Shown one piece after another: positions 1 to 42,988 of a stretch of 42,988 nucleotides of DNA; the first letter of the stretch is position 1, and each line of letters begins with the position of its first letter. The stretch lies in NCBI GenBank assembly GCA_020435205.1, contig JAGQZY010000012.1, positions 1-42,988 of the forward strand. The letters run 5' to 3'. A program made the translations under genes and the position numbers. The stretch comes from Bdellovibrionales bacterium. GTDB lineage: Bacteria; Bdellovibrionota; Bdellovibrionia; Bdellovibrionales; JAGQZY01. Under the pieces are notes generated by a model, which saw only the letters and a program-made list of their open reading frames with translations, did not search any database and had not been told where the DNA came from.

Positions 1-3000
1 CTTGATGAAAAAGCGCAAGTGGTTGTGCAGTACGACTGGTCAAACCCCTTTCATCCTTCTATGGATAAAAGCTATGCCTTGCCTAAGGATTTTGCCTTCA
101 ATCAACTTAAGGCGACGGGTCCTGATTTTGACTCCGTTAAAATCGAGTCTGGGGCAGGTAAAGTTTTCGCAACCTCGTTGACGGATTTAAAAGTCAGAAG
201 TCTTGTGCAAAGAACGCAATTTTTGATGAAGTGGAAAAACGAAGTTATGGGTAACACCTGGAGCGAGCAACTTCTGGCCTGGGGAGCTTTTGCCTCGTTG
301 GTGGATCGTTTAGATCGCGCCTTTGATAATCCCGAGCTAGAGTTAGGTGAACTAGAAAAGGATCCAATTTTTCAAAGTATCCAAAGTCAGATTGATTTTA
401 ACGAAGTCAGAGCATGGCTGAAGAACTCGAAGCTGTTTAGCCCAGAAGAGCTTGCTGACTTCGAAAAAGAAATTTCTTTAAATACTTGGAAAGGTCGTAA
501 ATGGTTCATTACGGCCTCTTTAGTTACCTTTGCGGTGGTCTATATGAAATCCCAAGGCGTGAAGGGGCAGCAGTTGGCTACAGCCATGGGTAAAAAACTT
601 CATCAGTTCTTAAAGAAGGCAGTGACTTTATTAGGTGCGCAAAACACCAAAATGGGCAAGTTCCTTGTTGAGGATTGGGGAACAGCGCTGCGTTCTCGTA
701 TGACGAGAAACTACTTAGAAAAAATGCATCCAGTCGATTTGATTAAAAAGTCTGAGAAACGTGTGGTTCAGTTTGAAAAGTTGAGAGCAAAGCTCTACCA
801 AACTGAGATGGTGCGTTTGGATGAGATTGGGAACGGTTTCATGAAAGAGCGAGCCAAAACCTTGCTAGAGGCTTGGGATGAAATTGGCGCTAAACTGCGT
901 GGTGATAAACTTGAGTTGCAAGAGATCGTAGCCCCCAAAGGTCTGCAAAAATATCATGGATATTTAAAAAGATGGGTTGATAAATACTCCTTCACTCATG
1001 CTGGTAAGCAAAGATATCTAGCAAACCTTTATAATAAAATTGCTAAAGATGCTGATAAGCTAAAAGTTTTAGAAGAGAGCGTGCAAATTGAACAGTCTAT
1101 TATGGGGATCAAAGGGAAAGTCCTTCAAATGGAAATGAGAGTCAATGGTGAGCATGCTGGACGAGTCGACACCACCAAAGAAATGGTTTACTTAAAAGGT
1201 GGGGATCCTGCCTTGGTGACTGATCGCATTGCAGAGCTTCTTAAAAAAGCCAATGCTGCTCAGAAAGCTCGCCTCAAGGCTTGGCAAACTCAGTTTGAGG
1301 GTTTTCACAAACGCTGGTTAGAGCTTGAGGATATCAAGGGCCAGTGGATTGTTAAGGGTAAGGTTCATCCTTTCTTTGATTATATGGCGGCCTTTTCGAC
1401 TCTCCACACACGCTATATGATTCCTGCTCGAGTTTTTAATCGAATTTCTGAAACCAATCCTAAAGTAGGAAATTTTATCAGCCGCTTTCTTCGCCATGAC
1501 CAAGTGGTGCTTAGGGATGGTCGCATCGAAGATATTGTTGCCACTGGTGAACACGCTCAAACAGCTTTTTATACAGGACTTGCCGATGTGAGTGGGGACA
1601 TGATCACTCAATATCTTGCCCGCCAGTGGCTTGTTGACCCCGATGAAAGAGTTTGGGGGCAAGGAGATAACTTTCTTGAGTTTTTCCCAACGTCTGAGGG
1701 AATGAAAGGAGTCCACTTCGACTTTATTGCACAAACCTCTTTAAATGCTGTGGGTTGGGCCTTTGGTGGACCGATGACTTACGCAAATATGGGTAAGGAT
1801 ATTGGATTCAACGGAAAGATCACTTACCTGCGCAGAATTTGGAACTCCGTATTCAAGAGTTTTAACCCCGCGAATATTGTTTACGGTCTGTCGGAGACTT
1901 ATCCGATTTGGTTGGGAACTAAGTACTTGATGCTTTGGGATTATAAAAACGATCATGCTGAGGATTTCAATGAAAAGGATTACCAAGCCTTTGCTGATAA
2001 ATTTGGCGGTCGGACAACAAGCATAAAAAGTATTGTGGAAAGAAAAGTATTTGGTTACGGAATCAGTATTCCCTACATTAATTCTCAGTACTTTATGCAG
2101 TCAGAAGCGGACCGCGCAATGGCCGTTATCTTCCGCACGAATACCCTGTCTAAAATTGTAGCGGGATTAGTTATGCCAATCACCACAGGTTTTTACATGC
2201 ACAAATGGTGGGGCGATTATTTTGGTTTTAACAACCCGGAAACCATTCGTGTGCTTCAGGCTTTTCAGGCTGAAGGTGTTCTGGATAAAATTGATAGCCG
2301 AGGGTTTACCGACTTGAAAGAATGGACAGAAGTGGAGCTTCAAGGTGTCCTGACTGCAGTTCTCCTTCTTGAAATGGAAAAGTTTAATAAAGAAAAGCCT
2401 TTTCCTAAAAATGATGGCCTTGCTGAGCAAGCCCTTTGGTATGCAGAGCTACAGGAGCGCATGCTCCCCGATAAGGTGGTTGAAAAGTCTTTGGAAGCAC
2501 CCACTCGCATTCAAGTGATGCCAGGACAAGACGTTCCCTACCGCTATAAAGAGGAAGTGAAAGACCTTTTGGCCACTTTGAACAAGGTTTCTGAAGCTGT
2601 AACTGAAATTGATGTTGAAGTTGAAGGAATTAAGCCATGGGCTTTTGTGAAATCTAAAAAAGAAGAAAGCACCAGCCACATCGCTAAGCTTGAGTCTTTA
2701 CACGAAAGAGTTTTAGAGAGCTTGTCGCTCATGAAAGCGAACTCACAGGTTCAAGATAGTTTTCAAACCTCCAACTTTGCTATTATTATGGCGGATGCCA
2801 CCGTACTTGTGGATAGTTTGTTCCTCAAAAATAAGCTTTCTGGTGGGCTTGCCAAAGCCGCTGGTCAGTGGAGTGCCCGCGCTAAAGTTTGGTTAAAAAG
2901 AGCTTCAACCACCGGGCTGATTGGATCTGTACCTATGTATCTCTGGCAGTCGGATCAAGCCAATGCTCACACATCGATGCAGGTAGACGTTAATACGCTC

Positions 3001-3648
3001 TTAGTGGATCTCAATGAGCTTCTTTTTGCTATGACAGAAATTCAAATTAAAAAACAATTTGAAGATTTTTGGCAAAGAGATGTTCAATCTAAGGTGGCCA
3101 GCTATGGCGAGCTTGTTGAGTACAAGGCTAAGCTGCAAAGCAGTAAAGACATGCTAGCCAAGATGCTCACTGACACCAAAGCCAGTTCAGAGCACTTGCT
3201 AACGGCCAGACGCTACCGCTGGGCGATTATTTATGATGAATTTGCTATCCCTGGAATGGCAGCCATGGCGTCTTGGATTCTAACTCGTCATTTATTGTTT
3301 AAAGCGAGTCGCGGATTTATCACGAGAATGACAGATGCATACGCACCAACATTGTTTAAAGGGTCCTTTTTAGCTTGGATTGTTGCCGGTGAATTCCACG
3401 AAAGACAGCGCCAAGATATTGAGCTTACGACAGGTGACTTCTTATCGATGTATCAAAGTTACCAAATGATTTCTATGGAGCTCGCCTTTATTGAGCAAGT
3501 GACTGCTGGAGTTAAAGAAGGGAATGACAATGTGGATTGGGCTAAAATCCGTCAACAAAGTCTTGATAACCTAAAAGAAGATACCCTGAATAAAGAAATG
3601 AAAGACTATCGCGAGCACCTATTAAAAGTGATTCAGGGGGCCGCTTAA
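1..3648 (+). CDS. Very large unrecognised protein, 5' end cut by window edge
   Basis: The frame is open from base 1 (reading LDEKAQVVVQYDW), so the real start lies upstream and about 1,215 codons are visible. A GTG at base 19 is in frame but has no clear ribosome binding site. I do not recognise the family. The protein is rich in Lys, Glu and Trp, with long helical, coiled-coil-like stretches. Hydrophobic segments lie near visible residues 165-180 (FITASLVTFAVVYM), 710-728 (KIVAGLVMPITTGFYM), 968-980 and 1075-1095 (PGMAAMASWIL), so membrane association is possible. The next gene starts at the base after its TAA, which suggests one operon and a shared role with that exported protein. There are no frameshifts. 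The function is unknown; the coding call is secure from the length of the open frame. Confidence 0.85.
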   Translation, partial: LDEKAQVVVQYDWSNPFHPSMDKSYALPKDFAFNQLKATGPDFDSVKIESGAGKVFATSLTDLKVRSLVQRTQFLMKWKNEVMGNTWSEQLLAWGAFASLVDRLDRAFDNPELELGELEKDPIFQSIQSQIDFNEVRAWLKNSKLFSPEELADFEKEISLNTWKGRKWFITASLVTFAVVYMKSQGVKGQQLATAMGKKLHQFLKKAVTLLGAQNTKMGKFLVEDWGTALRSRMTRNYLEKMHPVDLIKKSEKRVVQFEKLRAKLYQTEMVRLDEIGNGFMKERAKTLLEAWDEIGAKLRGDKLELQEIVAPKGLQKYHGYLKRWVDKYSFTHAGKQRYLANLYNKIAKDADKLKVLEESVQIEQSIMGIKGKVLQMEMRVNGEHAGRVDTTKEMVYLKGGDPALVTDRIAELLKKANAAQKARLKAWQTQFEGFHKRWLELEDIKGQWIVKGKVHPFFDYMAAFSTLHTRYMIPARVFNRISETNPKVGNFISRFLRHDQVVLRDGRIEDIVATGEHAQTAFYTGLADVSGDMITQYLARQWLVDPDERVWGQGDNFLEFFPTSEGMKGVHFDFIAQTSLNAVGWAFGGPMTYANMGKDIGFNGKITYLRRIWNSVFKSFNPANIVYGLSETYPIWLGTKYLMLWDYKNDHAEDFNEKDYQAFADKFGGRTTSIKSIVERKVFGYGISIPYINSQYFMQSEADRAMAVIFRTNTLSKIVAGLVMPITTGFYMHKWWGDYFGFNNPETIRVLQAFQAEGVLDKIDSRGFTDLKEWTEVELQGVLTAVLLLEMEKFNKEKPFPKNDGLAEQALWYAELQERMLPDKVVEKSLEAPTRIQVMPGQDVPYRYKEEVKDLLATLNKVSEAVTEIDVEVEGIKPWAFVKSKKEESTSHIAKLESLHERVLESLSLMKANSQVQDSFQTSNFAIIMADATVLVDSLFLKNKLSGGLAKAAGQWSARAKVWLKRASTTGLIGSVPMYLWQSDQANAHTSMQVDVNTLLVDLNELLFAMTEIQIKKQFEDFWQRDVQSKVASYGELVEYKAKLQSSKDMLAKMLTDTKASSEHLLTARRYRWAIIYDEFAIPGMAAMASWILTRHLLFKASRGFITRMTDAYAPTLFKGSFLAWIVAGEFHERQRQDIELTTGDFLSMYQSYQMISMELAFIEQVTAGVKEGNDNVDWAKIRQQSLDNLKEDTLNKEMKDYREHLLKVIQGAA

Positions 3649-4743
3649 TTGAAGCTTGTTATTGTTTCTCTTCTTATTTTTCACCTCGGCCTGCCTGCGC
3701 AAGCGGCAGCTCTTTCCTGTGGCCAAGCCTTTTCGTTGAAGGCTTGGACTTTAAGTCGAGTCGGTGGGAAAGAAAAGGCATGGCAAGACTTTTTTAAAGA
3801 GTTGGAGAGTAAAGAGTCAGAGCAGCAGCAGCGCATGGCTGAATTCTTACAGAAACTTCCCAAAGAGTCTTGGTTTCGGCAAAAACTCAATGCTGTTTTG
3901 TTTTTTCGCATCAATCGTTTGCAAAATGTATTGAGAACCGCCGCTGAAAAGGAAATCACCTTATCAGACAAAAAGTCATGGAATGAATTGAGTCTAGAAG
4001 AACGCCGCGCCCTCTTGCTAAAAATGCACAATCGTTTGTGGTGGGAAGTCGAGAGTGATTATGTGGCCAGTTGGTCGCGCTATCTTAAACCGTCTTTTCT
4101 ATTAACTGATGCTCTGCAAAGTCGAAATCCAGAGACTTTGGATATGCGGGTGAGCGATCTTGTGCAGAGTCCGTCAAATGTTAAATTTTGGGGGAACACC
4201 ATCAAAAGTTTTGCAAGGGAAAACGATTTACTGAACCAATTTCAATCCTCACCGGTTGATAAGCAGACTTTAATAGATATTTTGTCCCATCGAAAACAAA
4301 GATTACAAAGTAACGAGGTTCTCCATCAGCGCAATCGCGTGGGGCGATATATCAGCAAAATGGAGGCTTTTAAAACCGATTATTTAATAGGTTCTTTAAA
4401 AGAAGGCCGGCCTCTGAGTAAAAAAGAGGTTAAAGACTTGGCAGACTCCCATGGTGTGAAGCCTTTAGGAAATTTGGTGAGTCGCCTGGCTGACATATCA
4501 ATGAGCTCCTTAAATACAGTAGCCTCTTTTGTTGCGACAATGGGGCTTGCCTATATGACCAGTCTATTTTTTGCCCAGGAGACAGAACCTGAGGATTCAG
4601 AGCCAATGGATCTTTCTGGTCAAGTGAGTGAAAAAAAATGGCAACCTTCGGTGCCTGACCTGGTGGTGGATGCTATTGATTTATACAATCAGGGGAAAAT
4701 CGACGCTAAAGAGTTGGAGCGTCGACTCAATTCGCAAAACTAA
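3649..4743 (+). CDS. Exported or membrane-anchored protein of unknown function
   Basis: This 364-residue protein begins with TTG directly after the upstream stop; a GGGGG run about ten bases before it can serve as ribosome binding site. The N-terminus (LVIVSLLIFHLGLPAQAAA) is a typical signal peptide with cleavage near residues 20-22. The rest is charged and helical, and a hydrophobic segment near residues 288-309 (ASFVATMGLAYMTSLFF) could be a transmembrane helix. An acidic tail follows. The zero-base junction with the giant gene upstream implies translational coupling. I do not recognise the family. Its tail abuts the convergent lipoprotein gene with no gap. Confidence 0.8.
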   Translation: MKLVIVSLLIFHLGLPAQAAALSCGQAFSLKAWTLSRVGGKEKAWQDFFKELESKESEQQQRMAEFLQKLPKESWFRQKLNAVLFFRINRLQNVLRTAAEKEITLSDKKSWNELSLEERRALLLKMHNRLWWEVESDYVASWSRYLKPSFLLTDALQSRNPETLDMRVSDLVQSPSNVKFWGNTIKSFARENDLLNQFQSSPVDKQTLIDILSHRKQRLQSNEVLHQRNRVGRYISKMEAFKTDYLIGSLKEGRPLSKKEVKDLADSHGVKPLGNLVSRLADISMSSLNTVASFVATMGLAYMTSLFFAQETEPEDSEPMDLSGQVSEKKWQPSVPDLVVDAIDLYNQGKIDAKELERRLNSQN

Positions 4744-5133
4744 TTACTTGGTTTCCCAGCCGACGACTTCGCCACCCTCAAAATAGATGACTTTTTTCTC
4801 TTTGTAGTAGCCGTCGAGGGTCGGCACAGATTTTTCATAAGTCCATCGCTCGTTTCCATATTTTGGATTTCCAGCTTGTTCCACCTCGCTTGGTGATCCA
4901 AGATGCATTTGCACACTACGGCGAGCCATCCCAACTTTAACGTCATTGCGCTCATGGCGACTTTCACCAAGGTCAAAGTTAGCCTGTAGGGTTTCCTCTT
5001 GCTCAGAGAGGAGCATGCGCTCAATATCATCCAGCTCCGAATATTCGGGGTGAATACTCTGGGAAGTGCCCACCGGGGCTGTCATACAAGAGCACAAAAA
5101 CATAGCAAAGATCGCTAAAACCACAAATTTCAT
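4744..5133 (-). CDS. Small lipoprotein with BamE/SmpA-like fold
   Basis: This is a 129-residue protein. I start it at the ATG at 5133 because GGAGG sits four bases upstream and because this gives a clean lipoprotein signal (FVVLAIFAMFLCSC, lipidated Cys16). A longer frame upstream has neither. The mature half reads VKVGMARRSVQMHLGSP, then NERWTYEKS and KKVIYFEGGEVVGWE. That pattern (start motif, GxP turn, W-Y strand, final strand ending in V-x-W) resembles the SmpA/OmlA/BamE family of outer-membrane assembly lipoproteins. BamE itself is a Bam complex subunit, but many lipoproteins share this fold, so an exact role is not implied. The gene abuts the preceding convergent gene with no gap. Confidence 0.75.
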   Translation of the reverse strand: MKFVVLAIFAMFLCSCMTAPVGTSQSIHPEYSELDDIERMLLSEQEETLQANFDLGESRHERNDVKVGMARRSVQMHLGSPSEVEQAGNPKYGNERWTYEKSVPTLDGYYKEKKVIYFEGGEVVGWETK

Positions 5134-5270
5134 AGATCCTCCAACATAAAAAGAATTCATATATTTTTCGGTAAAATAAAGGGGATTCTGAAGTCTGGCT
5201 TTGCTTTGCCGGAGGAGGGAATAAGAACTTCTAGGCAAAAGTCTGAACTGAAACTAGATCAAGGTGGGTG

Positions 5271-5350
5271 TTTTCTTTTTAAGAAAAATTGAGAGTTTTG
5301 CATGAGTCACAAATCCCCTCAGCCTAGCTTTTGCCTTTTGTAGAAAAGGC
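5271..5350 (+). other. Two inverted repeats in the leader of the FliL-like gene
   Basis: A perfect AT-rich inverted repeat lies at 5271-5287 (TTTTCTT, loop TTT, AAGAAAA). A second lies at 5333-5350 (GCCTTTT, loop GTAG, AAAAGGC), ending 20 bases before the ATG. They could form RNA hairpins in the 5' leader or be protein-binding palindromes. No convincing -35/-10 pair was seen between them. The rest of the 237-base gap (5134-5370) shows nothing I can name. Confidence 0.4.
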
Positions 5351-5370
5351 TCTTATTATGAAAAGACATC

Positions 5371-6306
5371 ATGGCAGACGATAATAGCGAAGACCAACAA
5401 CCGGCCACCCCTCCATCCACCAGTCCTGGGGAAGAAAGCACAGCTCCTGTGCCTGGGGAATCCAGTACTGAAAATATCGGCAACGACTCTGAGGCTGTGG
5501 AGGATGAAGCCTCGTCCGGGGAAGGGGTAACACCTCGGCCTCGCTTGGCTGAAGACCTTGATGAAATTCTTGATAACATTAAGGTCGAAGAGGGCGAAGG
5601 CGCTCTTGATATGAATGAAGCTGAATTGGCTATGGTTGATGGCTATATTCGCGAAGCGGACCCTGAGTTCGCTGAGGAGTTAGACTCGATCAGTGCCGAT
5701 GACTTTAAAGAGCTTGATATTACAGAAGAGCAAGCAAAAGCGGCTGTTTCCGCAGAAGAAATTCCTAGTCGATGGCGCGCCTTCTTTAATAACCTTTCTG
5801 ATCAACAGAGATTCAGCCTTATCTTGGGCGGTTCAGTGGCCTTGTTGGGCGTCCTCTTGGTTGCACTTTTGCTTGGTGGCTATTTAGTTCCAAAATTTGA
5901 AGTGCCCTACTTATTAAGTATGGAGCAGGTATCTAAGGTCGTGTTTCCTTATGCTCTTGATGATGAAGAAGTGCCTCTTTTTGATGAATATCGCTCGCGA
6001 GCCTATTCGTACCCACTGCGCGCTACCAACATTAATTTGAAGCAAGAAGGCGACCGGCCTTCTTACGGTCAATTTCAGTTTTTTTTAAACCTTCGTGATA
6101 AAGAATTAGAGCCTGTTATCAAAAAACGAGAGTCAGAGCTCATAGATCTTATTCAACGAACTCTTGAGCAGATCACCTGGAGTGATTTGCAAACTCCCAT
6201 AGGCAAAGAGAAGGTCAAGAAGATTGTACGCATGAGGGTCAACGATCATCTCAAAGGCAATTACGTTCTCGGCGTGTATTATAAATCGGTTCTCCTCTCC
6301 CGTTAA
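5371..6306 (+). CDS. FliL-like single-pass membrane protein with long acidic cytoplasmic region
   Basis: This protein has 311 residues. Residues 1-140 are acidic and rich in Pro, Ser and Glu, probably disordered in the cytoplasm. One transmembrane helix spans about 150-173 ([21 protein letters not shown]). The periplasmic C-terminus has the pattern of Fli[25 protein letters not shown], then [22 protein letters not shown] and [20 protein letters not shown]. FliL associates with the flagellar stator and modulates torque. No flagellar gene is nearby, so this may be a paralogue serving another proton-driven motor. The ribosome binding site is weak (AAAAG). The 3' end overlaps the convergent activator gene by four bases. 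Confidence 0.65.
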
Positions 6307-7580
6307 ATGCGACCTCGTTTTTTAAAGTGCCTAGCATCGATACTGTAAGCTTTCAGTTTGTCGTGCAAAGTGCTTTTCGGCATGCGCAACTCTTCAGCGG
6401 CTTTTCTTTGGTTTCCGTAATATTGCTGTAATTTTTGTATGATTAGATTGCGTTCAATTTCTTTAAGAGGAGGTAAATCATCTTCAGCCTCTAAAACTGA
6501 GAAGCTTTCCCGCTCTCCATTGAGATCGAGTAACTGTTCGAGGTCCTCGGCTTGTATGCGATGGCCAGGAAAATAGGCTGCCGAGCGCACGACAAGGTTT
6601 TTTAGCTCTCGGATATTGCCGGGCCAACTATGATTTTTTAAGTTTTCAATAGCTGCGAAAGTAAAAGCGACTTTTTGCTCTTTACAAAACTGATAGAGCA
6701 AGGCCTCAAAGTCCTCCATGCGATCAATCAGTGCGGGTGGAGTGACTCGGCAGATGTTCAATCTATGAAAAAGATCCTCACGGAACTCCCCTTTGACAAC
6801 CTTTTGCTTCAGATTTTTGTGGGTGGCAGCAATAATGCGAACATCGGTTTTAATGCTGCGATCGCTACCCACCGGTCGAATTTCTTTATTTTCAAGAGCT
6901 CGCAAAAGTTTGGGTTGTAAAGACAAGGGAAGGTCCCCAATTTCATCAAGGAAAAGTGTCCCCCCTCTTGCCGCCTCAAAAGCTCCTTTACGATTTTCGG
7001 TAGCACCTGTGAAGGAGCCTTTGAGGTGGCCAAACAATTCGCTTTCAATCAAGTTTTCGCTCAAGGCGCTGCAGTTGATCGTGATGTAGGGAGCCTCTTT
7101 GCGGTGGGAGTTTTGATGAATCCAGTGGGCCACCACCTCTTTGCCACTACCAGAGGGGCCAAGTATGAGGACGGTGTAGTCAGTGTTGGCGACAGCAGGT
7201 AGCCTTGAAAGTTGTTGATTCCAATCCTGGTTTTTTGAGGTCATGGGATTAAAAGGTTGCTGAAACTTTGAAAACACAAAACGACTTTCACCAACCATAA
7301 TAGTGTCATTGTTGTGTAAATAGGCCTCAATCACGCGGGTCCCATTCACAAAGGTTCCATTGCGGCTTTGTAGATCCCGCAACAGGTAGCCTCGCTCTCT
7401 TTTTTCAATGCGAACATGGCGGCTCGACACAAAAGGATCAATGATTTGCAAGTGATTGCCAATATCTCTGCCGATCGTCAGAAAGTCCCCGATCTTTTGG
7501 CTTTGCTTGTCGGTCGTGCCGAGGAGGTAGGCTTGTTCTAATTTGTCCTTAGCATCCCACTGAATTTTTTGTGTTTCCAT
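6303..7580 (-). CDS. FHA-domain sigma-54-dependent transcription activator
   Basis: This 425-residue protein has three domains. An N-terminal FHA domain (about 30-105) carries IGRD, SSRHVRI and SRNGTFVNG, the phosphothreonine-binding signature. An AAA+ sigma-54 interaction domain (about 125-345) carries Walker A GPSGSGKE near 140-147 and Walker [12 protein letters not shown]. The C-terminal Fis-type helix-turn-helix includes [19 protein letters not shown]. The sigma-54 contact loop reads GSFTGA instead of the usual GAFTGA. Such proteins sense Ser/Thr kinase signalling through FHA and activate RpoN promoters; rpoN itself lies at 32427. The start has a strong AAAGGAG site. Regulon and DNA site are unknown. 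Confidence 0.93.
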
Positions 7581-7669
7581 GATTTCTCCTTTACTCCTGG
7601 AGGACGGTTCAAAGCCTATGCCGCCTTTGTGGCCAAACTAGGCCCCCTTGACCTCTGGAGAGGGGTTTT

Positions 7670-7747
7670 ATGAGTCCGGAATCCAAATCTGTGGATTGGC
7701 AATCCGGAAACTTCTTGAATCTTGAAGGGGCTAAGGTTAGCTCTTGA
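7670..7747 (+). CDS. Possible 25-codon leader ORF upstream of engB
   Basis: An ATG at 7670 is preceded by GGAGAGGGG with four-base spacing and opens a frame of 25 codons (MSPESKSVDWQSGNFLNL and on) ending TGA at 7745-7747. The engB ribosome binding site GAGGAG begins immediately after this stop, so translation of the small ORF could couple to engB. It resembles no known leader peptide. It may be chance; conservation across relatives would decide. Confidence 0.28.
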   Translation: MSPESKSVDWQSGNFLNLEGAKVSS

Positions 7748-7760
7748 TGAGGAGAAACCT

Positions 7761-8327
7761 GTGTCCAAAGTTCAGTTTGTTCAAAGTGCCAGTCGCTGGC
7801 AGCAATTTCCGGCCAGTGGGCGTCCCCAAGTGGCCATTGCCGGCAGGTCTAATAGTGGCAAATCGTCCTTCATCAACGCCATGGCCGGTCAGAAGGTGGC
7901 CAAGGTTTCTGGGACCCCTGGCAAAACCCGCCTCCTCAACATTTTTGATGTGGAAAAGAAATTCTGGTTGGTGGATATGCCTGGTTATGGTTATGCGGCA
8001 AGATCCCATAAAGAGAGGGGGGATTGGGAAAAAATGATTGAGGATTACCTTCTCAATTGTGAGCAGCTTCGAGGCTTGGTTCTTCTCATGGATATTCGCC
8101 GAAAATGGAGCGATGAAGAGTCCATGCTCCTGGATTTTTGCTATGCTCAAGACCTCAAAGTCGCTGTTGGCCTGACAAAAGCTGACAAGCTCTCTCGCTC
8201 CAAATATCTTGCTGTGGCCAAAGCTTTGGAGAAGCAATTGGGGGTCCCCTGTATGCCCTTATCCTCTTTAAAAAAGTGGGGAATTCGCGACCTCACGGGA
8301 CATATTTTGCAGCAGTGGATTTCCTAG
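7761..8327 (+). CDS. engB: Ribosome biogenesis GTPase EngB/YihA/YsxC
   Basis: This 188-residue TrmE-Era-EngA-EngB-type GTPase acts in assembly of the large ribosomal subunit. G1 is GRSNSGKS (residues 28-35), the switch region has GTPGKT, G3 is DMPGYG, G4 is TKAD and G5 is the SSLKKWG region. I chose the GTG at 7761 because GAGGAG lies six bases upstream and the resulting N-terminus (SKVQFVQSASRWQQFP) matches family length. An upstream in-frame TTG at 7722 lacks such a site. The short region before it may carry a 25-codon ORF. Confidence 0.95.
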   Translation: MSKVQFVQSASRWQQFPASGRPQVAIAGRSNSGKSSFINAMAGQKVAKVSGTPGKTRLLNIFDVEKKFWLVDMPGYGYAARSHKERGDWEKMIEDYLLNCEQLRGLVLLMDIRRKWSDEESMLLDFCYAQDLKVAVGLTKADKLSRSKYLAVAKALEKQLGVPCMPLSSLKKWGIRDLTGHILQQWIS

Positions 8328-8333
8328 AAAAGC

Positions 8334-8362
8334 ATGACAAGCCTCCCTTCGGATGCTATACG
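8334..8362 (+). promoter_or_regulatory. Predicted sigma-70-type promoter for kdsB-pyrG-kdsD
   Basis: ATGACA at 8334-8339 and TATACG at 8357-8362 are separated by 17 bases, which predicts a transcript start near 8369, 14 bases before the kdsB ATG. This position also argues against the in-frame ATG at 8353, which would lie upstream of the transcript. Confidence 0.5.
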
Positions 8363-8382
8363 TCATTGGTTTTAGGAGAGTG

Positions 8383-9123
8383 ATGGCCGAAGTTCTTGCA
8401 GTGATCCCAGTGCGCTTCGGGGCCCAAAGATTTCCGGGCAAACCCCTGGCGACCATACTCGGTAAACCCATGATCCAGTGGGTGGTTGAAGGGGTGTCTC
8501 AAAGTCAAAAAATCAAAAAAATCATTGTGGCCACCGACGACCAGCGCATTGCGCAGACCTGTGCTGATTTTGATGTCGAAGTGGTCATGACGGACTCCGA
8601 GCTTCCCTCGGGCAGTGACCGAGTTTACCAAGCCATCAAAGATCATCCCGAGGAGCTGATCCTCAACATTCAGGGGGACGAACCTCTGATCGATGGCTCC
8701 GTCATTGATACCATGGCTGACTATATGACCAGCCACCAGGACTGGGAGATGCTCACTCTCGGTCATGCCATGGACGAAGAGGGATTAAACAGTTTTAATA
8801 CTGCCAAGATTGTTCTGAATAAAAATAGCGAAGCTATTTACTTCAGCCGTTTTCCCATTCCTTATTCCCGAGGCAAAGCGGTGGCCCCTGTGGAGGCCTG
8901 TTTAAGACATATTGGTATATACGGATACAAAAAACAGTTTCTCAAATCCTTTTGTGAAAGTGAACCTCAGCTCATGGAAAAAATGGAAGGGCTTGAGCAG
9001 TTGCGAGCTCTGTATATGGGGGCAAGAATTCCTGTATTAAAAGTTGATTATAAGAGTTGGGGAGTGGATACTCCTGATGATTTACCAATTGTTGAAGCTT
9101 TATTAAGGAAGAAATATGGCTAA
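8383..9123 (+). CDS. kdsB: CMP-KDO synthetase (3-deoxy-manno-octulosonate cytidylyltransferase)
   Basis: This 246-residue enzyme activates KDO with CTP to CMP-KDO, the donor for the LPS inner core, in the cytoplasm. The nucleotide-binding N-terminus reads [17 protein letters not shown]. The NIQGDEPLI motif, the [10 protein letters not shown] region, LEQLRAL and VDTPDDL are all typical of KdsB. The ATG at 8383 has AGGAG just upstream and gives the usual length; an ATG ten codons earlier does not. The gene overlaps pyrG, whose product makes its CTP substrate, by eight bases. A single transcript with kdsD is likely. Confidence 0.97.
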
Positions 9124-10855
9124 AAAGAAAAAAGCGAAAGCTAAAAAATCCGCGCGAGTTTCTCGCAGTAAACCTCTTACACAAAAATTTATTTTTGTAA
9201 CTGGCGGAGTTGTTTCTTCCATTGGTAAGGGTTTGTCAGCAGCCAGTCTTGCCACCTTGCTTGAGGCGCGCGGTTTTAAAGTGACTCTTATGAAGTGTGA
9301 CCCTTACATCAACGTTGATCCAGGAACTATGTCTCCTTTTCAGCATGGAGAAGTTTTTGTCACTGATGATGGGGCGGAAACGGATTTGGATTTAGGCCAT
9401 TATGAGCGCTTTACCAGCATTTCTTTGAATAAGTCCAATAGCACCACGGCTGGCCAAATCTATGAAAGCGTGATTCGTAAAGAACGCCGTGGTGATTATC
9501 TTGGTGGAACCGTGCAAGTCATTCCCCATATCACTGACGAAATTAAATCGAGAATTTTTGAAGCAGCTCAAGGTTCGGAGATCACTATTGTTGAGATTGG
9601 TGGAACGATTGGTGACATTGAAGGCCTTCCCTTCATTGAAGCCATTCGTCAAATGCGTGTGGATTTAGGTGTAGAGAACACCCTTTATGTACATGTGACT
9701 TATGTTCCTTACATAAAAGCCGCTGGTGAATTAAAAAGTAAACCCACTCAGCACTCGGTGAAGGCTTTGCGTGAGGTGGGAATTCAACCTGATATTTTAA
9801 TTTGTCGAAGCGAGCATCACATCCCCCATGAAACTAAATCTAAAATTGGATTGTTTTGCAGTATTCGTCCAGAAAACGTGATTGCAGCTTTCGATGCTCA
9901 AACGATATATGAAGTTCCTCTCATGCTTCATGATGAAGGTTTCGATGCTAAAGTTGTGGACTTGTTACAACTAGAAAATTCCACACCTCACCTGGAAAAT
10001 TGGACAAAAATGGTTAACACCATTAAAAGTCCAAGTCGTAAGGTGAATATTGGTATTGTCGGCAAGTATGTTAACCTCAAAGAGAGCTATAAATCGTTAA
10101 ATGAAGCCCTTGTTCACGGTGGTATCGCTTGTGATTCGCGAGTGGAGTTGACCTACATTAACTCGGAGAAGTTAAACAGTAAAAACGCCGTCAAAATGCT
10201 AGCGGGTGTGGATGGAATTCTCGTGCCGGGAGGATTTGGCGAGCGTGGGGCTGAGGGTAAAATTGAAGCTATACAATATGCTCGAGAAAATAATATTCCT
10301 TACTTTGGAATCTGCTTTGGGATGCAGTTGGCCGCTATCGAGTTTGCTCGCAATGTTTGCGGATTAAAAAATGCTTCGAGCCGCGAGTTTGAGGATAAAG
10401 TAAAAGGCCAAAGAAACTTTGTCATTGACCTTATGGAAGACCAAAAAGGAGTTTCCAACAAAGGTGGAACGATGCGCCTGGGTTCTTACTCTTGTGAATT
10501 AACTAAGGGAAGTGTAGCGAAAAAGTCCTACAAAAAATCAACTATTCTTGAGCGCCATCGCCATCGCTTTGAGTTCAACAATAAATTCCGCGGTATTTTT
10601 GAGAAAAATGGAATGGTTTTGTCGGGAATTTGCAAAGAAAGAGACCTGGTCGAAATCATAGAGATTCCTGATCATTTGTTTTTTGTTGGAGTTCAGTTTC
10701 ATCCGGAATTTAAATCCAAGCCACTTTCGCCCCATCCCTTGTTCACCAGCTTTGTTAAGGCCTCTTTAAAAAATCGAGAGATCCATGCCGGGGATAACAA
10801 ATCGGAGAAGAGCACCGGCGAAACCATTTCTGTCAATGAAGCTATGACCATGTAG
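9116..10855 (+). CDS. pyrG: CTP synthase
   Basis: This 579-residue enzyme converts UTP, glutamine and ATP to CTP. The synthetase domain begins [20 protein letters not shown] and has the metal-binding [14 protein letters not shown] segment. The class I glutamine amidotransferase domain has GGFGERG, nucleophile Cys400 in GICFGMQ, and the His/Glu pair in GVQFHPEF. Compared with E. coli PyrG (545 residues) it has a Lys-rich N-terminal extension of about 24 residues ([19 protein letters not shown]) and about 25-30 extra C-terminal residues. The ATG lies inside the end of kdsB, with AAGGAAG upstream. It supplies CTP for CMP-KDO and for nucleic acids. Confidence 0.98.
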
Positions 10856-10861
10856 GAAGCT

Positions 10862-11833
10862 ATGTCTACTGATATCCAAGAAGCCAAAAGAGTTCTCGAT
10901 ATTGAATCTCAATCCATTCTTGATCTTAAGGATCGTATTGATGATCGCTTTATTAAAGCGATAGAAATTATTATGGCTGGCCAAGCTAAAGTTGTAGTCG
11001 CTGGTATGGGTAAATCAGGCCATATTGGTCGGAAACTGGCGGCGACTTTAAGTTCCACTGGCACTCCCTCTTTGTTTTTACATCCTGCAGAGAGCTCCCA
11101 TGGAGATTTAGGGGTGGTCACGTCAGAGGATGTACTGATTGTGATCAGTTATGGTGGGGGTTCTCAGGAATTGCAGGACTTGATTGCCTATGCCTCTCGC
11201 AAAGGAGTCCCCATGATTGCCATGACCGGCAATATGGATAGTGAGCTAGCGAGAAGCGCCAACGTTGTTCTTGATATCAGTGTGAAAGAAGAAGCTTGTC
11301 CATTGAAGTTGGCGCCAACCTCGAGTTCGACGGCGACCTTAGCTTTGTGCGATGCTTTAGCTATGGCTTTATTGAAGCGAAGAGGGTTCAAAGAAGAGGA
11401 CTTTGCCGAGTTTCATCCTGGTGGAAAACTTGGACGCAGGCTTCTTACCCGCGTGCATGATCTTATGCACGACAATGGGGGGCTTCCTATTGTTGAGCTA
11501 GGGTCATCGATGGTGAGTGTCGTGGCTACCATGACAGGTGGGGACGTGCGTGGAGTCGCCGCGGTGGTAGACAAGCAAGGCTTTTTAAAAGGGGTGGTCA
11601 CCGATGGAGACCTTCGTCGTCACTTGGAAAAAAACAAAAATCCGCTGGAAGCTAAAGTCGAAGAGCTCATGTCCACAACTCCGAAAACGATTGATGCTGA
11701 TGAGTTAGCGGCTAAAGCTCTATTCATCATGGAACAGTTTTCTATTCAGTCCCTCTTTGTGGTGGACTCTGCCAGCAAAAAACCAGTAGGACTTATCCAT
11801 CTCCAAGATTTGATCCGAGCCCAAATCCGCTAA
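10862..11833 (+). CDS. kdsD: Arabinose-5-phosphate isomerase, KpsF/GutQ family
   Basis: This 323-residue enzyme interconverts ribulose-5-phosphate and arabinose-5-phosphate, the first step of KDO synthesis. The SIS domain (about 35-175) shows GMGKSGHIGRKLAATLSSTG and ESSHGDLG. Two CBS domains fill the C-terminus (about 200-320; VVTDGDLRR and VGLIHLQDL). The sugar-phosphate loop, usually SNSGET or SNSGES, reads SYGGGSQE here, an unusual variant. It starts six bases after the pyrG stop, with AGGA overlapping that stop codon. kdsA, often found between pyrG and kdsD, is absent. Confidence 0.93.
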   Translation: MSTDIQEAKRVLDIESQSILDLKDRIDDRFIKAIEIIMAGQAKVVVAGMGKSGHIGRKLAATLSSTGTPSLFLHPAESSHGDLGVVTSEDVLIVISYGGGSQELQDLIAYASRKGVPMIAMTGNMDSELARSANVVLDISVKEEACPLKLAPTSSSTATLALCDALAMALLKRRGFKEEDFAEFHPGGKLGRRLLTRVHDLMHDNGGLPIVELGSSMVSVVATMTGGDVRGVAAVVDKQGFLKGVVTDGDLRRHLEKNKNPLEAKVEELMSTTPKTIDADELAAKALFIMEQFSIQSLFVVDSASKKPVGLIHLQDLIRAQIR

Positions 11834-11892
11834 ATAAACCCATACCAAAGTCAGAGTTTGTCTTTTTTAAAAAGCAGGCGCACAATTTTTTT

Positions 11893-12396
11893 ATGGATGT
11901 GCATACTGAGAAATTGAAACATATCAAAATGTTAGTCATGGATGTGGATGGCATCATGACGGACACTCGAATAATGCTGGACCCCAATGGGGAATGGAAA
12001 AGATTTTTTTCTGTACGTGATGGGATCGGAATTAATCTATTACGTAAGCATGGGTATAAGACTGCCGTTATTACGGGTGCCCATTCCGAGGATGTGCAGA
12101 AACGAATGCAACATCTTAAAATTGATTACTTTTATGAAAACAAACTGGACAAATTGCCAGCCTATGAAGAGTTGAAAAATGAGTCTGGGTTCATGGACAA
12201 AGAGATCTGCTATATCGGTGACGATGTCTTTGATATTCCATTGTTAAAGCTGGTTGGGTTTTCAGCAACTGTTCCCGAAGCGGTTGAAGAAGTGAAAAAG
12301 GAATGTGATTATATAACCAAGAGACATGGTGGCTTTGGCGCGGTTCGTGATCTGTGCCAAATCATTTTGGAAAATGGCTATCATCATGAGGGGTAA
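11893..12396 (+). CDS. kdsC: KDO-8-phosphate phosphatase
   Basis: This 167-residue HAD-superfamily C0-type phosphatase removes phosphate from KDO-8-phosphate, giving KDO for KdsB. The catalytic motif MDVDGIMTD gives nucleophile Asp17 and acid/base Asp19. Motif II is ITGAHS, the conserved Lys lies in NKLDKLPAY, and the metal site is IGDDVFD. Length and N-terminus match E. coli KdsC without its longer leader. The ribosome binding site is poor and there are 59 bases of T-rich leader (11834-11892), so it may have weak or separate expression. The next gene begins three bases after its stop. Confidence 0.94.
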   Translation: MDVHTEKLKHIKMLVMDVDGIMTDTRIMLDPNGEWKRFFSVRDGIGINLLRKHGYKTAVITGAHSEDVQKRMQHLKIDYFYENKLDKLPAYEELKNESGFMDKEICYIGDDVFDIPLLKLVGFSATVPEAVEEVKKECDYITKRHGGFGAVRDLCQIILENGYHHEG

Positions 12397-12399
12397 ACA

Positions 12400-13152
12400 A
12401 TGAAATTATTGGCAGCTTTGATCATCTTTTTAATCGGATTCCAGGCCTTGGCGGTCACCATTGAATTCCCAGAAGAAGAATTGGCTCGTGAATCGGTTTT
12501 GCCCATCTTTGACAATACGGTTGCTGTGAAGTCTCGCAGAGTAACGACTGCAAAGCGCATTGAGCTTGGAATCGGAACGGGATTTGCTATGAATGAGCCC
12601 TTTTTCAATACCATGCGCTTTGGTGGTCATGTGGCCTATCATTTTAATGAGACCCATGGGGTTGTTTTTATGATGCAAATGTACCAGGGTGGATTGAGTA
12701 AGAATGGGGAGACTTTGGCTGGTACTGATTTGGTTGATGACAGCCCTGATAGCGTACAGTCCTACATCCGTATGAATTTTGCTCCAGAATCCAAGTACCA
12801 CGGATTTTTAAATTATCAAATTACCCCCTATTACGGAAAAATCTCGGTCTTTAAGGACTTCGTTATGAATCTCAGTCTTTATGGTCTGCTTGGAGTTGGT
12901 GGCGTGGATATCGGTGGTGAGTTTTCCCCGGGCCTCAATGTTGGTATTGGTCAAAAGTTCTATTTTTCTAACAATTGGGGGATCCGAGCAGATCTCTCTA
13001 TGTTAGCTTACCAAGGCATTAACTACTTCGCAGCTTCTGACGGTAGTGCATCGCCTTTAGAAAATGCCACTTCTGCTAAAGAGGTGAGCGAATTTGAAAA
13101 ACGTATGAACTATGACATGCAACTTTCTATTGCATTGATCATCTTGATCTAA
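12400..13152 (+). CDS. Outer-membrane beta-barrel protein, candidate GltA-like component
   Basis: This protein has 250 residues with signal peptide LLAALIIFLIGFQALA. The mature part has alternating amphipathic strands (RIELGIGTGFAMNEPFF, GGHVAYHFNETHGVVFMMQ, GVGGVDIGGEFSPGLNVGIG) typical of small 8- to 10-stranded barrels. It resembles the outer-membrane proteins that accompany gliding genes in Myxococcus. The start has GAGGGG six bases upstream and lies three bases after kdsC, so it may be co-transcribed with kdsC. A likely terminator follows. The second barrel gene and a TPR gene come next, an order like gltA-gltB-gltC. The barrel call is firm; the GltA link rests on gene order. Confidence 0.7.
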   Translation: MKLLAALIIFLIGFQALAVTIEFPEEELARESVLPIFDNTVAVKSRRVTTAKRIELGIGTGFAMNEPFFNTMRFGGHVAYHFNETHGVVFMMQMYQGGLSKNGETLAGTDLVDDSPDSVQSYIRMNFAPESKYHGFLNYQITPYYGKISVFKDFVMNLSLYGLLGVGGVDIGGEFSPGLNVGIGQKFYFSNNWGIRADLSMLAYQGINYFAASDGSASPLENATSAKEVSEFEKRMNYDMQLSIALIILI

Positions 13153-13201
13153 GTCTAAACCTTGTAACATAACAGCTGAATCCTGGTTGGTTTTTTGTCA
13201 A

Positions 13202-13228
13202 TGGACCAACTCGGGTCCAGTTATTTTT
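13202..13228 (+). terminator. Candidate intrinsic terminator after the first barrel gene
   Basis: A stem TGGACC/GGTCCA (13202-13207 with 13214-13219) and six-base loop AACTCG is followed by GTTATTTTT. It would end transcription from the kds region before the promoter-like TATAAT at 13258. Confidence 0.45.
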
Positions 13229-13257
13229 GATAAGTCTACAAATTCCTTAAACTTTTC

Positions 13258-13263
13258 TATAAT
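13258..13263 (+). promoter_or_regulatory. Perfect -10 box ahead of the Glt-like operon
   Basis: TATAAT at 13258-13263 lies 32 bases before the ATG at 13296. A consensus -35 is not seen at 16-18 bases upstream (best is CTACAA), so activator dependence is possible. It would start the run of genes 13296-23882, which have no other obvious promoter gap. Confidence 0.4.
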
Positions 13264-13295
13264 CTGTTAGCAGACTGACGACTTTGGAACGACAT

Positions 13296-14108
13296 ATGAA
13301 GAAACTATTTATTTTACTCCTTCTTGTTTATTCGCCAACGCTCTTTGCTCAAGATGCAAAGGATGATGCATCCATTGATGAGATCGAAGGGTTGTTCAAT
13401 GAAACTGAGGAAGAAGATGTGCGCAGTGCTCGCCCGAGTGCTCCTGAGAAAGCAGAATCGGAAGGGCCAAAGGTTAAAGACCTAGCGGATTTAAGTAAGC
13501 TAGAAACTTTTGACGATATTGCTGTTATTCAAAGACGCTATCTTCCCAAGACAGGTCGATTTGAACTCTATATAGCTGGCGGGACAAATCTTAATGACTC
13601 CTTCTTTGTGGGGAATGGAATTAACCTTCGTTTTGGTTACTATCTCAGTGAACGTTGGGGAATCGAAGGAATTTATAGCTATATTCAGAATGACAATCGC
13701 GATGTTACTAATGAGCTGCTCAATCGTGGTGTCAATACTGAAGGAATGGTCGCAACGGACCAGTATATGGGTGCAGATATTAAATGGACCCCCATTTATG
13801 GAAAGTATGCCTACTTCAATGAAAAAATCATCCCTTTTGATCTCTATTTTTCAGCGGGTATGGGGATGACCACACCTAAACTTGGTGACTCAGCAGCAAA
13901 CACTAGCTTCTCACCAGATCAAGCCTTAACTTATCGAGTGGGTACGGGGCAAATTTTTGCCTTAACAAAATGGATGGCCTTTCGCTGGGATCTTTCCTGG
14001 CACTTCTTTAGCGCGAAGTCGACGATTAATTCTTCTGAAAGCCTACACAATAACTTGTTTCTCAATGTTGGCTTGAGTTTCTTCTTTCCGGAGGCGAAGT
14101 ACCGATGA
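13296..14108 (+). CDS. Outer-membrane beta-barrel protein, candidate GltB-like component
   Basis: This protein has 270 residues. I use the ATG at 13296, which gives signal peptide KKLFILLLLVYSPTLFAQ; an in-frame TTG four codons earlier seems less likely. A charged linker (about 20-90) precedes a barrel with repeated amphipathic strands (RFELYIAGGTNLNDSFF, NLRFGYYLSERWGIEGIYSY) and a C-terminal strand LFLNVGLSFFFP. This matches the general outline of the Myxococcus-type outer-membrane barrel family. Its stop overlaps the next start (ATGA), so it is coupled to the TPR gene. Assignment as GltB-like is by context. Confidence 0.72.
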   Translation: MKKLFILLLLVYSPTLFAQDAKDDASIDEIEGLFNETEEEDVRSARPSAPEKAESEGPKVKDLADLSKLETFDDIAVIQRRYLPKTGRFELYIAGGTNLNDSFFVGNGINLRFGYYLSERWGIEGIYSYIQNDNRDVTNELLNRGVNTEGMVATDQYMGADIKWTPIYGKYAYFNEKIIPFDLYFSAGMGMTTPKLGDSAANTSFSPDQALTYRVGTGQIFALTKWMAFRWDLSWHFFSAKSTINSSESLHNNLFLNVGLSFFFPEAKYR

Positions 14109-15760
14109 GGAAAATATCTATACTCCTAATTCCTATTTTCTTGTTTACGAGCATCGCCCAGGCCAACAGCCGTGAGTTCGGCACTTCTTTAGATGAAGAG
14201 ATTCAAAGTCAGCTAGACAACCCGCAGTGGTTGATTGCTCAAAACAAAAAACGAAGCAAAAAAAGATCCTCAAGTCGGTCAAAGGGTGTGGATCTTTTGA
14301 CTAAAGCAAAAAAATTAGCGGTTGATAAGCGTTACGAGGAATCCTCTAAACTTCTTTTTTCTCTCACTCGTAGTTCTCGCTATCGTAGAGACTCTTCGCA
14401 AATCAAATATATCTTAGGTCTTATGCTCATGGAAATGGGACTGTACCAAGTATCTTCTTTTGTTTTTTATGATGTCATTAATGGAGAAGTGCGGTCTGGT
14501 AAAACCACGCGTTACCTTCGCCAGTCTCTTGGTAAGCTTTCTTTTTTAAGTAATGCTCTGGATAGTGATGTTCTTCTAAAATATACAATCTCGAAAATTC
14601 GCGTGAAAGATTTTCCAAGAGAACAAAAAGATCTATTTTATTTTCGGTTAGGTGAACTTCGTTTAAAAGAGAAGCGCTATTTGCAAGCTGCGAAGATTTT
14701 TTCACGCGTCGAGCAAGAATCGCCAGTTTATTCGCGGGCTTTATATAAACAAGGCTTGGCCTATGCTGAGGCCAGGCAGGGTGCTAAGGCCTTAGCTTCA
14801 TTTGATGAGCTATATAATATTAGTAAAAATAAGCCAATTACTGATACCAATCGTGTGAATGCTATTTTGGCAATGGCTCGAGTTTATTATCAAAATAAGA
14901 AATGGGATAAAGCTATCGAATATTATCGCAATATCCCAAGAGATACATGGCAGTGGCACGATTCTCTTTTTGAGCAGAGTTGGGCTATGTTGCGTTCTGG
15001 CCGCTATTTTCGATCCGCTTTAAGCAATTTTCATACCCTGCATTCAGCCTACTACGAGGACATTTATGCTCCTGAATCACTTTTGCTAAGAGGTATGGTT
15101 TATCTCTTTATTTGTCGATATGACGAAATGGGTAAAGTCCTTAACCTCTTTGATCGCGTTTACAAGCCGGTTGAAATGAAAATCAGAAGATTTGTTGGCA
15201 GTGCTTCAACGGCGAGTTACCTTGACGAGATCATCAAAGGAGAGGCCAACTATCAGGCAGGACGCAGGCAGAAGGAACCTCCATATAATACTCGCCTACC
15301 AAAGCTTGTTTTGAACAAGGTGATTAATCAGCCTAATATTCGCAGAAATCTCAACTATATTGAGGCTCTTTCCAAAGAAAAACAGCGTATGGAGAACCTT
15401 TCTACAGACTGGAGAGCTTCCGGAATTGGTCAATATGCTAAAAGAGTCATCGATAAGCGTATTGTTTCAACTAAGAATGTGGTAGCGAAGCAAGCAAAAA
15501 ATTATTTGCGAGGCTTGAAGTCAGAACTTCGAGACTTTTTTGAGCAAAGTGACTTTTTAAAGTTTGAAATGATTAGTGGTAAAAAAGAAGCTGTTCGCAA
15601 AAAGATTGCAGGAAAAGGAATCGAGAAGAAGCAAATTACAGATGAAGAATCTCGAGATTTCTTTATTGGTAATGGATATGAGTACTGGCCATACCAAGGT
15701 GAGTACTGGCTCGATGAGCTAGGAAACTACCACTACGTTGGGGTTCAAGCTTGTGAATAG
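14105..15760 (+). CDS. Exported TPR protein, candidate GltC-like
   Basis: This 551-residue protein has signal peptide SILLIPIFLFTSIAQA. A basic segment (KKRSKKRSSSRSK) precedes TPR helices from about residue 55 to 330 (for example RYLQAAKIFSRVEQESP, KWDKAIEYYRNIPRDTW). The C-terminus ends in an aromatic motif, YEYWPYQGEYWLDELGNY, ending in a Cys near the tail. A periplasmic TPR protein encoded right after two barrel proteins matches the gltA-gltB-gltC arrangement of Myxococcus, where GltC helps join the outer-membrane part to the machine. The start overlaps the upstream stop as ATGA. The TPR and export calls are firm; the GltC identity is inferred. Confidence 0.75.
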   Translation: MRKISILLIPIFLFTSIAQANSREFGTSLDEEIQSQLDNPQWLIAQNKKRSKKRSSSRSKGVDLLTKAKKLAVDKRYEESSKLLFSLTRSSRYRRDSSQIKYILGLMLMEMGLYQVSSFVFYDVINGEVRSGKTTRYLRQSLGKLSFLSNALDSDVLLKYTISKIRVKDFPREQKDLFYFRLGELRLKEKRYLQAAKIFSRVEQESPVYSRALYKQGLAYAEARQGAKALASFDELYNISKNKPITDTNRVNAILAMARVYYQNKKWDKAIEYYRNIPRDTWQWHDSLFEQSWAMLRSGRYFRSALSNFHTLHSAYYEDIYAPESLLLRGMVYLFICRYDEMGKVLNLFDRVYKPVEMKIRRFVGSASTASYLDEIIKGEANYQAGRRQKEPPYNTRLPKLVLNKVINQPNIRRNLNYIEALSKEKQRMENLSTDWRASGIGQYAKRVIDKRIVSTKNVVAKQAKNYLRGLKSELRDFFEQSDFLKFEMISGKKEAVRKKIAGKGIEKKQITDEESRDFFIGNGYEYWPYQGEYWLDELGNYHYVGVQACE

Positions 15761-15770
15761 AGGGGACGCT

Positions 15771-18700
15771 ATGAAAAAGGGCTTGTGGAGTCTGATTATT
15801 CTTTCGATGGTTATGTTTGCAGGCGACCAGTCTCTGGCTCAGTCGAATCGGAAACGTAAACAAATGGGTAACTTGACCCTGCAGAAATTGAAGTCAAATA
15901 TTCCACCATCGCAAGGTGTGGAAAAAAAGAAAGTCAGAGCTCGAAATGTGGGTTTAATTAAACCCCCGAGTTCTTCAAAATTTCAGGTTTTTGATGGTGA
16001 TCCTTTGAAGGCCGAATATAACCGCCTTGTTGATGAGGAAATTAAGCGTCTCTATAAATTGTCTCGTCAATATAAGCGAAGTCGTAGTCGCGGTGAGATT
16101 TGGCTTCGCTTAGGAGAAAGATATAAAGAAAAGGCACAGATCATTGATTTCCAGCTTCAAGATAAGTACGACAGGAAACTCAAAGAATATCATGAGGGAA
16201 AAACCAAAGTAAAACCACGCCCACCATCACGAAGTGAAGTTCGCGATTTTCATAAGCGAGCGATCCGTCTTTACGAGTGGTTTATTCGAGATTTTCCAAA
16301 AGATCGCAAAGTGCCTCAGGCCCTGTATGCTCTCGGCTATAATAACTTTGAGATTGGTAACCTCAAAAAAGGTGAAAAATATTACTTAGAACTAACCAAG
16401 AAATACCCTAAAAGTGTTTATGTCAGTGAATCGCATTTTGCCCTTGGTGAGTATTATTTTGAAAAAGAGGATTGGAAACATGCTCTTCCTCAATACTTAA
16501 AAGTAGTGAAGCGCCGACGCTCTCGTCTTTTTACATTTGCTCTGTATAAGGCTTCGTGGTGTTATTTTCGGTTAGGTAAATACCAGACAGCTTTGAAAAC
16601 TCTAGTACAAGTTATTAAGGTGAGTCGTGGTGATGACTCTGGCGAGTCTGTCGAGGGAACTCGCACTTTGGATAAATTGCGTCTCGCCAAGGAAGCTTTA
16701 GGTGATTACGTAACTTTCTATGAACAGACTGGGCGTTATAAGCAAGCTTATGATGACTTTATGGATATTACCCGCTCAGAAAAGCGCACTGTTGAAATGA
16801 TCGAACAATTAGGCTATCGCTATAGTTACAGTGGAAATCTAACGGCCTCGGTCTATCTATTTAAACAGCTCATTGCTTTAAATCCGAGTGCCCCCAAAGC
16901 GGCCAAGTATCAACATCAAATCGTACAGGACTTTCAGTCTACAGGACGTGTTAAGGAGTTTCGTAAAGAACTTTCCGTTTGGTTGGATCAGTTTGGGTCC
17001 ACGAGTGCGTGGGCCGAAGCTAATAAAGGTGATCCTAAAGTCATCAAAGAAAACTTTGATCTGCAGGAAAGCTCACTACGAAATCACACTTTGCAGCTTC
17101 ACCAGCAAGCTCTCAATGCTCGCACAAAATACTCTAAGCAATTGGCTGCAGGTTCTTACAAGATGTATCTCACTTATTTTAAAGGTGCTGCTAATTATGC
17201 AGAAATGAGGTTCTTTTATGGTGAACTTCTCTATGACCTTCAAGATTATGAAAAAGCCGCAGATCAATATGAAGCTGTAGCTTTAGCCGACCGTAAAGGT
17301 AAATACTTTGAAAAATCTGTGACTAACAATGTGCTTGCTAGAGAAAAGGCCATTCCAAACAATAAGCAAATGGAGGCTATGCGATCTAATCTCAAGGACA
17401 AGCTTTCGCCCATTCCTTTGAGCCCTCCAGTCAAAAAATTTGAACGCGCTTGTTTAATATATTTAAAATTTTTTCCTAACGGAGATAAGTCCTTAGAGAT
17501 TCAGCGCCGTCTAGGAACTATTTACTATTCACATAACCAATTTGATTCCTCACTCAGTATTTTGCGTAAGATTGTGAAGCAAAATCCGCGCTCAAAGGAT
17601 GCCATTATAGCTGCAGAAATTATCTTAGATATTCATCGATTAAGAAATAATCTTGATCAGTATCAAGATGAGGGTAAAGCCTTTCTTGCCAATCCAACGA
17701 TCGCTAGTTCTGCTTTCGGAAAAGATTTAAAAGTGAACCTACAGAAAGCTAAATTTTTGGTAGCGGATGATTACTCCAAGAAAGGTAATACTTTAAAGGC
17801 TGCTCAATCCTTTGAAGCCTTTGCAGCTGCGAACCCGGCATCCAGTCAGGCCCATGCCGCCCTTTTTAACTCGGCAGTGAATTTTGACAAGTCAGGATCT
17901 ATATTTGATGCAGTGAGGATGTATAAAAAGGTCATCGCCAAGCCTGGAAAAGGCGCTCAAGCGCAACTCAAGCAAGATGCTCGAAATAGCTTGGCTAAAA
18001 TCTACCAAAATATGGGTCTCCTTAAAGAAGCTGCCGAACAGTATGAGGCCTATGGTCGCAACGCCAAAGGGAATGATGCTATAAACGCCCTATTTAATGC
18101 GGCTGTCTTGTGGGATGCGCTCAATGAGTACCGCAAAGCTTTTAGCACCTACAATGTTTATGCTGGTTTAGCAAAAACCAAAGGTGAGCAGGAAGCCGCT
18201 TGGGCGAAAGCAGAAATGTACCGTCGGCAGAACTTGTATTCGAAAGCCATATACCAGTATGACAAGTTCATTAAGCTAAACTCCCCGGATCTTGAGAAAA
18301 TGATCAAGGCCCATTGGCATATTGCTGACTTTTACACCAAGCTTCGCAGTCATGGAAAAGCCAAGCAGTGGTACGAGAAAGTTGTTCGGATTGTGAATAA
18401 CACCGCTCGCGGTCGTAAGCTCGGAGCAAAGTATGGGGCGCAAGCGGACTTTATATTATCAATGAAATACATTGATGAAATGAAGGCGGTGAGATTGGGA
18501 AGAACAGAAAGCTCAATCACTAAAGGCCTCAATAAAATGAAAGAGCTTCAGAAAGTTTTGATCAAAAAAATGGCAGGAGTGATTAAGTATGACTACGGCC
18601 CGTCTGTGGTTGCGGCCCTCTCGGCTGAAGCGGAATCCTATGAGATCATTGCGATGACTTTTAAGAATATTCCCATCCCTAAGGAGTATGCCCAGGGGAA

Positions 18701-18926
18701 TGTCCTCAAGCAGTTTAAAGAGATGGCTACCACTCAAGAAAAAGAGTTTATTAATAAGGCGATTGGTGGTTACCGTGCGGCCTTTAACAAAGGCATTGCA
18801 TTGAAGGCTTTTGGTCCAGAGATGATCTCCAGTGCTCAAGCCCTGTATCGCCTTGATCCTCAAGGCTTTACCAATGCCGGTGAAATCAACGATGTTGGAG
18901 AAATTCCAGATACTATGGAGTTATAA
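15771..18926 (+). CDS. Giant exported TPR protein, candidate GltD/AgmU-like
   Basis: This protein has 1,051 residues. The ATG at 15771 follows AGAGGGG with five-base spacing and gives signal peptide KKGLWSLIILSMVMFAGDQSLAQ; an earlier in-frame TTG overlaps the previous gene and breaks the signal. TPR or TPR-like helical pairs cover most of the length, for example QALYALGYNNFEIGNLKKGE, EDWKHALPQYLKVVKRRR, DYEKAADQYEAVALADR and GLLKEAAEQYEAYGRN. In Myxococcus, GltD (AgmU) is a large periplasmic TPR protein encoded just before the TPR lipoprotein GltE (AglT), the same order as here. It probably forms a periplasmic scaffold linking motor and outer membrane. Confidence 0.78.
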   Translation: MKKGLWSLIILSMVMFAGDQSLAQSNRKRKQMGNLTLQKLKSNIPPSQGVEKKKVRARNVGLIKPPSSSKFQVFDGDPLKAEYNRLVDEEIKRLYKLSRQYKRSRSRGEIWLRLGERYKEKAQIIDFQLQDKYDRKLKEYHEGKTKVKPRPPSRSEVRDFHKRAIRLYEWFIRDFPKDRKVPQALYALGYNNFEIGNLKKGEKYYLELTKKYPKSVYVSESHFALGEYYFEKEDWKHALPQYLKVVKRRRSRLFTFALYKASWCYFRLGKYQTALKTLVQVIKVSRGDDSGESVEGTRTLDKLRLAKEALGDYVTFYEQTGRYKQAYDDFMDITRSEKRTVEMIEQLGYRYSYSGNLTASVYLFKQLIALNPSAPKAAKYQHQIVQDFQSTGRVKEFRKELSVWLDQFGSTSAWAEANKGDPKVIKENFDLQESSLRNHTLQLHQQALNARTKYSKQLAAGSYKMYLTYFKGAANYAEMRFFYGELLYDLQDYEKAADQYEAVALADRKGKYFEKSVTNNVLAREKAIPNNKQMEAMRSNLKDKLSPIPLSPPVKKFERACLIYLKFFPNGDKSLEIQRRLGTIYYSHNQFDSSLSILRKIVKQNPRSKDAIIAAEIILDIHRLRNNLDQYQDEGKAFLANPTIASSAFGKDLKVNLQKAKFLVADDYSKKGNTLKAAQSFEAFAAANPASSQAHAALFNSAVNFDKSGSIFDAVRMYKKVIAKPGKGAQAQLKQDARNSLAKIYQNMGLLKEAAEQYEAYGRNAKGNDAINALFNAAVLWDALNEYRKAFSTYNVYAGLAKTKGEQEAAWAKAEMYRRQNLYSKAIYQYDKFIKLNSPDLEKMIKAHWHIADFYTKLRSHGKAKQWYEKVVRIVNNTARGRKLGAKYGAQADFILSMKYIDEMKAVRLGRTESSITKGLNKMKELQKVLIKKMAGVIKYDYGPSVVAALSAEAESYEIIAMTFKNIPIPKEYAQGNVLKQFKEMATTQEKEFINKAIGGYRAAFNKGIALKAFGPEMISSAQALYRLDPQGFTNAGEINDVGEIPDTMEL

Positions 18927-18929
18927 TTT

Positions 18930-19781
18930 ATGATGGGTTTAGAAAAAGTGATCAAAGTACTAGCGATTCTGTCTTTCGCCACGGCTCTAGCCTCATGTGC
19001 TTCTAAACCATCGGCGCCTGCAGAAGATGCGGAACAAAAAGCTAGAGAAGAGGTTCAAGCTAATTTAAGTCCAGAGGAAAAGGCAGAGCTCAATAAGCGC
19101 CAACAAGAAGTGGGGGGGTCCCACTCTCAATTGGGTAAGCTCCTAAAAGAAAAGCGTCACCAAGAGTTGCAGCGTGAGGCTTCAAAAATTCTTTCAAAAA
19201 ACCCCTATGACCTCAAAGCACTTTCGGCATTAGGTCTGATGCATATGAACCAAAATCAATTGGGAGCTGCTCGGATCTTTTTTGAAAAAGCTTTGAAAAA
19301 ACATCCAAATGAGGCTGGGCTGTATAACAATATTGGTGTTATTCAGTTGAAAGAAGGGAATCTACAAGATGCCTACTTAAGTTTTAAAAAGGCTTACGGA
19401 ATGGAAAGGCAGAACCCTGTTGTCCAAGCGAATTTAGGAAGTATTTATGTAAAGTATATGGATTATGTTGAAGCCGAGCCCTTGGTCGAGGATGCCTATA
19501 GCACTATGACTGATAATGTGATCGTTGCAAACAACTATGCCATCGTCTTGCGTACCCAGGGCCAGTATGAAGAGGCGCAAAAGGTTTACGAAAAAGCATT
19601 GTCTTTGAATTCTCGAAATATCTCGACCAACTTAAATTATGCTATCTTGTTGGTAGATTATATGAAAAAATATGATAAAGCTCGGCAGATAGTTAATAAG
19701 ATTGAGTTTTTAAACCCAACTGAAAAGTACGTGCTGAGAAAAGTACAGGAATTGCAACGTAAGGTGACTTCAGCAAAATGA
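18930..19781 (+). CDS. TPR lipoprotein, candidate GltE/AglT-like
   Basis: This 283-residue lipoprotein has signal LAILSFATALASC, with lipidated Cys23 followed by Ala (outer-membrane sorting by the usual rule). A charged linker is followed by about five TPRs from residue 85 on (NPYDLKALSALGLMHMNQNQ, NNIGVIQLKEGNLQDAYLSF, NYAIVLRTQGQYEEAQKVYE). GltE (AglT) of Myxococcus is a TPR lipoprotein in the same position relative to GltD and GltG. It starts three bases after the large TPR gene, and its stop overlaps the next start (ATGA). Another in-frame ATG follows directly, so the start may shift by one codon. Confidence 0.8.
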   Translation: MMGLEKVIKVLAILSFATALASCASKPSAPAEDAEQKAREEVQANLSPEEKAELNKRQQEVGGSHSQLGKLLKEKRHQELQREASKILSKNPYDLKALSALGLMHMNQNQLGAARIFFEKALKKHPNEAGLYNNIGVIQLKEGNLQDAYLSFKKAYGMERQNPVVQANLGSIYVKYMDYVEAEPLVEDAYSTMTDNVIVANNYAIVLRTQGQYEEAQKVYEKALSLNSRNISTNLNYAILLVDYMKKYDKARQIVNKIEFLNPTEKYVLRKVQELQRKVTSAK

Positions 19782-20065
19782 TTCTATTCCGATTGATCTC
19801 TATTTTAATCGTCTTTATGTTAGTGGGCATCAGTCCGTCTTTTGCACAAAGTGGCAAGTCAAAAAGAACCACAATTAATTTTGAAGACCAACTGATTAAG
19901 GGACAAAATCAGAAGCCCGATCTTCTATATTTGTTGCAAAAAAAGCAGCTCAATTACAAGCGTTTGATCAGACTGAGAGAAGACTTTTTGCCAGAAATGC
20001 GCGAGTCGGCCAACGAAGTTGAAGAAAGTCGTCGAGTTCGGTTGAAGAATCCAAAGAAGGAGTAG
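19778..20065 (+). CDS. Small exported protein, candidate GltF/CglF-like
   Basis: This 95-residue protein has signal peptide LFRLISILIVFMLVGISPSFAQ. The mature 72 residues contain INFEDQLIKGQNQKPDLLYL and a basic helix with NYKRLIRLREDFLPEMRESA. Small periplasmic proteins with an F-E-D, K-P-D, R-L-R-E-x-F pattern occur beside AglT-type genes in gliding bacteria; from memory this recalls CglF/GltF of Myxococcus, but I cannot confirm it here. It starts inside the upstream stop (ATGA) and lies three bases ahead of the FHA/TonB gene. Tight coupling implies a role in the same complex. Confidence 0.6.
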   Translation: MILFRLISILIVFMLVGISPSFAQSGKSKRTTINFEDQLIKGQNQKPDLLYLLQKKQLNYKRLIRLREDFLPEMRESANEVEESRRVRLKNPKKE

Positions 20066-20068
20066 GTT

Positions 20069-22087
20069 TTGGCCAAGGTAGTGGTTCTGAAAATTTACAG
20101 AAGTGGAGAGTTGGTCGCTGAAAAGCAACTCAACCAGGATCATATCGTGTTGGGTTCATCAGCAGAAGAAGCCCATGTGACATTGCCAGGAGATGCTTCA
20201 CCTATTCACGCCTCGATCGAAAAGCGCGGTGATAAGTACATTCTTTGTGATGTTGGCTCTGAGAAGGGCACCTTTAAAAATCAAGATAAGATCTTAGAAG
20301 CTGAAATAGTCAGTGGGGATAAGATTGGGGCCGGAGAATTTACAATTGAGTTTTATTTGCAGGAGGGCCCTGAGGAGTCGGTGGCGACCTCATCTGCACA
20401 AGTCGAGCGCCGCAGTTTTCCAGATGAGGTCACTCAACCCATTAACCTCGAGCAACCCGTAGCAGTCAGTGCTGCCGCGGCGGCCTCTGCGGGTGGTTCT
20501 TTGCAAAGTGTTTCGTCATCGGTAAGTGGCTTTAAAAATGCCACCTTCTCGCCTAAAAGTAGCCATAGTGATGTTGGTGAAATCGTTCGACCAACCAAGG
20601 GCACCCTCGTTGAAGTTTTGGTAGCCTGGCAAGAAAGAGTGATCTCTGTTTATCACTTCTCTGAAGCCGGTACCATTATGGTAGGAACCCACCCCAGTTG
20701 TGATGTTATGGTTCCTCTATTGGCTGCTGGAGTGGATAGAGCTCCCCTTATTCAATTGAATCAGCAAGTTCAGATTATTTTACACCCAGGTATGCAAGGA
20801 ACTTTGGTCACTGAAGGTGGGGCGGTTCCCTTTAATCAGCTAGCTAGTATGGGACGTGGGAGTGGTCAGTTCGTTAACCTTCAACAAGGTGAAATGGCTC
20901 GACTCCAAATGGGTGAGGGTGTTGAGGTTATTGTCCGCTATTCTTCGCAAGCGCCAAAACCGGTAGTGATTCCATTTATTGATCTTTCCAGCAATGGGTT
21001 CTTGGCAGTTTTGCTTGCCATTGTATTGACCGGAATTTTGTCTTTATATGTGGCTCTGAATAAACTTGATAAGCTCGATAAAGATAATGAAGATGAGTAT
21101 CGTACGGCTTTGATCATTACCAATCCACCAAAACCACCACCTCAGGTGAAGTTGCCACCACCAAAAATTGAGAAAAAGCAGGTTAAGAAGATTGTTAAAA
21201 AGCCACCTCCACCCAAAAAGGTCAAAAAGATCAAGGTGGATATGAAGAAAAAGGAACCTAAGAAGGTCACTCGTACAACCGTTAAAAAGAAAAAAGGTGG
21301 CGGAGCTGGCGGGGGCCGCGCTAAAGGAAGTGCTAACGACAAGACGGCTAAGTCAATGAGACCCAAAGAGGGTAAGAAAACCAATCAGGTCACATCAGTC
21401 AAGCAGGGTGGCTCGGTTAAAACGGCGAAAAAAGAAGGCGCTCAAATGCAGAGCGAAAGAAAGCTGAAAAATTCAGGCATCTTTTCAGCCTTCGGTAGCG
21501 GAGGCCGCAATGACCGTATTGACCAATCCTACAGTGGGTCCGGTGAGCTTGCGGGTCTTGCTGATCAAGCGACGGGAACAGCCGGTTTTGGTGAAGATCG
21601 CCCTGGAAATGGTTTGGGATCAAAATTTAAAGATACTGGAGCTGGCGGCACTGGAAAATCCAACGTGGGTGTTTCCGGAATCTCCAAAGGAACCGGACTT
21701 GGCGCTGGTGGCTTCGGTGAAAGTGGCCTTGGCGATAGAAAGGCCGTGTCGATCATTCCCGGTGGCGGCGGCGAAGAATTTAGTGGCCAGATTGATAAAG
21801 AAGGAATCCGAAAAGTATTTTTTGATAATGCTCGCGCGATTCGGTCTTGCTATGAGCGTGAATTGATTCGTAACCCTAATCTGACTGGTAAGCTAATGTT
21901 AAACTTTGACATTGGCGAGCATGGTCGCGTGGTGGGATCTCCTAAAATTAATTGGGGAGACTCAACGATGAAGAGTCGTGATGTTGCGAGTTGTGTATTA
22001 GGTCGTTTAAGAACATGGAGGTTCCCTGAGCCTCCAAGAAATAATGTTGTGAATGTTATTTATCCATTAGCCTTTGCGGCTAAATGA
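20069..22087 (+). CDS. FHA-like, single-TM, TonB-like protein, candidate GltG/AgmX-like
   Basis: This is a 672-residue protein. The TTG start has AAGGAG six bases upstream. Residues 1-105 form an FHA-like fold (IVLGSSAEEAHVTLPGDA, SPIHASIEKRG, SEKGTFKN), but the conserved Arg and the Asn-Gly turn are missing. A second FHA-like region lies around 190-300 (TIMVGTHPSCDVMVPL). One transmembrane helix spans 311-331. The periplasmic part has a Pro/Lys-rich segment (345-405) as in TonB, a Gly-rich stretch (410-570) and a C-terminal domain (575-672; FFDNARAIRSCYERELIRNP, RLRTWRFPEPP) of the AgmX/PglI TonB-like type. In Myxococcus, GltG and GltJ carry motor force across the periplasm. The gene lies just before the motor genes. 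Confidence 0.85.
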   Translation: MAKVVVLKIYRSGELVAEKQLNQDHIVLGSSAEEAHVTLPGDASPIHASIEKRGDKYILCDVGSEKGTFKNQDKILEAEIVSGDKIGAGEFTIEFYLQEGPEESVATSSAQVERRSFPDEVTQPINLEQPVAVSAAAAASAGGSLQSVSSSVSGFKNATFSPKSSHSDVGEIVRPTKGTLVEVLVAWQERVISVYHFSEAGTIMVGTHPSCDVMVPLLAAGVDRAPLIQLNQQVQIILHPGMQGTLVTEGGAVPFNQLASMGRGSGQFVNLQQGEMARLQMGEGVEVIVRYSSQAPKPVVIPFIDLSSNGFLAVLLAIVLTGILSLYVALNKLDKLDKDNEDEYRTALIITNPPKPPPQVKLPPPKIEKKQVKKIVKKPPPPKKVKKIKVDMKKKEPKKVTRTTVKKKKGGGAGGGRAKGSANDKTAKSMRPKEGKKTNQVTSVKQGGSVKTAKKEGAQMQSERKLKNSGIFSAFGSGGRNDRIDQSYSGSGELAGLADQATGTAGFGEDRPGNGLGSKFKDTGAGGTGKSNVGVSGISKGTGLGAGGFGESGLGDRKAVSIIPGGGGEEFSGQIDKEGIRKVFFDNARAIRSCYERELIRNPNLTGKLMLNFDIGEHGRVVGSPKINWGDSTMKSRDVASCVLGRLRTWRFPEPPRNNVVNVIYPLAFAAK

Positions 22088-22103
22088 TAATGGGAGGTAG
22101 AAA

Positions 22104-22790
22104 GTGGACGAGACCACAGGAGCAGTGACGGAAGTCATGACAAATGAAGAGACGCAAAACTTTGTTTTACGTGCATTCGCAGAGGGCGGGACCGCGATGT
22201 ATTTTATCGCTGGCGTTGGAGTTTTGGCCCTCATCGTGATTGCAAAACAAATTTTGGCCCTTAAAGAGGCAGGGGTGGACAAGAAGGATTTCAATGAGCA
22301 TATCTTTGGAATGATCCTTCGTGGAGACATTCAGCAAGCCATCGCTTATTGCGATAGCAAGCCATCGCCTCTTACAAACACATTAAAATCGGGCTTAGTG
22401 CAAGTGATGAACAAGCGCCCAGATGAAGAAGTGCAAGTAGCTATGGATGCAGCCGTTCTTCGCGACACACCTCGCGTAGAAGGTTGGGTGAGCTTCCTAG
22501 CTGTTTTTGGTAACCTTTCGACTCTTATTGGTCTTGTGGGAACGATCATCGGTATGATCACCGCTTTCCGTGGTGTGTCCTCAGCCGATGACGCAAAGAA
22601 AGCCGAACTTCTTTCAAAAGGTATTTCTGAAGCCCTGAACTGTACGGCTTTTGGTCTTATGGTGGCGATTCTATCGATCGCTGCTTATGGTTATTTTCAG
22701 CATAGAATTAACATTATTCTTAATGAAATGACCGAAAGTAGCATGAGCCTTATTAATTTAGTGGCTTCCAACCGTGATAAAATAAAGTAA
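22104..22790 (+). CDS. TolQ/ExbB/MotA-family motor subunit, candidate AglR-like
   Basis: This is a 228-residue inner-membrane proton-channel subunit. Three transmembrane helices lie near 32-53 (MYFIAGVGVLALIVIAKQIL), 130-158 (FLAVFGNLSTLIGLVGTIIG) and 175-197 (NCTAFGLMVAILSIAAYGYF). The TLIGLVGTIIGMITAF motif is the TolQ/ExbB signature. The GTG start has GGGAGG six bases upstream. With the two TolR-like proteins downstream it forms a set like AglR-AglQ-AglS, the proton-driven motor of Myxococcus gliding. TolQ or ExbB roles are less likely because no tolA, tolB or pal follows and the neighbours are Glt-like. Confidence 0.9.
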   Translation: MDETTGAVTEVMTNEETQNFVLRAFAEGGTAMYFIAGVGVLALIVIAKQILALKEAGVDKKDFNEHIFGMILRGDIQQAIAYCDSKPSPLTNTLKSGLVQVMNKRPDEEVQVAMDAAVLRDTPRVEGWVSFLAVFGNLSTLIGLVGTIIGMITAFRGVSSADDAKKAELLSKGISEALNCTAFGLMVAILSIAAYGYFQHRINIILNEMTESSMSLINLVASNRDKIK

Positions 22791-22812
22791 GTAAAGGACT
22801 TGAGGTTAGAAC

Positions 22813-23286
22813 ATGGCACATGTAGAGGATAGTTCAGGTAATCGAAGGCAGTCCAATGTTGAATTAAACTTGGTTCCTTTTATCGATTTGATGAGTGTAC
22901 TCATCACCTTTCTACTCATTACAGCTGTGTGGACTCAGGTTTCTATGATTAAGCTCGGAAGCTCAATCTATGGTAAGCAAACGACTGATGAGACTCCGCC
23001 ACCACCTCCCAGGGCGGATGTCCCCTTTCGATTGGACGTCAAAGAAGCGGGTTTCCGAATCATTATCGGTACGGCTCAGCATGTAATACCTAAAGTGAAT
23101 AACGAATATGATAAGAATGCTCTACTTGAAAAGCTTAAGCAGATTAAGCAAGCTTATCCTGACAAAGTCGATTGTGTGATCACTGTGGAAGAACAGTTGA
23201 AGTATGACTATTTAATTCAAGGAATGGACATGTTGTTGCAGGCCGGTTTTCCAGCTGTGTCAGTAGCGACAGGAGGAGCTGAGTAA
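22813..23286 (+). CDS. ExbD/TolR-family motor subunit 1, candidate AglQ/AglS-like
   Basis: This 157-residue protein has a short cytoplasmic tail, one transmembrane helix (about 20-42) and a periplasmic domain. The motif ELNLVPFIDLMSVLITFLL carries the conserved proton-carrying Asp25. A proline-rich linker (ETPPPPPRADVPF) precedes a typical ExbD C-terminal fold (VDCVITVEEQLKYDYLIQ). The stop overlaps the next start (TAATG). Presence of two distinct TolR-like genes after one TolQ-like gene fits the AglRQS pattern better than plain ExbBD. Confidence 0.9.
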   Translation: MAHVEDSSGNRRQSNVELNLVPFIDLMSVLITFLLITAVWTQVSMIKLGSSIYGKQTTDETPPPPPRADVPFRLDVKEAGFRIIIGTAQHVIPKVNNEYDKNALLEKLKQIKQAYPDKVDCVITVEEQLKYDYLIQGMDMLLQAGFPAVSVATGGAE

Positions 23287-23882
23287 TGGCGATCTATGCA
23301 CCTGGCAAACGCTCGAGACATGGTAAGGCGGGTGGCAGTAAACGCAGCACCGTGGTTGTGTTATCGCTAACGGCGATGGTGGATATGTTCACAGTGTTAG
23401 CTGTTTTCCTCCTACAAAATTATCGAGTGGAAGAAATTCAGTTGAAGAAATCTGTTCCTCTCCCAGAAGCATCTGCCGTCAAAAAATTGAAGCCAGCTCA
23501 TGTGGTTGTGGTCACTAAGGATGAAATTTTCTTGGATGAAGAGCCTGTTGCTAAATTTGAAGTTGTTAAAGAACAAGAGCACTGGTTGATTGTTCCTTTA
23601 CAAGAAGGGCTAGCCAAAGCTATCGAAGAAAAGAAAAAAGAAATGGAATCGGGTCTCAAGAATGCCATTGCTGAAACTTTTAAGAAAGATGGCGAGCCCA
23701 TGACTGAAGAGGAGCGCGAAGAAATGCGCGCAAAGAAATACGCTTACGGTCGAGTCACTATGCAAGCCGATAAAGATATCGACATGCTAACGGTGAAAAA
23801 AATCATGTATACGCTGACAGAAGCTGGCGCTTCATTGATCAACTTTGCCGTTGTTCCCAAAGAGAACGCTCCCAAAGAATAA
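23286..23882 (+). CDS. ExbD/TolR-family motor subunit 2, candidate AglS/AglQ-like
   Basis: This 198-residue protein has a basic N-terminus and one transmembrane helix (22-43; VVVLSLTAMVDMFTVLAVFLL), with the key Asp retained at position 33. The periplasmic part is longer than in the first subunit because of an extra charged helical insert around 105-150 (KAIEEKKKEMESGLKN, MTEEEREEMRAKKYAYG). The C-terminus (DIDMLTVKKIMYTLTEAGASLINFAVV) is the usual ExbD ending. GGAGGAG lies upstream of the start. It ends one base before the convergent CBS gene. Confidence 0.88.
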   Translation: MAIYAPGKRSRHGKAGGSKRSTVVVLSLTAMVDMFTVLAVFLLQNYRVEEIQLKKSVPLPEASAVKKLKPAHVVVVTKDEIFLDEEPVAKFEVVKEQEHWLIVPLQEGLAKAIEEKKKEMESGLKNAIAETFKKDGEPMTEEEREEMRAKKYAYGRVTMQADKDIDMLTVKKIMYTLTEAGASLINFAVVPKENAPKE

Positions 23883-23883
23883 A

Positions 23884-24387
23884 CTAAATTCCTATATCAG
23901 AAAGAGCTTTGGTGATTTGAAAAACACCATTTTTGTCGAGCCAAGCTACGATGTGGTCAGTGATCTTGGCATTTAGAGGCTGCTGCCCTTCCCATTTGCC
24001 GGTCAAGTAAAGCAGCATATCTTTGTCAGTAACGATTCCAGCAAGTTTAGGTCCATCTTTCAGTACTACAGAGCTAATTTGGTGACTGATCATCTTTTCA
24101 AGAATCGTCATGGTTGTGTCGTCAACTTGGGCGTCGATCACAGGTTGAATCATGACCTCTTTCACCTTTTTTTGTCGACAAAAATTCCCCAGGGAGATCT
24201 CTCCAGAGTCTTCAAGGCTTTGCAAAAGGAAGTCAGTGACATCTGTTTTTGAAACCATACCGACAAGCTTATTACTATCAACCACAGGAACGTGGCTCAC
24301 TTTATTGCTGTGGAAACAAGCCAGGAGCGTGTGCAAATCATCATCTCTACCTACGTAAATCAGGGTTTGGCTTCCCATATCGGCCAT
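23884..24387 (-). CDS. Stand-alone CBS-domain-pair protein
   Basis: This 167-residue protein consists of two CBS domains (about 8-60 and 75-135). Typical strand-turn segments are VSHVPVVDSNKLVGMVSKTD and ISSVVLKDGPKLAGIVTDKD. CBS pairs bind adenosine ligands such as AMP, ATP or SAM and act as energy or metabolite sensors; the partner is unknown. The start has AAAGGAGG with five-base spacing. A short C-terminal tail (ITDHIVAWLDKNGVFQITKA) is extra. Its 3' end may contain the terminator for the convergent motor operon. Confidence 0.88.
   Translation of the reverse strand: MADMGSQTLIYVGRDDDLHTLLACFHSNKVSHVPVVDSNKLVGMVSKTDVTDFLLQSLEDSGEISLGNFCRQKKVKEVMIQPVIDAQVDDTTMTILEKMISHQISSVVLKDGPKLAGIVTDKDMLLYLTGKWEGQQPLNAKITDHIVAWLDKNGVFQITKALSDIGI
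23911..23935 (+). terminator. Candidate terminator of the Glt-like operon inside the CBS gene
   Basis: TGGTG (23911-23915) pairs with CACCA (23926-23930), with further TTT/AAA pairing in the loop, and TTTTT follows. It lies 28 bases after the operon's last stop and within the 3' end of the convergent CBS gene. Confidence 0.45.
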
Positions 24388-24485
24388 ATCAGCCTCCTTT
24401 TCTCATAGATATAAATAAACAATGGTCGGGGGCCTTGTCTAGGTGAAGAGCGTTCAGTCAAAGCGAGAAAATGGGACGAATTGTC

Positions 24486-25055
24486 TCACTCAATTCCCAG
24501 AAGATTACAAACGAACTCGGTGGCAATATCCATTTTTTCTTCAAGGGTTTCAGTGCTGGGGATGATGTTGAGCTTGGGATGGGGTGACCAGGCCTCGAAG
24601 ACCTTCTTTTCTAGGTCAAGCGCTTGGTCATAGGACTCGCGGCGTAGTCCAAGCTTCTCATAGTGCTTTTGTTTTGGCGTTTGTAAAAAAAGAACCAGAT
24701 CATAGCGTGCAAGCTCGGTCTCACGGGAGGTTTCCATAGTTTTGAAAAATTCCTCACTAGTTCCGGGCCAGTAGGCCACCCCATCCATAGTGCCGCGGTC
24801 GCAGATGATCGTGTGCTCCTGGTAGTTCATCTCAAAAAGAGTTTCCATGGATTTCTGCACACTAAAAATGGCTTTTTGTTGAACCTTGCGAGAGTCTTCA
24901 TCGGAAAAGCGTGGGAAGCCACCGCTATATAAAATAAAAGCCGATTCTGGCAGCACTTTGAGACGATGATTTAAGCACTTCTTAAGATGGGCTGCCACCT
25001 TCGTTTTTCCACATCCGGGGCCGCCGGTAAGGACAATTTTATTGGGATGACTCAT
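24486..25055 (-). CDS. P-loop NTPase of the AAA_28/NadR-kinase-like type
   Basis: This is a 189-residue protein. The Walker A motif is LTGGPGCGKTKVA (near residues 9-21). A CDRGTMDGVAYWPG motif (near 85-98) matches the small ATPase/kinase group that includes AAA_28 proteins and resembles nucleoside or nicotinamide riboside kinases. The C-terminal helix ends ATEFVCNLLGIE. The substrate is unknown. Its start overlaps the stop of the metallo-hydrolase upstream (ATGA), so the two are translated together. The 98 bases between it and the CBS gene show no clear terminator. Confidence 0.8.
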   Translation of the reverse strand: MSHPNKIVLTGGPGCGKTKVAAHLKKCLNHRLKVLPESAFILYSGGFPRFSDEDSRKVQQKAIFSVQKSMETLFEMNYQEHTIICDRGTMDGVAYWPGTSEEFFKTMETSRETELARYDLVLFLQTPKQKHYEKLGLRRESYDQALDLEKKVFEAWSPHPKLNIIPSTETLEEKMDIATEFVCNLLGIE

Positions 25056-26431
25056 AGGTTATAACTCTCATTTTGTTTTGCGATAATCACATCAAGATCC
25101 AGTTCGTAGCGCAAGCGATAACAAAGGGCATTCAGCGCTTTGGGTTCTCCGTGGTTGAGAATCACTCTCTTGGGAGGTTTGTTAATTCTTGATACCCATT
25201 CGACCAGATCATCAGAATCTGCATGTGCCGAAAGTGAGTCAATAGACTCAACTTTTGCTTTTACATGAATTTGTTCTTTGTGGATGCGAATAGTTCTGAG
25301 TCCCGATTGCAAAAGACGGCCTTTGGTGTCCTCGGCCTGATAGCCAACAAAAAGCACAATATTGCGCGCTTCAGCTAAGCGAGTTTTTAAGTGATATAAA
25401 ATTCTGCCACCGGTCAGCATGCCGGCTGCAGAAATAATGATGAGAGGTCCCTTGGTATGGGTGAGCCGAATGGAGTCCTCCATTTTTCTCACTCGTTGAA
25501 AATTGGAAGGAGACAGAGGTGGAATTAACTTTCCCTCTTTGACCTCGAGTTTGAGGTCGTCATTATCACTTAAATAAATATCAGTGGCCTCTAAAGCCAT
25601 AGGGCTATCTAAAAAAACAGGAATAGATGGGATGTCACCGTTTTGCTCAAGCTCTCTCAAAATATGTAAAATCTCTTGGGTGCGGCCGACCGCGAAGGCC
25701 GGAATCACCAGAGCGCCGCCGCTGGCGCAAATTTCACTGACTAATTGTTTGATTTTCTGATGAGGGGGGTTGCGATCCTGCAAACGATCGCCGTAGGTCG
25801 ACTCCAGAACTAAGTCATCGGTTTCAGGCAAATCTTCGGGAGACTTAATCATATATTGGCGTCCATTGCCAAGGTCTCCAGAAAAAGAAACCAAGCGAAC
25901 CCCATTCCCGGTTTGAATGGAAATTTGCACAAAAGAGGATCCCAAAATATGTCCAGCTCTAAAATACTGAAAACCAAAGCCCGGTGCAATTTCAAACCAT
26001 TGCTTGCGGTGGATCACCTCAAATAGACCCAGGCAGGCGTTGGCGTCATCCACGGTATAAAGAGGATGGCGGCTTTTGTCTGAGGAGTGATAGCGTTTTG
26101 CATCCTCTTCTTGCAGGTAGGCAGAATCAGGAAGCATGACTTTGCAAAGATCGAAGGTCGCTTGCGTGGAATAAATTTTACCACGAAAACCCAACTGATA
26201 AATTTTTGGTAAAAGCCCCGAATGATCAATATGGGCATGGGTGAGGATTACGGCATCTATTGATGAAGCCAGCTGCTTATCGTAGAGGCTAAAGTTTTGT
26301 TCTCTGATTTTTTTGGGCCCTTGAAACATTCCACAATCGACAAGGACTTTGAGCTTTTGGTACTCGATGAGGGTTGCACTTCCTGTGACGGTACCAGCCG
26401 CGCCTAAAAAAGTCATTTTTGGTTGAAGCAT
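25052..26431 (-). CDS. Metallo-beta-lactamase/beta-CASP ribonuclease-like protein
   Basis: This 459-residue cytosolic hydrolase is of the CPSF73-like group, which cuts RNA. The zinc motif is THAHIDHSG near residues 65-73. The other ligands lie in FSGDLG, the beta-CASP domain has LESTYGDR, PAFAVGRTQEIL and SAAGMLTGGR, and the final His is in LNHGEP with DSLSAHAD before it. The family is known for RNA processing and exonuclease activity; the substrate here is not defined. The start has AAGAGG close by, and the gene lies six bases after the small exported-protein gene. The ATGA overlap with the NTPase suggests a shared operon. Confidence 0.9.
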   Translation of the reverse strand: MLQPKMTFLGAAGTVTGSATLIEYQKLKVLVDCGMFQGPKKIREQNFSLYDKQLASSIDAVILTHAHIDHSGLLPKIYQLGFRGKIYSTQATFDLCKVMLPDSAYLQEEDAKRYHSSDKSRHPLYTVDDANACLGLFEVIHRKQWFEIAPGFGFQYFRAGHILGSSFVQISIQTGNGVRLVSFSGDLGNGRQYMIKSPEDLPETDDLVLESTYGDRLQDRNPPHQKIKQLVSEICASGGALVIPAFAVGRTQEILHILRELEQNGDIPSIPVFLDSPMALEATDIYLSDNDDLKLEVKEGKLIPPLSPSNFQRVRKMEDSIRLTHTKGPLIIISAAGMLTGGRILYHLKTRLAEARNIVLFVGYQAEDTKGRLLQSGLRTIRIHKEQIHVKAKVESIDSLSAHADSDDLVEWVSRINKPPKRVILNHGEPKALNALCYRLRYELDLDVIIAKQNESYNL

Positions 26432-26437
26432 AACCTC

Positions 26438-26821
26438 TTATTTTCCTATGCGGTCTAAAAACTCTTGAGTGCAGTGATAAATGTCACTGGAGTTGGCCCA
26501 AAAGCTTTGCTGATCCACGCCAGTATAAAAAACCTCATCGTCTGCGTCACCCAACTCCCCTTTTTCCATCCAGAGGAAGCTTTTTTTCCACTCGTAGTCA
26601 CCACCATTGATTCTATCTACGAGTTTCTGCCGATTGCCCTCAAAGCAAGTGTTAGGGGAGCCCCAAACCACATCGTTGACACAAGAGTCAACCTTAGGGA
26701 CTAAAACATTATCGATTTCGCGAATTTCATCAGAGAATTTATCATCACACCAGATTTTAGCAAAGGGTTCGGCAGAAGATGTATGAACAAATAGAAAAAG
26801 GGTCAAAAATAACTGAAGCAT
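26438..26821 (-). CDS. Small exported protein, unknown family
   Basis: This 127-residue protein has signal peptide LQLFLTLFLFVHTSSAE. Four cysteines follow (WCDDKF, SCVNDV, TCFEGN, HCTQEF), enough for two disulfides in the periplasm. AGGAGG lies five bases before the ATG. I do not recognise a domain. It is the first gene of a likely three-gene minus-strand operon with the beta-CASP hydrolase and the NTPase, and it is the nearest neighbour of three other exported-protein genes. Confidence 0.75.
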   Translation of the reverse strand: MLQLFLTLFLFVHTSSAEPFAKIWCDDKFSDEIREIDNVLVPKVDSCVNDVVWGSPNTCFEGNRQKLVDRINGGDYEWKKSFLWMEKGELGDADDEVFYTGVDQQSFWANSSDIYHCTQEFLDRIGK

Positions 26822-26893
26822 AAAAACCTCCTGGAAGAGGCTTATATAGCGAAAAAGACAGAGGGTGGGTAGGATTAATCGACAAAAACAGGG

Positions 26894-28006
26894 CTATTGT
26901 GGGCAGATGCGACCCTCTAGGCTAATTCCATTGTTTTTGGCATAGCTGTGATAGAAGGTACACATGGTCGGAAAGAGCTTAACACTTTTGTCATTGATGT
27001 CTTTGTACATAGCGGCCAAACCTCGTCGCTGGCCACCAGCTTTATTTAAGGCTTCCCAAAATTTGCGACGAAGAGCTGCCAGTTTGTCGCCAGTTGGATA
27101 GCGACCATTCTTTCGTTTAAAATCTTCCATCATTTTGTTCCATACTGCTTTTTCCTGACTAGGACTGCGGCCTGCACTCGCTGCGGAAAGCCCGCCCATA
27201 TTGCCGTCAGCATCTCGCATTTTTTTGAGGGCTTCTTCTTCTGCACTCACATAAGGATTGCCAGCTTCGTCTTTACTACCAGGGCCTGATCCAGCATTGT
27301 TAAATGCGCCATTGGGGCCTCCGGCCGCCGCTGCTGCCAGAGCATTGTTCGAGCCATTGCCGCTGGCCTTTGACTTTTTTTTGCCCCCAGTGGGGTTGGT
27401 CGCAGTCGGGGGCAAAACACTGGTATCACTTCCCGTTTTGTCGGCAACAGGATCTGTTTTAAATTCGGCTTCTTTTTTGTCACTGTTGCTATAGAGCAAG
27501 CCACCAATTTTTGTGCCTGTGCCAATGTCAGTTTCTCCACCAGGATTCACACTGGCCGCAGAAGCTCCGCCACCACTTTCTGAGCCACCACCGCCTCCGC
27601 CTCCGCCTCCTCCGCCACCACCAGCTGGTTGTTCGGTGTTGTTGTTGGCATTTTTTGTTGTGGTGTCGCTAGCGGTATTGTCGGTTCCTGTATTTGTGGT
27701 AGTGGTTGTGCGTTCTCTTGGAGCTGGGGCACCACTATTGATAATTTGCGGAGGTTTTACTTCCGGCTGCCTTGTGGCGGTAATGATTCGATCATTGATT
27801 TGAATACCTATGGACTCACGAAGTTGACTGGCAGAATCTCTATTCGTCTTGACTAAGCCGTCCGTTGTACAGCTTAAAAACTCACTGGCCTCACAGGCTA
27901 AAGCATCGGAGTGAGTGAATAGAGCAGCTATTACAAAAAGCAAAGCATAGACCTTAGCTGGTAAAATAGTCCCTCCCAGGCTTTGTCTGCAGTGAGCCCA
28001 CAACAC
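26894..28006 (-). CDS. Exported low-complexity protein with poly-glycine tract; start uncertain
   Basis: The protein has 370 residues if it starts at the GTG at 28006, but that codon has no ribosome binding site and gives an odd N-terminus. An ATT at 27967 follows GGGAGGG by three bases and would give a good signal peptide (LPAKVYALLFVIAALFTHSDALA), so a non-standard start (357 residues) is possible. The mature region has Cys-containing ends around a long disordered middle rich in Thr, Asn, Gly and Ala, including 13 Gly in a row. The C-terminal 110 residues look folded (QEKAVWNKMMEDFKRKNGRY, RRKFWEALNKAGGQRRGLAA). Family unknown; probably secreted or periplasmic. Confidence 0.75.
   Translation of the reverse strand: MLWAHCRQSLGGTILPAKVYALLFVIAALFTHSDALACEASEFLSCTTDGLVKTNRDSASQLRESIGIQINDRIITATRQPEVKPPQIINSGAPAPRERTTTTTNTGTDNTASDTTTKNANNNTEQPAGGGGGGGGGGGGGSESGGGASAASVNPGGETDIGTGTKIGGLLYSNSDKKEAEFKTDPVADKTGSDTSVLPPTATNPTGGKKKSKASGNGSNNALAAAAAGGPNGAFNNAGSGPGSKDEAGNPYVSAEEEALKKMRDADGNMGGLSAASAGRSPSQEKAVWNKMMEDFKRKNGRYPTGDKLAALRRKFWEALNKAGGQRRGLAAMYKDINDKSVKLFPTMCTFYHSYAKNNGISLEGRICPQ
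27584..27622 (-). repeat. Glycine-codon repeat (13 GGN codons)
   Basis: Thirteen consecutive Gly codons (mix of GGC, GGA, GGT), partly as a GGCGGA hexamer repeat, lie inside the exported low-complexity protein. The mixed codons show partial decay, but the hexamer core could still change length by slippage without breaking the frame. Confidence 0.85.
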
Positions 28007-28108
28007 AGTCTATTTTAGTTCATAAATTGGCATTATTAAAGAAGGGTCTTTGTTTGTATCACTATGAGATGATTTCTTGTTTTAAAATTAGATTTTGGTC
28101 GGTCCATT

Positions 28109-28138
28109 TTGCAAAAACTAAACTTCCTAGCATATAAT
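28109..28138 (+). promoter_or_regulatory. Sigma-70-type promoter for the tandem 10-Cys genes
   Basis: TTGCAA (28109-28114) and a perfect TATAAT (28133-28138) are 18 bases apart. Transcription would begin near 28145, so the in-frame ATG at 28137 cannot be the start, and the ATG at 28161 is used. The gap 28007-28160 holds nothing else that I can name. Confidence 0.6.
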
Positions 28139-28160
28139 GAAGGGGCGTGGGGGTCTTAGT

Positions 28161-29033
28161 ATGAACATTGTTAAACTTCTCATATTTCAAACCATATTTA
28201 TTTTAAGTTTTCCTGTCTTAGCGAGATCGGGTGGTGAATCTCGAGCGCTTGGTGGCGGTGCCTGCAGCTTTCACAAGGACAAGATCCAAGCAAAAACTCA
28301 AAAACTGCGCGAAGCTATCCAAATGCAAAAGTGGGAAAGTGAAGCGGCCATTGAAAAGGCGGCTATGGTTCCGGTCAACCATAGCGAGTCAGCCTCGGCC
28401 CAACAAGCTTTCGAGGAAGCTAATCAAGCTCAAAGCTTGGAAGCGAATCGCGGTAAGGATTGTTTCGGTCCCGATGGGAACGGCTATGATTGGTTAACCT
28501 CTGAAAAAATTATCAATGATTGTGACTTTGAGGGAATCAAGGCTTCTTGTGAGGCGGCTCGCGCTAAAGCGGCAGAAGCGGGTGATTTTCAAAAAAAATT
28601 GGCTGAAATCACTGCGCGATCTAAAGATGGGAGACCGGCCAGTGGGCCCTTAAAAGATCTCAAAAGCCTGTATCAAAGCGCCGATAATTACCATAAGGAG
28701 CTTAAAAAAGCGATTGCGGGATGTGATAAACTAGCCAAGGGACACTTCAGTGCTGGGAATCGATGTCTTAACCCCTATGAGCACCTAGAGTCTGAAACCT
28801 ATGTGCAACATGCGGCCCAATTTTGTGAAGACAACCAAATTGATCAATTGATAGGAAGAGTGGAAGCGAGTCTATCTGATATTGCGCAGACAGCCTGTGA
28901 AGTTTTCAATGGACAAGTGGATGCCAAAGCGGGTGAGATTGAAATTCACAACACCAAATCTGCCATTGCCACTACGATGAATCGGCTTTGTGATGGGAAT
29001 GCAAAATCTTGTCGAAAAGTCGCTGGCGAGTAG
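28161..29033 (+). CDS. Exported 10-cysteine protein, paralogue 1
   Basis: This is a 290-residue protein. The ATG at 28161 gives signal peptide NIVKLLIFQTIFILSFPVLA; the ATG eight codons earlier overlaps the -10 box. The mature protein has ten cysteines (ACSF, DCFG, DCDF, SCEA, GCDK, RCLN, FCED, ACEV, LCDG, SCRK), all shared with the next gene, which suggests five disulfides. A central block is highly conserved between the two (CDFEGIK, CEAARAKAAEAG, RSKDGRP, SGPLKDLKSLY). I know no family. It and its neighbour are likely a tandem duplication in one transcript; the role is unknown. Confidence 0.8.
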   Translation: MNIVKLLIFQTIFILSFPVLARSGGESRALGGGACSFHKDKIQAKTQKLREAIQMQKWESEAAIEKAAMVPVNHSESASAQQAFEEANQAQSLEANRGKDCFGPDGNGYDWLTSEKIINDCDFEGIKASCEAARAKAAEAGDFQKKLAEITARSKDGRPASGPLKDLKSLYQSADNYHKELKKAIAGCDKLAKGHFSAGNRCLNPYEHLESETYVQHAAQFCEDNQIDQLIGRVEASLSDIAQTACEVFNGQVDAKAGEIEIHNTKSAIATTMNRLCDGNAKSCRKVAGE

Positions 29034-29043
29034 GAAAAGCCTC

Positions 29044-29868
29044 ATGTTTAGCTTCAAAGTTTTCATTTTCCATTTGTGCTTTTTTCTCAGCCTTTCGGCA
29101 TTTGCCAGAGGTGAAGGGGGAGGCTGCACATTCAAGGCGGATAAAATTAATGAAAAGGCCGATGGCCTGCGAACCGCTATTCAAATGAGGCAACAACATA
29201 ATCGGGCAGTCATTCAAGAATACCTACTTCGCGGAAGAACAAATGAACCCGATTTTCAAGAGAAAAAGCAGCTTGAAGACATTCGAGGAGCCTATTGTCA
29301 CGGCCGTGGTGCCGATAGCCTAGATTGGAATACGTCGGAAAAAATCATTGCTGAATGTGATTTTGAAGGAATCAAGTCAACCTGTGAGGCCGCGCGTGCG
29401 AAAGCCGCTGAAGCGGGAAGCTTTGGAACAAAACTGAAGAAGATTGATGAGAGATCTAAAGATGGTCGACCTTCCAGTGGGCCCTTGAAAGATTTAAAAA
29501 GTCTTTATGAAAGTGCCGATGCCTATCATCAAGAATTGAAGAAAGCGATCAAGGCTTGTGACAATTTGGCAAAAGGTCGCTTTGGCAAGGGATCTCAGTG
29601 TCTTGACCTCTATAAGGATCTTGAAAGCGAGGATTTAAGAGAGCATGTGGCCACTTATTGTAGCGATGAACAAATCGATCAACTTGTAGAAACTGTAAGG
29701 ACAAATTTAACAAGCATTGCCCAAACAGCCTGCGATGTTTTTAATGGTCAGGTTGAAGCAAAGGCTGGTGAAATAGAGATTCACAACACCAAATCTGCCA
29801 TTGCAACTACGATGAATCAGCTTTGTGATGGAAATCCCAAATCTTGTCGAAAAGTCGCTGGAGAGTGA
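29044..29868 (+). CDS. Exported 10-cysteine protein, paralogue 2
   Basis: This is a 274-residue protein. The ATG at 29044 lies ten bases after the first paralogue's stop with AGGAA between, and gives signal peptide FSFKVFIFHLCFFLSLSAFA; a longer frame begins inside the neighbour and lacks a signal. All ten mature cysteines of paralogue 1 are kept (GCTF, YCHG, ECDF, TCEA, ACDN, QCLD, YCSD, ACDV, LCDG, SCRK). The N-terminal third has diverged and lost about 20 residues, while the last 110 bases are nearly identical in DNA, which may reflect recent duplication or gene conversion. It ends two bases before the convergent PilZ-like gene. Confidence 0.8.
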   Translation: MFSFKVFIFHLCFFLSLSAFARGEGGGCTFKADKINEKADGLRTAIQMRQQHNRAVIQEYLLRGRTNEPDFQEKKQLEDIRGAYCHGRGADSLDWNTSEKIIAECDFEGIKSTCEAARAKAAEAGSFGTKLKKIDERSKDGRPSSGPLKDLKSLYESADAYHQELKKAIKACDNLAKGRFGKGSQCLDLYKDLESEDLREHVATYCSDEQIDQLVETVRTNLTSIAQTACDVFNGQVEAKAGEIEIHNTKSAIATTMNQLCDGNPKSCRKVAGE

Positions 29869-29885
29869 GTTTAAGAAACTTTTTT
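29868..29885 (+). terminator. Weak terminator at the convergent junction
   Basis: AGTTT, loop AAG, AAACT (29868-29880) followed by TTTTT lies across the stop codons of the two facing genes. The stem is short and AT-rich, so termination may be partial. Confidence 0.3.
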
Positions 29886-30605
29886 CTTTGACTCTTCTTT
29901 TTCCTCTTCATTGAATTGCCCGTCATTTTCTTTAAAGCGTCGGCAATAGTCTAAAATGATGCTGGTGGCCTCTGCGGAAAGGTCAGAAAAGCGAATGCCT
30001 ACAAAACCCTTATCCGTATTGTAAACAATGGTACCCACAAGACTGAGGGAAGCATTGAGGTCTTCACTTTCCACTTTGACTTGCACTTGAGTTCCTGGCT
30101 CGAAATTGGGACCCAAGCCGTAGACTCCTAGACCACCTTGGCCCACGGTGGCCGTTTTTACGACATAACTGAACCGAGACCCCTCTTTGGTGACCTTGGC
30201 AAGGCCCATGAGCGGGGCGCGCAAAAAGTTACGGCGCGACATTTTCAAGGCTTCCATAAAGGTGTACGAGGAATAAACAGGAACCCAATCCTCTTCATCA
30301 TTGGGGCTCACAGAAACAAACTGGAATGTCTTCAGTTGCTGTAGCGTTGCTATAACCTCGTCAAAGGTCATACCGTCCTTCATAGATTTTTTTGACTTGA
30401 GCTTCCAGAGCTGGTTGGGCCGCTCCTGTGGAGCCACCATGGCTTCGAGATTATCTTCCCACTCGGAAATAGGGATCCATTCCACTTGTCCTTTGGACCA
30501 AATATAAGCGCTGTAGCTCAAATCACCGTTCTGTAGGTCTTTGAGTACCTTTTCTGTTGCATAAGGGCCTAAAATCTTTTCGTCAAAGTGAATAAACCAA
30601 GTCAT
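29871..30605 (-). CDS. GYF_2-like plus PilZ-like two-domain protein
   Basis: This 244-residue protein starts at the ATG at 30605, where GAAGAG lies just upstream; an ATG eight codons earlier lacks a site. Residues 1-55 (WFIHFDEKILGPYATEKVL, YIWSKGQVEWIPISEWE) fit the GYF_2 fold, a likely protein-interaction module. The C-terminal part (about 125-230) fits PilZ: RRNFLRAPL supplies the RxxxR motif, but the second motif, normally D/NxSxxG, reads TVGQGGLG, so cyclic-di-GMP binding is uncertain. The tail is strongly charged (EEEKEESKKK). PilZ proteins often control motility or envelope functions. It is divergent from lptC. Confidence 0.75.
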   Translation of the reverse strand: MTWFIHFDEKILGPYATEKVLKDLQNGDLSYSAYIWSKGQVEWIPISEWEDNLEAMVAPQERPNQLWKLKSKKSMKDGMTFDEVIATLQQLKTFQFVSVSPNDEEDWVPVYSSYTFMEALKMSRRNFLRAPLMGLAKVTKEGSRFSYVVKTATVGQGGLGVYGLGPNFEPGTQVQVKVESEDLNASLSLVGTIVYNTDKGFVGIRFSDLSAEATSIILDYCRRFKENDGQFNEEEKEESKKKVS

Positions 30606-30714
30606 CACTCTTCGTATCGGATAGGCCATTTAGAACTTAAGCTTTTCAAATAATTGTTTAAAATAGGGTTGGTATCGAGACAAATTTTCAGATAAAGCTA
30701 GACCTAGAGATAGT

Positions 30715-31689
30715 ATGTGGAAGTGGATATTAGCAACGATTGCATTCTTTTTTATTGTCATTGAACTGGTGTTCTTTGCTCCCAGCAGTGGCGATCGCGA
30801 GACCTCTTTGGCCATGCAACAACAGCACAAAGAAGATCATGTCGACCCCGTGGATCATGAACAGGTGCTTTCGGGGGGTCATCTCGTCGAGTCCCAGGGT
30901 GAAACTAAACAATGGGAGCTTGAGTCTGAGGTGGCTCGCAAAAAACGAGGGAGTGAGGAATGGACTCTCGACAAGGTTAAGGTGAAGTTCTTTGGTGAGA
31001 ACCAAGTCTTTTACCGAGCCGTGGGTGAGAAAGGATTTGTCACCGATAACCAGAAGTCGTTAAAAATCGAGGGGGATGTAGAGATCGTTTCGTCCAACCA
31101 ATATGTCATTAATAGCGAAGTGATTTACTATCTGACGGAAAGCCGAACGATCGAGGGCCCAAAGCCTGTGAAGATGCAAGGACCACCCGAAGCCAACGGC
31201 AAGGGGGGGCCATTATTCATGGAAGCGGAACGTTTTGACGCTGATCTTAGTACCAACGTTATCAACCTTTACGACAATGTACGAGGTCGTAAAACAATGA
31301 GTGATAATCGCAATATGAAAATTGCAAGTCATAAAGCTATTTTTAGTGGCCAGTCGAATTATGCTCTTTTTAAAGAGGATGTGGTAATTCATGTGGACTC
31401 TATGACCATCACTGGTCCACGGGCTAAATTTATCTACAAAGATGGAGCCCTCTACTCGCTGTTAATCAATGGTGGGGTCAAAATTAAGGATATTGGCAAA
31501 TGGGGAAAGGCCGGCGAAGCCGAGGTCTTTTTTCAGGAAGATAAGTACGTGTTTCGTGATTCACCCCTTGTTGTGCAGGGTGAGGACGAGTTGATTGGAG
31601 ACGAGATTATCGTCTACGATGGGGGAGAGCGAGTACAAGTTGTGAAAGCGAAGGCCAAGTACCGCGCTAACCAAGAGGAGAGCCCCTAG
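30715..31689 (+). CDS. lptC: LPS transport protein LptC with LptA-like extension
   Basis: This 324-residue protein has an N-terminal anchor (residues 2-22; WKWILATIAFFFIVIELVFF) and then beta-jellyroll repeats of the OstA/LptA/LptC type (VFYRAVGEKGFVTDNQKSLK, VEIVSSNQYVINSEVIYYL, ITGPRAKFIYKDGALYSLLI). E. coli LptC is about 190 residues; the extra C-terminal half looks like an LptA-type OstA domain (VVQGEDELIGDEIIVYD). It bridges LPS from the LptBFG transporter toward the outer membrane. Its last base overlaps the lptB GTG. No separate lptA lies between it and lptB, so this may cover both roles. Confidence 0.8.
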   Translation: MWKWILATIAFFFIVIELVFFAPSSGDRETSLAMQQQHKEDHVDPVDHEQVLSGGHLVESQGETKQWELESEVARKKRGSEEWTLDKVKVKFFGENQVFYRAVGEKGFVTDNQKSLKIEGDVEIVSSNQYVINSEVIYYLTESRTIEGPKPVKMQGPPEANGKGGPLFMEAERFDADLSTNVINLYDNVRGRKTMSDNRNMKIASHKAIFSGQSNYALFKEDVVIHVDSMTITGPRAKFIYKDGALYSLLINGGVKIKDIGKWGKAGEAEVFFQEDKYVFRDSPLVVQGEDELIGDEIIVYDGGERVQVVKAKAKYRANQEESP

Positions 31690-32411
31690 TGTCAATGTTG
31701 GCTGTTAAAGAGATTCATAAAAGTTTTAAGCACCGCCATGTAGTGAAAGGGGTTTCCCTGGAAGTGGAAACGGGGCAAGTTGTGGGATTGCTTGGGCCCA
31801 ACGGCGCGGGGAAAACGACCAGTTTTTATATGGTGGTCGGTCTCGTTTCTCCTGAAGAGGGGCGCATTGAGCTCGATGGTGAGGATATCACCACCTTCCC
31901 CATTTACCAGCGAGCCCGTATGGGCTTAAGCTACTTGCCGCAAGAGCCTAGCGTTTTTCGCAAGCTCACCGTGCGCGAAAACATCACGGTGGCCTTAGAT
32001 GCCCAAGGGGTCACTGGTAGCCAGCGGCAGGAGACCTTGGAACGACTGATCAATGAGTTTAGTCTTAACCATATCACAGATAGCTATGGTTATGCTCTAT
32101 CGGGCGGTGAACGTCGGCGGGTTGAGATTGCGCGCAGTTTAGTGGGGAAACCAAAGTTCTTGCTACTCGACGAGCCTTTCGCCGGGATTGATCCCATTGC
32201 TGTTTATGATATCCAGCAGATCATCAAAAAATTACGGGACCAAGGTATCGGAATTCTTATTACGGACCACAATGTGAGAGAAACACTCGGAATTTGTGAT
32301 TTTAGTTATATAATGAAAGACGGAGCGGTACAGGTAAAAGGCACGCCCGAATCCATCACTCAGTCGGATTTGGCTCGTAAATTTTACCTTGGTGAAAACT
32401 TCAGGCTCTAA
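31689..32411 (+). CDS. lptB: LPS transport ATPase LptB
   Basis: This 240-residue ABC ATPase powers LPS extraction from the inner membrane with LptFG (not in this window). Walker A is GPNGAGKTT, the Q-loop lies in YLPQEPSVFRKL, the signature is LSGGERRRVEIAR, Walker B is FLLLDEPFAGIDP, and the switch His is in ITDHNVRET. The GTG start shares its first base with the lptC stop (TAG/GTG), and GAGGAG lies upstream. An ATG two codons on is an alternative. rpoN follows 15 bases later, the order seen in many Proteobacteria. Confidence 0.97.
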   Translation: MSMLAVKEIHKSFKHRHVVKGVSLEVETGQVVGLLGPNGAGKTTSFYMVVGLVSPEEGRIELDGEDITTFPIYQRARMGLSYLPQEPSVFRKLTVRENITVALDAQGVTGSQRQETLERLINEFSLNHITDSYGYALSGGERRRVEIARSLVGKPKFLLLDEPFAGIDPIAVYDIQQIIKKLRDQGIGILITDHNVRETLGICDFSYIMKDGAVQVKGTPESITQSDLARKFYLGENFRL

Positions 32412-32426
32412 GAGGAAAGGGGTTCA

Positions 32427-33848
32427 ATGGCCGTTGGAATGAAGCAGACTTTATCCCTAAAACAGGCGCTGAGGATGACTCCTCAGTTACAGCAAGCGAT
32501 CAAGCTGCTGCAACTTTCTCGCTTGGAGCTAGAGACGGCCATTCGCAAAGAACTCGTAGAAAATCCTGTCCTTGAAGAAGGCATGGAAATCAATAATGAA
32601 GACATTCCACCAGAAAGAGAGCACTCCGAGCAGGATCAAGACCCCCGCAAGCAAGATGAGTTTGAGTGGGACAGCTACTTTGAAAATCAGCAAAAGAGTC
32701 GGGAGACCAATTTCGCAGGCAACAATGACGAGATCATGAATTATGAAAATGTCATCGCCAGCAAAGAAACTCTTCATGACCATCTTTATTGGCAGGCAAG
32801 CCTCTATGGTTTTAACGACGAAGAGATGATGCAAGCCCATTTGCTTATCGATTACATTAACGACGATGGTTATTTAAAAACCCCATTAGAGTCCATTTCT
32901 GAGGATGAAGGCATTCCTGTTGATGAGCTTGAAGGCACTTTAAAACTCATTCACGAGTTTGACCCTCCTGGGGTTGGGGCAAGAGACCTTAAAGAATGTT
33001 TGCTGATTCAGGCGAAACATCTGCAAGAGGATACCCATGATTTTGTGACTCTAATTAACAATCATATGCACGACCTTGAAAAAAGGAATTACCCAGGAAT
33101 TGCCAAAGAGATGGGAATCTCCGTAGAAGAAGTGGTTGATATGTGCAAAATTATCAACACCATGGAGCCCAAGCCTGGCCGTATTTTTGTGAGTAATGAC
33201 ACTCACTACGTCACCCCTGATGTTTACGTTTATAAAGTGGGGGAAGAGTACGTGGTGTCTTTGAACGAAGATGGTTTACCGAAGCTGCGCATTTCCAACT
33301 TTTACCGCAATATGTTGCAAGCCGAAGAAAAAAAGGAAGGCAAAAAGGCAGGTGAGGCCCAGGATTATATCCAGGATAAGCTTCGCTCAGCCGTTTGGTT
33401 GATTAAGTCCATCCATCAGCGTCAACGAACTATTTATAAAGTGGCTGAAAGTATCGTAAAGCACCAAAGGGAATTTTTTGATAAAGGCCCGGCTTTTATT
33501 AAGCCTATGATTTTACGGGACATTGCCAACGACATTGAAATGCACGAATCCACGGTGAGTCGAGTCACCACCGCCAAGTATATGCACACCCCCCAGGGTA
33601 TTTTTGAGCTGAAGTACTTTTTTAACTCAGGGATCAGCAAAACGGGTGGGGGCTCACTGGCTAGTGAATCCGTTAAGTTGAAGATCAAGGACCTTGTGGA
33701 TAATGAAGATCCCAAACGCCCACTTTCTGATCAAAAGATCGTAGAACTTCTTAAAAAAGACGGTATTGAGATTGCCCGCCGGACCGTCGCTAAATATCGG
33801 GATGTCTTGAAAATTCTTCCCTCCAGTAAGCGCAAAAAATATTTCTAA
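32427..33848 (+). CDS. rpoN: RNA polymerase sigma-54 factor
   Basis: This 473-residue protein is full length. Region I is Gln/Leu-rich (LKQALRMTPQLQQAIKLLQL), where activators act. Region II is acidic. The core-binding region and helix-turn-helix follow (DIANDIEMHESTVSRVTTAK), and the RpoN box ARRTVAKYR lies near 449-457, which contacts the -24 element. It would work with the FHA-type activator at 6303-7580, which must meet it through a GSFTGA loop. AAAGGGG precedes the start. The gene usually found next, hpf, is replaced by ogt. Confidence 0.98.
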   Translation: MAVGMKQTLSLKQALRMTPQLQQAIKLLQLSRLELETAIRKELVENPVLEEGMEINNEDIPPEREHSEQDQDPRKQDEFEWDSYFENQQKSRETNFAGNNDEIMNYENVIASKETLHDHLYWQASLYGFNDEEMMQAHLLIDYINDDGYLKTPLESISEDEGIPVDELEGTLKLIHEFDPPGVGARDLKECLLIQAKHLQEDTHDFVTLINNHMHDLEKRNYPGIAKEMGISVEEVVDMCKIINTMEPKPGRIFVSNDTHYVTPDVYVYKVGEEYVVSLNEDGLPKLRISNFYRNMLQAEEKKEGKKAGEAQDYIQDKLRSAVWLIKSIHQRQRTIYKVAESIVKHQREFFDKGPAFIKPMILRDIANDIEMHESTVSRVTTAKYMHTPQGIFELKYFFNSGISKTGGGSLASESVKLKIKDLVDNEDPKRPLSDQKIVELLKKDGIEIARRTVAKYRDVLKILPSSKRKKYF

Positions 33849-33878
33849 AACCCAAGGGGGCGTGGTAGATACACCCCT

Positions 33879-34352
33879 ATGGAATCCTTCGAAATCAATT
33901 TTTTAGGCCATCATTTGAATGTTCAGTGCAGCTCTAAGGGGGCCTTTGCCATCTCCATGGAAAAGGGAAAGGCCGATCCAAAAAAGGGACCCTCGTCGGC
34001 AAAAGGCAAAGAGGTCTTCACTCAAATTGATAAGTACCTGCATGGTGCTCTTGATAAACTCGATTTTGATATTGATTGGTCGGCAGTACAGGCCACTCCT
34101 TTTCAAAAAAAACTATGGAAGAAAATGGAGAAGATTGGCTTTGGCAAAACAAAAACCTACGGTCAATTGGCGGAGTCCTTAGGTAAGCCTGGGGCGGCTC
34201 GCGCTGTGGGCTCGGGATGCAATCGCAATCCTCTTCTTTTACGGATTCCTTGTCATCGCGTGGTTGCACAAAACGACCTTGGTGGTTTTGCTCTAGGCAC
34301 CGACATGAAAATGCGCCTCCTTGAATTAGAAGGTTTGAGCTTCGAAAAATAG
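33879..34352 (+). CDS. ogt: O6-alkylguanine-DNA alkyltransferase
   Basis: This 157-residue suicidal DNA-repair protein moves the alkyl group from O6-methylguanine to its own cysteine. The active-site motif IPCHRVV gives acceptor Cys125. The helix-turn-helix has TYGQLAESLGKPGAARAVG with the Arg finger and the downstream Asn (NRNPLL). Length is that of Ogt/MGMT without an Ada domain. No clear ribosome binding site precedes the ATG, only 30 bases after rpoN. A strong terminator-like hairpin follows at 34391-34418. Confidence 0.95.
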   Translation: MESFEINFLGHHLNVQCSSKGAFAISMEKGKADPKKGPSSAKGKEVFTQIDKYLHGALDKLDFDIDWSAVQATPFQKKLWKKMEKIGFGKTKTYGQLAESLGKPGAARAVGSGCNRNPLLLRIPCHRVVAQNDLGGFALGTDMKMRLLELEGLSFEK

Positions 34353-34362
34353 TTTTTGTAAA

Positions 34363-34379
34363 CGTCTCAATATGAGACG
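34363..34379. repeat. Perfect inverted repeat after ogt
   Basis: CGTCTCA and TGAGACG flank a three-base loop ATA, 10 bases after the ogt stop. It has no T-tract, so it is not an intrinsic terminator by itself. It could be an RNA hairpin or a protein site. Confidence 0.6.
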
Positions 34380-34390
34380 CTGCTTTAGGA

Positions 34391-34418
34391 CGTAAAAGGG
34401 CAGCGGTGCCTTTTTACG
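34391..34418 (+). terminator. Long hairpin, probable terminator after ogt
   Basis: A 12-base-pair stem (CGTAAAAGGGCA with TGCCTTTTTACG, one G-T pair) closes a four-base loop GCGG. The A-tract, GC core and T-tract fit an intrinsic terminator able to work in both directions. Confidence 0.55.
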
Positions 34419-34466
34419 CCTGTCAAATTTCCTCAAATAAAAAAGGCAGCCATTACGACTGGTCTC

Positions 34467-34485
34467 AGCCTTGCTCTACAAGGCT
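34467..34485. repeat. Perfect inverted repeat upstream of the CAP-domain gene
   Basis: AGCCTTG and CAAGGCT flank loop CTCTA and end 31 bases before the ATG at 34517. It probably lies in the 5' leader. With the two hairpins upstream it makes three in 123 bases; nothing else is seen in 34353-34516. Confidence 0.55.
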
Positions 34486-34516
34486 CATATAGGAAGTTTT
34501 AATTTTTGGGGGAAAA

Positions 34517-35131
34517 ATGATTTTTCGTTCTTTTAAGATAGCATTTTTAATAGCGACAGCTGTCGTTCTCACTCACTGTGCCGACAATAAGTCGTCAAAC
34601 AATGCTAGTGCCACCCCGCCGGCAGGCAACAATGGCTCTGGCAACCCTAGTGAGGTGCCGAGTGATAATGAAACTCCTTCCGATCGCAGTGATTGTCTGA
34701 CTAACCTCGCCTGCCAAATGCAGGATAAGATCAACGCTTACAGGAAAAGTCAGGGCAAAAGCGAACTCAGCTACGATGCTTTTTGCGCCAATTCTTCTTT
34801 TAAGCACGCCAAAGACATGTTTGATAATAGTTATTTCTATCACATTAATTTTGCTAACGAAGGTCCTTACGAGCGCTACATGAAACTAGCGAGCAAGAGT
34901 CCCCAGGCCATTGATGAAAACTTGGCCCGTTTTTCAGGGAATGTAGAGGAAATCTTCCAAGCCTGGTTGGCATCCACTTCTCACCGCGACACCATTTTAG
35001 ATGATAACTTCACCCACCATGGCGTTGGAGTTTATGTGCCGACTGAGCCGGTCGACCCCAATGATGCCTCCAAAGGCACCCGCACTTTGCCTGAAAAGGC
35101 TCACTGGGTGCACTGCTTCGTGAAGCTCTAA
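34517..35131 (+). CDS. CAP/SCP-domain putative lipoprotein
   Basis: This is a 204-residue protein. The N-terminus (FKIAFLIATAVVLTHC) looks like a lipoprotein signal with Cys21, although His at -1 is unusual for a lipobox. A low-complexity Ser/Asn/Pro linker (22-58) follows. The CAP domain (about 65-204) has INAYRKSQGKSELSYD, SFKHAKDMFDNSYFYH, NLARFSGNVEEIFQAWLAS, TSHRDTILDDNFTHHGVGVY and WVHCFVKL. CAP proteins are extracellular or periplasmic and their bacterial function is poorly known. GGGGG lies four bases before the ATG. The leader contains a perfect hairpin. Confidence 0.88.
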   Translation: MIFRSFKIAFLIATAVVLTHCADNKSSNNASATPPAGNNGSGNPSEVPSDNETPSDRSDCLTNLACQMQDKINAYRKSQGKSELSYDAFCANSSFKHAKDMFDNSYFYHINFANEGPYERYMKLASKSPQAIDENLARFSGNVEEIFQAWLASTSHRDTILDDNFTHHGVGVYVPTEPVDPNDASKGTRTLPEKAHWVHCFVKL

Positions 35132-35132
35132 G

Positions 35133-35159
35133 AGAGCCGACACCCTGCCACAGGGCTCT
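35133..35159 (+). terminator. Possible terminator after the CAP gene
   Basis: CCCTG, loop CCA, CAGGG (35143-35155) is extended by AGAG/CTCT around a bulge. No T-tract follows, so it may be a Rho-independent stop of low efficiency or simply a hairpin. Confidence 0.28.
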
Positions 35160-35167
35160 GGAAGCTA

Positions 35168-35196
35168 TTGACAGCGGGGCCCAATCCGATCATTGT
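35168..35196 (+). promoter_or_regulatory. Possible metK promoter with perfect -35
   Basis: TTGACA at 35168-35173 lies 17 bases from CATTGT (35191-35196), a poor -10. A TATTAT at 35205 is too far for the same -35. Transcription would start near 35203. Confidence 0.35.
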
Positions 35197-35200
35197 CTAT

Positions 35201-35217
35201 CCCTTATTATAGAAGGG
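35201..35217 (+). promoter_or_regulatory. Hairpin covering the metK ribosome binding site
   Basis: CCCTT (35201-35205) can pair with AAGGG (35213-35217) across loop ATTATAG. The right arm is the core of the metK Shine-Dalgarno sequence, nine bases before the ATG. It could limit translation when formed. No known SAM riboswitch pattern was recognised. Confidence 0.3.
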
Positions 35218-35225
35218 GATATTTA

Positions 35226-36383
35226 ATGAAAAATTATCTTTTTACCAGTGAATCTGTATCTGAAGGCCATCCAGACAAAATGGCAGACCAAATTAGTGAT
35301 GGAGTCCTTGACGCCATTCTTTCCCAGGACCCAACGGGGCGAGTCGCTGCCGAAACTATGATTACGACGGGTATGGCTATCGTTTCCGGGGAGATCTCAA
35401 CTAAGTGCTACGTTGAAATCCCAGAAATTGTTCGCAAAACCGTAAAAGAAATCGGCTATGATCACAGTGAAAAGGGATTTGATTATAACACTTGTGCTGT
35501 CCTTGTTTCTATTGACCAACAAAGCCCTGATATTGCTATGGGTGTGGATGAAGGTGCTAACAAAGAGCAAGGGGCCGGTGACCAGGGAATCATGTTTGGC
35601 TATGCCATCAACGAAACTCCTGAGCTCATGCCGTTGACCATTTCTCTTTCTCATAAGCTTGTGCAAAACTTAGCTAGCAAAAGAAAGACAGGGGCGGTGG
35701 ATTTCCTTCGACCTGATAGCAAGAGCCAGGTGACTTTTGAATACGTGGACGGCAAACCCACTCGTGTGGATTCAGTAGTGATTTCAACTCAGCACAGTCC
35801 CGACGTGACTCAAAACCAAATCAAAGAATTTATCATCGAAGATGTGATTAAAAAGACCATTGATGAAAAGTGGATGGACGCAAAGACCAAGTTCATTATT
35901 AATCCTACCGGTAAGTTTGTGATCGGTGGTCCTCAAGGGGACTGCGGTTTAACGGGTCGTAAGATTATTGTCGATACCTATGGTGGCCATGGAGCCCATG
36001 GTGGCGGTGCTTTCTCAGGAAAGGACCCATCAAAAGTGGATCGCTCAGCTGCCTATGCAGGTCGTCATATCGCTAAGAATATTGTCGCAGCGGGTCTCGC
36101 CGATCGTTGTTTGGTGCAGTTGGCCTACGCTATCGGCGTTGCTGAACCTGTAAGCATCATGGTGGATGGCTATGGCACTGGTAAGGTGAGCGGTGAAGAT
36201 CTCGCTAAAGCGGTTAGAGAATTATGGGGACTTAAGCCATCACAAATTGTTAAAGATCTTGATCTGCTCAAGCCTCGCTATCGTCCCACAGCTGCCTATG
36301 GGCACTTTGGCCGCGAAGAGGACAGCTTCACATGGGAAAAGCTCGACAAAGTTGACGCCCTCAAAAATTATTTTTCTCTCTAG
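35226..36383 (+). CDS. metK: S-adenosylmethionine synthetase
   Basis: This 385-residue enzyme makes SAM from methionine and ATP in the cytoplasm. Signature motifs are [28 protein letters not shown] and [17 protein letters not shown] use the ATG at 35226, which has AAGGGGAT upstream and gives the family's usual length; an ATG 11 codons earlier would add residues not seen in MetK. It supplies SAM for methylation. It is followed by a 118-base gap full of hairpins before lepA. Confidence 0.98.
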
Positions 36384-36412
36384 AACTTTACAGAGGGAAT
36401 TTCATCGGACCG

Positions 36413-36439
36413 GAGCATGGACAGAAATGAGCCATGCTC
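36413..36439. repeat. Perfect inverted repeat 1 in the metK-lepA gap
   Basis: GAGCATGG (36413-36420) and CCATGCTC (36432-36439) flank an 11-base loop. There is no T-tract downstream. Confidence 0.55.
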
Positions 36440-36449
36440 GCGGAATCCA

Positions 36450-36469
36450 TTGAAAATACTGGTTTTCAA
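36450..36469. repeat. Perfect inverted repeat 2 in the metK-lepA gap
   Basis: TTGAAAA (36450-36456) and TTTTCAA (36463-36469) flank the six-base loop TACTGG. It begins 11 bases after repeat 1 and ends two bases before repeat 3. Confidence 0.5.
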
Positions 36470-36471
36470 AG

Positions 36472-36496
36472 GGGACAACTCGCGGTAAGTTGTCCC
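36472..36496 (+). promoter_or_regulatory. Nine-base-pair hairpin just before the lepA start
   Basis: GGGACAACT (36472-36480) and AGTTGTCCC (36488-36496) flank the loop CGCGGTA and end five bases before the lepA ATG. No Shine-Dalgarno sequence is visible between hairpin and start, so this structure probably affects lepA initiation. Confidence 0.5.
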
Positions 36497-36501
36497 ACTC
36501 T

Positions 36502-38301
36502 ATGGATCCAAAGAATATTCGCAATTTCTCAATCATTGCCCATATTGATCATGGCAAATCCACTCTGGCCGACGGATTGATTCGCCGAACAGGAGCCCTT
36601 TCCGATCGCGAAATGAAAGCCCAAGTTTTGGACTCCATGGATATCGAGCGTGAGCGCGGGATCACTATTAAAGCGCAGACCGTGCGCCTACATTACCAGG
36701 CGAAAAACGGTCAAGTTTATCAAATGAATTTAATTGATACCCCCGGGCACGTGGATTTCTCTTACGAAGTTTCTCGGTCGCTGGCCGCCTGTGAAGGAGC
36801 CTTGCTGGTTGTCGATGCCGCCCAAGGTGTGGAAGCGCAAACTCTAGCAAACGTTTACTTAGCTCTTGAAAATGATTTAGAGATCATTCCTGTCCTCAAT
36901 AAAATTGATCTTCCTGCAGCGGATCCCGATGCCGTTATCCAACAGATCGAAGACGGAATTGGGATTGATTGCAGCGATGTTGTTTTAGCGAGTGCCAAAG
37001 AGCAAATTGGGATTGAGGAAATTCTCGAGCAGGTGGTGGAAAAAATCCCTCCCCCCCAAGCGGAGGTAGCCAAGGAGCTGCGGGCTCTCGTCTTTGATTC
37101 TTGGTTCGATAGTTACCAAGGTGTCGTTGTCCTTTGCCGAGTGGTGGACGGTCACGTTAAAAAAGGTGATAAGATCAAGCTAATGTCTACTGATGCTGAC
37201 TACGAAGTTTTAAAACTTGGCTACTTTACTCCGAGTCCGGTGGCCGTCAATGAGCTTTCCGCGGGGGAAGTTGGTTTCATCATTTGTGGGATCAAGAGCA
37301 TTCGCGATGTTCGCGTGGGCGACACGGTGACTTTAGCAAAAAAAGGAGCCACCGTTCCTTTGGCCGGCTTTCAAAAAATCAATCCTATGGTCTTTGCTGG
37401 GATTTTCCCAGTGGACTCTCAGGACTTCAAAGAGCTTGAAGTGGCTCTTGAAAAACTGGCTCTCAATGACTCCAGTCTCAGTTACGAGGTGGAATCCTCT
37501 GCCGCCTTGGGTTTTGGGTTTCGCTGTGGTTTTTTAGGCCTTCTGCATATGGAGATTGTGCAAGAACGACTGGAGCGAGAGTTTGAGCTTAATCTCATTA
37601 CGACGGCACCCACTGTGGTTTATAAGGTTCATTTGAATAAGGGTGATACTCTATCATTAGAAAATCCTTCGAACCTTCCCGATCCGACTTTGATTAATTA
37701 CATTGAAGAGCCTTTAGTGAAAGTCACCTTACACACCCCGTCTGAATACATCGGAAGTATCATTAAACTCTGTGAGGCGAAACGGGGCGTGCAAATAGCT
37801 ATGGATTATATTTCTGACAAAAAAGTAGTGATCCAGTACAGTCTTCCTATGAGCGAAATGGTGATCGATTTTTACGATAAGTTAAAAACCATCTCTCGCG
37901 GCTACGCCTCAATGGAGTATGAATTGTCGGGTTACCAACAGGCCGACCTGGTACGCTTGGATATTTTGATCAATGGGGATGCTGTAGATGCTCTCTCTTT
38001 GATTACCCATAAATCCCAAGCCCAGGGCAAGGGGCGAGCCCTTTGTAAAAAAATGAAAGAACTGATCCCTCGTCAGCAATTTCAGGTGGCTATTCAGGCG
38101 GCCATGGGCTCCAAAATTGTGGCGAGAGAGACACTCAGTGCTCTCCGAAAAGATGTGACGGCCAAATGTTATGGCGGTGACATCACACGCAAGAGGAAAT
38201 TGTTAGAAAAGCAAAAAGAAGGTAAAAAGAGAATGAAGCAAATTGGAACTGTGGATGTGCCCCAAGAGGCCTTTTTGGCCATTCTTAAGGTGGAGGATTA
38301 G
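36502..38301 (+). CDS. lepA: Elongation factor 4
   Basis: This 599-residue translational GTPase, same length as E. coli LepA, helps back-translocation or ribosome assembly. G1 is [14 protein letters not shown]2 [13 protein letters not shown]3 DTPGHVDF and G4 NKIDLP. The LepA-specific C-terminal domain ends [20 protein letters not shown]. The ATG at 36502 fits the family N-terminus ([13 protein letters not shown]). A TTG four codons earlier lies inside the hairpin. No ribosome binding site is visible. It is followed two bases later by lepB, the classic lepA-lepB pair, with GGAGG inside its 3' end. Confidence 0.97.
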
Positions 38302-38303
38302 AT

Positions 38304-39050
38304 ATGTGGAATCGAAGATTTTGGACCCATGGCGCCGGCTCCTATGCACTGGCCATTTTAATAGCGCTCACCATTCGTTGGGCCTTCATGGAAGCTTATG
38401 TGATCCCCTCGGGAAGCATGCTGCCCTCGTTGCTGATTCGTGACCATATTTTTGTGAATAAACTGGTTTATGGGATTCGTTTCCCCTTCAGTGAAAAATG
38501 GCTTGCCGAATTTGGAAAGCCAAAACGAGGTGAAGTGATTGTTTTCAAGGTGCCTACGGAAAAAAGCACATTTTACATTAAGCGAGTTGTTGGCATACCT
38601 GGTGACAAGATCCTCTATGAAGACGGGAAGCTCTTTATTAATGATGAGCCTATGCCTTTGCGTGATCCAGGTCCTAAGGATAATTATAATTATAGTTTTC
38701 TCCGGGACAGTGATTTTCAAAAAGGGGGAATGTTTCTTACTATCGAAGACTTCGAGCATAAGATCGAGGATCTTTTTGGCGTCGAGCATGATGTCCTCTT
38801 GCAGAAAGGCGAGTATCTTGGCGTGACCCAGGGCCCTTGGGTGGTCCCTGAAAATCAACTTTTCGTGATGGGCGATAACCGCAACCGATCCAAAGACTCT
38901 CGCTATGAGCTAAGTTATGTTCCTGAGGATTATGTTCTCGGCCGAGCTATGTTTGTTTGGCTTTCTTGCGAGGAAACTCTTCCTGTGGTTTCATTCTTAT
39001 GCAACCCATTGACTATCCGTTGGAAACGCTTTTTTCACCAAGTGAAGTGA
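38304..39050 (+). CDS. lepB: Signal peptidase I, copy 1
   Basis: This 248-residue inner-membrane protease cleaves signal peptides. One transmembrane segment (about 14-30) precedes box B IPSGSMLPSL with catalytic Ser38. Box D YIKRVVGIPGD has the general base Lys93, and box E MGDNRNRSKDSR is complete. A longer loop (about 115-175) lies between boxes D and E. GGAGG overlaps the lepA stop. It is the first of three consecutive lepB-like genes, all probably in the lepA operon. All catalytic residues are present, so it should be active. Confidence 0.96.
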   Translation: MWNRRFWTHGAGSYALAILIALTIRWAFMEAYVIPSGSMLPSLLIRDHIFVNKLVYGIRFPFSEKWLAEFGKPKRGEVIVFKVPTEKSTFYIKRVVGIPGDKILYEDGKLFINDEPMPLRDPGPKDNYNYSFLRDSDFQKGGMFLTIEDFEHKIEDLFGVEHDVLLQKGEYLGVTQGPWVVPENQLFVMGDNRNRSKDSRYELSYVPEDYVLGRAMFVWLSCEETLPVVSFLCNPLTIRWKRFFHQVK

Positions 39051-39051
39051 T

Positions 39052-39759
39052 ATGAGGTGGGGTCGACGGCATCGAGAGGATAAAAGAGGGCGTTGGTCTG
39101 ACGTCTTCGCATCTCTAGCTTGCATTGTTATTGCCTATATGTTTTTGCGCTGGATTAGCTTTGAACCCTTTGTCATTCCTTCAGGCAGTATGCGGCCCAA
39201 TCTCTTGGTACAAGATTATGTTTTTGTAAAAAAGTTTGCCTATGGGCTTCGCCTTCCATTTACCAAAAAATGGTTGTTTGGGCCCTCTGGAATTCAACGA
39301 GGGGATGTCGTCGTCTTCAAAGGCAAGGGGGATGACTTTCACTTTTTAGTCAAAAGAGTGATTGGCCTTCCCGGAGACTCTGTGGTTGTCCATGATGATG
39401 GCAAGTTGCAGGTCAATGGCGAAGACTACAGTTATGTTGGACCCGAAGCTTCCCAAGATGAGGGTGACATGAGCCAGTTTGTCGAGTCTCATGATAATCT
39501 GAGCTATACTGTTCAATATGAGAAGGATGTCTACGGAATGGATTATTCCATCCAAGTGCCTGAGGGTGAGATTTTTTTAATGGGTGATAACCGTAACCGT
39601 TCCATGGATTCTCGATATTGGGGCACTCTTCCCGAAGAGCGAGTTCTTGGCAAGGCTTGGTTGATTTGGATGAGCTGTGAAGATAGTGAAAAGTTGTCTT
39701 CGATGTTTTGTCCGCCAGAGGCTATTCGCTGGCCCCGACTGTTTCAATGGATTCGATGA
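39052..39759 (+). CDS. lepB: Signal peptidase I, copy 2
   Basis: This is a 235-residue protein. One transmembrane segment (about 17-35) is followed by IPSGSMRPNL with Ser46, FLVKRVIGLPGD with Lys101, and MGDNRNRSMDSRYWG. All catalytic boxes are intact. It starts one base after copy 1 and overlaps the start of copy 3. The N-terminus is strongly basic (RWGRRHREDKRGRW). It differs from copy 1 in the loop between boxes D and E, which may set substrate preference. The repeated lepB genes fit an organism with heavy export. Confidence 0.95.
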   Translation: MRWGRRHREDKRGRWSDVFASLACIVIAYMFLRWISFEPFVIPSGSMRPNLLVQDYVFVKKFAYGLRLPFTKKWLFGPSGIQRGDVVVFKGKGDDFHFLVKRVIGLPGDSVVVHDDGKLQVNGEDYSYVGPEASQDEGDMSQFVESHDNLSYTVQYEKDVYGMDYSIQVPEGEIFLMGDNRNRSMDSRYWGTLPEERVLGKAWLIWMSCEDSEKLSSMFCPPEAIRWPRLFQWIR

Positions 39760-40403
39760 TGAAGAAGTATCCCCTGCAAGTCATTTTTCGTGAATATTTT
39801 GAAGGGATACTTGCCGCTGTCTTTTTAGCATTATTTTTACGGCTGTTTGTCGTGAGCATTCTTTATATGCCGACGGGAAGCATGCAGCCAAATCTATACA
39901 AGGGAGATTTCATCATTGGCTGGAAGCTAGCCTATGGTTTTCCTTTGCCGCTCATGGGGGGCGATCGTTTGAACAGCAAACTGCCCAGTCGTGGTCAGTT
40001 GGTTTCTTTTCGCTTTCCTGGTGATATTGAGCAAATGGTCGTTCGCCGTGTGATTGGTCTTCCTGGTGATCGGATCAGTGTCGAAGAGGGGCGCCTCATC
40101 GTGAATGGTCGGCCTCTGGAGTACATAGAGAGCGAAGATGGCGAGACCTTGGAGAGATGGCCAGAGGAAAACCTGAGTTATGCGATCACAGGAACCTGGA
40201 AAGGAAAGATGGAAGCTGTCGATGTGCCTGATGACGCTTTTTTTGTGCTTTCCGACCAGAGGTCTCACCTTGATGACTCCCGGACTTGGGGAGTGGTTCC
40301 TTTGCGCAATCTCGATAGCTTAGTGAAAGTGATTTGGCTATCTGTCGACAACAGTCAGAGAGAATTAACCCTGCGCTGGCCTCGCATGTTCCATTGGTTG
40401 TAA
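39756..40403 (+). CDS. Signal peptidase I-like protein, copy 3, catalytic lysine missing
   Basis: This 215-residue protein starts within the copy 2 stop (ATGATGA region); the next ATG at 39759 is an alternative. The transmembrane segment (about 15-34; GILAAVFLALFLRLFVVSIL) and box B MPTGSMQPNL with Ser42 are kept. Box D reads VVRRVIGLPGD, so the general base Lys is Arg97. Box E reads LSDQRSHLDDSR instead of GDNRxxSxDSR. It may be inactive, or serve as a partner or regulator of the two intact copies, or use another base. The reading frame is intact, so it is not a pseudogene in the usual sense. Confidence 0.85.
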   Translation: MMKKYPLQVIFREYFEGILAAVFLALFLRLFVVSILYMPTGSMQPNLYKGDFIIGWKLAYGFPLPLMGGDRLNSKLPSRGQLVSFRFPGDIEQMVVRRVIGLPGDRISVEEGRLIVNGRPLEYIESEDGETLERWPEENLSYAITGTWKGKMEAVDVPDDAFFVLSDQRSHLDDSRTWGVVPLRNLDSLVKVIWLSVDNSQRELTLRWPRMFHWL

Positions 40404-40500
40404 GGATCCATTTCTGCCCTGTGTGCAAGCAGACAATTCCTGGAAAAGCCCCGTCCGAGCCATTTTCTCAAGGAAAATCTCCCCTATTTTAGGCCTTTTG

Positions 40501-40538
40501 TTGACAAGCTGCAGCCCCCATGGGAGTGTTTTTTTTTA
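40501..40538 (+). promoter_or_regulatory. Leader of pyrB with TTGACA and T9 run
   Basis: TTGACA (40501-40506) has no good -10 at 16-18 bases. Nine T lie at 40529-40537, directly before the AATG. A T-run near a pyr start recalls UTP-sensitive slippage in enteric pyrimidine operons, but the transcript start is unknown. The rest of the 40404-40538 gap shows only a weak TCTGC/GCAGA repeat. Confidence 0.3.
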
Positions 40539-41456
40539 ATGACCTCCTTTAAAAATCGATCTTTGCTGAATGTTGAAAGCCTTTCGACAGAGGGAATTGA
40601 GCGGCTTTTTTCCAGAGCCAAATCCATTAAAAATCAAATTAATGCTGGCCAGCTTCCACAACCGACCTTGGCAGGAAAACAGATTGTCTTGTTTTTCACC
40701 GAAGCGAGCACCCGCACCAAATTATCTTTTCAGATGGCAGCCCAGCGTTTGGGGGCCCAGTGTTTAATCGTGGACGATCAGCAGCGCTCCAGCCTTTCGA
40801 AGGGTGAAAGTCTCAGTGATACTTTTTGGACTCTCCATAGCTTACGCCCAGACTTGATTATCGTTCGCTGTGGAGGCGAGGCTCCTTTAGAGGATTGGAT
40901 TGAAAAGAGCAGAATCCCAGTGATCAACGCTGGTTTTGGCAGTATCGCTCACCCAACCCAAGCCCTGCTAGATGCCTTTACCATTGAGGACATTTTTGGC
41001 AGTTTGCAGGACAGACGTATTTTGATCGTCGGCGATGTGGACCATTCGCGCGTGGCCCACTCCCATTTTCGATTGCTAAAAAGATTGGGAGCTAAAATAA
41101 CGGTGTGCGGTCCCAAAATGATGACCACCCTTATACCCCAAGGCATCGATGTAGAGAGCGATCTCGACAAAGCCATGAAAAATTGTGATGTTTTCATGGG
41201 GTTGCGAGTGCAGTTTGAGCGTCACCGCAACCAAAGCTTTAGCAAAGAATCTTATATAAAAAATTACTCCTTAGATGAAAAACGTCTACAGAATCTTCCC
41301 AAAGAGGCACTGATCATGCATCCGGGACCGGTGAACTGGGGCGTGGAGTTTCAGGAAGGTGTTGAAAATCACGCCCAATTTAAAATGTGGGATCAAAAAC
41401 AAAACGGTGTCTTTGTGCGCGCCGCACTTATGGAGATTTTATTAGGGAGTCACTAG
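40539..41456 (+). CDS. pyrB: Aspartate carbamoyltransferase catalytic chain
   Basis: This 305-residue enzyme makes carbamoyl aspartate in pyrimidine synthesis. Carbamoyl-phosphate motif FTEASTRTKLSF, the Lys loop SLSKGESLSDT, HPTQALLDAFTI and LRVQFERH are present. Differences from common sequences include VRCGGE (usually VRHP), VAHS for VARS and MHPGPVNWG (usually VNRG). No pyrI lies next to it. The leader has TTGACA at 40501 and a run of nine T at 40529-40537 just before the ATG. The Shine-Dalgarno candidate GGGAG is 12 bases away, rather far. Its stop overlaps the carA start by one base. Confidence 0.94.
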   Translation: MTSFKNRSLLNVESLSTEGIERLFSRAKSIKNQINAGQLPQPTLAGKQIVLFFTEASTRTKLSFQMAAQRLGAQCLIVDDQQRSSLSKGESLSDTFWTLHSLRPDLIIVRCGGEAPLEDWIEKSRIPVINAGFGSIAHPTQALLDAFTIEDIFGSLQDRRILIVGDVDHSRVAHSHFRLLKRLGAKITVCGPKMMTTLIPQGIDVESDLDKAMKNCDVFMGLRVQFERHRNQSFSKESYIKNYSLDEKRLQNLPKEALIMHPGPVNWGVEFQEGVENHAQFKMWDQKQNGVFVRAALMEILLGSH

Positions 41457-42526
41457 TGAGCCAGGGATTTTTAGTCTTAGAAAGTGGAGAGGTTTTTCAG
41501 GGAAGTTGGCTGGGCGGAAAACCTCGAGCCGGCGAAGTGGTGTTCAATACCTCTCATAACGGGTACGAGGAAATTGCCACTGATCCCTCTTACTTTGGGC
41601 AAATCATGGTCATGTGTGCAAGCCAACAAGGGAACTACGGTGTGGATCGCTCCTTTTGGGAATCCCGGCAGCTTTGGATTGAAGGTTTTATTTGTTTGCA
41701 AATGCAAAACAGCCAAGGAAACTCTGAATGGTTGGATCGGCTCAAAGAATTTGGCATACCTGTCATGGACGAAGTCGATACCCGACGCTTGGTCCTGCAT
41801 TTGCGCGAAGCCGGTACTCAAGTGGGGGCCATGGTGGAGGCCGCATCTATCGATGAAGCGAAAGAAAAGGCAGCCCCTTTAATCAATGCCCATAAAGAGA
41901 TGGACAAGGATTGGGTTTACCAGGTTAGTCGTCAAGAAAAAGAGATCATCAGTGGCGCTAAAAGTTCAGGCCCTCGAATGGCTATTCTTGATTTTGGTTG
42001 CAAAGAAAATATCATTAGAGAGCTCATCAAACGCTGTCCACAAGTGACGGTGTATCCTTGTCGAACTCCAGCGAGTGAAATTTTGGCTGATAAACCTGAT
42101 GGTATTTTGTTGTCCAATGGCCCCGGAGATCCCGCTTTTGTGCAAGATGTAGTCCCACAGGTCAAAGAGCTCCTTGGAAAGATACCAATATTTGGGATTT
42201 GCATGGGCCATCAAATTTTAGCACAAGCCCTTGGCGGCAAAACTTTTCGTCTTAAATTTGGTCACCGCGGAGCCAATCATCCGGTAAAAACTGTTTCCAG
42301 TGGATTTATTTGTATGACGAGTCAGAACCATGGTTACGCCATTGCTCAGGAATCATTGCCAGATAATGTGACTGTGACCCACATTAATCTTAATGACAAC
42401 ACGGTTTCAGGCCTTCAGTGTAAAGATCTTAATTGTTTTAGTGTACAGTTCCATCCGGAGAGCCACCCGGGTCCTCGCGACGCGGAAGTTCTTTTTGATG
42501 AATTTATTGAGTGGATAGAGGGATGA
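41456..42526 (+). CDS. carA: Carbamoyl-phosphate synthase small subunit
   Basis: This 356-residue subunit provides ammonia from glutamine to CarB (not in this window) for carbamoyl phosphate. The N-terminal domain has VLESGEVFQGSWLGG and FNTSHNGYEEIATDPSYFGQ. The amidotransferase domain has SNGPGDP, nucleophile Cys249 in GICMGHQ, and VQFHPESHPGP with the catalytic His and Glu. I use the GTG at 41456, which shares a base with the pyrB stop and has GGGAG upstream; a longer frame runs into pyrB. Together with PyrB it feeds pyrimidine and arginine synthesis. Its stop overlaps the next gene (ATGA). Confidence 0.96.
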   Translation: MSQGFLVLESGEVFQGSWLGGKPRAGEVVFNTSHNGYEEIATDPSYFGQIMVMCASQQGNYGVDRSFWESRQLWIEGFICLQMQNSQGNSEWLDRLKEFGIPVMDEVDTRRLVLHLREAGTQVGAMVEAASIDEAKEKAAPLINAHKEMDKDWVYQVSRQEKEIISGAKSSGPRMAILDFGCKENIIRELIKRCPQVTVYPCRTPASEILADKPDGILLSNGPGDPAFVQDVVPQVKELLGKIPIFGICMGHQILAQALGGKTFRLKFGHRGANHPVKTVSSGFICMTSQNHGYAIAQESLPDNVTVTHINLNDNTVSGLQCKDLNCFSVQFHPESHPGPRDAEVLFDEFIEWIEG

Positions 42527-42988
42527 AGTATTGGGATGCCATTGAAAAGCTCACTGTATACTTTTCAGGCGAGAAGTATCAGGATGAAGTGATCACTGCT
42601 AAGCGAGAGTTTTTTGGTGACGTGGGTATTGATGACAAAGAGAGTGATCGTTACGAACAATGGATGAATTTATTTTTTGATTGGTATCTATTCTCTAGGC
42701 CACTGAGCGGTTCTGACTTGCCGCCAGCACAATTTGCCATGGAGATCGATACCTTTCAGCAACTCCACCCTGAAGAAAAAAAGATTTTTCAGCAGCTTGC
42801 AAAAAGTGAATACTCCTTGCTTCAGTTCATTAAAGCTAAAAAAGAATGGGTGATATTTAAAGACCTATTTCGTCGCAGGAAAGTCAAAGTTCATTTTGAG
42901 GAGTTTGTCGTCACCATGGAAAAAGGCAATATCTGTGATGCTCGACTCATTCCTGATGAGGATCATTTTCGTTTTACGCGAGGCTTTT
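42523..42988 (+). CDS. Unknown protein coupled to carA, 3' end cut by window edge
   Basis: An ATG at 42523 overlaps the carA stop and opens 155 codons to the window edge with no stop. The visible protein (MKYWDAIEKLTVYFSGEKYQ at the start) is hydrophilic with several Trp, Phe and Tyr; segments include RYEQWMNLFFDWYLFSRPL and EKKIFQQLAKSEYSLLQFI. No signal peptide or membrane segment is seen. I do not recognise the family. The ATGA link suggests it is made with CarA. Confidence 0.75.
   Translation, partial: MKYWDAIEKLTVYFSGEKYQDEVITAKREFFGDVGIDDKESDRYEQWMNLFFDWYLFSRPLSGSDLPPAQFAMEIDTFQQLHPEEKKIFQQLAKSEYSLLQFIKAKKEWVIFKDLFRRRKVKVHFEEFVVTMEKGNICDARLIPDEDHFRFTRGF

Follow-up and report, generated by a model that had tools for sequence, protein, structure and literature searches.

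In Myxococcus xanthus, the proton-driven AglRQS-Glt system of the cell envelope drives surface gliding. Its genes (gltA-K and aglRQS) lie in three separate loci, G1, G2 and M1; the system includes GltH, GltI, GltJ and GltK as well as other partners, and it is controlled by MglA and MglB. GltA, GltB and GltC bind one another, and the proteins called CglF and GltF are one and the same (PMC4488436). The closest homologues of the M. xanthus glt genes are the nfs genes (nfsA-H), Glt paralogues that occupy a single genomic region (Luciano et al., 2011; PMC3169522). The Nfs system serves the spore coat and acts on a spore-surface polymer (PMC3858216). Luciano et al. regarded the shared Glt/Agl set as a conserved core whose function is unknown, and inferred that its linked arrangement is ancestral, with linkages lost in Myxococcus (PMC3169522). 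The same authors described Bd0828-0838 in Bdellovibrio bacteriovorus as a single locus that holds homologues of many M. xanthus gliding genes except gltH, gltI, gltJ and gltK, whose products are absent from this organism (PMC3169522). In strain HD100, this locus is one of four operons, the others being Bd0412-0420, Bd1473-1483 and Bd2368-2377 (PMC2797640).

Here, we analyze a cluster of ten genes within a 42,988-nucleotide stretch of DNA (the window) from an uncultured member of the Bdellovibrionales (assembly GCA_020435205.1, contig JAGQZY010000012.1). The cluster has its orthologue in B. bacteriovorus Bd0828-Bd0838 and belongs to an already described type rather than being a new fusion. The machine and its single-locus layout have been known since 2011; its retention across nearly the whole class Bdellovibrionia and its embedding in an LPS operon are new, and a limited literature search found no mention of a Glt/Agl cassette within a kds/lpt operon.

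Components and layout of the cluster

The ten open reading frames (ORFs) between positions 12400 and 23882 are all located on the plus strand. The first two encode outer-membrane barrels, omp1 of the GltB/GltA type (12400-13152; TIGR04565, E=1.5e-25; syntenic in 52/53 loci) and omp2 of the GltA/GltB type (13296-14108; TIGR04565, E=7.1e-36, and PF13505), which score 90 and 124 bits, respectively, against a cut-off of 60 for TIGR04565 (OMP_myx_plus). The likely start of omp2 is the ATG at 13296, and the listed ORF opens at a TTG at 13284. They are followed by a GltC homologue, a periplasmic TPR protein (14105-15760; NF033756, E=1.2e-53) with the conserved C-terminal motif [FY]xGEYWxDE, and by a long GltD-like TPR protein with a signal peptide (15771-18926, the listed ORF opening at TTG 15738). 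The profile search gave this long protein no match to the GltD model, and the GltD assignment is made by architecture (TPR Pfam families) and position only, the gene preceding gltE as in M. xanthus (PMC3169522). Next come the GltE homologue, a TPR lipoprotein with the lipobox LASC evident in its sequence (18930-19781; NF033758, E=2.5e-15), and the GltF homologue, an exported protein of 95 amino acids (19778-20065; NF033764, E=3.9e-13).

The GltG homologue (20069-22087; NF033760, E=3.9e-57) combines an FHA domain, a transmembrane (TM) helix and a TonB-like C-terminal domain, and has a myxo_SS_tail match above cut-off (NF033768, 87 bits; cut-off 40). Its gene starts at TTG in the window and likewise in HD100; an apparent split of GltG in HD100 was rejected as an artefact of ATG-only start choice, the full FHA-GltG ORF beginning at the TTG. 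The last three genes encode the motor proteins AglR, a member of the TolQ/ExbB/MotA family (22104-22790; PF01618, E=1.1e-27), and the TolR/ExbD homologues AglQ (22813-23286; PF02472, E=2.7e-17) and AglS (23286-23882; PF02472, E=4.7e-10), in which the TM residues Asp25 and Asp33, respectively, are kept. A search of the PDB returned TolQ and ExbB as relatives of AglR; for GltG, it returned FHA regulators (GarA) only, with no Glt relative among the matches.

The NCBIfam Glt models were built for myxobacterial equivalogs, and a low score bars the name of equivalog but not membership of the wider family. GltC (183 bits; cut-off 450), GltE (56; 225), CglF (49; 90) and GltG (194; 650) all score below these cut-offs, and we therefore regard them as family members rather than equivalogs. 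The initial annotation, made from the nucleotide sequence, had proposed a Glt/Agl-like trans-envelope motor assembled from two barrels, three TPR proteins (one of them a lipoprotein), a small exported protein, an FHA-TM-TonB-like protein, one TolQ-like subunit and two TolR-like subunits. Each of these parts was borne out: the profile searches place the barrels, GltC, GltE, GltF, GltG and the motor proteins in the expected Glt and TolQ/TolR-type families. All seven components of the Glt/Agl core (Group B: GltC, GltD, GltE, GltG, AglR, AglQ and AglS) are present and linked, and the two barrels and GltF, which correspond to the additions of the Bdellovibrio expanded core (GltA, GltB and GltF), are in the same cluster.

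The genes are as tightly ordered as the initial annotation had described, with ATGA overlaps at the omp2/gltC and gltE/gltF junctions, TAATG at aglQ/aglS, and remaining gaps of 3-22 bp save for 143 bp between the two barrels. Within this longer gap are a hairpin resembling a terminator (13202-13219) and the best sigma-70-like match of the region (13235-13263); promoter-like matches overall occur at chance level. Given the hairpin and the sigma-70-like match, a single transcript for all ten genes is only putative.

From end to end, the order corresponds to M. xanthus G2 (B-A-C), the core of G1 (D-E-F-G) and M1 (R-Q-S) (PMC3169522), with like barrel, GltC-G and AglR/Q/S types and the same sub-order within each block. 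These parts had been thought to be fused here into a single minimal operon. Since linkage is inferred to be ancestral and to have been lost later in Myxococcus, that reading has the direction reversed, and the cluster was already known as Bd0828-0838 (PMC3169522). The absence of the GltH-K partners from the window was correctly noted; in addition, the profile search found no full-length GltJ match above cut-off in the whole genome.

Orthology with Bd0828-Bd0838

In the HD100 genome (G031), tblastn recovers the window cluster gene by gene and in the same order at 0.777-0.788 Mb. Agl-type motors are found in this genome at 0.398, 0.787, 1.402 and 2.282 Mb, and the four clusters agree in order and number with the four reported operons (PMC2797640). 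A tree of AglR sequences groups the window gene, the HD100 gene at 0.787 Mb and the orthologues of the order in one clade (98/98), with the remaining HD100 Agl motors in separate clades and TolQ apart at 100/100. By both the tree and the gene-by-gene matches, the motor of the window is orthologous to the 0.787 Mb locus and not to its paralogues. The two loci have the ten genes in common order, AglR proteins that are 65% identical, kdsC 3 bp upstream and a TTG start for gltG. They differ past aglS, where lptC follows after ~0.1 kb in HD100, whereas a 6.8 kb segment lies between them in the window. In a scan of genome contigs, the best 80 loci were all of the Bdellovibrionota type; placement relative to AglRQS and Nfs rests on Luciano et al. 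(PMC3169522), and our comparison of the window cluster with Nfs follows the literature description only.

The cluster lies within an LPS operon

Upstream of the cluster, on the plus strand, are genes for a kdsB-type cytidylyltransferase (8353-9123; PF02348, E=5.8e-55; upstream in 44/56 loci) and CTP synthase (pyrG, 9116-10855, recognized by sequence; upstream in 45/56 loci), followed by kdsD of LPS Kdo synthesis (SIS-CBS; 10862-11833; PF01380 and PF00571) and kdsC (HAD phosphatase; 11893-12396; PF08282), which ends 3 bp before omp1. Downstream, 6.8 kb past the cluster and on the same strand, lie an lptC-lptA fusion for LPS export (30715-31689; PF06835, E=2.1e-13, and PF03968), which was found from HD100 LptC, the gene for the LptB ATPase (31689-32411; PF00005, E=3.4e-37, and position between lptC and rpoN), and rpoN for sigma-54 (32427-33848; PF04552, PF04963 and PF00309). 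Both the adjacent kdsC and the later lptC-lptB-rpoN had been overlooked in the initial annotation. The order in Escherichia coli is kdsD-kdsC-lptC-lptA-lptB-rpoN. That in HD100 is kdsC, the ten Glt/Agl genes, the lptC-lptA fusion, lptB and rpoN.

Judged by tblastn ends, a same-strand kdsC or kdsD lies upstream of the cassette in 30 of 33 genomes, and a same-strand lptC, lptB or rpoN lies downstream in 30 of 33; kdsC/kdsD and lptC-lptB-rpoN flank it on both sides in 28. By the same measure, most Bdellovibrio-type genomes have ~0-160 bp between aglS and lptC. In ten genomes of other classes, the ~13 kb upstream of the lptB-rpoN locus showed no Glt gene, and in one of them (G201) kdsD lies ~0.1 kb before lptC. 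The presence of the cassette at this locus in Bdellovibrionia and its absence there in other classes suggest a single insertion in the ancestor of Bdellovibrionia.

Distribution in Bdellovibrionia

Among the Bdellovibrionia genomes that are at least 90% complete (n=107), 105 have a strong GltC match (E <= 1e-100); the other classes of the phylum have distant GltC relatives only. Of the 53 loci with enough flanking sequence, 52 show all ten genes in order, and nine genes were detected in the remaining one. Given these independent loci, the linkage of the ten genes is far beyond chance. The cluster is kept in two genomes of 1.2-1.3 Mb. The class genomes without it are G175, a fragmented assembly, and G152, for which we do not claim a loss because the operon neighbour rpoN is also missing, making an assembly gap equally likely. 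A single ORF encodes both GltD and GltE in three families (G029, G008 and G035), which supports the two proteins working together. The ten genes probably constitute a class-wide core Glt/Agl machine of Bdellovibrionia.

Proposed function and alternatives

By analogy with the Myxococcus system, this core machine probably draws on proton flow to transduce force at the outer membrane for contact with surfaces or prey. AglR, AglQ and AglS would together make up an inner-membrane motor of the TolQR/ExbBD type, driven by protons, and GltG, with its cytosolic FHA domain, TM helix and TonB-like end, would carry force across the periplasm together with GltF, GltE, GltD and GltC. The force would reach the two GltA/GltB-type barrels and serve surface or prey contact and adhesion. 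We infer this path (GltG-GltF-GltE-GltD-GltC-barrels) from Myxococcus, and the stoichiometry and a like use in the window organism are to be read in the same way. The proton-site Asp of TolR/ExbD has its counterpart in AglQ D25 and AglS D33, both conserved in 18/18 orthologues checked; thus, proton drive of the AglRQS-type motor is well supported by analogy. The His of the TonB SHLS type is missing from the GltG TM helix, and coupling may therefore differ from that in TonB. In HD100, a transposon insertion in aglS (Bd0838::tn) abolished prey attachment, killing and rounding (Duncan et al., 2019; PMC6561027). Because Bd0838 is directly upstream of lptC-lptB-rpoN, this phenotype may be partly polar. 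Bd0836, which by position is likely AglR, is listed as c-di-GMP-binding and needed for predation (PMC6561027).

Gliding, prey or host contact, and surface adhesion had all been offered as functions in the initial annotation. We favour contact and adhesion; gliding is one option only, given a second Glt-like cluster and the bd1480 marker elsewhere. Were the cluster the gliding motor proper, the counterpart of AglRQS-Glt in Myxococcus surface gliding, prey contact would be a consequence. B. bacteriovorus does glide, and Bd0828-0838, with Agl genes closest to M. xanthus AglRQS, was the best gliding candidate according to Luciano et al. (PMC3169522). However, Bdellovibrio lacks GltH, GltI, GltJ and GltK, each of them essential in M. 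xanthus, and a 2026 review describes the Bdellovibrio gliding machinery as unidentified (PMC13104615). The surface-induced HD100 gliding markers bd1480 (cluster Bd1473-1483) and bd3099 lie outside the cluster (PMC9140294; PMC2797640), and the window genome yielded no AglR of the Bd1473 type. The MglA control genes are indeed not in the window, yet an MglA-type GTPase that carries S21 is encoded elsewhere in the genome, in keeping with a gliding motor; no match to MglB (Robl_LC7) was found in the whole genome, as in B. bacteriovorus. In the latter, MglA is needed for invasion and not for gliding itself (PMC3983030), and this dispensability argues against a gliding motor, as does the persistence of the cluster in the 1.2-1.3 Mb genomes. 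Gliding as the primary function is therefore a live rival, albeit a doubtful one.

A role in outer-membrane or LPS handling is another live rival, which we consider unlikely. Acting alongside Kdo synthesis and the Lpt bridge, the machine would position, move or anchor LPS, or a polymer linked to LPS; a changed surface would then account for the adhesion defects. The same-strand position between kdsC/kdsD and lptC-lptB-rpoN in 28/33 genomes, the short aglS-lptC gaps, the near-universal presence of the cassette in the class and the action of the related Nfs system on a spore-surface polymer (PMC3858216) all accord with such a role. But gene neighbourhood is not function: G009 and G134 have the cluster with lptC-lptB-rpoN elsewhere, the kds genes of G010 are on the opposite strand, and the pool that gave Bd0838::tn had been through selection on growth medium, which means that axenic growth does not require the gene (PMC6561027). 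An evolutionary version of this idea has the machine joining the Kdo/LPS-export operon (kdsD-kdsC / lptC-lptA-lptB-rpoN) in the Bdellovibrionia ancestor and staying there in the whole class, down to genomes of 1.2 Mb, by virtue of a general outer-membrane role tied to LPS delivery, of which prey adhesion and gliding would be specialised uses; it strikes us as similarly improbable. A reading of the cluster as a TonB- or Tol-like system that serves import or constricts the outer membrane is very hard to sustain, even though its motor is homologous to TolQ/ExbB and HD100 transcriptomics called the operons tonB-like/agl (PMC2797640): TolQ is encoded separately in this genome and falls in a clade of its own (100/100), family searches of the cluster turned up neither a TonB-dependent receptor plug nor TolB or Pal, and the specific matches are to Glt families.

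For a contact and adhesion machine, as for its rivals, the operon context bears on experiment. Of the four copies in Bdellovibrio, the one that nearly all genomes of the class possess, that persists at ~1.2 Mb and that sits inside an LPS operon is the first to delete. Published transposon phenotypes in the operon may be polar on the LPS-export genes and rpoN; the kds/lpt context makes an LPS role testable and at the same time confounds the aglS transposon phenotype.

The second Glt-like cluster of the window genome, located on contig C90, is of the Bd2368-2377 type. It shares motor, GltD-like, GltC-like, OMP_myx_plus and GltG-tail proteins with the window cluster but has another gene order, a GltG-like protein without an FHA domain and an AglQ-like protein without the TM Asp. 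Unlike the window cluster, it adjoins a gene for a MIDAS-adhesin-like lipoprotein.

Genomic setting of the Glt/Agl cluster

The Glt/Agl cluster is enclosed by the kds-lpt-rpoN LPS operon (8353-33848 of the window), and this arrangement was found in 28 of the 33 genomes compared. In three genomes, GltD and GltE are encoded by a single ORF (locus L059, 8739-12635; locus L061, 8689-12522; and locus L071, 6201-9902), and the lipoprotein signal of GltE is lost in these fusions.

Two further genes of the window lie on the minus strand. Between aglS and lptC is a gene for a protein with GYF and PilZ (c-di-GMP) domains (29871-30629), which was also matched by the GltJ model at positions 147-259. An FHA-domain sigma-54 activator (6303-7580), divergent to the genes for an EngB-like GTPase and kdsB, is encoded close to the rpoN-containing operon.

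Related genes at other loci

MglA is encoded on another contig of the same genome (C84, locus L043, 1396-1995, minus strand), where it adjoins recR and ybaB-type genes, and it carries S21, the residue also present in B. bacteriovorus MglA. A search for MglB as a Robl_LC7 match across this genome found none. In three genomes belonging to one genus (G198, G199, and G200), the MglA match contains one in-frame TAA; this codon may be recoded, may mark termination close to the end, or may be an artefact.

The genome of the window also encodes a second Glt-like cluster, of the Bd2368-2377 type, on the minus strand of contig C90 (locus L049, 6267-17647), in whose AglQ-like protein the transmembrane Asp is replaced by Ser. 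A MIDAS-adhesin-like lipoprotein accompanies this cluster. Finally, a Bdellovibrionia-type GltC is present in a record titled as a Streptomyces griseus MAG (L150, CALQIT020000007.1), which is likely a misnamed bin.
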